Shown here piece after piece: positions 1 through 64,000 of a stretch of DNA of 64,000 nt (the stretch's first letter is position 1; each line of letters starts with the position of its first letter). The notes under the pieces were generated by a model. That model was not told the DNA's origin, searched no databases, and worked only from the letters and a program-made list of their open reading frames with translations. Origin of the DNA: Closterium sp. NIES-65 (lineage: Eukaryota; Streptophyta; Zygnematophyceae; Desmidiales; Closteriaceae); assembly GCA_948144175.1 (NCBI GenBank), contig CANXME010002317.1:372001-436000 (forward strand), in the 5' to 3' direction. Position numbers and translations under genes: made by a program.

Positions 1-2439
1 TTCCTCGTCGTAGGTGGTGATGTTTGCTTCCAAGATGAAACGAAGTGTTTCGGAGCGAGGTGTTGGGCGTTTCTCCTACTACTGTCCGAGGTGCTCGTTT
101 TCTTTGCCGAAGATGCGGTCAGCGCTCTCTGCTTCCTGAATTGCTGCAAGGTCTCGCTCCACTTCTTCTATGTGGCTTGCTGTGGGTGTGTAGCAGGTGG
201 TGCAGATTCCGTCAGGGCCTACTTGGTGCAGATTTATCTCACGAGGGTGAGGACTTCAGCGGATCCATGGCCGTCCGTTCGGGTGCTCCCAGGACTCCTT
301 GTTCATGAACGGGAAGTCCAGCGGGACGAGGTCAACGAGTTCGTCCAATGAAGCTTGGCAGCTTGGTATGTCAAAATCCGGAACGTAGACACCATCCATC
401 GATTGTGCTCTTCTGAGGTACTTGTGCGACTTGGGAGGTGTGTCTAGGGGAGCGTAGGTGAGGATGATGTCAGATTATCATAGCTGATGCATGTTTGTAG
501 GCTATAGTGGGGTAGCACATATGGGGTACAGCTTTCTAGGGTTGTATTTGTACCCAACTCTGACTTAGTCATTTCATTCCTCTTCATTGATTCTCACATG
601 GTATCAGAGCGAAGGTCTCGGGTTCGAATCCCGGTGTATGCACTTCGGGCATCCCAGTGCGGGGGGGTGTCAGAGGTCCACTGGTGATCCCCGATCGATC
701 CTAGGGAAGGGTTACAGGCACGTTTGCCTGGGGGGTTATGGGCGCACTGACCCGCTACTGAAACAAGCCCTTTTATCCCAATGGTCTTGTGGTTGGGATT
801 CTGAGAGATGAGGTGACGCGTGTATGGGTCTATGGCAAGCATGACTCCGCAGTCTCTGAGTTGCCCTGCCGTCAGGAGGTTGAACCGGAGATTTGGGATG
901 TAGAGTACGTCGTTGAATGAGATGTGCGTGTTGCTGTCTCGTGCTTGTAGTACCACAATGCCTTGTGCGTTGGCGCGCAGTTGCTCATTATTGGCGACGG
1001 TGACATAGGTGGCAAGAGCGCGATTTACGCTAGAGATGTATCGGGTAGATCCGACCATGTGTTGTCCACAGCAGCTATCCAGGTACCAGGTGTTGTAATT
1101 ATCGTTGTTATTCCGCAGGAGCAGTGTGAGCCGTGGAGTCACCAGAGTCGCCTTGTATTGTCTGTGAAAGCCACGGTCTTCATCCTCCTTCCATCCCACA
1201 GGTACGTACTGCTGATTGTCATGGGGCGGGCTTTCCCGCACCTGTATTGGCAGATGCCAATCTTCCTCTTCTTCGTCGTACAGATAATAGTGGTCTTCCG
1301 TAAAGGGGTTGTTCCACCCTGCTTCAGGTTGAATGAGTTTGCCGTGAGATTCTTCCACTTCGTCTGGTTCAGCGGCGCGTGGACGACGCCTTGTCGCCAT
1401 GTTCGCGATCACGTTTCCGGGAGCTCCTGATTGAGGTCCTTGTGTCTGTTGTTGTTGTTGTTGTTGCTATGCAGAGGGGCAAGGAGCTTGGTGTTCATGC
1501 TGATGTTGAGTGTGACGAATATCTTGTTGGCCAAACCAGTTTGTATGGTGAGTGGAATTTGGGTGACGATAGTTGGATCGGGATTTGCATCGATTTGTTA
1601 AGTGTCTGAAGACTTTGCAGATTTTGCAATAATGGGCGCCTAGGTTATCGTCGCTCTTCACGATTGTCCGAGTAGAAGGCGAGGTGCTCTCGACGCGGCG
1701 CGGAGCTTGTCCTACTCGAGTCCATGTCCTGCTGTTCAGTCAGGAGTGCGGCGCATAGCGCGGCTTCTGAGATGGTTCCTCGTTGTCGGAGTAATGCTTT
1801 ACATGGCTTCCACTCAGGCCCGAGTCCTTGGAGGATGATGTTGACGAAAATCTCCTCCGAAGTGGTGCTTCCCTTCTTCGTGATCTAGTCACAGATATTT
1901 CGACAGCGGTTAATGTAACTGTTTGCTTTCTCCTTATGCCCCATCTTGGTCTCCATGAGTTGTTGCATGAGCCTGCTGGAGGTGACTGAGTCCTTCAGCT
2001 AATATACCCCAACAAGGTGCTTCCAAGCTTCCAGGGCTAGAGCGGCGCTCTCGTTGTAGGAGCGGATGCCGAGTTTCTCCGCAGGCGTCATGTTGCGTAG
2101 AAGTATGTTGTACGCCATGAGGGACTCGCTGTAGTATTGAGCCCAGACGTCTTTGGTGTCTTCCACCAGTTTAGGAAAGGAGCCATCAAAATAGTGGTAG
2201 ATCCGCGTTGTCTGTAGGAGGAGCTCAAGCTCCAAACTCCATTTGTAGAAGTCTTTGCCGTCAAAAGCGGCGGTAGTCTTGAACCTTGAATTGCACGAGC
2301 ACGCAGCAGGACGTTAGGATGACATGCACTCATACTGACGTGCATATGACACTTGGAGCGTGTGCCACTTGCCAGATCTAGGTTCGGCAATTTTCACGGA
2401 AGTGAGGTTACCAAGAATCCCTGAGTAGCTCTCATCCCA
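1..2439 (-). pseudogene. Decayed Copia gag/protease region, interrupted at 468-804
   Basis: Read on the minus strand from about 2,400 down, this is the front of a Copia polyprotein. A gag domain comes first (about 2,400-1,680, with stops and frameshifts; one open piece is 1,999-2,235). A CX2CX4HX4C zinc knuckle follows near 1,587-1,628, then a protease-like segment near 1,060-1,090 reading WYLDSCCGQH. The usual Asp-Ser-Gly is Asp-Ser-Cys there, so the protease is probably dead. The frame continues through FNLLTAGQL to about 810, is cut by an inserted element, and resumes at 467 (LTYAPLDTPPKSHKY) to the window edge with further stops. Joining the flanks across the insertion restores the frame, so the insertion came after this copy was coding. 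The family differs from Copia B, C, D and F. Confidence 0.75.
468..806 (+). mobile_element. Chimeric miniature LTR element (Copia-D-type 5' LTR, TRIM interior and 3' LTR)
   Basis: Bases 468-598 (131 bp) match the LTR of Copia D almost throughout. They are followed directly by the primer site TGGTATCAGAGC at 599-610 and a 69-bp interior ending in a G-rich polypurine tract. From 668 the sequence is a TRIM LTR like the one at 29,392-29,530, with no resemblance to the first LTR. The flank GATGA occurs at 463-467 and 805-809, which would be a target-site duplication if the 3' LTR ends at 804, two bases short. If the LTR ends at 806, only TGA is shared. Removing the element restores the host Copia frame, so the two mismatched LTRs sit at one insertion point. 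Confidence 0.75.
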
Positions 2440-2815
2440 TGTTACAATCCCAATTGGGACTTAGCGAAGGATCGCTCAGGGTTGATCGCAGGGAGTGTTG
2501 CAGCGGGAGTATTGAGCTCAGGTCAGAGTGAATGTAATGACTGAGATTGATAATAGCATGCATACATCAGGTTTATATAGGAAATACAAAGGAATGCGAA
2601 ACAACCTAGACTAGCCATGTACCCTAAGGGGCACATTCCCTTATTGCAGCGAAATTCAAACCGTACGGCGCGGGAATCAGTTTCAAACATGTTCCCGCTC
2701 TTTTCCTTTCAAGTGTTAACTACCTGCATCGGTCTTGGTCCGACGGTTGCTGGTGTCGCTTCGACTCTCTTGACGCCTCGACTTCGTACTCGCTAGAGTC
2801 AGCTCCGGCAGCATA
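2440..2815 (-). repeat. 5' LTR of the decayed Copia at 1-2,439
   Basis: On the minus strand the sequence ends in TTGTAACA, immediately followed by a primer-site-like TGGGATGAGAGC. A TATATAA-type TATA box lies inside (near 2,570-2,580, minus). The outer end was not fixed because no second LTR is in the window; 2,815 is a guess. Confidence 0.5.
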
Positions 2816-2820
2816 CAGGA

Positions 2821-3080
2821 ATGCCTTCTCATAAGGTTTTGTATCGTAACAAATACTACGATTCTTTGAACTTTCCTGAGGTGATCATAGGCACGATCAT
2901 TTCTCTGATCGCAACATGGTATGAAAGCGACTCAAGAATCCTTTGCTTTCCCACCCCCGAAATCTTCGGCGAGCTAAGGTGGCGCCCGGCATACACTCAC
3001 GAGTAATGATGGCCGGAGGATCTGGTGGACAGACAAAATCTGACCACTCAAACGCAATCCAACCTGGTCGCGACAAACAA
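2821..3080 (+). mobile_element. LTR end and primer site of a further retroelement remnant
   Basis: The plus strand has ...GCAACA directly followed by TGGTATGAAAGC at 2,917-2,928, the layout of an LTR end and an initiator-Met tRNA primer site. A short start-like frame begins about 3,006 (MAGGSGGQTKSDH) and stops soon after. Only the 5' edge of such an element is visible; the upstream LTR limit is unclear. Confidence 0.4.
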
Positions 3081-3500
3081 GGCGACTGTTGACGGGAATG
3101 AAGTGTCGGCCCCGCCCTCGCTTGGGCGACGCCGACGTCCTAGTCGGGTGTACGAGGGTAGCAGCCGACTGTACGTAGTGAGGGAGCTACTCGACGTGCT
3201 TCATCGAGCTGCAGGGGAGCGCTGCGGTATTGGCGTCGACGGGGAGTCTACGGCCTACTTCTGCTTGGTAGATCGACGAGGTGGACGCCGATCTGCACAG
3301 GTCAGTCGCGGAGCTGGAGGTCGACGGCTGCAGCTAACCGAGTTGGTCAACGGATGGGCCATCGACCAGGAAGGGCAGTTCGACGGGCGCAGTGGTCGAC
3401 GAAGGGTTTGTCAACCAAGGCGCTCACTGGGTGGTCGACCATGTCAACCAGGTAATCTGCTCGGCGAATTCTGCGGAGGCACGCGAACGTCGTCGAGTTC
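3080..3500. repeat. Dispersed GTCGAC-rich repeat, copy 1
   Basis: A stretch rich in GTCGAC and CGACG words. Its first part recurs at about 27,640-27,790 and its second part at about 29,040-29,270, with many substitutions. The second copy is split by about 1.2 kb holding a TRIM and AT-rich DNA. No convincing coding frame was found; its class is unknown. Confidence 0.6.
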
Positions 3501-3910
3501 GCGATAGCTAAGGCGACTTTGGGTTGGTATTCCGAAGTTGATGTGGGTCATTAGGCGCAGACCACAGCCGACAGATACACAACGTTGCAAGTCGAGCCAA
3601 TTGTGTGCGCACACCTGCGATCATGCGCACTGCTGTCTTTTACAGGTGCAACGCTGGACAGCCGCTCTACTGCAGCGTTGGCACTCCGTCGATCTGCTGT
3701 TTTTGCAGGCCGCGCTTCTGCAGTGCTGGCGTGGCTCCTCTACACAACGCTGGCAGGTGGTCAACCATGCTGTGCTGGGGGTTGACCAGGCTAGCTGCAC
3801 AGTTGGTAGATGCCTGATGTATTCATTCTTGTCATTGCAATTGCTATCGTTATGTATTCCCAACTTTGCTAATAAACTCTTGCAAAATTCCCCCGTGATT
3901 GTATAGGCAC
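3501..3910. other. Unassigned sequence
   Basis: Small frames on both strands look random. Short words such as GCAACGCTGG and CAGCGTTGGC recur between 3,640 and 3,760, but no gene or element was recognised. Confidence 0.4.
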
Positions 3911-4380
3911 TAAAGAACCAAGCAAAGCTTCGATCACTCCTAGAGTTGAATCATGCTCGCACTGTCACAAGAGAGCGTCAAAGAGGGTTGAGAGTGACCA
4001 AGCTCAGCAAGAAGAAAGGAGAGCCAGTCAGCCTCCTAAGCTGCCAATGTGCCTGCGTACAACTCAGCCTTGCAGGTAGAAAGGCAAACAGAGGATGAGC
4101 GAGTGGATCGCGAGCTGATGAGACTACTGCCAAGAGTAAAACCATAACCCTGAGAGGAGCGGCGATCACGGCAAGAATTAGCGTAGGAGGAATCATGGTA
4201 ACCGGAAAGAATGGGGGGGGTGGAGAAGAGCCACCAAGAGCGAGTGCAAGATCAGAGGTAGCGCGGAGATAGCGGAGAACGTGCTTGGCAACCGCCCAGT
4301 GCACGTTAGTGTGGCAACCAAGGCCAACAAAACGAGAGAGGACACTGAAGGGTGGTCGGATCAGTTTCTGGTCCAACAGG
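3911..4380 (-). pseudogene. Decayed Copia reverse transcriptase/RNase H fragment
   Basis: The minus strand reads HWAVAKHVLRYLRATSDLAL, the conserved block before Copia RNase H, and then breaks into other frames. Pieces of the downstream AELYAGTLAAQEA-type region are still visible in a shifted frame. There are several stops and at least two frameshifts. It is a remnant of a Copia family different from B, C, D and F. Confidence 0.65.
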
Positions 4381-4499
4381 TACTCAACGTTTCTTCATGT
4401 TTGCTAGCTCAGTTGGGCTGATGCATTATGGTGAATGTGAGACGGGTTTCGCACCGGGCTCTTCAAGATCTCGTGCTTGTGGGTTTGTGCTATTGGCAC

Positions 4500-4797
4500 T
4501 CCTGCAAGAAGGCCGTCAGACATGATGTCTTTGTATTCCTCCAACACTGTCCATACTGCTCGAGGTAGCTCTAATGCCGACTTCCTCCTCCGCCGCTGCC
4601 ATTACTAGCTTCAGGTTACCCATGTTACTCTTGTTCAACGTTCGCTTGCATTGTGCTAGCATCCTCTTTGGTATGTGTTTTTTATCCTTCCGCTTTGCAG
4701 CTCCACACATTTCTCATTGTTGTAGATCCAGGCTTTCCGGTTGCCCCAGTTAATCTCGGGGTTGAACCACTTCAAAAAATTACGTCCGAAGATATAA
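4500..4797 (-). pseudogene. Retropepsin downstream half, split from 19,206-19,462 by Copia B
   Basis: Read on the minus strand across the Copia B insertion, the frame runs from a retropepsin (19,462 down to 19,206, with VDSGVSHSL) into DYIFGRNFLKWFNPEI and NWGNRKAWIYN here, and then decays. The block after the protease resembles the Ty3/Gypsy protease-to-RT linker. The join uses one copy of the TCTGA duplication. The rest toward 4,500 has frameshifts. Confidence 0.6.
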
Positions 4798-4802
4798 TCT
4801 GA

Positions 4803-4932
4803 TGTCAAATGTCATATCTGTTACAGTTTGTTTAGGCTGTAGTGGGGAAGTTACTATGGGGTACAGCAAGTTTAGGGTTTCCTACTTGTACCCAACTCTT
4901 TCCTAGTTCAATCACTCTTGTTCATTCTGACA
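4803..4932 (+). repeat. Copia B 5' LTR
   Basis: Starts TGTCAAATG, ends CTGACA, and is followed by the primer site TGGTATCATG. Its partner is 19,077-19,205. Confidence 0.9.
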
Positions 4933-4949
4933 TGGTATCATGAGCCTAG

Positions 4950-6150
4950 GTTGCCACCTAGGACCGCTTACTACTACGGGCCCACTATTCCGCTAGAAGC
5001 GCCCTCGTGCGCCCTACCTTACGTGCGCCCTCGTGCGCCTTTCTCTCCTCGTGCGCCCTCGTGCGCCTCGCCCTTCATTCTGCCTGTGCGCCGTCTTGCA
5101 GCCCTCTTGCTGCCCTAGGCCAGTGAGCCGCCCCTGCAAGCTAGTATGGCCCTCGAGCCGCCCCTGCAGGTCCGAAAGGACCTCGAGCCGCCTCTGCAGG
5201 CCCGTCAGGCCCGAGAGCCGCCCCTACAGGCCCGTCAGGTTGGCGTGCTGCCCCTGTAGGGCCACGCCGCCCCTACAGGCCCTCGCCGCCCGCACGCAGC
5301 CTCTGCAGGCCCGTCAGGCCAGCGCGCGAGCCCGTCAGGTCGCGGTCGCGGCCCCGTCAGGTCGCAGTCGTGGCCCCGCCCTGCCGCCGACGCGGACGCG
5401 GCCCCGCCCAGCTCTGCAGCTGACGCGGCCGCGCCCTACTGCTGACGCGGCCGCGCCCAGCTGCTGACGCGTCGTCGACTCCCCTACCCGCCGCGTCGCC
5501 CTGCCCGCGGCGTCGCCCCTGCCCGCGTCGTCGCCCCCTGCCCACCGCGTCGCCCCTGCCCACGGCGTCGCCCTGCCCGCCCCGTCGCCCTGCCCGCCGC
5601 GTCGCCCTGCCCACCACGTCAAACCTGCCCGCGGCGTCGCCCCTGCCCGCCGCATCGCCCTGCCCTACCCCGCGCCTGGCCCCTGGAGCAGCCGCCCCTG
5701 GAGCAGCCGCCCCTGCAGCAGCCGCCCCTGGCCCCTGGAGCAGCCGCCACTACAGCAGCCGCCCCTGGCCCGTGGAGCACCCGCACCTGCAGCCGCCCCC
5801 GGCCCCTGGAGTGGCCGCCCCTGCAACAGCCGCCCCTGGCCACTGGAGCAGCCACCACTGCAGGAGCCGCCCCTGGCCCTTGGAGCAGCCGCCCCTGGAG
5901 CAGCCGCCCCTGGAGCAGCCGCCCCTGCAGCAGCGACCGTCTCGGAGCTTCCCGCCGCGGTCGCGGCCCCGCCCTGCTGCTGTAGCGGCCCCGCAGTCGC
6001 CTCCGTCGTGCACCTGCCCTTCCCACCACTGGTGAGCACTGCCCTGCCTGTGCTGCTACTGTTGTTACTGCTGCTGCTACTGCTACTGCTGCTCCTGCTG
6101 CTCATGCTTCTACCGCTGCTCCTGGCGTGGCCAGATGCAGCTCCAGGGCC
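4950..6150 (+). repeat. Copia B leader: GC-rich minisatellites
   Basis: Several short tandem repeat blocks lie between primer site and coding region: GTGCGCCCTC words (about 5,005-5,060), CAGGCCCGTCAGG (5,180-5,340), CCTGCCCGCCGCGTCGCC (5,480-5,670) and GGAGCAGCCGCCCCT (5,690-5,930). Then a CTGCTACTGTTGTTACTG-like run joins straight to the post-gag region. Long Pro/Ala/Arg frames here are by-products of the repeats. Confidence 0.7.
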
Positions 6151-6359
6151 GTCCGCGTATGTCCCTCACGCCCCAGCAGCTTCGTGAGTGGTACGCCAGT
6201 TGGGGTTGTCGAGGTGGCAGTAGTGGGAGTCGTCCTAGAGTGGGTAGTTTGGGAGCTTCCTGTAGTGACCCTGAGCAGTAGCAGCGTCGTCCGCACGACA
6301 CTCTTTCGCCCTAGGAGCTTCGTGAGTGGTACGCTCAGAGTAGAGGGTCGCTGAGTACT

Positions 6360-8168
6360 GCTCGCTGCGCGTACGTTATTAGCACGGGTGTCCGGACTGG
6401 TCAGCCTTGCGGGACGCGTGGTCACACAGAGTCCCGCTGCTTCGCCCGTCTGAGCGACGCTTGGCGTATAGAGTTTGGCGACGACGCTGAGCTCCCCGAC
6501 TGGGTGGAGCAGCTTAGGCAGAGGGTAGACATCTTTGCTCTTGACTATGATGTTGTTCTCACTGCAATGTATGCATTGTCTACTAGTGCCGAGGGAGCCT
6601 GTCACCTGTGTCTACCGCCAGACCCCCGTATCCAGTCTGCTGCTCCAGGTGCCGGTGAGTCTGCCGCTCCAGGTGCCGGTGAGGCTGCCGCTCTAGGTGC
6701 TAGCGCGTCTGCTGCCCCTGGTCCTGGTGAGGCTGCTGCTCTAGGTGCAGGTGTGTCTGCTGCTTCAGGTGCTTGTGAGTCTGCGCCTTCAGGTACTGCG
6801 TCTAGTAAGGCAGTCCACACCTTCACACTGGACTCAGGTGCTTCCCGCTATTTCTTTCGCGACCGCACTACCCTTGAGCAGCTCCCTAGGCCGGTTGCTA
6901 TCTCCCTGGCTGACCCCTCCGGGGGTCCGGTCCTTGCGACCTCCACCGCTGCCCTCCCTTGTCCTGCTGTCCCGTCCGGCACACTGTTCGGCCTTTACCT
7001 CCCCTCGTTCTCAACGAACTTGGTGGCGGGTTCCGCGCTCCAGGACGCGGGTGTTCACCAGTTCACCCCTGCCTATGAGCGTGTGACACACTGCACGTGT
7101 GCCCAGACGGGTCGTCACCTGGCTACCTTCACTCGGCAGCCGGGGTCGGACTTGTACACACTGACCACTGAGTCCCCTCAGGTAGCGGCGTTTGCGTCTG
7201 CGTCAGGTCAGTTGTCCGCCCCCTGCTCGTGTCGCACCCTGTTGCACTGGACGGTCCTCTGGCACCACCGCCTTGGTCACCCTTCGATGCAGCACCTTCG
7301 TGGCATGCACTCTCGCTTCCTTGTCTCTGGTCTCCCCAGGTCACTGCCTCCCCTGCCATCGTCCCCTGCCCCTCCCTGCCTTCCCTGTGTCGAGGGGCGG
7401 CAGCGTGCCACCCCTCACTCCTCTGAGTTCCCCCCGATAGAGGCTCCTCTGCAGATCCTTCACATGGACGTGTGGGGCCCAGCCCGCGTCCGTGGACAGG
7501 GCGGAGAGCGCTACTTCCTGCTGGTAGTTGACGACTACACACGTTACACCACGATCTTCCCATTGCGCACCAAGGGAGAGGTCCCTACTGTCTTGATCCC
7601 TTGGATCCGCGCTACTCGTCTCCAGCTGGAGAGGCGCTTTCGCACGAACCTTCCCGTCCTGCGACTGCACTCTGACAGAGGTGGTGAGTTTTCCTCCGGC
7701 CTCTTAAAGGCCTTCTGTCAGGGGGAGGGCATTGAGCAGACGTTCATGCTTCTGGCCTTTCCTCAGCAGAATGGGGTTGCTGAGCGCCGCATTGGCTTGG
7801 TCATGGAGGTCGCTCGTACCTCCTTGATCCATGCGGCTGCCCCCCATTTTCTGTGGCCGTTTGCGGTCCGGTACGCCGCGCATCAGCTCAACCTCTGGCC
7901 TCGTGTCTCCGTTCCGGAGACCTCGCCGATACTGCGTTGGACGGGAGCGGTTGGCGATGCGTCTGTATTCCGTGTCTTGGGATCTTGTGCCTTTGTCCGC
8001 AATACGTCCGCGTACAAGCTCTCCTCCCGCGCTGTTTCTTGTGTCTTCTTGGGCTTTGTCCCTGACGCCCCTGGCTAGCAGTTTTACCACCCCACCTCGC
8101 AGTCTTCCCCTCTCAGGACGTCAGGTTAGACGAGTCAGTCCACTTTTACCGTCTCTTCCCCTACCGCA
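6360..8168 (+). pseudogene. Copia B gag remnant, protease and integrase (part 1 of pol)
   Basis: A 524-codon open frame (6,504-8,078) holds, in order, the end of gag (VEQLRQRVDIFALDYD), the protease motif TFTLDSGASRYFF near 6,825-6,865, the pre-integrase block LWHHRLGHPSMQHL near 7,258-7,300, and the integrase core with HMDVWGPARV, HSDRGGEFSS and PQQNGVAERR as its D, D and E blocks. It stops at PDAPG where relatives read Trp (TGG to TAG). The frame is then cut at the Copia C insertion. The N-terminal gag (UBN2-like) domain is missing, apparently deleted between leader and zinc-finger-like region. Confidence 0.85.
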
Positions 8169-8524
8169 TTGTTACGAACAAGAAGTGAATGAACTATTAA
8201 AGTTGGAGTACAAGTAGGAAACCCTAACTTTGTGTACCCCCTAAAGGCTAACCCACTATAGCCTACACAATAATAACACATCTAGTGTTTAACACACCCC
8301 CATAGGCAAAGTGGGGGAGAACAAGGGGTCACAAGACCAGACAAGAAAGGCAAGCAAGCTGAGGGTGGATCACAACGTCGCCACACAATCCGAGCACAAG
8401 CAAAGGGCCACAAGGCCAGTTCACATGCAGAAGTATATATAAGTAGTACAGATAGCAAGGCTCTTCTCAGCCTAGCAGAGCAAACAGACAGAAGTATATA
8501 TAAAGATCACAGTACAGGCAAAGC

Positions 8525-11500
8525 CTACAACAAGTGAGACAAAGTGGGGACTAGTCCCAACAAAGTACAGAAGCGCTGATGATCACCAGGCTGAAGTGCC
8601 TTGGTGAAAACATCTGCGGTGTTGGCCTGAGAGGCCACGTAGCGCAGACGAAGCTGACCACGATGCTGAAGCTCACGAGCAAGGAAGTAACGGAGAGCGA
8701 TGTGCTTCGTTCTGTGCTCTAGTCTGTGCTCCAGTCTGTGCTCCTGACACAAGGCAATGGCAGCCTTGTTGTCAACGTACAGCACTGGAGGAGAACTAGG
8801 CCGCTCTCCAAGGCTGGTCAGCAAATAGGTGAGCCAGCGTAACTCCTGTGCAGCCATGGCTGTGGCATGGATCTCAGCCTCACAACAGGAGCTGAGAACC
8901 GAAGACGAACGAGTAGAGCGCCATGAAACCGAACCAGAGCCAAGGCTGAAGGTGTAACCCTGTGACGACCGCTGAGTAGCCTGGTCGTCAGCCCAAGAAG
9001 CGTCTGAGTGCCCAGTGAGAACAACTAAGCTCCCTCCTCCAAGCACGAGCCCCATGCCTGATGTACTGTACAAGTAGCGCAATACCCTCTTTGCAGCATC
9101 CCACTGCACCTTTCGGTGACGACCAGGAGCCACGTAGCGAGCCAGAAGGCCAAGAGTGTATGCTAGGTCAGGAGGAATGCAAGTCATCAGGTACATGAGG
9201 CAACCAACTAGCTCTGGGTAAGGACCACTTGACTCTACGGACTCATCCGAAGGCAGAGCTGAGAGCGAGTGACCTATAGCCAGAGGAGTGGCCTGTGCTG
9301 AGGACCAGGTGAAGCCGAAGCGCTAAAGGACCTGCTGCACCATGTGTGACTGAGTCAGGGTAATGGTGCGGCGTGCTCTGTCCGGGGTGATCTGCAAGCC
9401 AAGATAGCTGCGCAGTTCACCCAGGTCTGTGCACGTGTGACTCTTCTGCAGCTCCGACTTCACGTGGGCGAGAGACTCAGTGTTAGCTGTGGCAAAGACC
9501 AAGTCGTCGACGTACACGAGGATGTAGAACGCCGGCAGCGAAGTGTCGGTGCGTAGAAACAGCGACGGGTCAACAGTAGAAGGAGAGAACCCAAGTGCCG
9601 CAAGAGTAGTCCTCAGTGTGTCGTGCCACTCACGTGGCGCCTGGCGGAGTCCGTAGACCGGCCAGCGGAGGCTCCACTGGGTACAAGGAGGGAACGACCC
9701 AGTGAAGCCAGGAGGGCGGCGCAGCCAGATCTCCTCGTGCAGACTGCCCTGCAAGAAAGCTGTGCTGAAGTCAAGAGAGTGAAGCTCGTAGTCACGCTGA
9801 GCTGCGACGTGCAGCAGAACTCGAAGAGTGGTCATCTTTGGGTTCGGGGAGAAGGTCTGGAAGAAGTCAACTCCCTCTCGCTGACTGAAGCCTCGAGCAA
9901 CGTAGCGCGCCTTGAAGATAGGCGGAGAGCCCAGCGGCCGCTTCACCCTGAAAATCCACATGCCACTGACAATGTTCGCCCCAGGTGGGGGAACCTCGTC
10001 GACGTAGGTGCCTGTGAACTTCCAGGAAGCCATCTCTGTGTCCATGGGTGACTGCCACTGTGAGGAGTAGGGACCCTCGATCGCCTCAGCGTACGATCGA
10101 AGAGTCAGGATGTCTGGTGCATCCGAGTCTCCCTCAGGGGCAACTAGCATGGACACGAGATGGGGTGCAGCGGCTGCAAGACACTCAAGATCCTCCTGTC
10201 TGTCCTCAAGGACGTCGTGCTAAGAGCACACTCACCCCCGACAGACGGAGGGTAGTTAGACTCAGACTCAGCGACAAGACTGGCAGCGTAGTCTAGACGA
10301 CAGCGAGCAGCGAAGTCGACAAGCTCAGCAACTAGGGCAGACTCAGCAGCAGACTCGAAAGAAGGGTCAGTGACAGCAGTGGCCAGGAGACGCGTGATAG
10401 TAGGACTGGGTGCAGGAAGAGAGTGAGACGCAGGGTCAGCAAGAGCAGGAAGAGAGGACTAAGGAGGAGACGGCAGAGGGACACGCTGTGGAGCAGTGGA
10501 GGGACGTAGTGACATCCAATGTGTGCCAGGGACCAGTGGCAGACGCTCACGCGGAGGACGGTGACTGGTGGAAGTAGTACGAATAGGTGACTCAGGACTG
10601 GACACAGGCGACACAGGGCGAGACTCAGGCTGACGACGCTGTGTGAGACCGCTTGTAGGACCAGTGTAGGGAGAAGGACGAGGAAGTGGCGAGGCAGGTG
10701 GTAGCTGTGACTGCGACTGGACCGGCGGTGGACACTCTACAGAGGGAGGGGGACAAGGCGGAGGTGACTGACCAAGAACCTGCTGAAGGAGTGGAACAAA
10801 GTATGGCCGCGGCCGTGAGGTGCCCACTGCAGCAGCAGAGATAGCACCAGAACCTCCAGCAGCTCCAGCATCACCCCCAGCACCTCTAACTCCCGGGTCT
10901 GCAGCAATAGTAGTAACCCCAACGCCAGGGTCCGCAGCACCAGGAGCAGCTCCAACGCCCGAGTCCGCAGCACCAGTAGTAACCCCAACGCCAGGGTCCG
11001 CAGCACCAGCAGCAGCTCCAACGCACGGGTCCGCAGCACCAGTAGTAACCCCAACGCCAGGGTCCATAGCACCAGCAGCAGCGCCAACGCCCAAGTCTGC
11101 AGCACCAGTATTAGGGTCCGCGACACTAGGAGCGCCACTCCTGAGACTGCAGTTCCGTGCGTACCACTCACGAAGACGCTGGGGAGAGGGCAGCTCCCAC
11201 CTAGGTGAGGAAGCACGAGCACCCGCTCTAGCAGCACCTCTCCTGAGGCTGCAGTAGTGTAAGTACCACTCACGCAGCTGCAGTGAAGAGAAAGCTCCTC
11301 CAGGCGTAGCACTATCAGGCTCAGCACCCCCAGACTCAGCACAAGCAGGCTCCGTACTCCCAGGCTCAGCACCCCCAGACTCCGCACCCCCAGGCTCAGT
11401 ACCCCCAGACTCTGCACCCCCAGGCTCAGCACCCCCAGTCTCCGCAACCCCAGGCTCCGCACGCGCAGGCTTAGCACCCCAAGCAGGACGAGAGTCGACA

Positions 11501-14459
11501 GCTACCTCGACAGGCTCAACCGGGTCTATCTGGGACACACCTGAGGGAGCAGCACCCTGAGGGGGGAGGGGGTCTACTACAGCAGCACCTGACGCAAGGA
11601 AGAGAGACGGGGGAGGGAGCGGGGCAGTGCGGTAGGGGATGAGGCGGTAGAAAGGTACCGACTCGTTAAAGGTGACGTCCTGAGAGGCGAGGACACGGCG
11701 CGAGGCGGCGTGGTAAAACTGCCAACCAGACGCGTCCGGGACAAAGCCGAGGAAGACACACGGAACAGACGGGAGGAGAGCTTGTCCGCTGACGTATCGC
11801 GAACAAAAGCCCGAGATCCCTAGACCCGGAAACGCGACGCATCGCCAACCTCTCCCATCCAACGCAGTGTCGGGGAAGTCTCCGGCAAGGAGACACGGGG
11901 CCAGAGGTTGAGCTGATGCGCAGCGTATCGGACTGCAAACGGCCACAGAAAGTGGGGGGCAGCCGCATGGATCAAGGAGGTACGAGCGACCTCCATGACC
12001 AAGCCAATGCGGCGCTCAGCAACCCCATTCTGTTGTGGAGAGGCCGGAAGCGTGAACGGCTGGCGGATGCCGTGGTCCGCACAGTAGGCTGCCAAGAGGT
12101 CGGAGGAGAACTCACCACCTCTGTCAGAGTGCAAGCGGAGGACAGGAAAGTCCGAGTGGAAACGCTCGCTGAGCTGGAGACGAGCTCTGCGGATCCAAGG
12201 GATCAAGACATCAGGGACCTCACCCTTGGTGCGCAAGGGGAAGACCGTGGTGTAGCGCGAGTAGTCGTCAACAACTATCAGAAAGTACCTCTCCTGACCC
12301 TGACCACGGACGCGGGCTGGGCCCCACACGTCCATGTGGAGCGTCTGCAAGGGAGCAGTCGTCGGGGGAAACGAGGAGGAGTGAGGAGCGGTGCGCTGCC
12401 GCCCCTCGACACAGGGAAGACAGGGAGGAGCAGGTGAGGGTGGGAGGGGAGGGAGAACCCTGGGAAGACCAGAGACAAGGTACCGTTTGTGCATTGCCCG
12501 AAGGCGCTGCACGGACGGGTGACCAAGGCGGTGGTGCCAAAGGACCGTCTCGTGCGCCAGAGAGCGGCACGAGCAGGGGGCCGACAGCTGACCTGACGCA
12601 GACGCAGCTACTTGAGGGGACTCAGTAGTCAGTGTATACAGGTCCGACCCCGGCTGCCGTGTGAAGGTCGCCAGGTGACGGCCCGTCCGAGCACACGTGC
12701 AATGTGTCACGCGCTCATAGGCAGGGGTGAACTGGTGGACACCCCTGTCCTGGAGCGCACTACCCGCCACCAAGTTCGTAGAGAACGATGGGAGGTAGAG
12801 ACCGGACAGTGTGCCCGACGGGATGGCCGGACAGGGGAGGACAGTGGAGGAGGTCGCAAGGACTGGATCCCCAGAGGGGTCAGCGAGAGAGACTGCAACG
12901 GGCCGAGCAAGCTGCTCAAGAGCCGTGCGGTCACGAAAGAAACAGCGGGAGGCACCTAAGTCTAGTGTAAAGGTGTGCAGTGCCTCAGTCAACTCGGTAA
13001 CAGGGGACGCAGACGCACCAGCACCTAGAGCAGCAGCCTCACCAGCACCTGGGGTAGCAGACACTCTAGCACCTAGAGCGGTAGCCTCACCGGGTCGAAT
13101 GCCCGGGTCAGGCGGAACACTCAGGTACTGGGCACCCTCTCCACTAATAGACATCACATACATGGCAGAGAGAATAGCATCAAAGTCTAGAGCAAAGATA
13201 TCAATGTTTTGCTTCATCAGATCAGCCCAGCGGGGCAGCTCAGTGGCGTCAGGGAACTGAGTACCCCAAGCGTCGTCAAGGCGTGAGAAGCAGCGCTGCG
13301 TGGGGTGCGCCCTCCCACACGTCTGGCCAGTGCGGTCACCAGTGCGGATGACGTACGTGCAGCTAAGGCCACCACCGCCCCCATGCCGAGTGTACCACTC
13401 ACGGAGCTCCTAGGGCGACGGAGAGTGCTGTGGGCTCTGGCCACTGCCAGTGCCCCCACGACCACCACTGCCGCCACCACCGCCTCGACCACCTCCTTCC
13501 CTGCCGCTGCCACGTCCACCGCCGCCCCCACCACCGCCCCCGCCTCTGCCACCGCCCCCGCCATTGCCGCCACCACCCCCACCGCTACCATTAGCCCCAC
13601 CAGTCCCACCACCACCCCCACCGCCGCCACCACCACCACCACCGCCTCCCCCGCCGTCACCTCCGCCTCCCTTGCCCCCTTTGCCTTTGCTGCTGCGGCG
13701 CCAGCTCAAAGCACACGCAGTACCGACCTTCTCAGCACCAAGGAGGTCGACAGCAGAAGCAGAGGCTACAAAGGGAAGAAGGGGGGAAGGGGAACTCCCC
13801 TCGAAGAAAGGGGTGCGGGGGTCGCCACGAGAGGCACCTACAGCGACTATGCTAGCCTCAGCTGCAAGCAGTTCCTTCTCGAGGAGGGCAATGGTGAGCT
13901 CAGAGGGGCAGCGAGCTAGGAAGTGATCCCTGACAGCACGCAGAGTGTCAGGGAGGCGGGTGACTAGGTGGTAGAGAGTGAGCTAGAGTGGGGGGGGGTG
14001 CGTGGCAAGAAACTCATCGGGCATGGCGGCATGGAAGCGGGCCTCTCTAGTACGGAGGTGCGTGATGAGGTCAGCGACTGTGTGGAACGAGGCCAGGTCG
14101 GGAAACAGGTAGGGGAGTGAGAGACGGCCTTGCGCGGCAGAGGCAGGTGAGGAGTAGCGGGCAACGACAGCGGTGTACAGTGCCTGTGCAGTCTTGTGCT
14201 GGCCAAAGTGCTCGCGCTCGTCTATCGGCAGGGAGTTGCAAATAGCAAAGCGAGCGTGGGCGTCACGAGTCTGCCACTGTGAGCGGGCAGTGCTGTCAGC
14301 AGTAGCAGCAGGAGCAGTAGCATGGCCTAGGGCATGATCGTACAGTGAGATGTCCTCCTTGGCAGTGAGCTGTAGGAAGAGGTGTAGGTCATCTAGCTAG
14401 GTATCGAACTTCACTGGGCGGCCCTCAGCATCGAAAGCTAGCACAGGAGGGCTAGCCAT
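8525..14459 (-). pseudogene. Copia C gag-pol, disrupted
   Basis: Starts at the ATG at 14,457-14,459 (MASPPVLAFDAEGR), the same start as in Copia D and F. A Trp codon of gag is TAG (near 14,400), and further stops and shifts follow near 13,985 and 13,400. A Gly-rich run lies at 13,690-13,440. The frame 13,217-11,820 holds protease, pre-integrase and integrase. The protease triplet is Asp-Leu-Gly (TFTLDLGASRCF) instead of Asp-Ser-Gly, which should inactivate it. The frame breaks at RV near 11,820 and again near 10,200 and 9,320. RT (with VYVDDLVFA near 9,510) and RNase H (9,196-8,525) follow. Confidence 0.88.
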
Positions 14460-14519
14460 AGCAGTAGTAGGAGTAGCAGTAGAGTAGCAGTAGTAGCAGT
14501 AGGTGCACCCTCAAGACAG

Positions 14520-15300
14520 TAGGCAGTACGACTCAGGTAGGGCGGCTCGGTCCAGTACGGGAGGCGCGGCTCGGTTCAGGTAGGGCGGCTCGGCTCGGGT
14601 AGGGCGGCTCGGCCGAGTTCGGGCGGCGCGGCTCGGTTCGGGCTGGGCGGCTCGGGTCGGGCGGCTCGGTTCGGGCTGGGCGGCTCGGTTTGGGCTGCTC
14701 GGTTTGGTTGGCTCGTTCTGGCGGGGCCGTGGGTGTCGCGGTGGGGTGCTAAGGGGCGGGGTCGACGGGGCCAGAGGGGCCGCTAAGGGGTGGCGTGTGG
14801 GTCGACGGGGCCAGCGGGGCCGCTAAGGGGTAAGCGCGCGGGACGGGGCCAGCGGGGCCGCTAAGGGGCGGCGTTTGGGGTCGACCGGGCCAGCGGGGCC
14901 GTTAAGGGACGGGTCGCACGGGGTATACGGGGCCGACGGGGCCTGTAACGGGGTTGTGCACGGGGTCGACGGGGCCAGCGGGGCCGCTAAGGGGCGACGC
15001 GTGGGGCCGACGGGGCCGCTAAGGGGTAAGCGCGCGGGGTCGACGAGGCCAGCGAGGCCGCTAAGGGGCGGCGTCTGGGGTCGACGGGGCCGACGGGGCC
15101 GCTAAGGGGTGAGCGCTCGGGGTCGACAGGGCCGACGGGGCCACTAAGAAGTGGGCGCGCGGGGTCGACGACGCCAGCGGAGCCACTAGGGGGCGGCTCG
15201 TGGGTCACTAAGGGCCTTGGGGGGGCGTGAAATCGAGGCGCACGAGGGCGATAGGGGGAGGCGCTCGAGGGCGCTCCGAAGGTAGGGCGCACGAGGGCGC
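14520..15300 (-). repeat. Copia C leader minisatellite
   Basis: Degenerate tandem units of roughly 35-45 bp built on GGGTCGACGGGGCC, AGCGGGGCCG and CTAAGGGGCG, with a simpler GCGGCTCGG-type block at 14,540-14,700. No gene; frames across it are repeat artefacts. Confidence 0.7.
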
Positions 15301-15903
15301 TAGTAAGTAGCAGTAGTGGTGGGCCCTAGGAATCGGTCCTAGCGGAGGACCTACTCTGATTCCATGTTACGAACAAGAAGTGATTGAAATATGAAAGTTG
15401 GAGTACAAGTAGGAAACCCTAACTTTGTGTACCCCCTAAAGGCTAACCCACTATAGCCTACACAATAATTACACATATAGTGTTTGACACCGCACTGCCC
15501 CGCTTCCCCCCTCCGCCGCTCTTCCTCACGCCAGGTGCTCCTTCGGTAGACCCCCTGCCTCCCCAGGGTCCTGCTCCCTCAGGTGTTTCCCAGGTAGGGC
15601 GCACGAGGGCGCTAGTAAGTAGCAGTAGTGGTGGGCCCTAGGAATCGGTCCTAGCGGAGGACCTGCTCTGATTCCATGTTACGAACAAGAAGTGATTGAA
15701 CTATGAAAGTTGGAGTACAAGTAGGAAACCCTAACTTTGTGTACCCCCTAAAGGCTAACCCACTATAGCCTACACAATAATAACACATATAGTGTTTGAC
15801 ACCGCACTGCCCCGCTTCCCCCCTCCGCCACTCTTCCTCACGCCAGGTGCTCCTTCGGTAGACCCCCTGCCTCCCCAGGGTCCTGCTCCCTCAGGTGTTT
15901 CCC
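15280..15903. repeat. 312-bp tandem duplication spanning the Copia C 5' LTR and Copia B flank
   Basis: Bases 15,280-15,591 recur at 15,592-15,903 with very few differences. Each copy holds the end of the Copia C leader, the 125-bp LTR (15,365-15,489 and 15,677-15,801) and the first 102 bp of interrupted Copia B. Both breakpoints share AGGTAG, so the duplication arose at 6-bp microhomology after Copia C inserted. An extra LTR therefore has no matching target duplication of its own. Confidence 0.9.
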
Positions 15904-18847
15904 AGGTAGACCCGGTCGAGCCTGTCGAGGTAGCTGATGACTCTAGCCCTGCGTGAGGTACTTAGTGTGCTGAGCCTGAGCGTGCTGAGTTTGGTGGTGC
16001 TGGGTCTAGGGGTACTGAGACTGGGGGTGCTGAGCCTGGGGGTGCGGAGACTGGGGGTGCTGAGCCTGGGGGTGAGGAGACTGCGGGTGCTGAGCCTGGG
16101 GGTGCTGAGATTGGGGGTGCTGTCCCTGGGGGTGCTGTGTCTGGAGGTCGTGAGCCTGGGGGTGATGCGCCTGGGGAGGTTCTCTGTTCCCAGCAGCTAC
16201 ATGAGTGGTACTCTTGGGAGCTGGAGCTGAGGGCGCTGAGTCTACTGGAGTTGGTGTTACTGCTGACCCTGGGTTTGCTACTGGAGCTGCCGGAGCTGGT
16301 CCTGCTGGAGGTGCTGCTGGTGCTGCTGGAGGTACTGGAGCTGCTGGAGCTGCTTGTGGTGCTACTGGTACTGGGGCTGGTGGTGCGGCTGGTGCAGGTG
16401 CTGCTGGAGGTACTGGAGCTGCTGGCGGAGCTGCTAGTGCTGGTCCTGCTGGAGGTGCTGTTGGTGCTACTGGAGGTATTGGAGCTGCTGGTGGTGCTAA
16501 GGGAATTGGAGCTGCTGCTCGAGGTTCTGGTGCAGTCTTTGCTGGTTCTGGGGGCACTTCACGGCCACGGCCGTACTTCGTTCCCCTCCTTCAGCAGGTT
16601 CTTGGTTAGCCGCCTCCTCCTTGTCCTGCTCCCGCCTTAGAGTGTCCTCCGCCTGTCCAGTCGCTATCACTGCTACCGCCTGCCTCGCCACTCCCTGGTC
16701 CTTCTCCCTGCACTGGTCCGACAGGCGGTCTTACGGAGCGTCGTGAGCCTGAGTCTCGTCCTGTGTCGCCTGAGTCTCGGTCTGCGTCACCTGTTTGTGC
16801 TACTCGTACTAGTCATCGTGTCCCGCGTCAGCATCCTCCTACTGTCCCAGGCACTCACCAGATGACGCTTCATCCTTCCACTGCTCCACAGCGTGTCCCG
16901 CTGCCTTCTCCTCCTGCGTCCTCTCTTTGTGCCCTTGCTGACCCGGAGTCTGACTCTCTTCGTGCTGCTAGTCCTACTGTCACGCGTCTCCTCGCCACTA
17001 CTGTCACTAGCCCTTCCTTTGAGTCAGCTGCTGCGTCTGCCTTAGTTCGTGAGCTTGTCGACTTTGCTGCTCACTGTCGTCTAGACTACGCTGCAAGTCT
17101 TGTTGCTGAGTCTGAGTCTGAGTCTGTCTGTCCTTCGTCTGTCGGGGGTGAGTGTGCTCTTGGCACGGACGTCCTTGAGGACACGCGGGAGGAGTTTGAG
17201 TGCTTTGCCGCCGCTGTACCTCATCTCGTGTCCATGCTGATTGCACCTGAGGGAGACCCGGATGCACCAGACATACCGACCCCGCGCTCTTACGCTGAGG
17301 GGATCGCGGGTGAGTACTCCTCCCAGTGGCAGTCAGCCATGGACGCAGAGATGGCATCTTGGAATTCCACTGGCACTTACGTCGACGAGGTTCCCCCTCC
17401 TGGGGTGAACATCGTCAGTGGCATGTGGATTTTCAGGGTGAAGCGGCCGCCAGGTTCTCTGCCTGTCTTCAAGGCTCGTTACATTGCTCGAGGCTTCAAT
17501 CAACGAGAGGGAGTTGACTAATTTCAGACCTTCTCTCCCACCCCGAAGATGACCACTCTTCGGGTGCTACTGCACGTTGCCGCTCAGCGTGACTACGAGC
17601 TTCACTCTCTTGACTTCAGCACAGCTTTCTTGCAGGGCAGCCTGCACGAGGAGATCTGGCTACGCCTCCCTCCTGGCTTCACTGGGCCGTTTCCTCCTGG
17701 TACCCAGTGGAGCCTCTGGCGGCCGGTCTACGGACTCCGCCAGGCGCCACGTGAGTGGCACAACACACTGAGGACTACACTTGCGGCTCTTGGGTTCACG
17801 CCTTCTACTGCTGACCCGTCGCTGTTTCTGCGCACTGACACTTCGCTGCCGCCGTTCTACATCCTCGTGTACGTCGACGACTTGGTCTTTGCCACTACTG
17901 ATACTGAGGCTCTCGCCCACGTAATGTCGGAGCTGCAGAAGAGACACACGTGCACAGACCTGGGTGAACTGCGCAGCTACCTTGGCTTGCAGATCACCCG
18001 GGACAGAGCACGCCGCACCATTACCTTGACTCAGTCACACATGGTGCAGCAGGTCCTTCAGTGCTTCGGCTTCACCTGGTCCTCGGCACAGGCCACTCCT
18101 CTGGCTACAGGTCACTCGCTCTCAGCTCCACCTTCGGATGAGTCCGTAGAGCCGAGTGGTCCTTACTCAGAGCTAGTTGGCTGCCTCATGTACTTGATGA
18201 CTTGCACTCGTCCTGACCTCGTGTACCCTCTTGGCCTTCTGACTCGCTACGTGGCTCCTGATCGGCACCGAAAGGTGCACATGGATGCTGCTATGAGGGT
18301 ACTGCGCTACTTGTGCAGTACATCAGGCATGGGGCTCGTGCTTGGAGGGAGGAGCTCAGTTGTTCTCACTGGGCACTCAGACGCTTCTTGGGTTGATGAC
18401 CAGGCTACTCAACGGTCGTCACAGGGTTACACCTTCAGCCTTGGCTCTGGTTCAGTTTCTTGGCGTTCTACACGCTCGTCTTCAGTTCTCAGCTCTAGTT
18501 GTGAGGCTGAGATCTACGCCACAGCCATGGCTGCACAGGAGTTATGTTGGCTCACCTACCTGCTGACCGACTTGGGAGAGCGGCCTAGTTCTCCTCTAGT
18601 GCTGTACGTCGACAACAAGGCTGCCATTGCCTTGTGTGAGGAGCACAGACTGGAGCACAGAACAAAGCACATAGCTCTGCGGTACTTCCTGGCTCGAGAG
18701 TTGCAGCAGCGTGGTCAGCTCCGTCTGCATTTCATGGCCATTCGGGCCAACACTGCTGATATATTCACCAAGGCACTTCAGTCTGGTGATCATCAGCGTT
18801 TTTGCACTATGCTCGGGCTTGTGCCCACTTTTCCTCACTTGCTGTAG
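15904..18847 (+). pseudogene. Copia B pol part 2: linker, reverse transcriptase, RNase H
   Basis: The linker is Gly/Ala/Glu-rich and shifted (repeats of about 15 bp at 16,000-16,160). An open frame from about 16,763 carries YAEGIAGEYSSQWQSAMDAE, the start of RT, and ends at a TAA (17,519-17,521) where relatives have Tyr. The same frame then continues to 18,847 with RT (LVYVDDLVFA near 17,870) and RNase H (GHSDASWVDD near 18,375), ending TFPHLL. Apart from that stop the RT/RNase H part looks intact. Confidence 0.88.
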
Positions 18848-19076
18848 GCTTTGGTTGTACTGTGATCTATATATATATACTTGCATGCTTGGTTTGCTAG
18901 GTAGAGATCACTGTGATGTTTGTGTTGCATATATGCCTCTGCATGTGAACTGGCCTTGTGGCCTTTTGCTTGTGCTCAGTGAGTGTGGTGACTTTGTGAT
19001 CCACCCTGAGCTTACTTTGCCCTTCTTGACTGGTCTTGTGACCCCTTGCTCTCCCCCACTTTGCCTATGGGGGTGT

Positions 19077-19205
19077 GTCAAATGTCATATCTGCTACAGT
19101 TTGTTTAGGCTGTGGTGGGGTAGTTACTATGGGGTACAGTAAGTTTAGGGTTATCCACTTGTACCCAAATCTTTCCTAGTTCAATCACTCTTGTTCATTC
19201 TGACA
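19077..19205 (+). repeat. Copia B 3' LTR
   Basis: Preceded by the polypurine tract TATGGGGGTG and followed by the TCTGA target duplication. Confidence 0.9.
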
Positions 19206-20226
19206 TCTGATTCCTTGATGATCGTATCCGACAATGTCGGCTTCCACCTTAGCACACATATTTGTAGGTGTAGGGTTGATTCGCCATGGATGGGTAGCTT
19301 CTTGCTGTCCACCATTGTTGCTGTAAACTGGGTCTTCTTTAAGGACTCCCCAATTTTATCCAATGTCCCATAGTCGCACAATGAATGTGACACACCACTA
19401 TCCACCATTGCCTGGAGGCATCGCCCTTTGCAGAGCACCTCGAGGAATGTGGATGCTGCCACTCTGAGTAGCCAAAGATGGTCTCATCGATAGGGCCATA
19501 GAATAGATAAATATAATCATTCATGTTTCCCAACACCCAAAGCTGCACTCTGTATATCCAATTTCACCTGGGGGTTGGAGTTTTTCGAGGTTGATGAAGC
19601 TTCTCATGGGCCTAGAACCTTCCCCAAGCCTTCGCAGTTGCGTCGCTTCACCTGTGAGGACCGTGGAACCTCAACACAATACAGCTGGGAGAGAATACAC
19701 TATACAGCAGGGAGAGAATACTAACTCTTTAGAACGCTCGACCCGTTTCAACACTCCGGGGTTGATTCGCCATGGATGGGTAGCTTCTTGCTGTCCACAA
19801 TTGTTGCTGTAAACTGGGTCTTCGTTAAGGACTCCACAATTTTATCCAATGTCCCGTAGTCGCACAACGAATGTGACACACCACTATCCACCATTGCCTG
19901 GAGGCATCACCCTTTGCACAGCACCTCGAGGAATAGTGGCTGCTGCCACTCTGAGTAGCCAACGATGGTCTCATCAATAGGGTCATAGAATAGATAAATA
20001 TAATAATTCATGTTCCCAACACCCAAAGCTGCACTCTATATATCCAATTTCACCTGGGGGTTGGAGTTTTTCGAGGTTGATGAAGCTTCTAATGGGCCTA
20101 GAACCTTCCCCAAGCCTTTGCAGTTGCGTCGCTTCACCTGTGAGGACCAGGGAACCTCAACACAATACAGCTGGGAGAGAATACACTATACAGCATGGAG
20201 AGAATACTAACTCTTTAGAACGCTCG
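19206..20226 (-). repeat. 486-bp tandem repeat containing retropepsin fragments
   Basis: The sequence from about 19,275 recurs from 19,761 (offset 486). A third unit begins at the end of copy 2 and continues after Copia D at 27,479 (ACCCGTCTCAACACTTCGGG), then diverges. Each unit encodes, on the minus strand, a retropepsin-like segment with LQAMVDSGVSHSLCDYG. The open version is 19,181-19,462; copy 2 is broken. This is a partly amplified piece of a decayed retroelement. Confidence 0.7.
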
Positions 20227-20357
20227 TGTGAAACTATGAGCAGAGGAATGAATTGACTAAGTCAGAGTTGGGTACAAATACAACCCTAGCAAACTGTACC
20301 CCATATGTGCTACCCCACTATAGCCTACAAACATGCATCAGCTATAATAATCTGACA
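20227..20357 (-). repeat. Copia D 3' LTR
   Basis: 131 bp, identical by eye to 27,348-27,478. The same LTR type forms the left end of the chimeric element at 468. Confidence 0.92.
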
Positions 20358-20561
20358 CACCCCCATAGGCAAAGTGGGGGAGAACAAGGGGTCACAAGAC
20401 CAGTCAAGCAAAGCAAAACAAGCTCAGGGTGGATCACAAAGTCACCACACAGTCCGAGCACAAGAGCAAGGCCAGAGGCCAGTTCACATGCAGGAGTAAA
20501 GACATATATATAAAACTAGACAAGCAAGAGCAGGTATATATATGTCAAAGTACAAGTAAAG

Positions 20562-23500
20562 TCAAGAAGAGAGCAAGTGAGGCAAGACAGGTACAAGACC
20601 CAGCTGGGTACAAAAGCGCTGATGGTCGCAAGGCGCAAGTGCCTTGGTGAACACATCAGCAGTGTTGGCCTCAGAGGCCACGTAAGCAAGTCGCAACTGA
20701 CCACGCTGCTGCAGCTCACGAGCAAGGAAGTAGCGGAGAGCAATGTGCTTCGTTCTGTGCTCCAAGCGCTGCTCTCGACACAAGGCCAACATGGCCTTGT
20801 TGTCTACGTACAGCACTGGAGGAGAACGAGGCAGCTCTCCAAGGTCAGTCAGCAGGTAGGTGAGCCAGCGAAGCTCCTGTGCAGCCATGGCCCCGGCGTA
20901 GATCTCAGCCTCACAACTGGAGCCGAGAACCGAAGACGAGCGAGTAGACCGCCACGAGACAGAGCCGGAACCAAGGCTGAAGGTGTAACCCTGTGACGAC
21001 CGCTGCGTAGCCTGGTCGTCAGCCCAAGAAGCGTCTGCGTGCCCAGTAAGGACCACTGGACTCCGCCCTCCAAGCACTAGCCCCATGCCCGACGTACTGC
21101 ACAGGTAGCGCAATACCCTCTTCGCTGCAGCCATGTGCTCTGGTCGGTGTCTCCCAGGAGCAACATAGCGTGCAAGGATGCTCAGAGGGTATGCAAGGTC
21201 AGGTCGAGTGCAGGTCATCAGGTACATGAGGCAGCCAACAAGCTCTGCATACGGACCACTCGACTCTACGGACTCATCCGAAGGCAGAGCTGAGAGTGAG
21301 TGGCGAGTAGGCAGAGGAGTGGCCTGAGGCGAGGAGTACGTGAAGCCGAAGCGCTGAAGGACCTGCTGCACCATGTGTGACTGAGTCAGGGTAATGGTGC
21401 GGCGTGCTCTGTCCCGAGTGATCTGCAAGCCAAGGTAGCTGCGCAGTTCACCCAGGTCTGTGCACGTGTGTCTCTTCAGCAGCTCGGACTTCACGTAGGC
21501 GAGTCCAGCAGTGTCCGCTGTGGCAAAGACCAAGTCGTCGACGTACACGAGGATGTAGAACGGCGGCAGGGAAGTGTCGGTGCGAAGAAACAGCGACGGG
21601 TCAGCAGTAGAAGGAGCAAACCCAAGAGCCGCAAGCGTAGTCCTCAGTGTGTCGTGCCACTCACGCGGTGCCTGGCGGAGACCGTAGACTGGCCGTCGGA
21701 GGCTCCACTGGGTGCCAGGAGGGAAAGTCCCAGTGAAGCCAGGCGGACGGCGCAGCCAGATCTCCTCGTGCAGGCTACCCTGCAGGAACGCAGTGCTGAA
21801 GTCGAGAGAGTGAAGCTCGTAGTCGCGCTGAGCGGCAATGTGCAGCAGCACCCGAAGAGTGGTCATCTTCGGGGTGGGAGAGAAGGTCTGAAAGTAGTCA
21901 ACTCCCTGCCGCTGACTGAAGCCACGAGCCACGTAACGCGCCTTGAAGACAGGCGGCGAGCCCGGCGGCCGCTTCACCCTGAAGATCCACATGCCACTGA
22001 CGATGTTCGCCCCAGGAGGGGGAACCGCGTCAACGTAGGTGCCTGTGGACTTCCAGGAAGCCATCTCTGCATCCATAGCTGCCTGCCACTGAGAGGAGTA
22101 GGGACCCTCTACGGCCTCCGCGTAAGAACGCGGAGTCGGGATGTCTAGTGCATCCGGGTCTCCCTCAGGGGCTAGCAGTACAGACGCGAGACGAGGTGAA
22201 GCAGCGGCTAGACACTGGAACTCCTCCTGCCTGTCCTCTAGGACGTCCGTGCCAAGGGCACACTCACCCCCGACGGACGGAGGACAGGCGGACTCAGACT
22301 CAGCGACAAGACGAGCAGCGTAGTCTAGACGACAGCGCGCAGCAAAGTCGACAAGCTCAGTGACAAGGGCAGACGCAGCAGACGACTCGAAGGAAGGGTC
22401 AGTGACAGCAGTAGCAAGGAGACGCGTGACAGTAGGACTGGCAGCACGAAGAGAGTCCGACTCCGGGTCGGCAAGAGCAGGAAGAGAGGAAGCAGGAGGA
22501 GAAGGCAAAGGGGCACGCAGAGGAGCAGTGGACGGACGCAGTGACATCCGGTGCGTGCCAGGGACAGGAGGAGGACGCTGACGCGACCCGCGACCACTAG
22601 CGCGCTCAGTACGAACAGGCGACGCAGGACGAGACGCAGGCTCACGACGCTCAGTAAGACCTCCAGTCGGACCAGCGTAGGGAGAAGGAGCAGGCAAAGG
22701 GGAGGCAGGCTGTAGCTGTGGCTGTGACCGGACAGGCTGCGGACCCTCTAAGGAAGGAGGAGGAGGTGTAAGACCAAGAACCTGCTGCAGGAGCGGAACG
22801 AAGTACGGTCGAGGCCGCGCGGCGACGCCAGAAACAGCAGGAACAGTACCAGCACCCCCGGCAGGAGCACCCACTCCAGCAGCACCTCCAGCAGAACCAC
22901 CAGAAGCTCCAGAACCTCCAGCAGCAGCACCAGGAGCACCGTCAGTCGGACCACCAACCGCAGGCTCAGCGCCAACGTCCTCAGCAGGACCAGCTCCAGG
23001 AGAACACTCAGACCCAGCAGCTCCAGCACCCACAGGACGAGCACCGCCAGGTCGCGTGGCAGCAGCGCCCTCCGCAGCCGAAGAACCACCAGCACCAGCG
23101 GCACGCCTCCAGCGCCGGGCAAACCACTCACGCAGCTCCTGTGGAGAGAGCGGCTCCCGGTGAGACGAAGCACCCCCAGGCACAGCACCTCCAGGCTCGG
23201 CACCTCCCGGCTCAGCACCCCCAGGCTCAGTACCCCCAGACACAGCACCCCCAGGCTCAGCACCCCCAGGCCCAGCACCCCCAGACTCCGCACCCCCAGG
23301 CTCAGCACCCCTAGACTCCGCACCCCCAGGCTCAGCTCCCGCAGCAGCACCGGAGTCACCAGTGACCTCGACAGGCTCGACCGCGTCTACCTGAGACACA
23401 CCTGAAGGGGCAGGACCCTGAGGGGGGAGGGGGACTACTGGGGGGGGACCTGGTACCAAGAAGAGGGGGGGTGGGGGGAGGGACGGAGTGCGGTAGGGGA

Positions 23501-26462
23501 AGAGGCGGTAGTAGGGTACCGACTCGTCGAACGTGACGTCCTGGGAGGACAGAACACGTCGAGAGGTGGGGTGGTAAAACTGCCACCCAGGGGCGTCGGG
23601 GGGGAACCCGAGGAAGACGCAGGGAGAAGCACGAGGGGACAGCTTGTCCGCAGACAGGTCGCGAACAAACGCCCGAGATCCCCAGACCCGGAACGCCGAC
23701 GCATCGCCAACCTTCCCCGTCCACAACAGAGCTGGGGAGGTCTCCGGTCGAGAGACCCTGGGGTGGAGGTTGATCTGGTGCGCAGCGTACCTGACCGCAA
23801 ACGGCCACAGAAAATGGGGAGCAGCCGCATGCATCATGGACGTACGAGCGACGTCCATGACCATGCCAATGCGGCGCTCAGCGATCCCATTCTGCTGTGG
23901 TGAGTCCGGAAGCGTGAAGGTCTGACGGATGCCTCGCACACGACAGTAGGTACTCAGGAGGGCCGAGGAGAACTCTCCGCCTCTGTCCGAGTGCAGACGC
24001 AAGACAGGGAAGTCAGAGCCAAAGCTTCTCCGAAGCTGAAGACGAGCTGCGCGGATCCAGTCGATCAACACCTGAGTGACCTCACCCTTGCTGCGCAAGG
24101 GGAAGACTGTGGTGTAACGCGAGTAGTCGTCAACCACTAGCAGGAAGTAGCGCTCCTGACCCTGTCCACGGACGCGGGCTGGGCCCCACACGTCCATGTG
24201 AAGCGTCTGCAACGGGGCCTCTGTCGGAGGAAACTGGGAGGAGTGAGGGGCAGCACGCTGGCGCCCCTCGACACAGGGGACACAGGCAGGGCCAGGGCCC
24301 GGAGGAAGGGGAGGGAGGGACCGGGGAAGACCAGACACAAGGACCCGCGAGGCCATGCCTCTGAGCCGAAGCAGAGAGGGGTGGCCAAGGCGGTGGTGCC
24401 AGAGGAGGGTCTCGTGAGACAGACGACGACACGAACAAGGGGCAGACTCAGGACCAGACCTGGACGCTGCAGAAAACACCTGACCAGACGAAGGGGCCCT
24501 ACCAGACGCAGTACCTGGAGGAGAAGCAGTGGTCAGTGTGTACAGGCTCGACCCCGGCCGACGTGTAAACGTAGCCAGGTGGCGACCTGTATCCGCCTCC
24601 GTACAGTGGGTCACCCGCTGACGAGCAGGGGTGAACTGGTGGACACCTGCATCCTGGAGGTCAGCACCACTCACCAAGTTCGTCGAGAACGAGGGGAGGT
24701 AGAGACCAGTCAGGGTGCCAGAGGGGGCCGCCGGACACGGGAGGACAGTGGAGAAGCGAGACAGGACAGGCCCCCCAGAGGGGTCCGCCAGGGACACCGC
24801 AACAGGCCGACTCAGCGGCGTGAGAGTGGTGCGGTCCCTAAAGAAGGAGCGAGACGCTCCAGAGTCAAGGGTGAAGGTGTGAGAGGCCGAAGCCGACACA
24901 GTACCTGAGAGGGCGGACTCACCAGTACCTGAAAGCACAGACGCACTGGCACCTAGAGCAGCAGCCTCACTAGTACCTGACGCGGCAGTACCAATGCCCG
25001 GGTCGGGCGGGAAACACCGGTAACAGTCATCCTCATCACTACCAGTCACAGCATACATAGCAGAGAGAATAGCATCAAAATCAAGATCATAAATAGCTAC
25101 ACCAGCCCTAGACAGCTCTCCCCAGCGGGGGATCTCAGCGGCCTCCGGAAACTGCTGACGCCAGGCGTCGGTCAGGCGGCCAAAGCAGCGACGGGCTGTG
25201 TGGGCGCCTCCACACCTCTCCCCTGCACGGTCACCAGTGCGAAGAACGTAGGGGCAGGGACCAAGCGCACCACCGCGCTGACGCTGCAAGTACCACTCAC
25301 GGAGCTGCTGAGGGCCGGGGACGGTGCGAGAGCGCTGCTGCTGCTGCGGCTGCTGCTGTGGCTGCTGCTGCTGCTGCTGCTGCTGGCGCTGACCACCCCC
25401 AGAGCTGCTCCGCTGGGACGAGCCACTCCGACCCCCTCCTCCACCGCCACCCCCGCCTCCACCGCTACCCCCGTCGCCACCGCCACCTCCCCCACCAGGA
25501 CCGTCGCTCCCACCGCTCCCACCGCCTCCTCCGCTACCACCTCCGCCGCCACCTCCGCCTCCACCGCCGCCACTACTACCTCCACTCCCGCCACCACCCC
25601 CTCCGCCACCCCCACTCCCCCCTCCACCCCCACCGCCTCCTCCACCGCCCCCTCTGGCTCCACCCGCTCCCTTGCCCCCCTTGCCCTTGCCAGTGCGGCG
25701 TCTGCCACTGGGGGCAGACGCCGCGCCGACCGACTCAAAACCAACGAGGTCGGCCGCAGCGGCAGAGGCGACAGAGGGCAGCAGGGGGGAGGGACCACAC
25801 CCCTCAAAGATGGGGGTGCGAGGGTCACCCCGAGAGGCCCCTACAGCGACAATACTCTTCTCAGCCGCTAGCAGGGACTCCTCAAGGAGGTCGACAGTGA
25901 GAGTGGTGGGACAGACAGAGAGAAACTGGTCCCTAACGACACGAAGGGACTCAGGAAGACGGGTGACGAGAAAGTAGAGAGTGATGTACATGGGAGGAGG
26001 GTTCGCAGCGCGGAACTCAGCAGGAAGGGCAGCGCGGTAGCGGGTGTCACTAGCGCGGAGGTGGGTAACGAGGTCAGCGACAGTGGGAAAGGAAGCGAGG
26101 TCAGGGAAGAGAAACGGTAGCATGAGGCGGCTAAGGGTAGCGGAGGAAGGGGAGGAGTAGCGCGCAACTACAGCGTCGTACAAGGCCTGAGCGGTCTTGC
26201 ACTGACTAAAGTGGGCACGCTCAGAGGAAGGGAGGTGGCGACGCACAGCAAGACGTGCAGCAGCATCGCGGGTCGCCCACTTGGAGCGAACGGCAGAGTC
26301 AGCATCAGCAGGCGGGGCAGGGACAGCGCCAGAGACAAAGTCAAAGAGAGAGACCTCATCTACCGCATCACACAGTAAGTACAGCTGCAGATCCTCGACC
26401 CAGACGGCAAAGTCAATGGCCCTCCCCTCAGCGTCAAAAGTGAGAACATTGGGGGTAGCCAT
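20562..26462 (-). CDS. Copia D gag-pol polyprotein (1966 residues, intact)
   Basis: This single open frame encodes the whole polyprotein of a Copia element, which is cut into capsid protein, protease, integrase and RT/RNase H for cytoplasmic reverse transcription and nuclear integration. In order: UBN2-type gag (1-220, MATPNVLTFDAEGRAIDFAV); a Gly-rich tract (about 255-345) with Gln runs; a Cys/His-containing segment (about 395-430); protease DSGASRSFF (about 532); pre-integrase WHHRLGHPS; integrase HMDVWGP, HSDRGGEF and PQQNGIAERR (about 754, 824, 858); a Gly/Ala/Glu linker with repeated GGAEP units; RT with YVDD (about 1639); and RNase H GHADASWADD (about 1807). The ATG at 26,462 was chosen over one 21 bases upstream because Copia F and C start at the same MA(T/S)P. 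All catalytic residues are present. Confidence 0.93.
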   Translation of the reverse strand: MATPNVLTFDAEGRAIDFAVWVEDLQLYLLCDAVDEVSLFDFVSGAVPAPPADADSAVRSKWATRDAAARLAVRRHLPSSERAHFSQCKTAQALYDAVVARYSSPSSATLSRLMLPFLFPDLASFPTVADLVTHLRASDTRYRAALPAEFRAANPPPMYITLYFLVTRLPESLRVVRDQFLSVCPTTLTVDLLEESLLAAEKSIVAVGASRGDPRTPIFEGCGPSPLLPSVASAAAADLVGFESVGAASAPSGRRRTGKGKGGKGAGGARGGGGGGGGGGGGSGGGGGGGGGSGGSSGGGGGGGGGGGGSGGGGGSGGSDGPGGGGGGGDGGSGGGGGGGGGGGRSGSSQRSSSGGGQRQQQQQQQQPQQQPQQQQRSRTVPGPQQLREWYLQRQRGGALGPCPYVLRTGDRAGERCGGAHTARRCFGRLTDAWRQQFPEAAEIPRWGELSRAGVAIYDLDFDAILSAMYAVTGSDEDDCYRCFPPDPGIGTAASGTSEAAALGASASVLSGTGESALSGTVSASASHTFTLDSGASRSFFRDRTTLTPLSRPVAVSLADPSGGPVLSRFSTVLPCPAAPSGTLTGLYLPSFSTNLVSGADLQDAGVHQFTPARQRVTHCTEADTGRHLATFTRRPGSSLYTLTTASPPGTASGRAPSSGQVFSAASRSGPESAPCSCRRLSHETLLWHHRLGHPSLLRLRGMASRVLVSGLPRSLPPLPPGPGPACVPCVEGRQRAAPHSSQFPPTEAPLQTLHMDVWGPARVRGQGQERYFLLVVDDYSRYTTVFPLRSKGEVTQVLIDWIRAARLQLRRSFGSDFPVLRLHSDRGGEFSSALLSTYCRVRGIRQTFTLPDSPQQNGIAERRIGMVMDVARTSMMHAAAPHFLWPFAVRYAAHQINLHPRVSRPETSPALLWTGKVGDASAFRVWGSRAFVRDLSADKLSPRASPCVFLGFPPDAPGWQFYHPTSRRVLSSQDVTFDESVPYYRLFPYRTPSLPPPPLFLVPGPPPVVPLPPQGPAPSGVSQVDAVEPVEVTGDSGAAAGAEPGGAESRGAEPGGAESGGAGPGGAEPGGAVSGGTEPGGAEPGGAEPGGAVPGGASSHREPLSPQELREWFARRWRRAAGAGGSSAAEGAAATRPGGARPVGAGAAGSECSPGAGPAEDVGAEPAVGGPTDGAPGAAAGGSGASGGSAGGAAGVGAPAGGAGTVPAVSGVAARPRPYFVPLLQQVLGLTPPPPSLEGPQPVRSQPQLQPASPLPAPSPYAGPTGGLTERREPASRPASPVRTERASGRGSRQRPPPVPGTHRMSLRPSTAPLRAPLPSPPASSLPALADPESDSLRAASPTVTRLLATAVTDPSFESSAASALVTELVDFAARCRLDYAARLVAESESACPPSVGGECALGTDVLEDRQEEFQCLAAASPRLASVLLAPEGDPDALDIPTPRSYAEAVEGPYSSQWQAAMDAEMASWKSTGTYVDAVPPPGANIVSGMWIFRVKRPPGSPPVFKARYVARGFSQRQGVDYFQTFSPTPKMTTLRVLLHIAAQRDYELHSLDFSTAFLQGSLHEEIWLRRPPGFTGTFPPGTQWSLRRPVYGLRQAPREWHDTLRTTLAALGFAPSTADPSLFLRTDTSLPPFYILVYVDDLVFATADTAGLAYVKSELLKRHTCTDLGELRSYLGLQITRDRARRTITLTQSHMVQQVLQRFGFTYSSPQATPLPTRHSLSALPSDESVESSGPYAELVGCLMYLMTCTRPDLAYPLSILARYVAPGRHRPEHMAAAKRVLRYLCSTSGMGLVLGGRSPVVLTGHADASWADDQATQRSSQGYTFSLGSGSVSWRSTRSSSVLGSSCEAEIYAGAMAAQELRWLTYLLTDLGELPRSPPVLYVDNKAMLALCREQRLEHRTKHIALRYFLARELQQRGQLRLAYVASEANTADVFTKALAPCDHQRFCTQLGLVPVLPHLLSS

Positions 26463-26489
26463 AGCAGCAGCTGAAAGTCTCACCGGGAT

Positions 26490-27340
26490 GGGAGAGTCGG
26501 GTAGGTCAGCAGCAGGCGGCTCGGGCTGCTCAGGTACCGGGCGGCTCGGCTACTGCGGGGCGGCTCGGCTACTGCGGGGCGGCTCGGCTGCTGCTGGGCG
26601 GCTCGGCTGCTGCTGGGCAGCTCGGCTGCTGCTGGGCGGCTCGGCTGCTGCTGGGCGGCTCGGCTGCTGCTGGGCGGCTCGGATGCTGCTGGGCGGCTCG
26701 GCTGCTGCTGGGCGGCTCGGCTGCAGTGCAGTGGCGGGGCCGGGACAAGGCCGGCGGTAGGGCCGGCGGTAGGGCCAAGTAGGAGCCGGCGGCGGGCCGA
26801 GTAGGAGGCCGGCGGCGGGGCCGAGTAGGAGCCGGCGGCGGGGCCGTGTAGGAGGCCGGCGGCGGGCCGAGTAGGAGGCCGGCGGCGGGCCGAGTAGGAG
26901 CCGGGGCCGGGCCGTGTAGGAGGCCGGCGGCGGGCCGTGTAGGAGGCCGGCGGCGGAGCCGAGTAGGAGCCGGCGGCGGGGCCGTGTAGGAGGCCGGCGG
27001 CGGGCCGAGTAGGAGGCCGGCGGCGGGCCGTGTAGGAGGCCGGCGGCGGGGCCGAGAAGGAGGCCGGCGCGGGGCCGCGTAAGGGGCCGAGTAGGAGCCG
27101 GCGGCCCGGGGCCGCGTAAGGGGCCGGCTCGGAGCCGCGTAAGGGGCCGGCGCGGGGCCGCGTAGGAGCCGGCGGCGCAGGGCCGCGTAAGGGGCCAGCG
27201 CGGGGCCGCGTAAGGGGCAGGCGGCGGGGCCGCAGGGGAGAGGGCGACCCGAAGGGTCGCTAAAACAAAAAAGGGCGCGCCTCGGGGCGCGCTTCGGTGG
27301 GCCCAAAAAAAAAAAATTCGGTCCTGGAGGGACCTAGCTC
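26490..27340 (-). repeat. Copia D leader minisatellites
   Basis: A 19-bp unit (CTGCTGCTGGGCGGCTCGG) repeats about eight times at 26,560-26,725. A roughly 24-bp unit (GGCCGGCGGCGGGGCCGAGT plus AGGA) repeats from 26,745 to about 27,230. A short GAAGGGTCGCTAAAACAAA stretch and an A13 run at 27,305-27,317 precede the primer site. No gene. Confidence 0.75.
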
Positions 27341-27347
27341 TATACCA

Positions 27348-27478
27348 TGTGAAACTATGAGCAGAGGAATGAATTGACTAAGTCAGAGTTGGGTACAAAT
27401 ACAACCCTAGCAAACTGTACCCCATATGTGCTACCCCACTATAGCCTACAAACATGCATCAGCTATAATAATCTGACA
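27348..27478 (-). repeat. Copia D 5' LTR
   Basis: 131 bp, identical to 20,227-20,357. On the minus strand it ends TTTCACA, followed by the primer site. Confidence 0.92.
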
Positions 27479-27483
27479 GCTCG

Positions 27484-28211
27484 ACCCGTCTCAACACTTC
27501 GGGGTTGGTTCCCAACCTTTTCTGATACTAGTGTTATTTGTAAAGGCATCCTTCTAGCCTCTAACTCTTCCCTAATTGTTTCAATGGCTTTTAAACCTCG
27601 AAAAGTACTGTTCATATTGAATGTTGTTGATGCGAATGAAGTGTTGGATCCGCCCTCACTTGGGCGACGCCAACATCCCAGTCGGGTGTACAGGGGAAGC
27701 AGCCGACTGTGCACAGTGGGAGAGCAGCTCAACGGCGGCTGCGTCGAGCTGCAGGGGACCGCTGCGGCGATACCTGCTAGAGACTAAGGACAGAGTCTAC
27801 GAAGATTAGGTGCCTAAATTTCTCAAAATCGTTGGCTTGGAACTCTGGACAGAATTGTCGACTTCATAGGAAACGTCTTCGACAAAAAATTGCATTATTG
27901 AAACTTCACCAATTTTGGATATGTTGTAGCAGAGCATAGCTACAATTCCCAAGTTGAATCGTATCAAGAGGTGAAGTATAACTCGACTAATCAATTTTGG
28001 CGCACAGGGGGGTATGCTGACATAAGAACTTAACTCAATCATAAGAGTCTCACAAGTTCACACAATCTCACACAAGAAAGTTAGAATAGCACTAAACCAG
28101 GTGGGAGGGGATGAGGAGGACGAGAAGGAAGGTCCTAAGAGAGTCTCCAACCAAGGAAACTCCATAAGCACACCAAATCCCTTCCCTGTAGGAACCCCAC
28201 TTTGACCTTTG
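27484..28211. other. Repeat remnants, no gene recognised
   Basis: Bases 27,484-27,640 continue the 486-bp unit and then diverge. Bases 27,640-27,790 are the first half of the second GTCGAC-rich repeat copy. From 27,800 the DNA is AT-rich, with only short random frames. Confidence 0.45.
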
Positions 28212-28586
28212 TGTCAGAATCCCAACCATTAGACCATTGGGATAAAAGGGCTTTTTTCAGTAGCGGGTCAGTGCGCCCATAACCCCCCAGGCGAACGCGC
28301 CTGTAACCCTCTCCAGGATCAATCGGGCATCCACAGTGCAGATCTACTGACACCCCCCCACACTGGGAGGCCCAGGACTAAGCACAGCGGCAACGGCCTA
28401 CATGTGCATACACCGGGAATCGAACCCGAGACCGCTCTGATACCATGTCAGAATCCCAACCATTAGACCATTGGGATAAAAGGGTTTTTTTCAGTAGCGG
28501 GTCAGTGCGCCCATAACCCCCCAGGCGAACGCGCCTGTAACCCTCTCCAGGATCAATCGGGCATCCACAGTGCAGATCTACTGACA
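28212..28586 (-). mobile_element. TRIM (miniature LTR retrotransposon), complete
   Basis: Two 141-bp LTRs (28,212-28,352 and 28,446-28,586), nearly identical and running TG...CA, flank a 93-bp interior. The target duplication CTTTG is at 28,207-28,211 and 28,587-28,591. On the minus strand the interior opens with the primer site TGGTATCAGAGC and ends in a G-rich tract. It encodes no protein and must depend on another element. An A-box-like TGGTCTAATGG near the LTR end and a B box GGTTCGATTCC in the interior give it a tRNA-like promoter layout. Confidence 0.92.
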
Positions 28587-29035
28587 CTTTGTCCATTTCC
28601 CAACCTCCACAATCCACCTCACCCAAGTTGGCCACACTTGCCAACCCAATTTGGTTTCTCCCAACCACTTGGCAGCATCTACAGTGATGGGGACGAATTT
28701 CCCAACCCCCAAAAGTCTGTACCCCTTATGGAGTCAACCCCACAACTTCCCATAGTCACCACAACCAAATATCAGAAGCATACGAACTTCTAACGTTCGT
28801 AACTTTCTTGTTCGTGCTCCGATTAAAGCGATACTTGGTTCGTCGAAAATCTCTTGAGCAGAGGAGTCACTTCAGATATCTGCTCAAGCCAAATAACATT
28901 CACACACACTCAGAAAATCCAAACCACGGAAAACACAAATTCTTGCACACGCTCAAACCACGCATGCAACGCACGAACATGTGATGGGAGGCAGACAGAC
29001 GTCAATGTATATGATTGCATCACACAACAATACCG
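28587..29035. other. AT-rich unassigned sequence
   Basis: No coding frame or repeat recognised. It contains a GAACTTCTAACGTTCGTAAC palindrome-like stretch near 28,785. Confidence 0.4.
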
Positions 29036-29275
29036 TTGACAATGAGCCGACGGCCTACTTCTGTGGGGCAGATCGACAAGGTGATTGTTGAGATACACAA
29101 GTCAGTCGCGGGGCTGGAGCCGTCGACAAGAGGAGCTCGACTGCTGAAGCTGAGCTTGGTGGTCGACGGACCCCTCCGTCGACCTGGGAAGTAGTTCGAC
29201 GGGCGCGGTGATCTACGAGGGGTTCGTCGACCAGGGCGCGCACTGGGTGGTCAACCAGGTCAACCAATTAACCTC
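29036..29275. repeat. Dispersed GTCGAC-rich repeat, copy 2 (second half)
   Basis: Resembles 3,245-3,465: GACGGCCTACTTCTG, AGTCAGTCGCGG, GTTCGACGGGCGC and ACTGGGTGGTC appear in the same order. Its first half lies at 27,640-27,790. Confidence 0.6.
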
Positions 29276-29391
29276 CCTGGTGTTACTAGAAGGTTCCGCG
29301 GGTCGCGAAACGTCCCGAACGGGTCCTTCCCAAATTCAGTAGAAGGCAATTCGGTGGCAACCGAAAAGCCTAGAATTCAGTGCACTCAACC

Positions 29392-29738
29392 TGTCAGAGG
29401 TCCACTGGTGATCCCCGATCGATCCTAGGGAAGGGTTACAGGCACGTTTGCCTGGGGGGTTATGGGCGCACTGACCCGCTACTGAAACAAGCCCTTTTAT
29501 CCCAATGGTCTAGTGGTTGGGATTCTGAGATGGTATCAGAGCGAAGGTCTCGGGTTCGAATCCCGGTGTATGCACTTCGGGCATCCCAGTGCAGGGGGGT
29601 GTCAGAGGTCCACTGGTGATCCCCGATCGATCCTAGGGAAGGGTTACAGGCACGTTTGCCTGGGGGGTTATGGGCGCACTGACCCGCTACTGAAACAAGC
29701 CCTTTTATCCCAATGGTCTAGTGGTTGGGATTCTGAGA
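29392..29738 (+). mobile_element. TRIM, complete, with tRNA-like A and B boxes
   Basis: 139-bp LTRs at 29,392-29,530 and 29,600-29,738 appear identical and flank a 69-bp interior. The target duplication CAACC is at 29,387-29,391 and 29,739-29,743. The primer site TGGTATCAGAGC (29,531-29,542) is a full 12-base match to the usual initiator-Met tRNA site. TGGTCTAGTGG (29,506-29,516) in the LTR end and GGTTCGAATCC (29,553-29,563) in the interior match pol III A- and B-box consensus at tRNA-like spacing. The LTRs end GA rather than CA. No protein is encoded. Confidence 0.93.
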
Positions 29739-29743
29739 CAACC

Positions 29744-30990
29744 TAGTTCGATGCCTATAACTATAATAAATATAGTAAAAGCAACGAACCTAGGAAATCT
29801 AGCAAAAGCAAGCAAAATAATGCAAAGCTAAGCTACATAATGCGTAATAAAGTTGTATCAAGCAAGTAAAGTCTAGCAAAGACGTCGTACTCTCACACCA
29901 ACGTTCTTCAACCCCCGCTTAGTCATTGGGCAGTCTCTTTTCGCGTGTCCCGGCGGCCTGGACGACACTCCGAAATTGTCGGGGTGGCACCTTGAACACG
30001 GTCTAATCGTGGGCTGCTGCGGCTGTCCCCGAAAACAACTTCCTTGAACGGGAAAATTGGTCTCTAAACTGTCGAACAGCTGGCAAACAACTCATGGCAC
30101 GCAACAACAAACGAATATTTCTTGGGTGTTCAGTCCCGATATGCTCTCGCGCCTGCGCCCCACTTCAGCTAAGTACAATTCAGCCATGTTATTGTCTGTT
30201 GCAGCCCGTAAGTGTCGCCGAGTTCAAAGTTCCCGTCTGTCCACAAGCACGTCTGCCGAAAATCGTCGACGATTCGCCCGTCAGTACGGTAAGCGCCGTA
30301 CTATCCAGTCCGACGGGATGATACTCAACCCCCACATAATTCGGGCGGCTTGAGCGTCTAACTCCCCCAGCCGTCGGGATCCTCTAATGCAAAACTCCAT
30401 TTTCGCCTTGCGAGTTCCCCAGCCAATTTTTCCTCCATAGTTGCTCCGAAATTGTCGCCCGCAGTGTCGCATGTCCGTTGTCAACGGCTGCCGAAACACA
30501 TTCCGCGAGTCATGCGCGCAAAATGACAACGAGCCACCGTCGTAACTTGCCGCATTAGACGAACTCCGGGATTGACGCGCAGCTGTTGACCCAGGTTCGA
30601 CGTCGTCAACTGCCACTCATCGTGACGACTTAAAAAAAAAATTGTGTAGGTGCCGACGCTGGTCCGCTAACGCCACCTGCCTCACAAAATTCAGAAATCG
30701 TCGGTAAGAATGCAGCGGAATAGTAACCCACTTTTAATGTCGCGACAGCTCCAGCTGTTCGTTGCCCAGGGAGAGGGAGGTCACGGTCGATCGCAACCGT
30801 CGAAGGCAAGGATCCAACGATGCCGCGGAGTGCACGAAAAATCTATGGCCGCAAAAAGCAACTTACCCGTTCTCTTGGCCGACCTACGCAACTCCTGGAC
30901 CCCAAGACATCCTTCCTCGTCCCCCCCCTTCCCCTTTGCCCCCCCCTGAGGGGTAACACACTCTAAAAAACGGGGTAGGCTAGGAAAGTA
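29744..30990 (-). mobile_element. Probable interior of a decayed retroelement
   Basis: It lies just inside the primer site at 30,991-31,002 when read on the minus strand. AT-rich to 29,900, then richer in GTCG/CGAC words. No recognisable gag or pol motif was found; the longest minus frame (30,281-30,616) is unassigned. Confidence 0.35.
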
Positions 30991-31300
30991 GCTCTGATAC
31001 CAGGTGTTATGAATGAACTTGCAGAGTGCGTGGTAAAACAAATAACGAGAATACTAAACTACTTAATGAAGATACAAGGAAAGTAACGAGGCCTAAATAG
31101 GGGAAGTCCTAGCTAGGCGAAGAGGTCGGGCGAAAATGGCTCGGTGATGGTTGCGATTGGAGCGAGGCCGACTCGGGAGTGGTTTGAGGCGACGAAATAG
31201 GCCGAACTGAGCTGACGCGTGCTCCTCGGAATGAACTCGCTAAAGTGTGAGTACAGTAAGGAATTGTAATTCCTTATAGCTATGCTATGCTCGCAATAAT
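30991..31300 (-). mobile_element. Primer site and 5' LTR of a minus-strand Copia-type element
   Basis: GCTCTGATACCA at 30,991-31,002 is the exact reverse complement of the initiator-Met primer site. The adjoining sequence from 31,005 (TGTTATGAATG...) would be the LTR. Its far end was not found, and no partner LTR is in the window. Confidence 0.55.
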
Positions 31301-32005
31301 GTTTGTTTTATTCCCAAACATAAGCAATACAGAATGGTCCCATGTGTGGCTGCTTAGTTCAATACCAAGTAGCTGATAGTTGTAACAATGGATGAAGCCA
31401 ATTCCTACAGGTTACCTATATCGAGGGTCCCTGGATATTTTCGTCAGTCATGTTTCTGGGGTGTTGTCCAAATCAAAGATGGGCGAGCCAACCGCGCAAG
31501 CCTCATCTGGTGAAACCAGCCCCCTACCAACACCCTACACTTGCCAGTCCCCAGCGTGCTGTGCGCGTAGGTAAGGCGAGACGCTGCCTACACGTCACTC
31601 TCACCGATTTTTCCTCACGCGTTTCGTCTACGCGTCGTTTTGATCATGTCGTTGTCTGCGCTGTTCCCGCTGTGCATGAGTCGTCGCTGCCTCGTCGCAT
31701 TCTAGTCTCAGAACACGCCAGCCACCAGCGGCCGTCCTGTCTTGTCGCATAGCCTCGTCTTCGCTCGCTCATGTCGTGTGGCTTTTCTCTGCTCCACCAT
31801 TCACTCGATGCCCGACCACTCGTCGTTCCCCGCTTTCCTAACTTATGAAACTCATACCCGTTTCCCGTCTTATTCGTCTTATTCCCGTTCCTTTTACATG
31901 CTTCGTTTTCCTGCAGCCGTCAAGTTTTCCATCTTCCCGTCAGTCGACCAGCGCCCGCCTGCCGTCATCCCGTCCGTTTAGCCGTCACTTCACCGGCGTC
32001 CCGCA
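31301..32005. other. Upstream region, no feature assigned
   Basis: Lies between the LTR remnant and the small gene model at 32,006. It is rich in CGTC words from 31,580 to 31,990. Short frames on the plus strand show no family resemblance. It may hold the promoter and 5' UTR of the small gene. Confidence 0.3.
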
Positions 32006-32709
32006 ATGGGCATCGCGCGCACTTGGAACGTGGAATCGACGGTCAAGGTCGCCTTCGCCGTGGTCGTCGGCACCACGCTCGTCAGCTCCTACCTTTATGC
32101 GGTGAGCTCTTCTCGCTCCCCACCTCCTACCTCTACGCGGCGAGCTCTGTTTTCCCCGCGAAGTACGCTCTGGCTCTCAGGTAAACTCGCGGATCGCTTT
32201 CATTGTTGTCATTAGTCGTCCGCAGCTCATTCGTCACTCCCATCTCTATCAAGTGACGCAATGAGGCTGTTTTGCCGCGCTCGTCACTCCCATCTCTACG
32301 CAGTGACGCAATGGGGCTGTTATGCTGCATAATGACGGTCCTGATCGCTCAGTGAATGAACCCGTCGCGAATGAAGCTCAAATGGGACATGCCACACTGC
32401 GGTTGCGAACGACAAAGCACCCGCACTGCGGACTTTTGAGTTAGCTCAAACGTCGGCTCGCAGCTTGGGGGTGAGCGGCTATGTGCGAGGATGACTTTTG
32501 TGAAAGTTGCAGACATGTCTGCTTCATGGATGGCATGGCATGTCTTGATGTGTGCCGCAGGGATGCACCGTCTCCGCTGGCTCTCCAGTTGCTTGCCATG
32601 CCAACTGAACTCACCTGCCTCTCACGCCCACCCACCCACCTCCCCACCCATCCCATCTGCTCAGAGCAAGCTGAAGACACAAGCAGCAGCAGGAGCAGCG
32701 AAGAAGTGA
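32006..32709 (+). CDS. Possible 46-residue single-pass membrane protein (two exons)
   Basis: Exon 1 (32,006-32,101) reads MGIARTWNVESTVKV followed by a hydrophobic stretch (AFAVVVGTTLVSSYLYA) and ends at a good donor, GCG|GTGAGC, in phase 0. A possible exon 2 (32,665-32,709) follows CCCATCTGCTCAG and reads SKLKTQAAAGAAKK then stop, also phase 0. The product would be a short N-terminal segment, one membrane helix and a basic tail. I do not recognise the family. An intermediate exon or a longer product is possible. A degraded copy of the exon-1 donor region lies about 40 bp downstream. Confidence 0.35.
32102..32330 (+). repeat. Echo of the exon-1 donor and a two-copy repeat in the intron
   Basis: CTCCTACCTTTATGCGGTGAGCTC at the exon end recurs at about 32,125-32,150 as CTCCTACCTCTACGCGGCGAGC. 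CGTCACTCCCATCTCTA then occurs twice (near 32,230 and 32,281) with similar following sequence. Confidence 0.55.
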
Positions 32710-32921
32710 TAAGGCACAGCAGAGCATCTGTTTGACATCTTCCAAGGGTCGACGGACACTATGGAGCATCCTATGCCTCCTCCACAATCATTCATACTGC
32801 CACACTAACTGTTTTCCTACTCTGTGTTCATACTGCCAATCGTAGCTTAATTGATACTATCTGTAATCAAGCAAGAACTTTATACGGTACTGTGAGTACA
32901 GCCATAATGAGCGAGCCATGG

Positions 32922-35900
32922 TCACAAGTCTACTTTGGGTGGGATTTGAAAGTCTGCTGGATGGAAACAGCACGGCTGCAGAGCTGCTTCTGCTGCTGCT
33001 GCTGCTGCTGGTGGGGGCCAGGTGGTAGGCTGCATTGCACTGCGTGTGCCACATGTGACCCCCCCAGCCTGTGTGCCAGGATGAGTGTTTGTGAACACAC
33101 CAACATGCACAGCAGCATGCACCACTGCTGCTGCTGATGCAAGCACCATGCCAGACTCATTCTCATCCTCCTCATCCTCTTCATCCTCCTCCCCACCCCA
33201 CACATCACTCCCCAGTTCCCCATCCCCGCCATACCCCACGTCACTGCCATACCCCGAGTCCCCTCCGCTCTGCCCCTCACTCCCCACCCGCCCGCTGCGC
33301 CTCTCCTCCCCCGCGCGCCCCTGCTCCTGCTCCCACGGCCCCTCCCTCGCCCACGCCCCGCCTCTCGCCCACTCTCTGCCCAGCGGCAGCGCCTCCCCCT
33401 CCACTATGCTCCTCGGCGTGCTCACCGCTGCTGTGGACCACCTGGGAGACAGATGCAGCAGAGGGGAATTAGAAAGCATGGCATAGGGGAAGGCAGAAAA
33501 GAGGGTACTGATTGGGGCAGCAGATGCGAGTGAGGAAAGGAACGGAAAGGAAAGGAAAGGAAGGGGAGGAAGGGGAGGAAGGGGAGGAAGGAAAAAGAGA
33601 GGGGAAGGGAGGGAGTGAACAGTGAAAGAAAAAGACGGGAAGAGGTGAAGGTGAGGAAAGGATAGGAAATGGAAGAAAAGGGAATTGGATGGAAGACATG
33701 GGAAGGGAAGGAAAGTAAAGGAAAGAGAATGAAAGGAGAGGGAAGTCTTAGATTTCAAGGTGTCCCTTTGCATTGCAAAGCACGTTTGGTAGTGCAGGGG
33801 ACAAGAAAAAGGAAGGAAGAGGACGACGGGAAAGCGAGTGAGGGGGACGAGCAGGAAATAGTGGGCACAGATGAGGAAATAGTGGGCACAGATGAGGAGA
33901 TAGTGGGCACAGATGAGGAAATAGTGGGCACAGATGAGGAAATAGTGGGCACAGATGAGGAAATAGTGGGCACAGATGAGGAAATAGTGGGCACAGATGA
34001 GGAAATAGTGGGCACAGATGAGGAGATACAAAGAGGGGGGGGGTCGGATGTGAGAGGAGGGGGAGAAGGTTGTGGCACAGACAAGGAAGAGAGGTGGGCA
34101 GTGACGTGTCCGCTAATGGGAGGAACGTATAAGTAAAAGTGAGACAAGTCAACATGTGGAGGGCTGTGAAGCTACCCCAACGACACCCCAATATGGCAAT
34201 GACACAGAAACACACTAATAAAAACCAGAGTAACCACTAGAGGACGTGGGAGGGAGGCATGATGAGGACATGCGAGCAAGATTGCAGTGCGCACCTCTCT
34301 CGTGCCCCTTGAGGCAGGTCAATCCCCGTGCTGCTGCTGCTCACATACCCCCCTCCTCCCGGCACCACCGCCACCTGCCAGCCCTCCTCCCACCCCTCCT
34401 CCACACCCCCCCTCTGCCTCCACCCATCCACACCCAACCCTCCCCCTCCACTTGCACCATTCCCCACGCGCCCACCACACCGGCCCGCACCACCCTGGGC
34501 TCCCCTGGCAGCAGCACTGCAGCGCCGGCTGCTGCTGCTGCTACGCCCCGCCTCCACCCGCTGCTGCCGTGCCGGCCTGACAGCCCCGCGCGGCCCATGC
34601 TGCTGCCGCGTGGGGCGGGACGAACCGGCAGGGCGCGAGTGGCCATAGTACAGCTCGCCACTCGCCCGGCTCACGTGCTTCCCGCTGCCCACCTGCCGCC
34701 CGCTGCTCCCACTGCTGCCGCCCTTGAATGCACCATCACCAGCAGGAGCAGCAGCGGGAAGGGCAGTAGGTGAGGTTAAGTGCGGTACGGGGGAGTGCCT
34801 GCCAGCATCAGAGCTCCTGCCCAGCTCGGAGTGAGGATGGGCGTCGGAGAGACGGTCGCGGTCAGAGAGGGAGGGGGAGGGCGGCACAGCAGCACGGTCA
34901 GACAGCAGGATAGTGGGGTCAGAGAGAATGGCAGCACTGGCGGAGGCGGAGAGGGAGAGGGAGGGAGCGAGGGGGTCGGAGGCACAGGAGGTGTCGCATG
35001 GGGCTGCAGCAGGGTCGCTGGTGTGGCCCCCTGTCACCGCCACTCCCACTCCGCCTTGCCATGCATGCACGCTGAAGCGCCGCCTCTTCCGAAGCTGCAC
35101 AATGGTGACGCCAGGGGGGAGAGGGGAGGATGTTAGCTTTCAGAGAACGCACATCATGATGGGCGGAGACATGTGCAAGCCTCACACTTGTTCCCACATT
35201 TCCTGCTTCTTTTCTTTAAGCATCACATGCCTTTCCGCTTTTCTTTGTTTTGTTTCTTTGTTGTTTTTTATTAATTTATTTTTTTGGCTGGGGGGGGGGG
35301 GGGGGGGGGGGGGGCTCACCTGCCTTCCCTGCCACCTTTCAGTCTCTTGATTGGCCTCACCTGCCTGCCCTCCTTCCATCGCCATGTACCCCGCCCTACC
35401 CCCACTGCCATCTGCCCAACACCCCTGCTTCCGCTGCCACCATCCTCCTCCGAGCTCTCACTCGCCTCCCCGCCCCCCCTCACAGCCATTCTGCACCCCG
35501 CCCACTCCGCCGCCCAACCTGTCTCCTCCGCCATCACCTCGCCTCCCCACACGCCCCACTCTCCCCCTCTGCCTGCCTCCCACCCACCCGCACCAGCTGT
35601 GCCTCTCTCCTCCTCCTCCTCACCTTCCTCCTCCTGCTCCTCCTCCTCTTCATCCCCCTCTCCCCCTTCCTCCACCTCAGCATGATAATCACTGCTGTCG
35701 CTCCCCCCATCTCCCCGAAACACCTCCCGTCCCGCCCTCTTGCGTCCACACACCTGCCTCGTCCCTGTCACTCCAACCACCATGCCGCCTGCCCCGCCAC
35801 TCTCCCGGCCTCTGTCCTCCCCCTCTGCTGTGCCGTGCCCCTTGCCGCTGCTGCCACTACCCACCGCCGCAACTCCCCCACCCAACCCACCCTCTCCACT

Positions 35901-37247
35901 CCCCCCACCCCTCTCTCTCCCTCCTCCTTCCAGAACCCCGCCTGCTCCCTCCCCTGCCACCCCCACTCTGTGCCTCCTCACCCCCCGCCTCCTCCATCTA
36001 GAAGCTTCCAAGTTGTTTCCCTCACCAGCTGGACCGTCCACGTCAGCAGCAGGAGCACCACGAGCAGCAAGCACAGCATCTCCCCCTGCCCCCGCCCCAC
36101 TACCTTCCCCTGCCTCCACTGCCTCATCCCTGCCCGCCCGCCCGCCCCCTCCCTCCCTCCACCCCTCTCCTCGCCCCTCGCCCTCCACATGCAACGCGGC
36201 CCTCTCCCCTCCCCCCCGCTCCATCTCCCCCCCACGGCCCTCCACCTCCTCGCTTCGCTTCCGCGCCTCTGCTCGCGCTGACAGCCCCCTCCGCCTTCCC
36301 ACCGCCCCACGCCTTGCTTTGGGTGGCCCCATGCTGCCTGCGTTTCCTTGGCCACCGTTGCCCCCACTGCCTCGGACCCATGCCTCACCACTCGTCGGTG
36401 CTGTCCCACCCGTGCCTACTTCACCTACCTCACCTGCCTCACGACTCTCGCATGCCAGCGTGCCGAATCCCACACGCCTGCTGCCAGGGCTGTGCGCCCA
36501 GCAGCCCTCGCCAGCACCACCACGTGCTCCCCCACCCCCACTCCCTTGCGCATACCCATGCCCATGCGCACTCAAAAGGCCATGCCCGTGCCCATGCGCA
36601 TGCCCATGCCTCCCTCCCCCACTGCCCGGCCGCACTGCTCGTCGGGCTGCCTGCTGCTCCAGCGCGTGCCAGCTCTCGTCCGAGCTGCCCCCGGACCACC
36701 CTGACACGCGCACGCCTCTGCCTCGGAAGCCCAACCGAGCCTCATGCTCCGGTTTGGCAAGCTCCGCCGCCCCGAGCCTGCCAGCTTTGGCGAAGGGGGA
36801 GGGCACTGCTGTGGCTGCTGCGGCGGGGGCGTGGGCGTGGGCCGGGGCGCTAAAGGTGGCGGCGCAGCGCCACGCCTTCCCGTGCACCTGTAGCGGTTGC
36901 GCCGCGCGCACCTCTTCACAGCTGCTCGCTCCTCGCCCCGCCGCGCCCCCGTCCTCTGTTTCCTCTGTCCAATCCTTCCCTTCCCCACGTCCGGCCTCCT
37001 CGCGATCATCCATGGCCCTCTCCGCCGCCGCCGCGGCAGTTCCGCGGGTCGCCCCTACAGCCTCCTCCTGCGCGCCCTCCGCCTGCCCGAACGGGCTCCA
37101 CGCGCCCAGGCGGTCCAGGCACGACGCCAGCTTCCGCTGCGCGCGCCGCCGGGCGGACGCCCGCCCGCGGTGAGTCGCGCGCGGGGCGGCGGCAAGGGGG
37201 TCCGCGGGCGGAGGAAGGGCGAAATCCACTGCCGCCGGTTGCGCCAT
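32922..37247 (-). CDS. Three-exon gene for a 1068-residue protein of unknown function
   Basis: Exons are 35,361-37,247, 34,295-35,094 and 32,922-33,441. The splice sites are CAG|GTGAGG to TTGTGCAG|CTTCGG (phase 0) and GAGAG|GTGCGC to TCTCCCAG|GTGG (phase 2), and the total is an exact number of codons. The protein starts MAQPAAVDFALPPPADP, then has a basic segment (RASARRRAQRKLASCLDRLG), long Gly/Ser/Ala/Arg-rich low-complexity stretches, an acidic run near 550-575, a basic start of exon 2 (LRKRRRFSVHAW), Ser/Asp-rich repeats, and near the C terminus an acidic DEEDEEDENES run. No catalytic domain was recognised. The pairing of basic and acidic disordered segments would suit a nuclear protein, but that is inference. 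Long plus-strand frames here are antisense GC artefacts. Confidence 0.55.
33540..33745. repeat. GGAA/GAAAG-rich microsatellite
   Basis: Purine-rich run of GGAAAGGAAAGG and GGAGGAAGGG units inside intron 2 of the unknown minus-strand gene. Confidence 0.7.
33860..34030. repeat. 21-bp minisatellite in an intron
   Basis: About eight copies of GATGAGGAAATAGTGGGCAC plus A, some with GAG for GAA. It lies within intron 2 (33,442-34,294) of the unknown minus-strand gene. It is open in several frames (EEIVGTD on plus), but this is a product of the 21-bp period. Confidence 0.85.
35290..35360 (-). repeat. Poly-G run (25) and a second copy of the exon-1 donor
   Basis: About 25 consecutive G (plus strand, 35,290-35,314) lie next to GAAGGCAG|GTGAGCC (minus), about 40 bp inside intron 1. 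This resembles the exon-1 end GGAGGGCAG|GTGAGGCC at 35,361. It is a small donor echo. Confidence 0.55.
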
Positions 37248-38501
37248 TGGGCGAGAGGGGCGGTGATGGAGGGACGGCGGGGCCTATCAGCGCGCGCGCG
37301 CTGAGGGCGCGCGTGGCCTGCTGGCGGAGCCAGCGACTCCTGGCGCGACCGCGACGCCCGGGCGCAACAGGCACGCGCGAGGGTCGTGCGCGCTTCAGTC
37401 GCGCGGCAACGCACCCCGTGCAGGAGCGAAAACTGCCGCCTCTGCTCTCGACAGTGCGGGTGTGATGACGAGAGAATCTTAATCCTAGAACGAGTAATTT
37501 GTGGGGCGTTATAACCCACCGCACTCCGCGCTGCAGTTGTTGATGCAAGCACGGGGCTCACTACGCTTGTAGCGGAGTTGAGATGTTAGCGCGTACTGAG
37601 ATATAAGTGCGTCAAGGAAGAGGTCTGACTTGACAAACTCAGCTACTCGTCAACTCAGACGCTCTGAAGGGCTTGTTCGAACAATCACCGTACTAAAACA
37701 AGTAGATTAATTTTTAAACCGCTCTGTACCATAGCTAACCCCCAAAATTTAATTTAGGAATTCGAACAGCTGGTTACCACCCGAGGTGACACGCTCTGAC
37801 ACAGATCACCTCACGCACCCAGCCACCCCCTATCTGAACCAAGTAACCACACTCTCGCCAAGCCCACGCGAATAGCCCACGCGCCACCCATACAGTGTGT
37901 TCGCTCGCGAAAGTGAGTGTTTTTGGCCCTCGATCTTGCGCGAAGGTCATTGCGATGTTTATTGCGAGCGAAGGTCGTGTGTTACTCACAGCTTCGCTTG
38001 ACAAGTTCGATCTGCCTAACGGATCCGCGAAGTACCTGAACAATTTTCAAACCAGTTGGGTCGTTTCGTAACTGTTGATTTTGGCCAATCAGAATCTCCA
38101 CCCCAAAAACCATGTTCGTGGGTGGCGAGGGTGTGCAAGGCCCAAACCGGGTTACCTGGTTTCTGGCGATTTCAACATCGAGAAACTTGAGCCATCACCT
38201 TTCAGGACCCCACATTGGTTGGGCTGCATGCCCAGTATCATGGTGCTGCAGCTCTTCCATTTTCGTACGTATTTGAACCGAACTACCCACCCTACCCAAC
38301 CGTTTCTCATTCCAGCAAAACATCTTCCCGTTGAGCTGTCAGCTAGACACGCAAAAAGAACATACAAAGATATCCGTTACCACCACCACCCAGCTCCAGC
38401 TATTCCCAGACCGCAGCCGTTTGACCTATCTTTGCAGAAGCGTTCTTTCCGCAGACATTACCTCGTGATACCTCAACTGCCAGTCTTATAGTTCAGGTAC
38501 C
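37248..38501. other. Divergent intergenic region
   Basis: Separates the unknown minus-strand gene from the F-box/LRR gene. GC-rich with CGCGCG words to about 37,430, AT-richer after that. Promoters of both genes are expected here, but no clear TATA box was found. A plus frame at 38,075-38,491 shows no family resemblance and is probably 5' leader. Confidence 0.4.
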
Positions 38502-41015
38502 ATGCCTCCCTCCTCGTACATCAACAACCTGTCAGATGACCTCCTCGTTTATATCTTCTGGCACTCCAAGAACGAAGTTCCACTTCGCCGCCAATCCAAA
38601 GACCTTAGACTTCATCCATCCGTTCACATCATGCGTCCACCAAGGTACTCCTCCGACAGCCCCTACGGCGACGACCTCAGCACCTTGGAAGAATTTTCGT
38701 CCCTGTCCTCCGTCCAGCGGAACGACGATACTACCACTGCTGCTACAAATACCAGTTATATTACTACACCGTTGTCAGCTCCTACCGTTCTCACAGATCC
38801 AGCCTACCACCTTCTCATCGCATCCGTTTGCAAGCGCTGGCGTCGCCTGGCTCGCCGTCAGGTCTCAATGCTCCTCGTGAAGGAAAACGTCGCCGTTTCA
38901 CTCCAAGATCTCACGGCTGCCATCACGTGCTTCCCGAACCTTTCTCATCTGCACCTCAGCGACAACAGCGTTGAGACCATCAGCGACGCATTTCTCGATT
39001 TCCTCGCTTCTGCGTGCCCTAAACTGGTGTCGCTGCACGTGGGGAGAGAGATCACGCTGACGGCGGAATATGAGCCTGAGGAGATGAACCTGGTGACCGA
39101 GGCTGGTTTGGACCGCTTCCTGCGTCGCTGCTCTCGGCTGCAGCACCTCTCGCTCTACTGCCTGCATCGCTACTGCAAGCTGCCGGATTCTCTCTCGCTC
39201 CTTACGAATCTACACACCCTCGCTCTCACCGAAGCCTCACCTCTCGAGGCTCCAGGGTTCACGAAATTGACTTCTCTTACCGCACTCTCCGTCGACATGA
39301 TTCCACAGCCTGAAGGTCTGAATTTTGCGAGCCTCACGCATCTCCCGGCGTTCACCACCCTCGCATTGTTCAACTACGCATGGCTGAAATTAGAAGTCGC
39401 CGGCTCTCAACCATTTTCATTCGCCCAGCTGCCCTGGCTGAAAGCGGTGGAGTTCGACGCGTTCAGTCCGCGATTCGAGTTTATGTTTCCCTCGGGAGTC
39501 TCCTTCAGCCGTCTCGAGCGGCTGCTTCTTAAAGGTAGCAGTGTCAGCGAGGTGGCACGTCTTCCTGATGACATTGGACAGCGGTTGCCACGCCTTCGGC
39601 ATCTGAGCTTGTGGGGATGGAATAATGTTCCCGAGCTGCCCGAACAGTTCGCTTCACTAAGCTGCCTGCGTGACCTGACTATTTTCTCATGCGACATTGT
39701 CAGCCTGCCCGAAAACTTTGGAGAGCTGCCCGCTTTGAAAGTGCTGACGCTGAACAGCCTGCCGATTACAAGTCTCCCAGATTCATTCTACCAGCTGACA
39801 ACTCTGGAAGCCCTCTATCTGTCTTATTGCAACGCAATCTTTGAGCTTCCTGCAAGGTTCGGCTTCCTCACCGCACTCAACTCCCTCTACATCCTCAACT
39901 CGCCGAACCTGAAGCTCCCAGACGACATAGGCTCACTCACCAACCTCCGCACCTTCCGTCTGAGAGAGAATTCCCCCCAGCAGCAGCTTCCATCCTCCTT
40001 CACGCAGCTGTCCTCCCTCACAATGCTCGAGCTCACCGAGTGTATGCTAGCAGAACTTCCAAAAGACTTGGGGAAGATGAGGAACCTGCGGGAGTTGACC
40101 GTCCAGTCTTGCTCCAAGATTCAGCAGCTTCCAGGTTCTCTCACTGACCTTGTCAATTTGAAGGTTCTGAAAGCTATGGACTGTGACAGCCTTACTGCAT
40201 TCCCCACCAGCTTGAGCAACCTTGCAAGGCTGAAAGAACTGGCTCTTGGCAAGCTCCCCCAGCTAGCACAAGTGTCAACATCCCTGCCCTGTTCCCTCGA
40301 GATGCTCTCCATAGGGAGCTCCCAGCGCCTCACCCCTCTGCTCGAGCTTCCTTCTCTGCCCAGGCTGAGAAGAATAACCTTAACAAGTGTTGGGATCATG
40401 TGTGGACTGGCTGTAGGCATGACCCTTCCGTCCCTGGAGCACTTAGAGCTGACGCTGGCTGGAGAGACAGAGGACCTTCCACTGCCTCTGGAACTTCTCT
40501 CAAACCTCCGCGGCTTGACTTTCCACAGCACTGGTTGCATGGAGAGGCTTCCAGAAGGGTTTGGTTCGGCATTGCGGCAGCTGAGGGGGTTGCAGATTCA
40601 CCAGGCTGCAGAATTGAAGGAGCTGACTGATAGTTTCACCGACCTTCAATCCCTGACCTTTGTTGAAATCCATGCACCTAAGCTTGCCTTTCTTCCGCAC
40701 GGCATCGGGGCGTTGTCTCGACTGCGCCAGCTGAATCTTGATAAGTGCTCATCGCTCACCCACCTCCCTGCTTCTCTCACCCAACTTTCCTGCCTTCATG
40801 CGTTGAATCTCCGCCGGCCTTCCAACTTTGGACAACTGAGCCGGCTTAAAGAGCTCAATCTGGACGGCTGCAGGCAGCTGGCTTCTCTGCCGGAGGACCT
40901 CTCCCAACTGAAGATGCTTCTCAGCTTGACTCATGAATGCTGTGACGAACTTGAAGCTCATTTTGAAGCTCAAGCTATGGAAAGAAGGTATGGGTTGTCT
41001 GCATACCACTCGTAG
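38502..41015 (+). CDS. F-box/leucine-rich-repeat protein (837 residues, no intron)
   Basis: Probable substrate-recognition subunit of an SCF ubiquitin ligase. The N terminus has two halves of an F-box: INNLSDDLLVYIFWHSKNE (7-25) and LLIASVCKRWRRLARR (104-119). They are separated by about 78 Ser/Thr-rich residues, unusual for a motif of about 45 residues. From about 140 to 820 there are leucine-rich repeats of the plant LxxLxxLxLxxC type (for example LPDSFYQLTTLEALYLSYC and LTDLVNLKVLKAMDCDSLTA). They resemble the LRRs of plant resistance proteins, but no NB-ARC or TIR domain is present. The frame is open from start to stop. The start was chosen because the F-box begins eight residues in. The C terminus follows the last repeat closely. 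The target is unknown. Confidence 0.88.
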   Translation: MPPSSYINNLSDDLLVYIFWHSKNEVPLRRQSKDLRLHPSVHIMRPPRYSSDSPYGDDLSTLEEFSSLSSVQRNDDTTTAATNTSYITTPLSAPTVLTDPAYHLLIASVCKRWRRLARRQVSMLLVKENVAVSLQDLTAAITCFPNLSHLHLSDNSVETISDAFLDFLASACPKLVSLHVGREITLTAEYEPEEMNLVTEAGLDRFLRRCSRLQHLSLYCLHRYCKLPDSLSLLTNLHTLALTEASPLEAPGFTKLTSLTALSVDMIPQPEGLNFASLTHLPAFTTLALFNYAWLKLEVAGSQPFSFAQLPWLKAVEFDAFSPRFEFMFPSGVSFSRLERLLLKGSSVSEVARLPDDIGQRLPRLRHLSLWGWNNVPELPEQFASLSCLRDLTIFSCDIVSLPENFGELPALKVLTLNSLPITSLPDSFYQLTTLEALYLSYCNAIFELPARFGFLTALNSLYILNSPNLKLPDDIGSLTNLRTFRLRENSPQQQLPSSFTQLSSLTMLELTECMLAELPKDLGKMRNLRELTVQSCSKIQQLPGSLTDLVNLKVLKAMDCDSLTAFPTSLSNLARLKELALGKLPQLAQVSTSLPCSLEMLSIGSSQRLTPLLELPSLPRLRRITLTSVGIMCGLAVGMTLPSLEHLELTLAGETEDLPLPLELLSNLRGLTFHSTGCMERLPEGFGSALRQLRGLQIHQAAELKELTDSFTDLQSLTFVEIHAPKLAFLPHGIGALSRLRQLNLDKCSSLTHLPASLTQLSCLHALNLRRPSNFGQLSRLKELNLDGCRQLASLPEDLSQLKMLLSLTHECCDELEAHFEAQAMERRYGLSAYHS

Positions 41016-41283
41016 TGGTTTTTAGTCAGGTGTCAAGCGGGGGGGTGGGGGGGGGGAGGAATGTTTAGATGCTACGGGAATGGCTGGATGTGTGCATCCC
41101 TGGTTGCTTGCTAATTGTAAACCTACTTGAGCTGTAAACATTGTCTTCTTCAAACGTGTTGTACCACTAAGGATGTATTTATTCCAAAACGAAATATTCC
41201 CTTACAGCCATGACAATGTGGCACGCTCACGCTGCACCACAATAACGCAGAACATGACTGCTGTGGGTACAAAGATTTGTATC
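41016..41283. other. Convergent 3' intergenic gap
   Basis: 268 bp between the stop codons of the F-box/LRR gene and the helicase gene. Contains a G-rich run at 41,038-41,060. Both 3' UTRs and polyadenylation sites must lie here or overlap. Confidence 0.6.
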
Positions 41284-44200
41284 TCAGCGTTTCTGCTTCT
41301 TCGTCCCCACAACCACTTCCCTCACGATGTCTCGCCACAACCCATCCACCACGCCCTCCTGCCCTGCCCGCACCCACGTCCTCACCTCCGCCCTCAGAAA
41401 CTCCCCATCACACTCCCACGCCGCCCTTAGCTTCCCCTTACTATCAACGGGCCCTCTCACATCCCCCCCTCCCCCACCACCACTCTCACCCTTCCCCCCT
41501 GCCCCCTTTCCCCCTCCCCTCACCCCCACCATCAGCCTATGCACCAAATCTCCTGCTCTCCTTTGCCCTAGCCCCTCCGGCCGCAGCAAGCTCGTAGGGT
41601 TACCAGCCAGCACCCCCTGTAACTGCTTCATCGCTCCCACCACCTGCCCCTGCAGCAGCGCGCACGCGAACACAGCTGCCCTCTCTCTGCTGCCTTCCAA
41701 GTCCACAGTGCACTGCGGCAGAGGCCACCGCTTAGGCCCATACACAGCCGCCACCGTCGCGAGAATGCGGTCCGAGGGGGGGTGGTATCGCGGCGGCGGA
41801 TCGGGGAGCGGCTTGGAGAGAGAGCAGAGCGCGGGGCAGGAGGAGGGGAGCCAGGCGGGGTCGACAGCCGTGGTGGTGACGAGGAAGGGGTGGGACTCGG
41901 TTTGAACGATCTCATTGAAGAGCAGCAGCGGCGGGGCGGAGCGGAAGGTGGCGCTGCGCGGGTGCAGCAGCACTGGCTCGTCCATGAACAGTGTCTCGTA
42001 CCGCACGGCACGTTTCGGCAGGGAGTGAGCGGCAACTGCAGCACCTGCTGCAGCTGATGGTTTGTCTCCTGGGGCCATTTTTCTCGCAAGGCGGTCAGGC
42101 CAGCCTGCTGCCAGGCCCCTTCGGATCAGCCCCTCCTCCCACTCCTTCAGCTGCGGCTCCACCCGGCCCTCCCCGGCTCCCGCTCTCCCCGCCCACATCT
42201 GCTCTCCACACTCCACCAGCAAAGTGAGAGGCACAGGTGCAGTGGGGCAGGAAGGAGCAGAGGGTGAGGAGGAGGAGAGGGCGTGGGAGAGGAAGGATTG
42301 CAGGAGGTGGGCGCGGGTGCCTGTGAGGAGCAGGCGGGAGAGCTGGTGGGCGAGCTGAGACATCTCCCTCATGCACCGCTCCCGCAGGTACAACCGCTGA
42401 CAGAACCGCTCCCCCGCTCCCCCCCACCCCCGTGCGCCCCCTTTGCCCCCGCTGCTTCTGCTCTCCTGTCCCCCCTTGCCCGCGCGGACAGCAGCATCGT
42501 AGGCTCGCAGGGCGTTGGCGGCCGTGATGGCGTCGCTGCTGCGACTCCAGAAGAGCGCATGCGCTGCCCGGCGACTCAACGGCCAGCCACCACCCTCTTT
42601 ACTCACGTCACTGCCACCACCACCACCCACACCTGCCCTCGCTTCTCCCTCTCCTCCCCGCCTGCCATCCTCCCCCTCTCCTCTCTGACCCATCACCTCC
42701 GCATCCCCGTGGCTGGCCGTGCCTTCCCCATCATCCCCTTTGCCCGCCGTGCCCGTGTCATCATGGCGCAGGAAAGGACTCTCCACGCTCATGGCCGCCA
42801 CCACCGCTATCGCATACCGCACCACCAGCGCACTCACCCTCCCCACCTCCCCCTCCCCCTCCACCTTCTCCCCCTCCCCCTCCCTTTTCTCCTCCACACC
42901 CACCTCCCTGTCTCTCTGATTCTGGCTGTTCTCACACCCCACGCCCCCACCCTCCTCGTCTGTGCCCCCTTCCATATACCTCCTCTTCCCTTTCCTACCC
43001 GCTCCCCCTCCCCTCCCGCCGTCCAAGCGCTCCCCCGCCTTTTCCCCTCCGTTCCCTGTTCTGCCGCCCATCAGATCTACCAGAGGAACCTTCCTGGCAG
43101 CTTCGAGCAGGATGGCTAGCAGGGTGCGTGCGTGGCGCGGGCTGATTGGCAGGCACGCCATGGCGCGACCCAAAGGGGTGATGGTGGGGGAGGGTGAGGC
43201 GGACGGGGAAGGGGAGGGGGAGACTGGTGGGGGGAGGGCGGAGAGGTGTTGCAGGCAGCGCAAGGCAGAGGCGAGGGAGTGGGGGTTGGGGGACGTGGGG
43301 AAGGGGAAGTTGAGAACCTGGGAGGCGTTGGGGGAGGTGGGGGGGGCAGAGGGTGGTGTGGTGGACGAAAAAGGGAGTGAGGGATACATTGGATTGGGAG
43401 GGTTTATGCAATGGGAATGGAATGGCCTGCAGTTTTATGCCCTCATGCCTCATTCCTCCCAAGGCCTAGACCACACCTTACCCATGCCCAAGGTTAGACC
43501 ACACCGTATCCATGCCCGCACCCTTCATATGGAACAGAGGCAGCAGGACTGAATCTGGTCTGATGCCCCATACTCTCATGCCCCATACCCTCATGCCTCA
43601 TAGCCCTTCGCCTCACCTTATGAATGCCCACACCCTTCCTCTCACCTTATCAATGCCCATGGCCTTCATCTGCAGCACCACGCCCTCAATGGGCGTCCTC
43701 TCGATCTCCGCCTGCCCAAACGCCTCAAACTGGTTGGCAAAAACCGCACTGGAAAAAAGTCTGTAGCACTGCCCCGGCCCTGTTCGCCCCGCCCTGCCCG
43801 CCCGCTGGTCCGCTGAGGCGCGCGAGATCCACTCCACTGTGAAGCGCGCCAAGCCCGCCCCCCCTGTGTGCTGCTTCACCTTGGCGCGCCCACTGTCCAC
43901 CACGTAGCGTATGCCTGGCAGCCAGAGGCAGGGAGGGATGGGGAAGGGGACGGAAGGAGATGATCCAACAACATACCCCACACGTGCAGGTGGGAGTGGT
44001 TCATGGAGGTAGCGGCGGTAACAGGCAGATATGAGGGTTGGGAGGAAGCGCATGTGAGGAGGAAGCAGCCTCAGCCCTAATAAGGCTAATGACTGTCTGA
44101 GGAAACATATATGGAACTGCAAGTGAAAGTAAAGGCGACAAAGAGCAAATTCCGACATTCTATGCCCGAATATCTGAAACGGAGAGAAACACTTGCTCAT

Positions 44201-47200
44201 GCTCAGGGCTTGCTGATCACAAACCTTTACGTGTATCAGATTATTACAACATATCAGATTATTGCAACAGATCGGGCTGTTGGATCAGAATGAACCATTC
44301 TGATCCAACAGCCCGATCTGTTGCAATAATCTGATATGTTGTAATCATCTCATCTGTTGCAATCACCTGATCTGTTGCAATCACCTGATCTGTTGCAATC
44401 ACCTGATCTGTTGCAATCACCTGATCTGTTGCAATCACCTGATCTGTTGCAATCACCTGATGTGTTGCAATCACCTGATATGTTGCAATCACCTGGGATG
44501 GTAATGGAGGTCTCAGCAACGTTGGTAGCGACGACCACGAGGCGGCACCCCTCAGGCACCGCTCCGAACACCTTCAGCTGCTGGGCGGCCGGCAGCATGG
44601 CATACAGCGGCAGCACATACATGCCGCCCGGCCCCGCCTGCTCCCCATTGCCGCCCGGCCCCGCTTGCTCCACTGCCGCTGCTGCCTCCCCTGCCCCAGC
44701 TTCCCCAACTGCCCCTACCTGCTGCATCTCCCCACCCTCGCCTTTCTCCCCACCCTCGCCTTTCTCCCCACCCTCGCCTTTCTCCCCACCCTCGCCTTTC
44801 TCCCCACCCTCCCCCTTCTCTGCACCCAGCAGGCCCCACGTTTCCCACTCCTCCTCCTCATCCTCCTCCTCGTCCTCCTCATAGTCATCTCCCCCCTCCT
44901 CTCCCTCATACTCTCCCCCTTCCACCACTGCCTCCCACTCCGCCTCCTCTTCCTCACCGTCCCTCACACCCCCCAGTGCCTCCTCCCCTTCTCTTTCCGC
45001 CTCCCCCTCGCTCTCCCTCCCATTGCCATCCCGTCCTGCTCTCCCGCTGCTCTCCAGCCGCACAATGGCATCCAGATTTGCATCGGCCTCGCCCTGCTTC
45101 TCCGCACCCCCACCACCCAACTCTCCTGCCTCTTCTCCCTCTTCACCCTTAGCACCACCCTCTCCTCCCTCTGCTTCCACCTCTTCCCTCTTATTCTCGC
45201 CCGTCTTCCCCTCCCCACTCTTTTTCTTGCCACTTCCTCCTCCTTTCACTACATCCCTGCCCCCAGTTCCCCTACCTCTGGCCCACCTGTCCCCACCTGT
45301 GCTGCTCCCCCGCCCCCCCTTTCCTCTATCCCCACCTTCCCCCCTTCTCTGCCCCCCCACCTTCATCGGAAACTTCTTACGAAGCTTCCTGCAAAGGTCT
45401 TCCACCTCCCTCTGCCCGGTCAGAAACACCAAGACGCCCCCAGGGGGCAGCTTCCGATGGATAGCAGAAACTTTTTTCTCGGCTGCCCGAACGTAATCCA
45501 CGAGCTCGGTGCGCCGGGCAAAGTGAACAGTGACGGGGAATTGGCGGGCAGGCACGGAGACGACGGGGGGAGGGCCCGCTGGGAAGAGGCGCGCATTGAG
45601 AGTGAAGTCTGAGATGCGGAGAGTGGCGCTCATAATGATGAGCTTCAGAGGAGGCGGAGCCGAGGAAAGTCGACCGCTGGCCTTGGCCTCGTCGTGCAGT
45701 TTCTGTGGGGTGACAGGGGCAAGGAGAGGGGGAAGAGGCGGGTGTTGGGGGAGAAAAGAGCAAAGGAAGAAGCGGGGGGCAAGGGAGCGAGAAAAAACGA
45801 AGAGGCGCGTATTGAGAGTGAAGTCTGAGATGCGGAGAGTGGCGCTCATAATGATGAGCTTCAAAGGAGGAGGGGCGGAGGAAGGTCGACCAGCCGCCTT
45901 GGCTTCCTCGTGGAGTTTCTGTGGGTGGTGAAGGGAGCAAGTAGGGCGAAATGAGGCGGGAGAAGCATGAAAGAAGGGGAGAGGCGCGCGTTGAGAGTCA
46001 AGTCTGAGATGCGGAGGGTGGCACTCATAATGATGAGCTTTAGAGGAGGAAAGATGGCCAACCGCCTTGGCTTCATCATTTAGCTTCTGCAGAGCGAAAC
46101 ACACAAGGAGCAAGGGACGAAGCAGGTCGAGAGGGAGAAGAAAAAGTGAAGAGGCGCGTGTTGAGAGTAAATTGTGAGATGCGGGGGGTGGCATTTATAG
46201 TGATGAGCTTTAGAGGGGACGGAACGGACGAAGGGCGGTCGCTGGCCCTGACATCCGCGAGCAAGAAGAGAGGGAAGGGAAGAGGTGGTTGTTGGGGGTG
46301 ACGTGTGAGATGAAGAGTGTGGCGCTCACGTGAGCACTCACCCTTGCTTCCTCCATTCGTGCCTGTGAGCTAGCGGAACGACCCCAGCAGCCATGGCAGT
46401 GAGGAATGCTCCTCTCTTGGCAACGGGGCAGAGAGCAGCTCATGCGTTGCTGTGAAGCACACTCGTGTGTCCGCACTCCAGGCACATTGAATGCTGCCAG
46501 CAGCCCTTCTCCTGGGGCTTTAGCCCTCCGGCGAGTGTGCCATGAGCCTCAATCTACTGAGAATAACAGACTGCACGATAGATTCAGCAGGAGAGCACAT
46601 AGAATCGTTTTCACTTTGTGAGGTTGAAGAGAAAGAAAACCTTCAGCGGGAGAAGCCGGATTCCGTAGAGGAGGTTCAGTTTGAGGCGGCCGATGATACA
46701 ATGAGGAAAATCTTGGAAGTTCAAACTCAACTGAGGTTAAAAGAGATGGAGCTTAAGCGCGAGAGAAATTTTGGTCTTCAAGGAGCAAGAAATGACAACG
46801 CTGAGAGGCATGGTCAAGGATTTATGTCGTCCACAGTTTGCTAAAGAACAATTGGAGGCTGCCAATCTCAAGATCAAGAACTTGCAAGATCAAGTGACCA
46901 AGCTGGTAGAGCATCTCGCCATGTTGGAAGTACAACTGACAACAAAGAGAAGACCGACTGATCAAAACTTTGTATTGTTATTACTTTAGCATGGATCGGC
47001 TTTTGTGATCGTTTGCCTGTAAAAGCCCATCCATGCTAAAGTAACTGTAAAATGAGGATCGGTGAACTTGAGGCACAATGAGAGAAGAACAATATATCCT
47101 TAGTAGGAAGATGGTACAAGCCTGAAAGGCTAGAGCAATGTCCTTTCCAAGGATGAGTTCTAGAGAAGTGGGAAGCCACATTTATGTGGCTGAACTCTTG

Positions 47201-50200
47201 AGGCTAGCTGCAGCACCTCAAAGCTGAGGGCAGGGCTAGCCAACCTTGCCAAGCTAGCAATTGAGGCCACATGTTGCACATGTGGGCCAGGCTGGAACAA
47301 CAGCCTACATGGCAGCATGTGGCACACCATAGGAGCCAACAAGGTGAGTATGGGATGGGTGGACAGATGGCAATGCCAACTGTGACCACACTTCACTGTG
47401 GGTGAGTGTGGTGGAGTGTGGGAGTGTCATGTTCGGCATAATGAGAAGAGAAGGTGCTGTCGATGAGAGTTGAACCCGCGACCACTAAGACCAAAGGTAC
47501 CCACTGGGACATTCTTGCTTCCACAACACCCCCCCTCAAGGATGTCCCCGGGGTAGGGTGCCTCAAGAGGAAACATGGGTGAGACCGAGAAGACCACGGA
47601 TGCGAAGAAAAGGGTCACGGGGCAAAGGCTTGGTCCCAATGTCAGCGAGGTTGTCTTGAGTAGGAACATAGTGAAGGGTGATGGAGTGGTCGGCAACATG
47701 ATCGCGAATGAAATGGTGCTTGATGTCGATGTGCTTGGCCTTGGGATGAAAGACGCCATCGTCCTTGGCGAGAATGATGGCACTGTTGTTGTCACACGAG
47801 ATACGGGTGGGGCCGGTAGGGGGAAGTCCAACTGCAGTAAGGAGCGAACGAAGCCATAATGCCTCGTGCACCGCGGCGCCCAGAGAGTAATATTCAGCTT
47901 CACATGAAGAGGTAGCAACGACGGCTTGGCGTTTGGACTGCCAAGAGATGAGTGACGGACCGAGGAAGAATAAGTAGCACGTAACGGAGCGACGCAGCTC
48001 CCCCTCCGGTCCCCAAGAGGCGTCACACCAGCCATGAAGTTCGAGGGTGTCGGGAATGCCACCAAGGAGAAGCCCAAGGGAGGTAGTCCCTTTCAAGTAG
48101 CGAGCAATGCGTTTGGCAGCCGAGACGTGAGGAGTAGACCAATCGTGAAGGTGACGAGCAAGAACTCCAGCGCTATATGCGAGGTCGGGACGGGTCCCCA
48201 CCATGGCATACATGATGGAGCCGACAAACGAGGTGTAAGGGAAGGAGGAGGAGTGCGGGGAGGAAGTCACGGGTGGCTGAAACTTTGTGTCCATGGGAGT
48301 GGCAGCGGGGTTCAGTGGAGAGAAGGAGTAGGTGTCTAGAATGGAGGTGATGAATTTGGATTGATGAAGGTGGAGAGTGCGGGAAGTTCGATCACGAGTG
48401 ATGTGAAAGCCAAGGTAGTAGGAGAGAGGTCCGAGGTCACGAAGTTTGAAGCGAGATGAAAGGGCATGCTTGAATGAGGCAAGAAGAGAGGAGGAGGAGG
48501 AGAGAATGATGAGGTCGTCAACATAGACGAGAAGCATGAAGAAGGATGCAGCTGTAGGCCGATAAGGTGAGTGAGGAGGAGCAATGAAGAGGCCGGGGTC
48601 CGCACGAGCAGCAAAGAGGTGAAAGGCAGCAAGCTCCTCACGAAGCTTGCGGTACCAGCATCGCGGAGCTTGCTTCAACCCGTACAGCGGTTTGTGCAAG
48701 AGACAAACTTGCTCAACACCATGGACCGCCGGAAGGTCATAACCGGGAGGCTGCATCATGTAGAGAATCTCATCAAGGGTGCCGTTGAGGAAGGCGTTGG
48801 AGATGTCCAGCTGATGGACGTCCAGGTTGAAAGCGGCAGCTATGGTGAGAAACAAGCGGAGGGTGGCGAAGCGGACGGTAGGAGCAAAGGTGTCATGAAA
48901 ATCAACACCATCACGTTGCTTGAAGCCTTTGACAACAAGGCGGGCTTTGCGGCGTTCAATAGAACCATCAGCGTTCTCCTTGACCTTGAAAATCCATTTG
49001 CATGGAATCGGCTTGCACTTGGGTGGTCGAGGAACAATGCTGTAGGTGTCATTAGCGTGCAGGGCAGCGAGTTCCGCATCAGCAGCCTTGATCCATTCGG
49101 CAGCATCAGGGCCGGTACGAGCCTCATGAATGGTTTGAGGTTCGTAATGATGGTGAAGGGCAGCATTGGCAGAGGTGTTGGAAAGAGGAGGAAGAGTGAA
49201 GTCAATGGGTTCGGAAGGGGATGGTAAGACCTTGAGGAAGGAGAAAAGGGAAGGATCGGGAAGAGCTGAAGGGGATGGCGGGGAGGAGCGAGTCGTGCAA
49301 TGGGGAGGGGGAGGCGAAGAGGGAGGAGAGAAGGATGGAAGGTGAAAGTCTTGCGGCGTCGAGGGCAGAGGAAGGTTGGAAAACAATGGAGGAGGAGAAG
49401 ATGTGGCTGGTGCGGGCAGGTTTGGGGATTGTGGGTGGGGGTTGGTGGAGGAAGGTATGGTGGGGGAAGGAGAGGGAGGGGAGATTGGGTCCAAGGAAGA
49501 AGGGTGTGTAGGAGGAGGTAGTGAGGAGGATGTGGGTGGAGATGACGATGGAGGGTCGCGAGAGTCGTCGGAAGGCGGTGTAGAGGGCTCCATGAAGATG
49601 ACATCACGAGAAAGGATGACACGGTGCTGAGACGGGATATAGATGCGGTAAGCTTTGGTGCCGTCGAGATGACCATATCCAACCATGATGCCGGCCGTGC
49701 TTCGGTCGTCGAGCTTAGAACGCCGTTGGGAAGGAATGAGGACCGAGACGGGTGAACCGAAGATGCGGAGGTGTGATACATCCGGACGTGCACCGGTCCA
49801 TAGTTCCATGGGAGTCTTAGAAGTTGAACCACCCCGACTAATGGCATGATTACGAAGATAGGCAGCAGTAAGAGCGGCTTCACCCCACCAGCCTTTGTCC
49901 ATGTGTGCATCATGGAGCATGGAACGGACCATCTCAAGTAAAGTCCGGTTGGCCCGCTCAGCTACTCCATTTTGCTCAGGTGTGTATGGCGTGGAGAGGT
50001 GGCGGGCGATGCCACGAGCTGTAAGGAATGAAGTGAAGGCTTTGGAAGTGAACTCCAAGGCACCGTCAGAGCGAAAGGTTTTGATGGTGTGTGGGGAATG
50101 CATGTTGTGCACCCGAGTGACGTAAGCCTTGAAGCATGAAAGTGCCTCCGACCGGTGGCGTAGGAGATACACTGTAATGTGGCGGGAGTAGTCGTCGATG

Positions 50201-53200
50201 AAGGTGAGAAGGTAGCGAGCGCCGCCAATGGTAGTTCCATATGAAAGCGGTCCAGCAATATCTGAGTGAGTGAGTTGGAGTGGGGCTGTGGAATTGAGGT
50301 TGTATGCACCCTCCATGTTACGGCTTGTACCAGATTGTGACCGCTCCCAATCGGCATCGAGTAGGCGTGACTGTAGGTATTCAACCGTCATAGACTTTAT
50401 GTCTTTCACGGTGCAAATGGTTTCAGTAAGGGTCTTGAACGAGTCCGGAAGGTTGAGGATGATGGAGATTACCACCACCCATGATGGTAGCTCAAAGCCG
50501 GCAGATTTGAGTTGGTGTGTAAGGTTTCCAACTCGATCAAAGTAAGAGCGAAGACTTGTTGTTGGGTCCATCCGTGTAGTGATGAGATCCCGGAGGAGAG
50601 CCACTTGTGCATGGTTGCCCATGCAGTCGAACCGCGCCATGATGCATCCCCACATATCCTTTGTCGTGTTGGCTTGAGCAAGAGTGAGCGATAGTTGAGG
50701 ATGGACGGCTGACATGAGAAGATAGTATGCATGCTCCTCTTTTTCTTCATCCGGCAGCGAAGCAATCGAATGGGCTGTCTTAGGGGCTGCACCGCTGTTG
50801 CCTTCGGTAGTCTCTCCACCGCTGGTTGTGGAAGAGGAGATTGAAGGACGCGAAGCAACCTTGGGATCTCCAAGGAGGGAGATCAGCCCGAGGACAATGA
50901 AGATGTAGCAGATCTTTTTCTTCCATGGAATGAAGTTGGAACCATCTGGTTCCAAGATGGGAAGGGTGTGCCGACCGAGAGGCGTTTCAACTTGAGCCAT
51001 GAAGTGTGCAACGTTCACTAAGCTAGAAGCCTTGCTCTGATAGCATGTAGAATGAGGATCGGTGAACTTGAGGCACAATGAGAGAAGAACAATATATCCT
51101 TAGTAGGAAGATGGTACAAGCCTGAAAGGCTAGAGCAATGTCCTTTCCAAGGATGAGTTCTAGAGAAGTGGGAAGCCACATTTATGTGGCTGAACTCTTG
51201 AGGCTAGCTGCAGCACCTCAAAGCTGAGGGCAGGGCTAGCCAACCTTGCCAAGCTAGCAATTGAGGCCACATGTTGCACATGTGGGCCAGGCTGGAACAA
51301 CAGCCTACATGGCAGCATGTGGCACACCATAGGAGCCAACAAGGTGAGTATGGGATGGGTGGACAGATGGCAATGCCAACTGTGACCACACTTCACTGTG
51401 GGTGAGTGTGGTGGAGTGTGGGAGTGTCATGTTCGGCATAATGAGAAGAGAAGGTGCTGTCGATGAGAGTTGAACCCGCGACCACTAAGACCAAAGGTAC
51501 CCACTGGGACATTCAAGCTGGTAGAGCATCTCGCCATGTTGGAAGTACAACTGACAACAAAGAGAAGACCGACTGATCAAAACTTTGTATTGTTATTACT
51601 TTAGCATGGATCGGCTTTTGTGATCGTTTGCCTGTAAAAGCCCATCCATGCTAAAGTAACAACAATCCAAAGCTTTAATAAGTCGATCTTCTCTTTGTTG
51701 TCAATTGTACTTCCAACATGGCGAGATGCTCTACCAGCTTGGTCACTTGATCTTGCAAGTTCTTGATCTCAAGATTGGCAGCCTTCAATTGTTCTTTAGC
51801 AAACTGTGGATGAGATAAATCCTTGACCATGCCTCTCAGCGTGGTCATTTCTTGCTCCTTGAAGACCAAAATTGCTCATTTCGCGCTAGAGCTCCATGTC
51901 CTTTGACCTCAAGAGTTTGAACTTTCGAGATTCTCCTCATTGTATCCTCGCCCGCCTCAAACTGAACTTCCTCCACGAAATCCAGCTTCTCCCGCTGAAG
52001 GTTTTTTTTCTCTTCAACCTCACAAAGAGAAAACGATTCTATGTGCTCTCCTGCTGAATCCAACGTGCAGTATGTTTCTCATCTCTTCATGCACTCATCC
52101 ATACCCAATACTCGTGTGTGTCCGTGCTCAAGGCACTGTGGATGAATCATGAATGGAGAGGGCCATACAGGGCATACAGGGCCATACAGGGCCATATAGG
52201 GATGAGCAAGGGGCGAACACGAACATGTTCGTGTTCGCCCCTACACGAACACAGCGTTTACCGAACCGAACACTGTTTGGTTCAGCGAACACTTTTAGCA
52301 AAAACAGGTGTTGCCGTTCGCCTGTGAAGGCGTGTTCAGAGGAACCTCGAACACGTTCGTGTTCGTCGCGGGGCAAATTGCAGCAGCGGCCCAAACACGA
52401 ACGTGTCCGGGCGAACCTCGAACACTGTTTGGCGAACACTTTACGCAACGAGGCGAACCGAACAGGTGTTCGTTTTTTTTCTCAACCCTAGGGGCATACA
52501 GGGCCATACAGTGCCGTACAGGGCCATACACGGCATACAGGGACTGGGCGCGGCTGCTGTGCTTTGCTCAATTGCTGCATACAGAATAGACAATCAGTGC
52601 CCCGTCCCTTTATGCCCTGCGCCCACACCCAAATTTGTAGTCGATGTTTTAGTGGACTCAAAATCACCCCCAACCTCCCCGGCCCACCACATGCTTGGCG
52701 GAACGGCACGATGCAAGAAAACAGCCTTGCCCTGGGCCGGCGACTGTGAGCAATGACCATCCTCCCCACCCTCCCTTGCCCTCTCCCTTCACCCCTCCCT
52801 TTTTTCCCCTCTACCCCCGTCTCCCCCCCACCCCTCGTTACCACCAACGTGCCTGGCGGAGGGGCACGATGCGGGAGAGCAGAGCAGCACCCACCCTACC
52901 CCCCTCCCCTTTGCCCCCAACGTGCCTGGCGGAGGGGCACGATGCGCGAGAGCAGCCCGACGAGGATGTCGGTGTTGACGCTCCGCTCATGCGCCTCGTC
53001 CAGCACCACCGCGCTGTACTGCCGCAACAGCAGGTCCGCTTGCACCTCGCGCAGCAGGATGCCATCTGTCATGATCTTAATGGCCGTGCCGCCCGCCACA
53101 TGGCGGTCGTACCGCACCTGCAGGAGGCCCAGAACGCACCCCCAAAGCGCACCACCATAGGATACCGGTTGTTCGTTAAGAATGGATTGAATTACAACAA

Positions 53201-56200
53201 GGGAAAGGGAAATGTGAGGAGCAATGCATATAAAAAAAAAACTTGAGGAGCAAGAAAGAGTGACTAGCAAGGTAAGGGGAGAACGTGACCAACAATTAAT
53301 TTGGAGAAAAAATGGTTTCAGGTCAATCAAAGTATAGACGCACCTGGTAGCCCACCTCCCTGCCCACGGTGACTCCCATCTCATCCGCTATGCGCTTGGC
53401 CGTTGCTAGCACTGCCACCCTCCTCGGCTGAGTCACGGCGATCATGCCGGGTGTGCCTCCCGGGAGGGACGAGCCGTACCCCGCCTCGTACAGAAACTGG
53501 GGCAGGGAGGGAAGGGGGAGGGGAGGGGAAGAGAGGAAGGAGGGGGACAGGCATATCAAAACTCACGCCTGGCCGTGGCTAGCACTGCCACTCTCCTTGC
53601 TTGAGTGACGGCAATCATGCCGGTTGTGCCGCCCGGGAGGGACGAGCCGTACCCTGCTTCATAGAGAAACTGGGGCAGTGGAGAAAAGGGGGGCAGGGGG
53701 GGAGGGGGGAAAAAGTGAAGGTGAGGGAGAGCGGAGGCAGAGGAGAGAAGGAGAGGAAGGGAGTGATTTGCACGAAAATTTCCTACCTGCCGTTCCCACC
53801 GGCTCTCTTCGGGAAGAACGGGCCGTACCTTGTCTCAAAGAGAAACTGGGAGGGGGGAGGAGGTAGGGGTCTAAGAGAAAGGACCTTCTCTCACGCCCCG
53901 CTTGCCCCCATAACCCCTGCACCCCCCTCTCCACCTCCCCTCAACCACCCACACGCCCCTCCGCCACACACCTGCGGCACTTGGGTCGTTCTGCCCGACC
54001 CCATCCCACTGCACACGGAGATGGCAGGGCAGGCCCGCATGTACCCTCCCCTTCCTCCCCCCACCCACGCATTTCCCCTTCCCCACCCCACACACCCGCA
54101 CTCACCTGTGGCACTTGCGTGGTCTTCCCCGACCCTGTCTCGCCGCACACAAGCACGGCGTTGCTGCCCCCCACCGCCTCCATCACCTCGCCTTCCATTG
54201 CCACCACTGGCAGCCCCGCCCGCTGTGCCTCTATCTCCTCCCGCCGCTCCACCCGCACCCACAGCTTCCCTCCCCTCTGCCCCGCCTGCTGCCCTCCCTG
54301 CTCCCCTTGACCACCACCCTCCCCTCCCTGCTCTGGCTTGCCTTCCAATTCTTTTCCCTGCTTTCTCTGCTCCGCCTCCTCTGCTGCTCCTTTGCTCTCT
54401 GCTGCCTGCTGCTGCTCTCCTTCCTCTGCGCTGATGACGTCATCCCTGACCTCCTCCATTCGGTGCCCCTCCTGTTCGCCCAGCAACCCCTGATTCTCCT
54501 CTACTTTCCTGTCCCCCACCTCTTCACCTTGTTGCTTCCCCTCCTCTCCCTCCTCCCCATCATCGCTATCACTAACCTCTCCCTCCTCTCTGCTTCCCTC
54601 CTCTCTGCTTCCCTCCTCCCCACTGCTCTCCCTACTCGTGTCCCCCTTCACTTCCGTCGCCATCGCTTTATCCGCACCGTCCCCACCTCCCATGCCCTCT
54701 GCAGCCATCTCTTTCATCTCCACCTCCATCCCCACACACTTTCCTCTCTTCACTGCTCCTTCCCTCCCCTCCTTTCCTCCCTTTACTGCCCCTTTTTTCC
54801 TCTCGCCCACCCCACTCTCTTCCCCCTCGTTTCCCCCACACCTCGCCCTCCCCCTCTCATCCTTCCACGCCAACAAGCCTTCAACCCTCTCATCCGCACT
54901 ATCCTCATCATCCCCTTCCTCACTTTCCTCCTCACTCTCCCTCCCTCGCCCCCCCGCCCGTCTCTCCCGCAGCAGCAGAGCCTGCAGGGCAGCAGGGGGG
55001 GTCAGCCCTGCCTCTACAAACGCCTTGGCGCGCTCAACCTTCTGCTTGCTGCTGCCACCCTGCTGGGAAATAGTGGCGTGTAAGGGAGGCAGAAAAGGGG
55101 GGGAGAAGAGGAAGGGGGTTAAAGGAGGGGTCAGCCCTGCCTCTACAAACGCCTTGGCGCGCTGCACCATCTGCTTGGCGCGCTGCACCATCTGCTTGGC
55201 GCGCTGCACCATCTGCTTGGCGCGCTGCACCATCTGCTTGGCGCGCTGCACCATCTGCTTGGCGCGCTGCACCATCTGCTTGGCGCGCTGCACCATCTGC
55301 TTGGCGCGCTGCACCATCTGCTTGCTGCTGCCACTCTGCTTGCTGCTGCCACTCTGCTTGTGGGGAGGGAGAAGGAGGGTTGGGTAGGAAAGAATGGAAG
55401 AAGGGTTTCCACGATTTCTCAAATCCACCCATCCCGGGGGGTCAGCCCTGCTTGCGCTGCCACTTGGGGATGAGGTTAGGGCAGGGTCAGGTAGGGTGGG
55501 GAAAGGGTGGACGGAGCAGGGTGGGGGGAGGCGGGTAGGGGAAGGAGGGTAAGGAAAGGCGGGTAGGGGAAGGAGGGTAAGGAAAGGCGGGTAGGGGAAG
55601 GAGGGTAAGGGAAGGAGGGTAAGGGAAGGAGGGTAAGGGAAGGAGGGTAAGGGAAGGCGGGTAAAGAGGACAGGTATGAGAGGGCGGATATGCAGTAAAA
55701 AAGATGGAGAGGAGGGGGCCAGGGAAGAGTAGAGGGGGTGAGGGCACAGGAAAAGGGGGGAGGCGGGGGCGCACATGCACACACGCACGCACACACTAAG
55801 TACCTTCGTGCAACCTGCTACTCTCACACTTCCGCCCATCAACTGCCTCACCTCACTCCCCCACTTCTCCGCTTCCCATTGCCCTCCCCTTGCCCTCCCC
55901 TTGCCCTCCCCTTGCCCTCCCCTTGCCCTCCCCTTGCCCTCCCCTTGCCCTCCCCTTGCCCTCCCCTTGCCCTCCCCTTGCCCTCCCCTTGCCCTCCCCT
56001 TGCCTGCCGCTTGCCCTCCCCTTGCCCTCCCCTTGCCCTCCCCTTGCCCTCCCCTTGCCCTCCCCTTGCCCTCCCCTTGCCCTCCCCTTGCCCTCCCCCT
56101 GCCCTCCCCTGCCCTCCACTTGCCATTCCCTGTCCCCCTCTCATCTCTCCTGCCCCCCCACCCTCCCCGCACCTGTCCCAATGTGCTGCTGGGTGCCATG

Positions 56201-59166
56201 AGATGCAGTGCGGTGGCCGACGCCTCGTGCTGCCTGGGGGCGCAATGGGGAAGGGTGGATGGGGGGTGGCAAGGGGAATGGGCCAAGAGGAACAGGCAGT
56301 GGGGCGAACAGGCAGTGGGGCGAACAGGCAGTGGGGCGAACAGGCAGTGGGGCGGGCAGGCAGTGGGGCGAACAGGCAGTGGGGCGAGCAGGCAGTGGGG
56401 CGAACAGGCAGTGGGGCGAGCAGGCAGTGGGGCGAACAGGCAGTGGGGCGAACAGGCAGTGGGGCGAACAGGCAGTGGGGCGAACAGGCAGTGGGGCGAA
56501 CAGGCAGTGGGGCGAACAGGCAGTGGGGCGAACAGGCAGGCAAGCAGCACAATCACCCAGGGTGCTCTGCCAGCGGCGGCGGCAGCAGCAGTGGCAAGTA
56601 CATTCAAATGACACATGCACCTGCCCGCCGCCGTCGCTGCGGACACAAGAGCGCTCATAGTGCAGGGAAACCAACAAGGTGTACAGAGACGATTTCGAGA
56701 CGTCTCAAAAATCATGCGGTGCGGTAACCCAGTTACGCAGGATCCTGCAGAACGCAGCATGGTGATGATGAGGAAGCAGCACGGTGATGAGGAACATACT
56801 TGACTCGGGGAAGTTGGAATGGGGGGAAAGGAGGAAGCGGTGAAGACGAAATGGGAGGGAGGGGGGGGAGCGGGGAACAAGAAACGGGAAAACGGGAGAA
56901 GCAAGGGACAAGGAGTGAGGGGAATGGGGAAGCTGGGAAGATGGACATGGGCGGCAAGGGAAGATGGACATGGGCGGCAAGGGAAGGGTGAGTAATGCAC
57001 TCACTGCAGCAGCAGTGAGGGACGAGTGAGTGATGCACTCACTGCAGCAGCAGTGAGGGACGAGTGAGTGATGCACTCACTGCAGCAGCAGTGAGGGACG
57101 AGTGAGTGATGCACTCACTGCAGCAGCAGTGAGGGACGAGTGAGTGATGCACTCACTGCAGCAGCAGTGAGGGACGAGTGAGTGATGCACTCACTGCAGC
57201 AGCAGTGAGGGACGAGTGAGTGATGCACTCACTGCAGCAGCAGTGAGGGACGAGTGAGTGATGCACTCACTGCAGCAGCAGTGAGGGACGAGTGAGTGAT
57301 GCACTCACTGCAGCAGCAGTGAGGGACGAGTGAGTGATGCACTCACTGCAGCAGGTGGATGGCTTGCTTGCGCTTCATCTTCTTCTCCCTCTCCTCCTGC
57401 CATGCACGCACGCGCCCCATGCCCAACATGCACCCCATGCCCCCCATGCCCCCCATGCCATGCCACCCATGCATCGCACCCCACCCATGAGATGAGAGTG
57501 GAAAGGGGGGGAAACCAAGGGCAGGGTAGGGGAGGAACGAAGGTGCAGGGAGGTAGGGGAAACACAGTGAGAGGGACGAGGATGTGGTAAATAGAGCATT
57601 CCTAAATGAACGGAATGGCTGCATGCACCATTCCTCACCACCCCTCTCACCACCCCTCTCACCACCCCTCTCACCACCCCTCTCACCACCCCTCTCACCA
57701 CCCCTCTCACCACCCCTCTCACCACCCCTCACCAGCCATCACCTGCAGCTGCTGCACCTCGCGCCTCTCTCACACACATTCTCACCACTTCCTCTCCCCC
57801 ACCTCTCAAACCAACCAACCCACTTTCCCCCAACAGCACGTTGACAATTACAAACCCATCTCCTCCACCCCGACCCCCAGCCCCAGCCCCCTACCTTCCC
57901 CCCAACCTTCCCCTCCCCCTTCCCCCTCCCCCCTCCCCCCTCCCCTTCACCTTCCCCCCCCAAGCCCCCCCCTCCCCTTTCCTTTTTCCTCCCCCACAAA
58001 TTGTCACCTGGATGCGGCGCAGCTTGCGCTGCACGCGCTTGCTGTTGCGCCGCTTCTTGCGGTCGTCCACCAGCTCCAGCTCATCGTTGTCCAGCGCCAC
58101 GTCAGCAGCCACGTCAGCGCCGGATGCCAGCTCAGCTTCGACCCCGTCCACTCGCTGCGGGAGAAATGCAGAAAGGCAACCGTGATATGCAAGGTGGGGC
58201 CATAGAGCTCACTCACGGAGTGCCATGCCATGCATGCATTTCACCCACAAAACCTTAGGACCAAGTGACTTTTGCATCGACTATAAAGTCACCCCGAGAG
58301 CTTTCCACTCAAAAGGTCATGGTTGTCACGAAACGACATACATTCCACTTACTCAAACTGCCCAAAACCCACCTGATAATACCTCCCCCTCCTGCAAAAG
58401 ACTTCCTCCTGCTGAAACCCCCCTGCCTGCCTAAAACCCTCCGCCTGCCAAAAAACCCTCTCCCTGCCTAAAACCCTCCGGATGTCTAAAACTCTCCGCC
58501 AGTTTCGAAACATCCGCCTGCCTAAAACCTTCCACCTGCGCAGGAGGTCCCTGGCGCGGTGCTCCTAGCAGCACTGCTGCTCCGCCCAGCGCACCTCGCA
58601 GGGCTCGTGGTAACGGCTGCCCCGCGCGCACGGCGCAGCGGGCGCGATGACGAGCGCGTTGCTGCCGCCGCCGTCATCCCCCACCGCGCTGCCGTCCTCC
58701 CCGCCCAGCGGCAGCGGCGGATTGCCTTCGTGGGCCCCGCGCCTGCCGTGTACGCGGAGATAGCGGATGCGCGCGGAACGGGAAGGGGGAGCCGGGGGGT
58801 TGGGGGTTGGGGGGAGAGGGTGGGGGGAGGGAGAGACGAGGAGGTGTGGGAGGAGGGGGGAGCGGGGAGATGGAAAGGGGATCTTAAAGAACGCGCGAGC
58901 GACGAGGAGGCGAGGGGGATGAAGAACAGCAAGGGCATTTCCTCGTCGCGCTCGCGAGGTCTACTGAAGTAAAAACTTTAAGATTTAAGGTAAGAGGCGA
59001 CCGCTGCCGCTACTGCCGTTACCGCCGCTACTGCCCTACCGCCCTACTGCCGCGGCACACGAGGCGAGCCCGCGCAACCCGCGCGCACGCGGGGCTCCGC
59101 GCTGCCGCACCTGGGTTTCCGCGTGGCGCGCTTCAGCTGCGCCTTCTTCTGCTTCGGCCGCCCCAT
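41284..59166 (-). CDS. DHX37: DHX37/Dhr1-type DEAH-box RNA helicase, 11 exons (plant DEAH13)
   Basis: Nucleolar ATP-dependent RNA helicase; in yeast and animals this family releases U3 snoRNA from pre-ribosomes during small-subunit assembly. Exons (minus): 59,166-59,111; 58,742-58,595; 58,154-58,008; 57,396-57,347; 56,233-56,173; 55,059-54,106; 53,496-53,344; 53,117-52,926; 45,702-44,493; 43,914-43,646; 43,317-41,284. All phases agree, giving 1757 residues. Motifs: [10 protein letters not shown] (about 460), Ia TQPRRVA (494), II DEAH (563), III SAT (612), LVFLTGQ (680), [25 protein letters not shown] (1027), then the HA2/OB region ([19 protein letters not shown]) and C-terminal LLHPRSATF. It is longer than animal and plant relatives (about 1150-1250) because of acidic and Gly-rich inserts. 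Exon 8 ends at a GC donor. Exons 1-5 are short and less certain than 6-11. Confidence 0.93.
43600..43645 (-). repeat. Second copy of the exon-10 donor (echo)
   Basis: The exon end GGGCATTGATAAG|GTGAGAGG at 43,646 is followed 33 bases later by GGGCATTCATAAG|GTGAGGCG. The adjoining intron also has tandem words CATACCCTCATGCC. Confidence 0.75.
44243..44345. repeat. Perfect 50-bp inverted repeat with 3-base loop
   Basis: Bases 44,243-44,292 are the exact reverse complement of 44,296-44,345; the loop is AAC. It lies in intron 9 at the far end of the donor minisatellite, and its arms contain diverged units of that minisatellite (TATCAGATTATTGCAACAGA). Confidence 0.92.
44338..44492 (-). repeat. 18-bp minisatellite made of exon-9 donor copies
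   Basis: About eight units of ATCAGGTGATTGCAACAG (minus) start exactly at the exon-9 splice site, CCATCCCAG|GTGATTGCAACA. Each unit recreates CAG|GTGATT. Confidence 0.85.
44735..44820 (-). repeat. 18-bp coding repeat in exon 9
   Basis: About five in-frame copies of GGCGAGGGTGGGGAGAAA, coding GEGGEK, in the acidic insert between LVFLTGQ and motif V of the helicase. Confidence 0.8.
45790..46380 (-). repeat. Array of four decayed copies of the exon-9 start (acceptor echoes)
   Basis: The true exon starts at 45,702 ([28 protein letters not shown]...[16 protein letters not shown]). Upstream copies begin at about 45,918 ([17 protein letters not shown], still in frame through motif III), 46,086 ([10 protein letters not shown], shifted), 46,256 ([20 protein letters not shown]) and about 46,375 ([20 protein letters not shown]). 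Each retains an acceptor-like CAG or AG. Decay increases with distance from the exon. Confidence 0.88.
46545..47045 (+). pseudogene. Left arm: coiled-coil gene fragment
   Basis: Two overlapping frames (46,542-46,844 and 46,771-46,989) encode Glu/Lys/Leu-rich heptad-like sequence. A one-base shift near 46,775 separates them. The source gene was not recognised. A 15-bp-stem hairpin (TACTTTAGCATGGAT) sits at 46,979-47,042. Confidence 0.55.
46900..47045 (+). repeat. 146-bp direct repeat flanking Copia E, left copy
   Basis: Appears identical to 51,515-51,660. Copia E is bracketed by these, not by a normal 5-bp target duplication. Confidence 0.9.
47053..47511 (-). repeat. Copia E 3' LTR
   Basis: 459 bp, identical by eye to 51,053-51,511. 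Confidence 0.9.
47563..51000 (-). CDS. Copia E gag-integrase-RT polyprotein without protease (1145 residues)
   Basis: Start at [20 protein letters not shown]; an upstream in-frame start would reach into the primer region and is less likely. Gag (about 1-245, ends [14 protein letters not shown]) runs directly into the integrase core ([51 protein letters not shown]). The zinc knuckle, Asp-Ser-Gly protease and HHCC pre-integrase block that normally lie between are absent. A Ser/Pro-rich linker follows, then RT (YVDDLIIL) and RNase H ([11 protein letters not shown]), ending LLGLTHVSS. There are no stops or shifts. It could not process itself and would need protease from a partner element. Confidence 0.88.
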   Translation of the reverse strand: MAQVETPLGRHTLPILEPDGSNFIPWKKKICYIFIVLGLISLLGDPKVASRPSISSSTTSGGETTEGNSGAAPKTAHSIASLPDEEKEEHAYYLLMSAVHPQLSLTLAQANTTKDMWGCIMARFDCMGNHAQVALLRDLITTRMDPTTSLRSYFDRVGNLTHQLKSAGFELPSWVVVISIILNLPDSFKTLTETICTVKDIKSMTVEYLQSRLLDADWERSQSGTSRNMEGAYNLNSTAPLQLTHSDIAGPLSYGTTIGGARYLLTFIDDYSRHITVYLLRHRSEALSCFKAYVTRVHNMHSPHTIKTFRSDGALEFTSKAFTSFLTARGIARHLSTPYTPEQNGVAERANRTLLEMVRSMLHDAHMDKGWWGEAALTAAYLRNHAISRGGSTSKTPMELWTGARPDVSHLRIFGSPVSVLIPSQRRSKLDDRSTAGIMVGYGHLDGTKAYRIYIPSQHRVILSRDVIFMEPSTPPSDDSRDPPSSSPPTSSSLPPPTHPSSLDPISPPSPSPTIPSSTNPHPQSPNLPAPATSSPPPLFSNLPLPSTPQDFHLPSFSPPSSPPPPHCTTRSSPPSPSALPDPSLFSFLKVLPSPSEPIDFTLPPLSNTSANAALHHHYEPQTIHEARTGPDAAEWIKAADAELAALHANDTYSIVPRPPKCKPIPCKWIFKVKENADGSIERRKARLVVKGFKQRDGVDFHDTFAPTVRFATLRLFLTIAAAFNLDVHQLDISNAFLNGTLDEILYMMQPPGYDLPAVHGVEQVCLLHKPLYGLKQAPRCWYRKLREELAAFHLFAARADPGLFIAPPHSPYRPTAASFFMLLVYVDDLIILSSSSSLLASFKHALSSRFKLRDLGPLSYYLGFHITRDRTSRTLHLHQSKFITSILDTYSFSPLNPAATPMDTKFQPPVTSSPHSSSFPYTSFVGSIMYAMVGTRPDLAYSAGVLARHLHDWSTPHVSAAKRIARYLKGTTSLGLLLGGIPDTLELHGWCDASWGPEGELRRSVTCYLFFLGPSLISWQSKRQAVVATSSCEAEYYSLGAAVHEALWLRSLLTAVGLPPTGPTRISCDNNSAIILAKDDGVFHPKAKHIDIKHHFIRDHVADHSITLHYVPTQDNLADIGTKPLPRDPFLRIRGLLGLTHVSS
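51053..51511 (-). repeat. Copia E 5' LTR
   Basis: 459 bp. Followed on the minus strand by the primer-site variant. Confidence 0.9.
51515..51660 (+). repeat. 146-bp direct repeat flanking Copia E, right copy
   Basis: Same as 46,900-47,045. It runs AAGCTGGTAGAG to CTAAAGTAAC, then leads into the spacer and inverted right arm. Confidence 0.9.
51661..52065 (-). pseudogene. Right arm: inverted copy of the coiled-coil fragment
   Basis: Minus-strand frames 52,063-51,845 ([20 protein letters not shown]) and 51,869-51,675 ([18 protein letters not shown]) match the left arm with scattered substitutions and an extra change around 51,885-51,920. Confidence 0.6.
52155..52545. repeat. CGAACAC-rich palindromic element inside a GGGCATACA minisatellite
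   Basis: GGGCATACAGGGCCATACAG-type units flank both sides (52,160-52,200 and 52,492-52,545). Between them are many CGAACAC/GTGTTCG words, including a perfect 32-bp palindrome at about 52,206-52,237 (arms of 16, GGGGCGAACACGAACA). This looks like a small non-coding transposon (hAT-like termini are possible), but target duplications were not fixed. Confidence 0.5.
52690..52890 (-). repeat. Two echoes of the exon-8 end (GC donor)
   Basis: The true exon ends [10 protein letters not shown] at 52,926 (CTCCGCCAG|GCACGT). Copies lie at about 52,850-52,890 ([19 protein letters not shown] intact) and 52,692-52,735 ([20 protein letters not shown]). The farther copy is more diverged. Confidence 0.85.
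53565..53860 (-). repeat. Two echoes of exon 7
   Basis: Exon 7 (53,496-53,344) starts [21 protein letters not shown] copy at 53,669-53,567 reads [20 protein letters not shown] then [14 protein letters not shown]. It has an intact acceptor (CCCCAG) and runs into GTGAGT, but is 103 bp, so inclusion would shift the frame, and motif Ia is changed from PRR to ARR. A third copy near 53,855-53,805 is reduced to [13 protein letters not shown]. Confidence 0.88.
53968..54022 (-). repeat. Echo of the exon-6 end (Walker A region)
   Basis: Exon 6 ends [20 protein letters not shown] at 54,106. A copy 84-138 bp downstream reads [21 protein letters not shown]. The Walker A Lys is Arg. Confidence 0.82.
55125..55470 (-). 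repeat. Echoes of the exon-6 start with a 21-bp minisatellite
   Basis: Exon 6 starts [20 protein letters not shown] at 55,059. A copy reads SGSSKQ, then about eight tandem KQMVQRA units (CAAGCAGATGGTGCAGCGCG plus C, 21 bp; 55,150-55,335), then [12 protein letters not shown] third remnant near 55,440-55,465 has only the AGLTP region. So the second echo itself expanded into a minisatellite. Confidence 0.85.
55540..55680. repeat. GGGTAAGGGAAGGA repeat
   Basis: Tandem units of about 14 bp, alternating GGAGGGTAAGGGAA and GGCGGGTAGGGGAA. Intronic. Confidence 0.75.
55875..56112. repeat. 11-bp minisatellite CTTGCCCTCCC
   Basis: About 21 units in intron 5 of the helicase gene. It gives long 11-residue periodic frames that are not genes. 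Confidence 0.9.
56290..56548. repeat. 16-bp minisatellite GGCAGTGGGGCGAACA
   Basis: About 15 units in intron 4, close to exon 5; a few units have GAGCA or GGGCA. Long periodic frames on both strands are artefacts. Confidence 0.9.
56988..57346 (-). repeat. 38-bp minisatellite made of exon-4 donor copies
   Basis: Exon 4 ends CACCTGCTGCA|GTGAGTGCATCAC at 57,347. Directly downstream, about nine units of 38 bp each contain CTGCTGCTGCA|GTGAGTGC and then ATCACTCACTCGTCCCTCA. Every unit therefore repeats the last exon bases and the complete donor. Confidence 0.9.
57630..57740. repeat. 12-bp minisatellite TCACCACCCCTC
   Basis: About nine units in intron 3. On the minus strand each has GTGAGA. It starts next to CAGCTGCAG|GTGATGG, which may be a lost exon edge or another echo of exon 4. 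Confidence 0.8.
58420..58560. repeat. Degenerate CCTGCCTAAAACCCTCCG repeat
   Basis: Roughly six 18-20-bp units in intron 2, just downstream of exon 2. Confidence 0.6.
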
Positions 59167-60122
59167 GCCGCCCGCCTCGTCTGCTCAACTGCTGCCGGCT
59201 GACTGCTGGCGGCTCCTGGACGATCGACAAGGTGTGGCGTGAAGCACGCTCTTGGAGTTGCAGATGGGGAGGTCGCGAGTAGGCATAGGTGGTTGTAAGT
59301 GGGGTTCAACGAGGTTCAACCTAGAGGGGAATATAAACCAGTCTGATCTACTCACTGTTTTACTGAATCTTTAGAAAACCTATTACCTGTTACGGGTGCA
59401 ATAAAACGAGGTAGCGAGAATTGCTCGGAGTACTAAGTATGAGTGAAGGCATGAGCGAATACTTAGGGCGCGTAACCATTTTGCATTTTTAGATTTTGAC
59501 GTACCGTCCGATTATATGGAATCGGACTGTACGTTTATAACAAAACGGACTGTCCGATTTGAATGTTTGCAACTTCGGACTGTCCGAAGGCAGATGTGAC
59601 ACTTTTTCCACATGCTAGGGTTTCGCGATGGTTTTCCCTTCGCCATCTCAAATGTACATCAGTAACGCCAGTCACAAACCATCGCAATTTTCGCCAGTTG
59701 AGTTCAGCGCTTCGGACAAACATAGGAAATGTCAAACAAACACAAAGGCCGTCCAAACCAAGCCCATTCAATGTCAGAAGGACCAGGTATCTGGGACTCT
59801 TGTGTTTCGGGAACATCTGTGGCAGGAGTGGTAGTATTGATAAAGCCCGGTTGCGGGGAGTTAGGAGTGGTGTTGTCAGACTGGGTGTTCTGGGCGTAGC
59901 TAGAGGGATCCATTGTGCAGAGAAGTGAGTAGTGATGAGTAGTGGGTCAATGTCGTGGCTTCTTGTATTGTAATATGGCTAGTTGTGATTGGTCAATGTC
60001 AATCTTTGCATCCGAGTCGCATTTTTTCATGTTTTGGCGAGGCGGTCCGCTAAAATTCAATTTCGCCCGCCAATCGCGTGCGCGGACAGGCGGACAGTCC
60101 GTTTGTGATTCAGACAGTCCGA
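59167..60122. other. Helicase upstream region with a CGGACTGTCCG-rich element
   Basis: The first 300 bp should hold the helicase promoter; no clear TATA box was found. Bases 59,500-60,120 carry several copies of the palindrome CGGACTGTCCG, at 59,525-59,590 and 60,090-60,122, possibly the ends of a non-coding transposon. A minus frame from 59,913 (MDPSSYAQNTQSDNTTPNSP) between them is unassigned. Confidence 0.45.
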
Positions 60123-60800
60123 TGTCAGAGTTTCGTGTCAAAACATTATAGCTTATACATTTGTGTAGGCTGTAGTGGGGTAGCCCACAAGGGGTACAAC
60201 CCAATTAGGGTTAGTATTTGTAACCAACTCTTTCATAGTTTAATCATTCTCGTTTCTCATCATGGTATCGACCAAGTTCCCGAGTGGGAATGCTGCCTAG
60301 GGCCCACCACGATTTTTTTCTCCCTGCCCGGAGCGCGCTTCACTCCTACCCGAGTCGCGTTTCGTGTGCCCTACCTACCATCGAGCCGCCCTTAGTGGCC
60401 CCTTTGGCCGCCCTTACGGCCCCTCGCGCCGCCCTCTAAGGCCCCTCGCGCCGCCCTTACGGCCCCGCCTAGGCCCCTTACGACCCCTCCGCGGCACCGT
60501 CTAGGCCCCTTGCGGCCCCGTCTAGACCACTCCGCGGCCCCGTCTCGCCCCTTACGGCCCCGCCTAGGCCCCTTACGGCCCCTCCGCGGCCCCGTCTAGG
60601 CCCCTCCGCGGCCCCGTCTAGGTCCCTCCACGACCCCGTCTGGCTCCTTGCGGCTCCGTTTCAGCCCCTCTGCGGCCCCGCTTAGGCTCCTCTACGGCCC
60701 CGTCTGGCCCCTTTACGGCCCCGTTCAGGCCCCTTCGCGGCCCCGTCTCGCCCCTTACAGCCCCGTTTAGGCCCCTCCTCGGCCCCGTCTAGGCCCCTTT

Positions 60801-62276
60801 TGAGAAAAATAAGAACGAGAATGAATGAAGTATGAAAGAGTTGGGTACAAGTACTAACCCTAATTGGGTTGTACCCAATATAGGCTACCCCACTACAGCC
60901 TACACAAAAGCATAAGCTATAATGTTCTGACACACCCCCATAGGCAAAGTGGGGGAGTACAAGCGGTCACAAGACCAGTCAAGCAAAGCAAAGCAAAGCA
61001 AGCTCAGGGTGGATCACAAAGTCACCACACATTCCGAGCACAAGTTCAAGGCCACAAGGCCAGTTCACATGCATGAGTACATATATATAGAAAGCTAGAC
61101 AAGCAAGAGCAGGTGTATATATATGTAACAGTACAAGCAAGGTCAAGAGGTGAGCAAGTGAGGCAAGACAGGCACAAGACCAAGCTGAGTACAGAAGCGC
61201 CGATGATCACAAGGCGCAAGTGCCTTGGTGAAGATATCAGCAGTGTTGGCCTCAGAGGCCACGTACGCAAGACGCAACTGACCACGCTGCTGCAGCTCAC
61301 GAGCAAGGAAGTAGCGAAGAGCAATGTGCTTCGTTCTGTGCTCCAGTCTCTGCTCTCGACACAAGGCCAGCATGGCCTTGTTGTCTACGTACAGCACTGG
61401 AGGAGAACGAGGCGGCTCTCCGAGGTCAGTCAGCAGGTAGGTGAGCCAGCGAAGCTCCTGTGCAGCCATGGCCCCGGCGTAGATCTCAGCCTCACAGCTG
61501 GAGCCGAGAACAGAAGACGAGCGGGTAGCCCGCCACGAAACAGAGCCGGAACCAAGGCTGAAGGTGTAACCCTGTGACGACCGCTGCGTAGCCTGGTCGT
61601 CAGCCCAAGAAGCGTCTGCGTGCCCAGTGAGAACCACTGGACTCTGCCCTCCAAGCACAAGCCCCATGCCTGACGTACTTCACAAGTAGCGCAACACCCT
61701 CTTTGCTGTAGCCATGTGCTCCGATCTGTGTCTCCTAGGAGCAACATAGCGTGCGAGAATGCTAAGAGGGTATGCAAGGTCAGGTCGAGTGCAGGTCATC
61801 AGGTACATGACGCAGCCAACAAGCTCTGGGTACGGGCCACTCGACTCTACGGACTCATCCGAAGGCAGAGCTGAGAGCGAGTGGCGAGTAGGCAGAGGAG
61901 TGGCCTGAGGTGAGGAGTACGTGAAGCCGAAGCGCTGAAGGACCTGCTGCACCATGTGTGACTGAGTCAGGGTAATGGTGCGCCGTGCTCTGTCCCGGGT
62001 GATCTGCAAGCCAAGGTAGCTACGCAGCTGACCTTGGTCTGTGCACGTGTGTCTCTTCTGCAGCTCGGACTTCACGTGGGCGAGTCGAGCAGTGTCAGCT
62101 GTGGCAAAGACCAAGTCGTCGACGTACACGAGGATGTAGAACGGCGGCAAAGAGGTGTCGGTGCGCAGAAACAGCGACGGGTCGGCAGTAGAGGGAGCAA
62201 ACCCAAGAGCCGCAAGTGTAGTCCTCAGTGTGTCGTGCCACTCACGCGGTGCCTGGCGGAAATCGTAGACTGGCCG
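60801..62276 (-). mobile_element. 5'-truncated Copia copy inserted in the Copia F leader
   Basis: The 3' LTR (60,801-60,932, 132 bp) and the RT/RNase H part of a minus-strand copy closely related to Copia D. It begins abruptly at RPVYDFRQAPREWHD near 62,276. The frame is open to the RNase H, with a shift near 61,680 between 62,276-61,680 and 61,667-61,143. No target duplication was seen. Confidence 0.85.
61143..62276 (-). pseudogene. Copia RT/RNase H fragment (truncated)
   Basis: RT with YVDDLVFA near 62,115, QSHMVQQVLQRFGF, the shift near 61,680 (VLRYL, then MGLVLGGQSPVVLTGHADAS), and RNase H ending LPHLLTS at 61,143. Very similar to Copia D over the same part. Gag, protease and integrase are absent. 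Confidence 0.85.
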
Positions 62277-62798
62277 CCCTTCTCGGCCCCTTTCGGCCCC
62301 GGCTAGGCCCCTTTCAGCCCCGCTTAGGCCCCTTTCGGCCCCGTCTCGGCCCCTCTGCGGCCCCGCCGCCACCTACGGCCCCGCTGCCACCTGCGGCCCC
62401 ACCGCCACCTGCAGCCTCGTCACCGCCACCTACGGCCCCCTCGCCGTCACCCGCGGCCCCGTCGCCCTACCCTAGCGGCCCCATCACCGCTCCGCCGCCC
62501 AGCGACCGAGCCGCCGAGGAGCACAGCAGCCGAACCACCCGCCTACCGAGCAGCCAAGCCGCCCAGCAGCCGAGCCGCCCCGCAGCCGAGCCGCTGAGCA
62601 GCCGACCCGCCCGGCAGCCGAGCCGCCCTGCCGCCGAGCCGCCCAGCAGCCGAGCAACCCTGCAGCCGAGCCGCCCTGCCGTCGAGCCGCCGAGCCGCCA
62701 AGCCGCCCTACCGTGTAGCAGCTGCTGTTCCTACCGGTGCTCCCCGGCCCCTCCTTCCTAGGACTAGTGAGCTCACTTCCTCCTAGGCCACTGCAGTC
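62277..62798 (+). repeat. Copia F leader, second part
   Basis: CGGCCCC-rich repeats to about 62,480, then GCAGCCGAGCCGCC-type units (62,520-62,710). Non-coding. Confidence 0.65.
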
Positions 62799-64000
62799 AT
62801 GGCTACCCCCAGTGTCCTCACTTTTCATGCTAAGGGCCGTGCCGTTGACTTTGAGGTCTGGGTCGATGACCTCCACCTGTTTCTCCAGTGCGATAGGGCA
62901 GACGGCCTCTCCCTATTTCACCTCACTTCTGGTGCCTCTCATGCCCCTGCTGCTAATGCTGACGCCACTGTTCGCTCACAGTGGGCCACGCGCGATGCTG
63001 CTCCACGCCTTGCTGTGCGCCGCCACTTACCGACCACTTAGCGTGCACACTTTAGCCAGTACAAGGGTGCTCAGACCTTGTACGACGCTGTAGTTGCACG
63101 CTACTCTTCCCCTGCCACTGCTGCACTGAGCCGCCTCATGCTACCGTACATCTTCCCTGACCTTGCTGCCTTTCCCACAAACGCTGACCTCATTACGCAC
63201 CTCCGCACTAGTGACACTCGCTACCGCGCTGCGCTTCCTGCTTAGTTCTGCGCCAAGAACCCTCCACCCATGTACATCACCCTCTACTACATAGTCATCT
63301 GGCTCCCTGACTCTCTCCGCGTAGTCAGGGACCACTTCCTCTCAATTTGCCCCACCACTCTCACCGTTGACCTCCTCGAGAAGGCCCTCCTAGCGATAGA
63401 GAAGAGCATAGTCGTTGTAGGAGCCTCTCGTGGTGACCCTCGCACCCCCGTCTTTGAGGGGTGTTCTCCCTCCCCCGTCTTGCCCTCTGTTGCCTCTGCT
63501 GCTGCGGCCGACCTCGTTGGTTTGGAGTCGGTCGGCGCTGCGCTTGCCCCGAGCGGGAAACGCTGCACTGGCAGGGGCAAGGGGGGCAAGGGCACTAGAG
63601 GGGCTGGAGGGGGCGGTGGAGGTGGTGGTGGAGGCAGTGGAGGGAGTGGGGGTGGTGGTGGGAGTGGTGCCAGGGGTGGCGGTGGCGGCGGCAGCAGTGG
63701 AGGAGGCGGAGGCGGTGGAGGTGGCGGAGGGAGCGGAGGCGGCGGAGGTGGCGAAGGAGGCGGAGGTGGAGGAGGCGGCGGAGGCGGCGGCGACGGCGCC
63801 GGCGGTGGTGGAGCGGGTCACGACTCTGCGCAGAGGAGTGGCTCAGGTGGTGGTCCGCGCCAGCAGCAGCGAAGTGGTATGACCCTGTCCCTTCAGCAGC
63901 TTCGTGAGTGGTACACTTCGTGTCAGCGCAGTGGGGGTTTTGGTCCTTGCGCTTACGTCCTCCGTACCGGCGACCGCGCTGGTGAGCAGTGTGGAGGCCC
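62799..64000 (+). pseudogene. Copia F gag, two stops, cut by the window end
   Basis: Starts MATPSVLTFHAKGRAVDFEV, parallel to Copia D. TAG codons at 63,039-63,041 and 63,243-63,245 replace sense codons. Between and after them the frame is clearly gag (YDAVVARYSSPATAALSRLM; ICPTTLTVDLLEKALLAIEK). A long Gly-rich tract covers 63,570-63,830, followed by QLREWYTSCQRSGGFGPCAY and CAYVLRTGDRAGEQCGG up to the window end. Confidence 0.88.

Follow-up and report, generated by a model that had tools for sequence, protein, structure and literature searches.

Echoes of exon edges in the introns of a DHX37/Dhr1 helicase gene and of other genes of Closterium sp. NIES-65

How does the edge of an exon, with its splice site, come to be repeated in the intron beside it? 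The question is raised by a helicase gene in the window, i.e. the whole stretch of 64,000 nucleotides of Closterium sp. NIES-65 DNA that was analysed here. Closterium is an alga of the class that forms the sister group of land plants, and to our knowledge the lengthening of introns other than by mobile elements is poorly documented. In a genome whose junctions hold graded series of past copies, the rate, age and direction of intron growth would be directly readable; such a genome would also show how splicing copes with intact decoy sites. The copies, which we call echoes, are real, recurrent and broader than one gene.

The DHX37 gene and its surroundings

The gene encodes a DHX37/Dhr1 helicase and runs on the minus strand from 59166 to 41284. 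Its 11 exons, spliced without the echoes, form one continuous open frame of 1757 aa; all introns are of the GT-AG type except intron 8, which has a GC donor. The predicted protein belongs to DHX37/Dhr1 by its DEAH core, its OB fold and its orthologue-level similarity. The domain profiles OB_NTP_bind and HA2_N score above their cut-offs (DHX37_C and HA2_C below theirs), and the best match of the core with a solved structure, by alignment, is yeast Dhr1. Among the best 120 matches of each search, the relatives are DEAH13/DHX37 proteins of plants and other eukaryotes, including the Closterium strains NIES-54, NIES-53, Naga37s-1 and Yama58-4. The gene model is as follows.

59111..59166, minus strand: exon 1 (start codon at 59166)
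58595..58742, minus strand: exon 2
58008..58154, minus strand: exon 3
57347..57396, minus strand: exon 4
56173..56233, minus strand: exon 5
54106..55059, minus strand: exon 6
53344..53496, minus strand: exon 7
52926..53117, minus strand: exon 8, followed by the GC donor
46330..52600, no strand assigned: mobile-element block in intron 8 (Copia-type retrotransposon nested in inverted-repeat sequence)
44493..45702, minus strand: exon 9
43646..43914, minus strand: exon 10
41284..43317, minus strand: exon 11 with the stop codon

The Copia-type element of intron 8 has an open frame at 51099-47563 and two 469-bp LTRs at 99.8% identity, and is nested within larger inverted-repeat sequence; with its LTRs this young element spans positions 47046-51514 of the window. 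The first 27 kb of the window contain several other Copia-type coding stretches (594-26549), and a long open frame with leucine-rich repeats (38469-41015) adjoins DHX37 on the opposite strand.

Echoes at the splice junctions of two genes and in further loci

The 20 splice junctions of DHX37 were tested with 50-nt probes from the exon edge against the adjoining intron, a junction being passed at a score of at least 30 that was also above 100 dinucleotide shuffles. The probes were exon-only, chosen so that pyrimidine tracts flanking the splice sites give no help. A clear echo was found at five junctions (where exons 6, 7 and 9 start and where exons 6 and 8 end), while 15 failed, including every junction of introns 1-4, 7 and 9. 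With a looser cut (p<=0.01) seven of the 20 pass, the additions being the end of exon 10 (score 27) and the start of exon 11 (score 29); the latter match is pyrimidine-rich and doubtful. The initial annotation had named eight echo junctions. Five of them are solid and the end of exon 10 is weak, whereas the ends of exons 4 and 9 carry satellites that have 8 and 3 exon bases, respectively, in common with the exon; the exon 4 array is classed as a satellite and not as an echo because it has merely those 8 bases in common. That acceptor copies lie upstream and donor copies downstream is built into the adjoining-intron search and so is no separate result. The echoes and arrays of DHX37 are listed below.

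56980..57354, minus strand: 38-bp x 9.9 satellite at the end of exon 4
55123..55340, minus strand: echo of the exon 6 start, 55 exonic bases at 93% (55177-55123)
53936..54016, minus strand: echo of the exon 6 end, spanning the donor with its GT intact, 45 exonic bases
53810..53869, minus strand: echo 2 of the exon 7 start, acceptor AG kept
53566..53702, minus strand: echo 1 of the exon 7 start, 104 exonic bases, AG kept
52821..52882, minus strand: echo 1 of the exon 8 end, GC donor kept
52674..52726, minus strand: echo 2 of the exon 8 end, GC kept
46270..46335, minus strand: echo 4 (fragment) of the exon 9 start
46145..46262, minus strand: echo 3 of the exon 9 start, 75% identical
45975..46086, minus strand: echo 2 of the exon 9 start, 79% identical
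45796..45918, minus strand: echo 1 of the exon 9 start, 87% identical
44234..44495, minus strand: 18-bp x 10 array with inverted repeat at the end of exon 9, excluded from the echoes
43617..43642, minus strand: weak echo of the exon 10 end, 21/26 match

A 21-bp x 8.2 array has grown out of the exon 6 start echo (55324-55153), and an extra partial copy with AG begins at 55340. The array (window 55153-55324) is perfect and the frame stays open into exon 6, so that it could be coding if an upstream acceptor were used. The GC donor of intron 8 (52924-52925) is retained in both its echoes; a read-through residue in NIES-54 implies a GT donor there.

In DHX37 the edge probes matched non-adjoining introns in one of 162 trials, and probes from exon interiors matched the adjoining introns in two of 108. 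When the gene is compared with itself, and the mobile-element block and satellites are set aside, every duplication touches an exon, with a single simple-repeat pair in intron 8 as the exception.

The initial annotation had treated the echoes as special to one gene, which they are not. A gene for the RH3 helicase has echoes at 11 of its 16 junctions by the same edge-probe test. Its model, spliced without the echoes, equals the NIES-64 protein at 828 of 828 residues, and this protein (P0230, labelled partial) uses the exon-proximal sites at all eight introns. As had been claimed, it is the copy adjoining the exon body that lies in the reading frame. Over both genes together, 16 of 36 junctions give an edge-probe match in the adjoining intron, against one match in 260 trials with non-adjoining introns; since both genes were picked for showing echoes, these rates overstate those of the genome. 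The earlier statement that copies usually get worse with distance from the exon was a fair one, but it describes no rule: the nearest copy is the best at seven of the nine multi-copy junctions of the two genes, and the order is strict at six of nine.

In the RH3 model of Naga37s-1 (P0229) the last 24 residues match (24/24) an intronic echo of the gene in the assembly of the window, L009:6929-7000, running into a stop. This echo may be used, or may be mis-annotated, in that strain.

A Helicase_C search of the genome revealed part-domain copies within a few hundred bases of each other in other genes. A DEAD-box helicase exon ending in VDLV is followed by two copies with the same end residues, and the start of a SNF2-type exon is preceded by two copies. 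A tblastn search with one DHX37 orthologue against the other loci gave no match. Loci L009-L017 were chosen partly for repeated part-domains in the Helicase_C search, L018-L027 are strong PF00271 matches and L029-L034 were picked blind; second copies (L010, L012, L014, L017 and L021) were left out of the counts of clusters, offsets, spacers, outer partners and splice motifs. By self-comparison at offsets of at least 60 bases, none of the 14 non-redundant gene loci is free of clusters of copies (72 clusters over 139 kb), and four of the six blind stretches have them too (18 clusters over 48 kb), some of these clusters being longer arrays. In 11 other gene loci, judged without gene models, 25 of 55 copy pairs have a splice-site motif at the end where one belongs, vs 95 of 550 controls (45% vs 17%, p=5e-6). 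The corresponding figures for the four blind stretches that have pairs (the other two are pairless) are 7 of 18 vs 22 of 180 (39% vs 12%, p=0.007).

Anatomy of the copies and their proposed origin

The usual anatomy is that of a mostly exonic copy, a spacer and a second copy, at an offset of about 130-170 bases. Among 99 non-redundant pairs from 14 gene loci the median offset is 159 (IQR 131-212) and 56% lie within 110-180; the spacer has a median of 77 bases (IQR 50-119, n=114, with spacers of 5-250 bases admitted). Of 67 pairs of all ages, 55 have a spacer without an outer partner and 12 have one with. In young pairs, with at least 90% identity, the spacer lacks a homologous outer partner in 16 of 17 cases. 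Five of the 17 sit in short-period arrays (two in the window, one each at L011, L013 and L033), the sole pair with an outer partner among them, and all 12 non-array young pairs lack one. The pairs scored in this test are ones other than those of the exon 9 array. By eye, a short outer stretch of the young pair L033:4929 resembles its spacer, with an indel. Since the spacers of young non-array pairs have no outer partner, most such pairs are probably no plain tandem copies. Flush tandem duplication of a nucleosome-sized unit, suggested by the peak of offsets, is disfavoured as a general mechanism by the unrelated spacers of young non-array pairs, but may apply to exon 9.

At 16 echo junctions the copied stretch has, in gapped alignment, a median exonic part of 60.5 bases and a median intronic tail of 16.5 (0-62). 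Its mean intronic share is 0.195 (n=16) vs 0.5 for uniform placement, a value that 200,000 simulations did not reach, although the mostly exonic share is exaggerated by faster decay of intron sequence. Gapped figures were used here because ungapped tails (median 6, with zeros imposed by rule at 6 of 17 junctions) are too short. Inspection by eye recognized splice sites in six of 12 young pairs from other loci, with tails of about 7-22 bases (L027:7086; L015:8318, 9414 and 9706; L033:4929 and 7683); of the rest, L033:6698 looked as if its intronic part were longer, L023:7335 looked exonic throughout, and four were arrays or unread. At 17 junctions there are 31 copies with at least 20 exonic bases; 20 of them cover the splice dinucleotide and 18 of these keep it, so intact decoy sites are common.

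We propose, giving the idea about one chance in two, that the echoes are local duplications made at exon edges by the repair of staggered breaks, the displaced copy becoming intron. A typical event would copy about 30-155 bases of the exon edge, in most cases taking in the splice site and a little of the intron. The break would be staggered (paired nicks); fill-in of its ends and their joining would leave between the copies an unrelated filler, 50-120 bases long in the middle half. As the displaced copy cannot join the exon body, selection would act solely on the proximal copy and the displaced one would decay as intron, neutral and ignored by splicing. Repeated events would give series of copies, so that introns lengthen. 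Breaks would favour exon edges since the low-complexity ends of introns break more easily. Some arrays, exon 9 among them, may instead be plain tandem copies. The copy-spacer-copy anatomy has the marks of staggered-break repair, namely short direct repeats flanking the join, with or without filler. Against the proposal stands that no event has been caught arising and no filler has been traced to a source, and against copying specific to edges, that probes from exon interiors in the two genes also matched adjoining introns (4 of 135 trials). The initial annotation was right that edges bearing splice sites are copied into adjoining introns with the exon-proximal copy kept; plain tandem duplication, the mechanism it suggested, would fit some of the cases only.

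The next reading, to which we give a smaller though substantial chance, has no need of a link with splicing: short duplications would arise at random throughout the genome, those in exons being purged and those in introns fading, while those at junctions stay visible. The 18 clusters found in the blind stretches speak for it, as do the many purely intronic short-unit arrays in introns. It is opposed by the mostly exonic make-up of the copied stretch, by the excess of splice-site motifs in the pairs of the blind stretches too, and by the placement of duplications. In the two modelled genes, 15 of 17 duplication groups touch an exon (in DHX37 five, plus the one intron-only simple-repeat pair; in RH3 10 of 11) vs 0.2-0.5 expected per unit, with the mobile-element block 46330..52600 masked. 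This comparison of junctions with intron interiors had been set beforehand as one that could refute the claim, and it came out in the claim's favour. The excess has p of about 3e-4 at a chance of 0.45, 0.012 at 0.6 and 0.077 at 0.7, and is weakened because intron-only pairs decay faster and are hence hidden. A preference of duplications for splice junctions is thus likely, not proven.

More tentative still is a stronger form of the repair proposal, in which the mutational process itself would be anchored at the splice site: breaks near the exon border would copy the edge and insert filler, many genes would have introns that lengthen at their ends, and contraction could later exchange the edge for an echo. 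Exon 9 in other Closterium strains bears on the last point. The Naga37s-1 DHX37 model starts with two exon 9 echoes that are orthologous in place, linkers included, to echoes 3 and 2 of the window; it then enters an exon 9 edge that is identical, over its 40 residues, to the intronic echo 1 of the window. The NIES-54 model contains clear copies of the exon 9 start and, more weakly, an apparent copy of the exon 8 end, and that of NIES-53 has two intron 6 stretches resembling the exon 6 end. The predicted proteins of the three strains appear to read through echoes, a warning for annotators, whose models would be translating echoes as protein.

The orthologous position of the exon 9 echoes makes them older than the split from Naga37s-1 and hence no assembly artefact. 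Echo 1 of the window differs from exon 9 at 13 of the first 120 bases. Between the window and Naga37s-1, about 5 of 87 residues differ in the non-exonic read-through (hand count, indels left out; about 2.6% of bases). As the divergence of echo 1 from the exon exceeds that between strains, loss of one exon 9 unit by contraction in Naga37s-1, with the echo becoming the exon edge, is tentatively the likelier course (p about 2e-5 under a clock, from protein data); a gain of the extra copy in the window after the split is disfavoured by the same comparison.

The exon 9 array differs from the usual anatomy in that its pyrimidine-rich linkers are alignable (37 of 54 bases between exon and copy 1, 36 of 58 between exon and copy 2; 471 columns at 72%), and it may therefore have arisen by plain tandem copying. 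The array is a mosaic, five aligned columns joining the exon with copy 3 and five joining it with copy 1, and a simple age series was not borne out.

An insertion origin was also considered. A small mobile or hairpin-forming sequence would insert with long target duplications (30-130 bases) and leave as its trace the palindrome TTTTGAG-NNNN-CTCAAAA. Direct repeats flank 16 of 20 palindrome sites vs 145 of 600 random positions, the 20 including second copies and three sites from one array; without second copies and array repeats the figure is 11 of 15 (p=1e-4). The palindrome fills the whole 19-base spacer at L015:632 and L029:5584 and is present in 7 of 114 spacers vs 9 of 570 random segments (p=0.009). 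It is absent from the other 107 spacers, none of the counted DHX37 or RH3 spacers holds it, and the copy lengths vary, unlike an ordinary transposase footprint, so we regard this origin as improbable. The count of palindrome sites, and that of the looser form below, include the second copies L010, L012, L014, L017 and L021 plus L028.

The palindrome, with its variable four-base centre, is an observation in its own right and often lies between direct copies (L015:632, 5399 and 8394; L029:5584, 6788 and 6889; L011:4986 and 9358; L024:6320-6953). A looser form, with any centre of 2-14 bases, matches 35 times in 306 kb (a figure that includes second copies and one array) vs 3-9 times in five simulated sequences.

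Very improbable, in our judgement, is a functional role, with echoes serving as alternative exon edges or as decoy splice sites that regulate the gene. Retention of the splice dinucleotide in 18 of 20 covering copies would fit such a role, but by a hand estimate the mean identity would leave about 15 of 20 intact. At echo 1 of exon 9 the reading frame continues without a stop into the exon, whereas echo 2 is disrupted by an 11-base deletion. Prediction error may explain both the apparent read-through of echoes in the models of three strains and the end of the Naga37s-1 RH3 model within one; the NIES-64 RH3 protein uses proximal sites alone. Lastly, an error of assembly or of haplotype joining can be all but dismissed, even for a repeat-rich genome with long-read assemblies, two of six of which are described merely as moderate drafts in the sections covered of the genome paper (PMC10407611), as the initial annotation's concern on this point is countered by copies only 64-98% identical to their exon, by the same arrays on contigs C1718 and C2188 and by the orthologous exon 9 echoes of Naga37s-1.

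Comparison with known systems

In the open-licence literature, searched by titles and starts of abstracts, we found no description of such exon-edge echoes. Introners, which are dispersed copies of one element, resemble the echoes in that intron sequence arises in large numbers; in the two modelled Closterium genes, the edge probes match non-adjoining introns of their own gene in 1/260 trials. Small duplications from staggered double-strand breaks were reportedly the subject of a rice study by Vaughn and Bennetzen in 2014, and paired nicks are said to have been treated by Schiml in 2016. Such duplications are an established outcome of repair according to the sections covered of a further paper (PMC8355091). 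They share with the Closterium echoes short direct duplications from the fill-in of single-stranded ends, but occur at induced or unselected breaks, whereas the Closterium copies lie at splice junctions, mostly with filler.

Alternative duplications with internal sequence between the units are described, in the part covered of a preprint (PMC12633238), where Okazaki-fragment flaps are mishandled. There too, two copies are parted by extra sequence; those duplications were described in yeast and in human cells in which FEN1 and related enzymes are missing or inhibited. The sections covered of the Closterium genome paper describe variation in gene copy number and give mean intron lengths of 485-554 bases; echoes are not mentioned there (PMC10407611).

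In the tandem genomic duplication model of intron gain, an exonic AGGT segment is duplicated and a new intron results (sections covered of the review PMC3443670; Rogers model as told in PMC4974935). As in Closterium, a local duplication carries splice-site sequence, but the model creates a new intron, whereas the Closterium introns known here are lengthened with no new intron. The nearest published case that we found is the RdRp gene of potato, in which, by the part covered of that report, a single duplication across an intron-exon boundary made a new intron, with support from RNA-seq and phylogeny (PMC4974935). The duplicated stretch there likewise crosses the boundary, with acceptor, polypyrimidine tract and exon start. 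Potato had one event, a new intron and a copy kept as exon, in contrast to several events per gene in Closterium, displaced copies in an existing intron and mostly unrelated filler. The mechanism of the echoes is put forward as a proposal, and the echoes themselves differ from the known cases in their number, in their usual filler and in the lengthening of introns.
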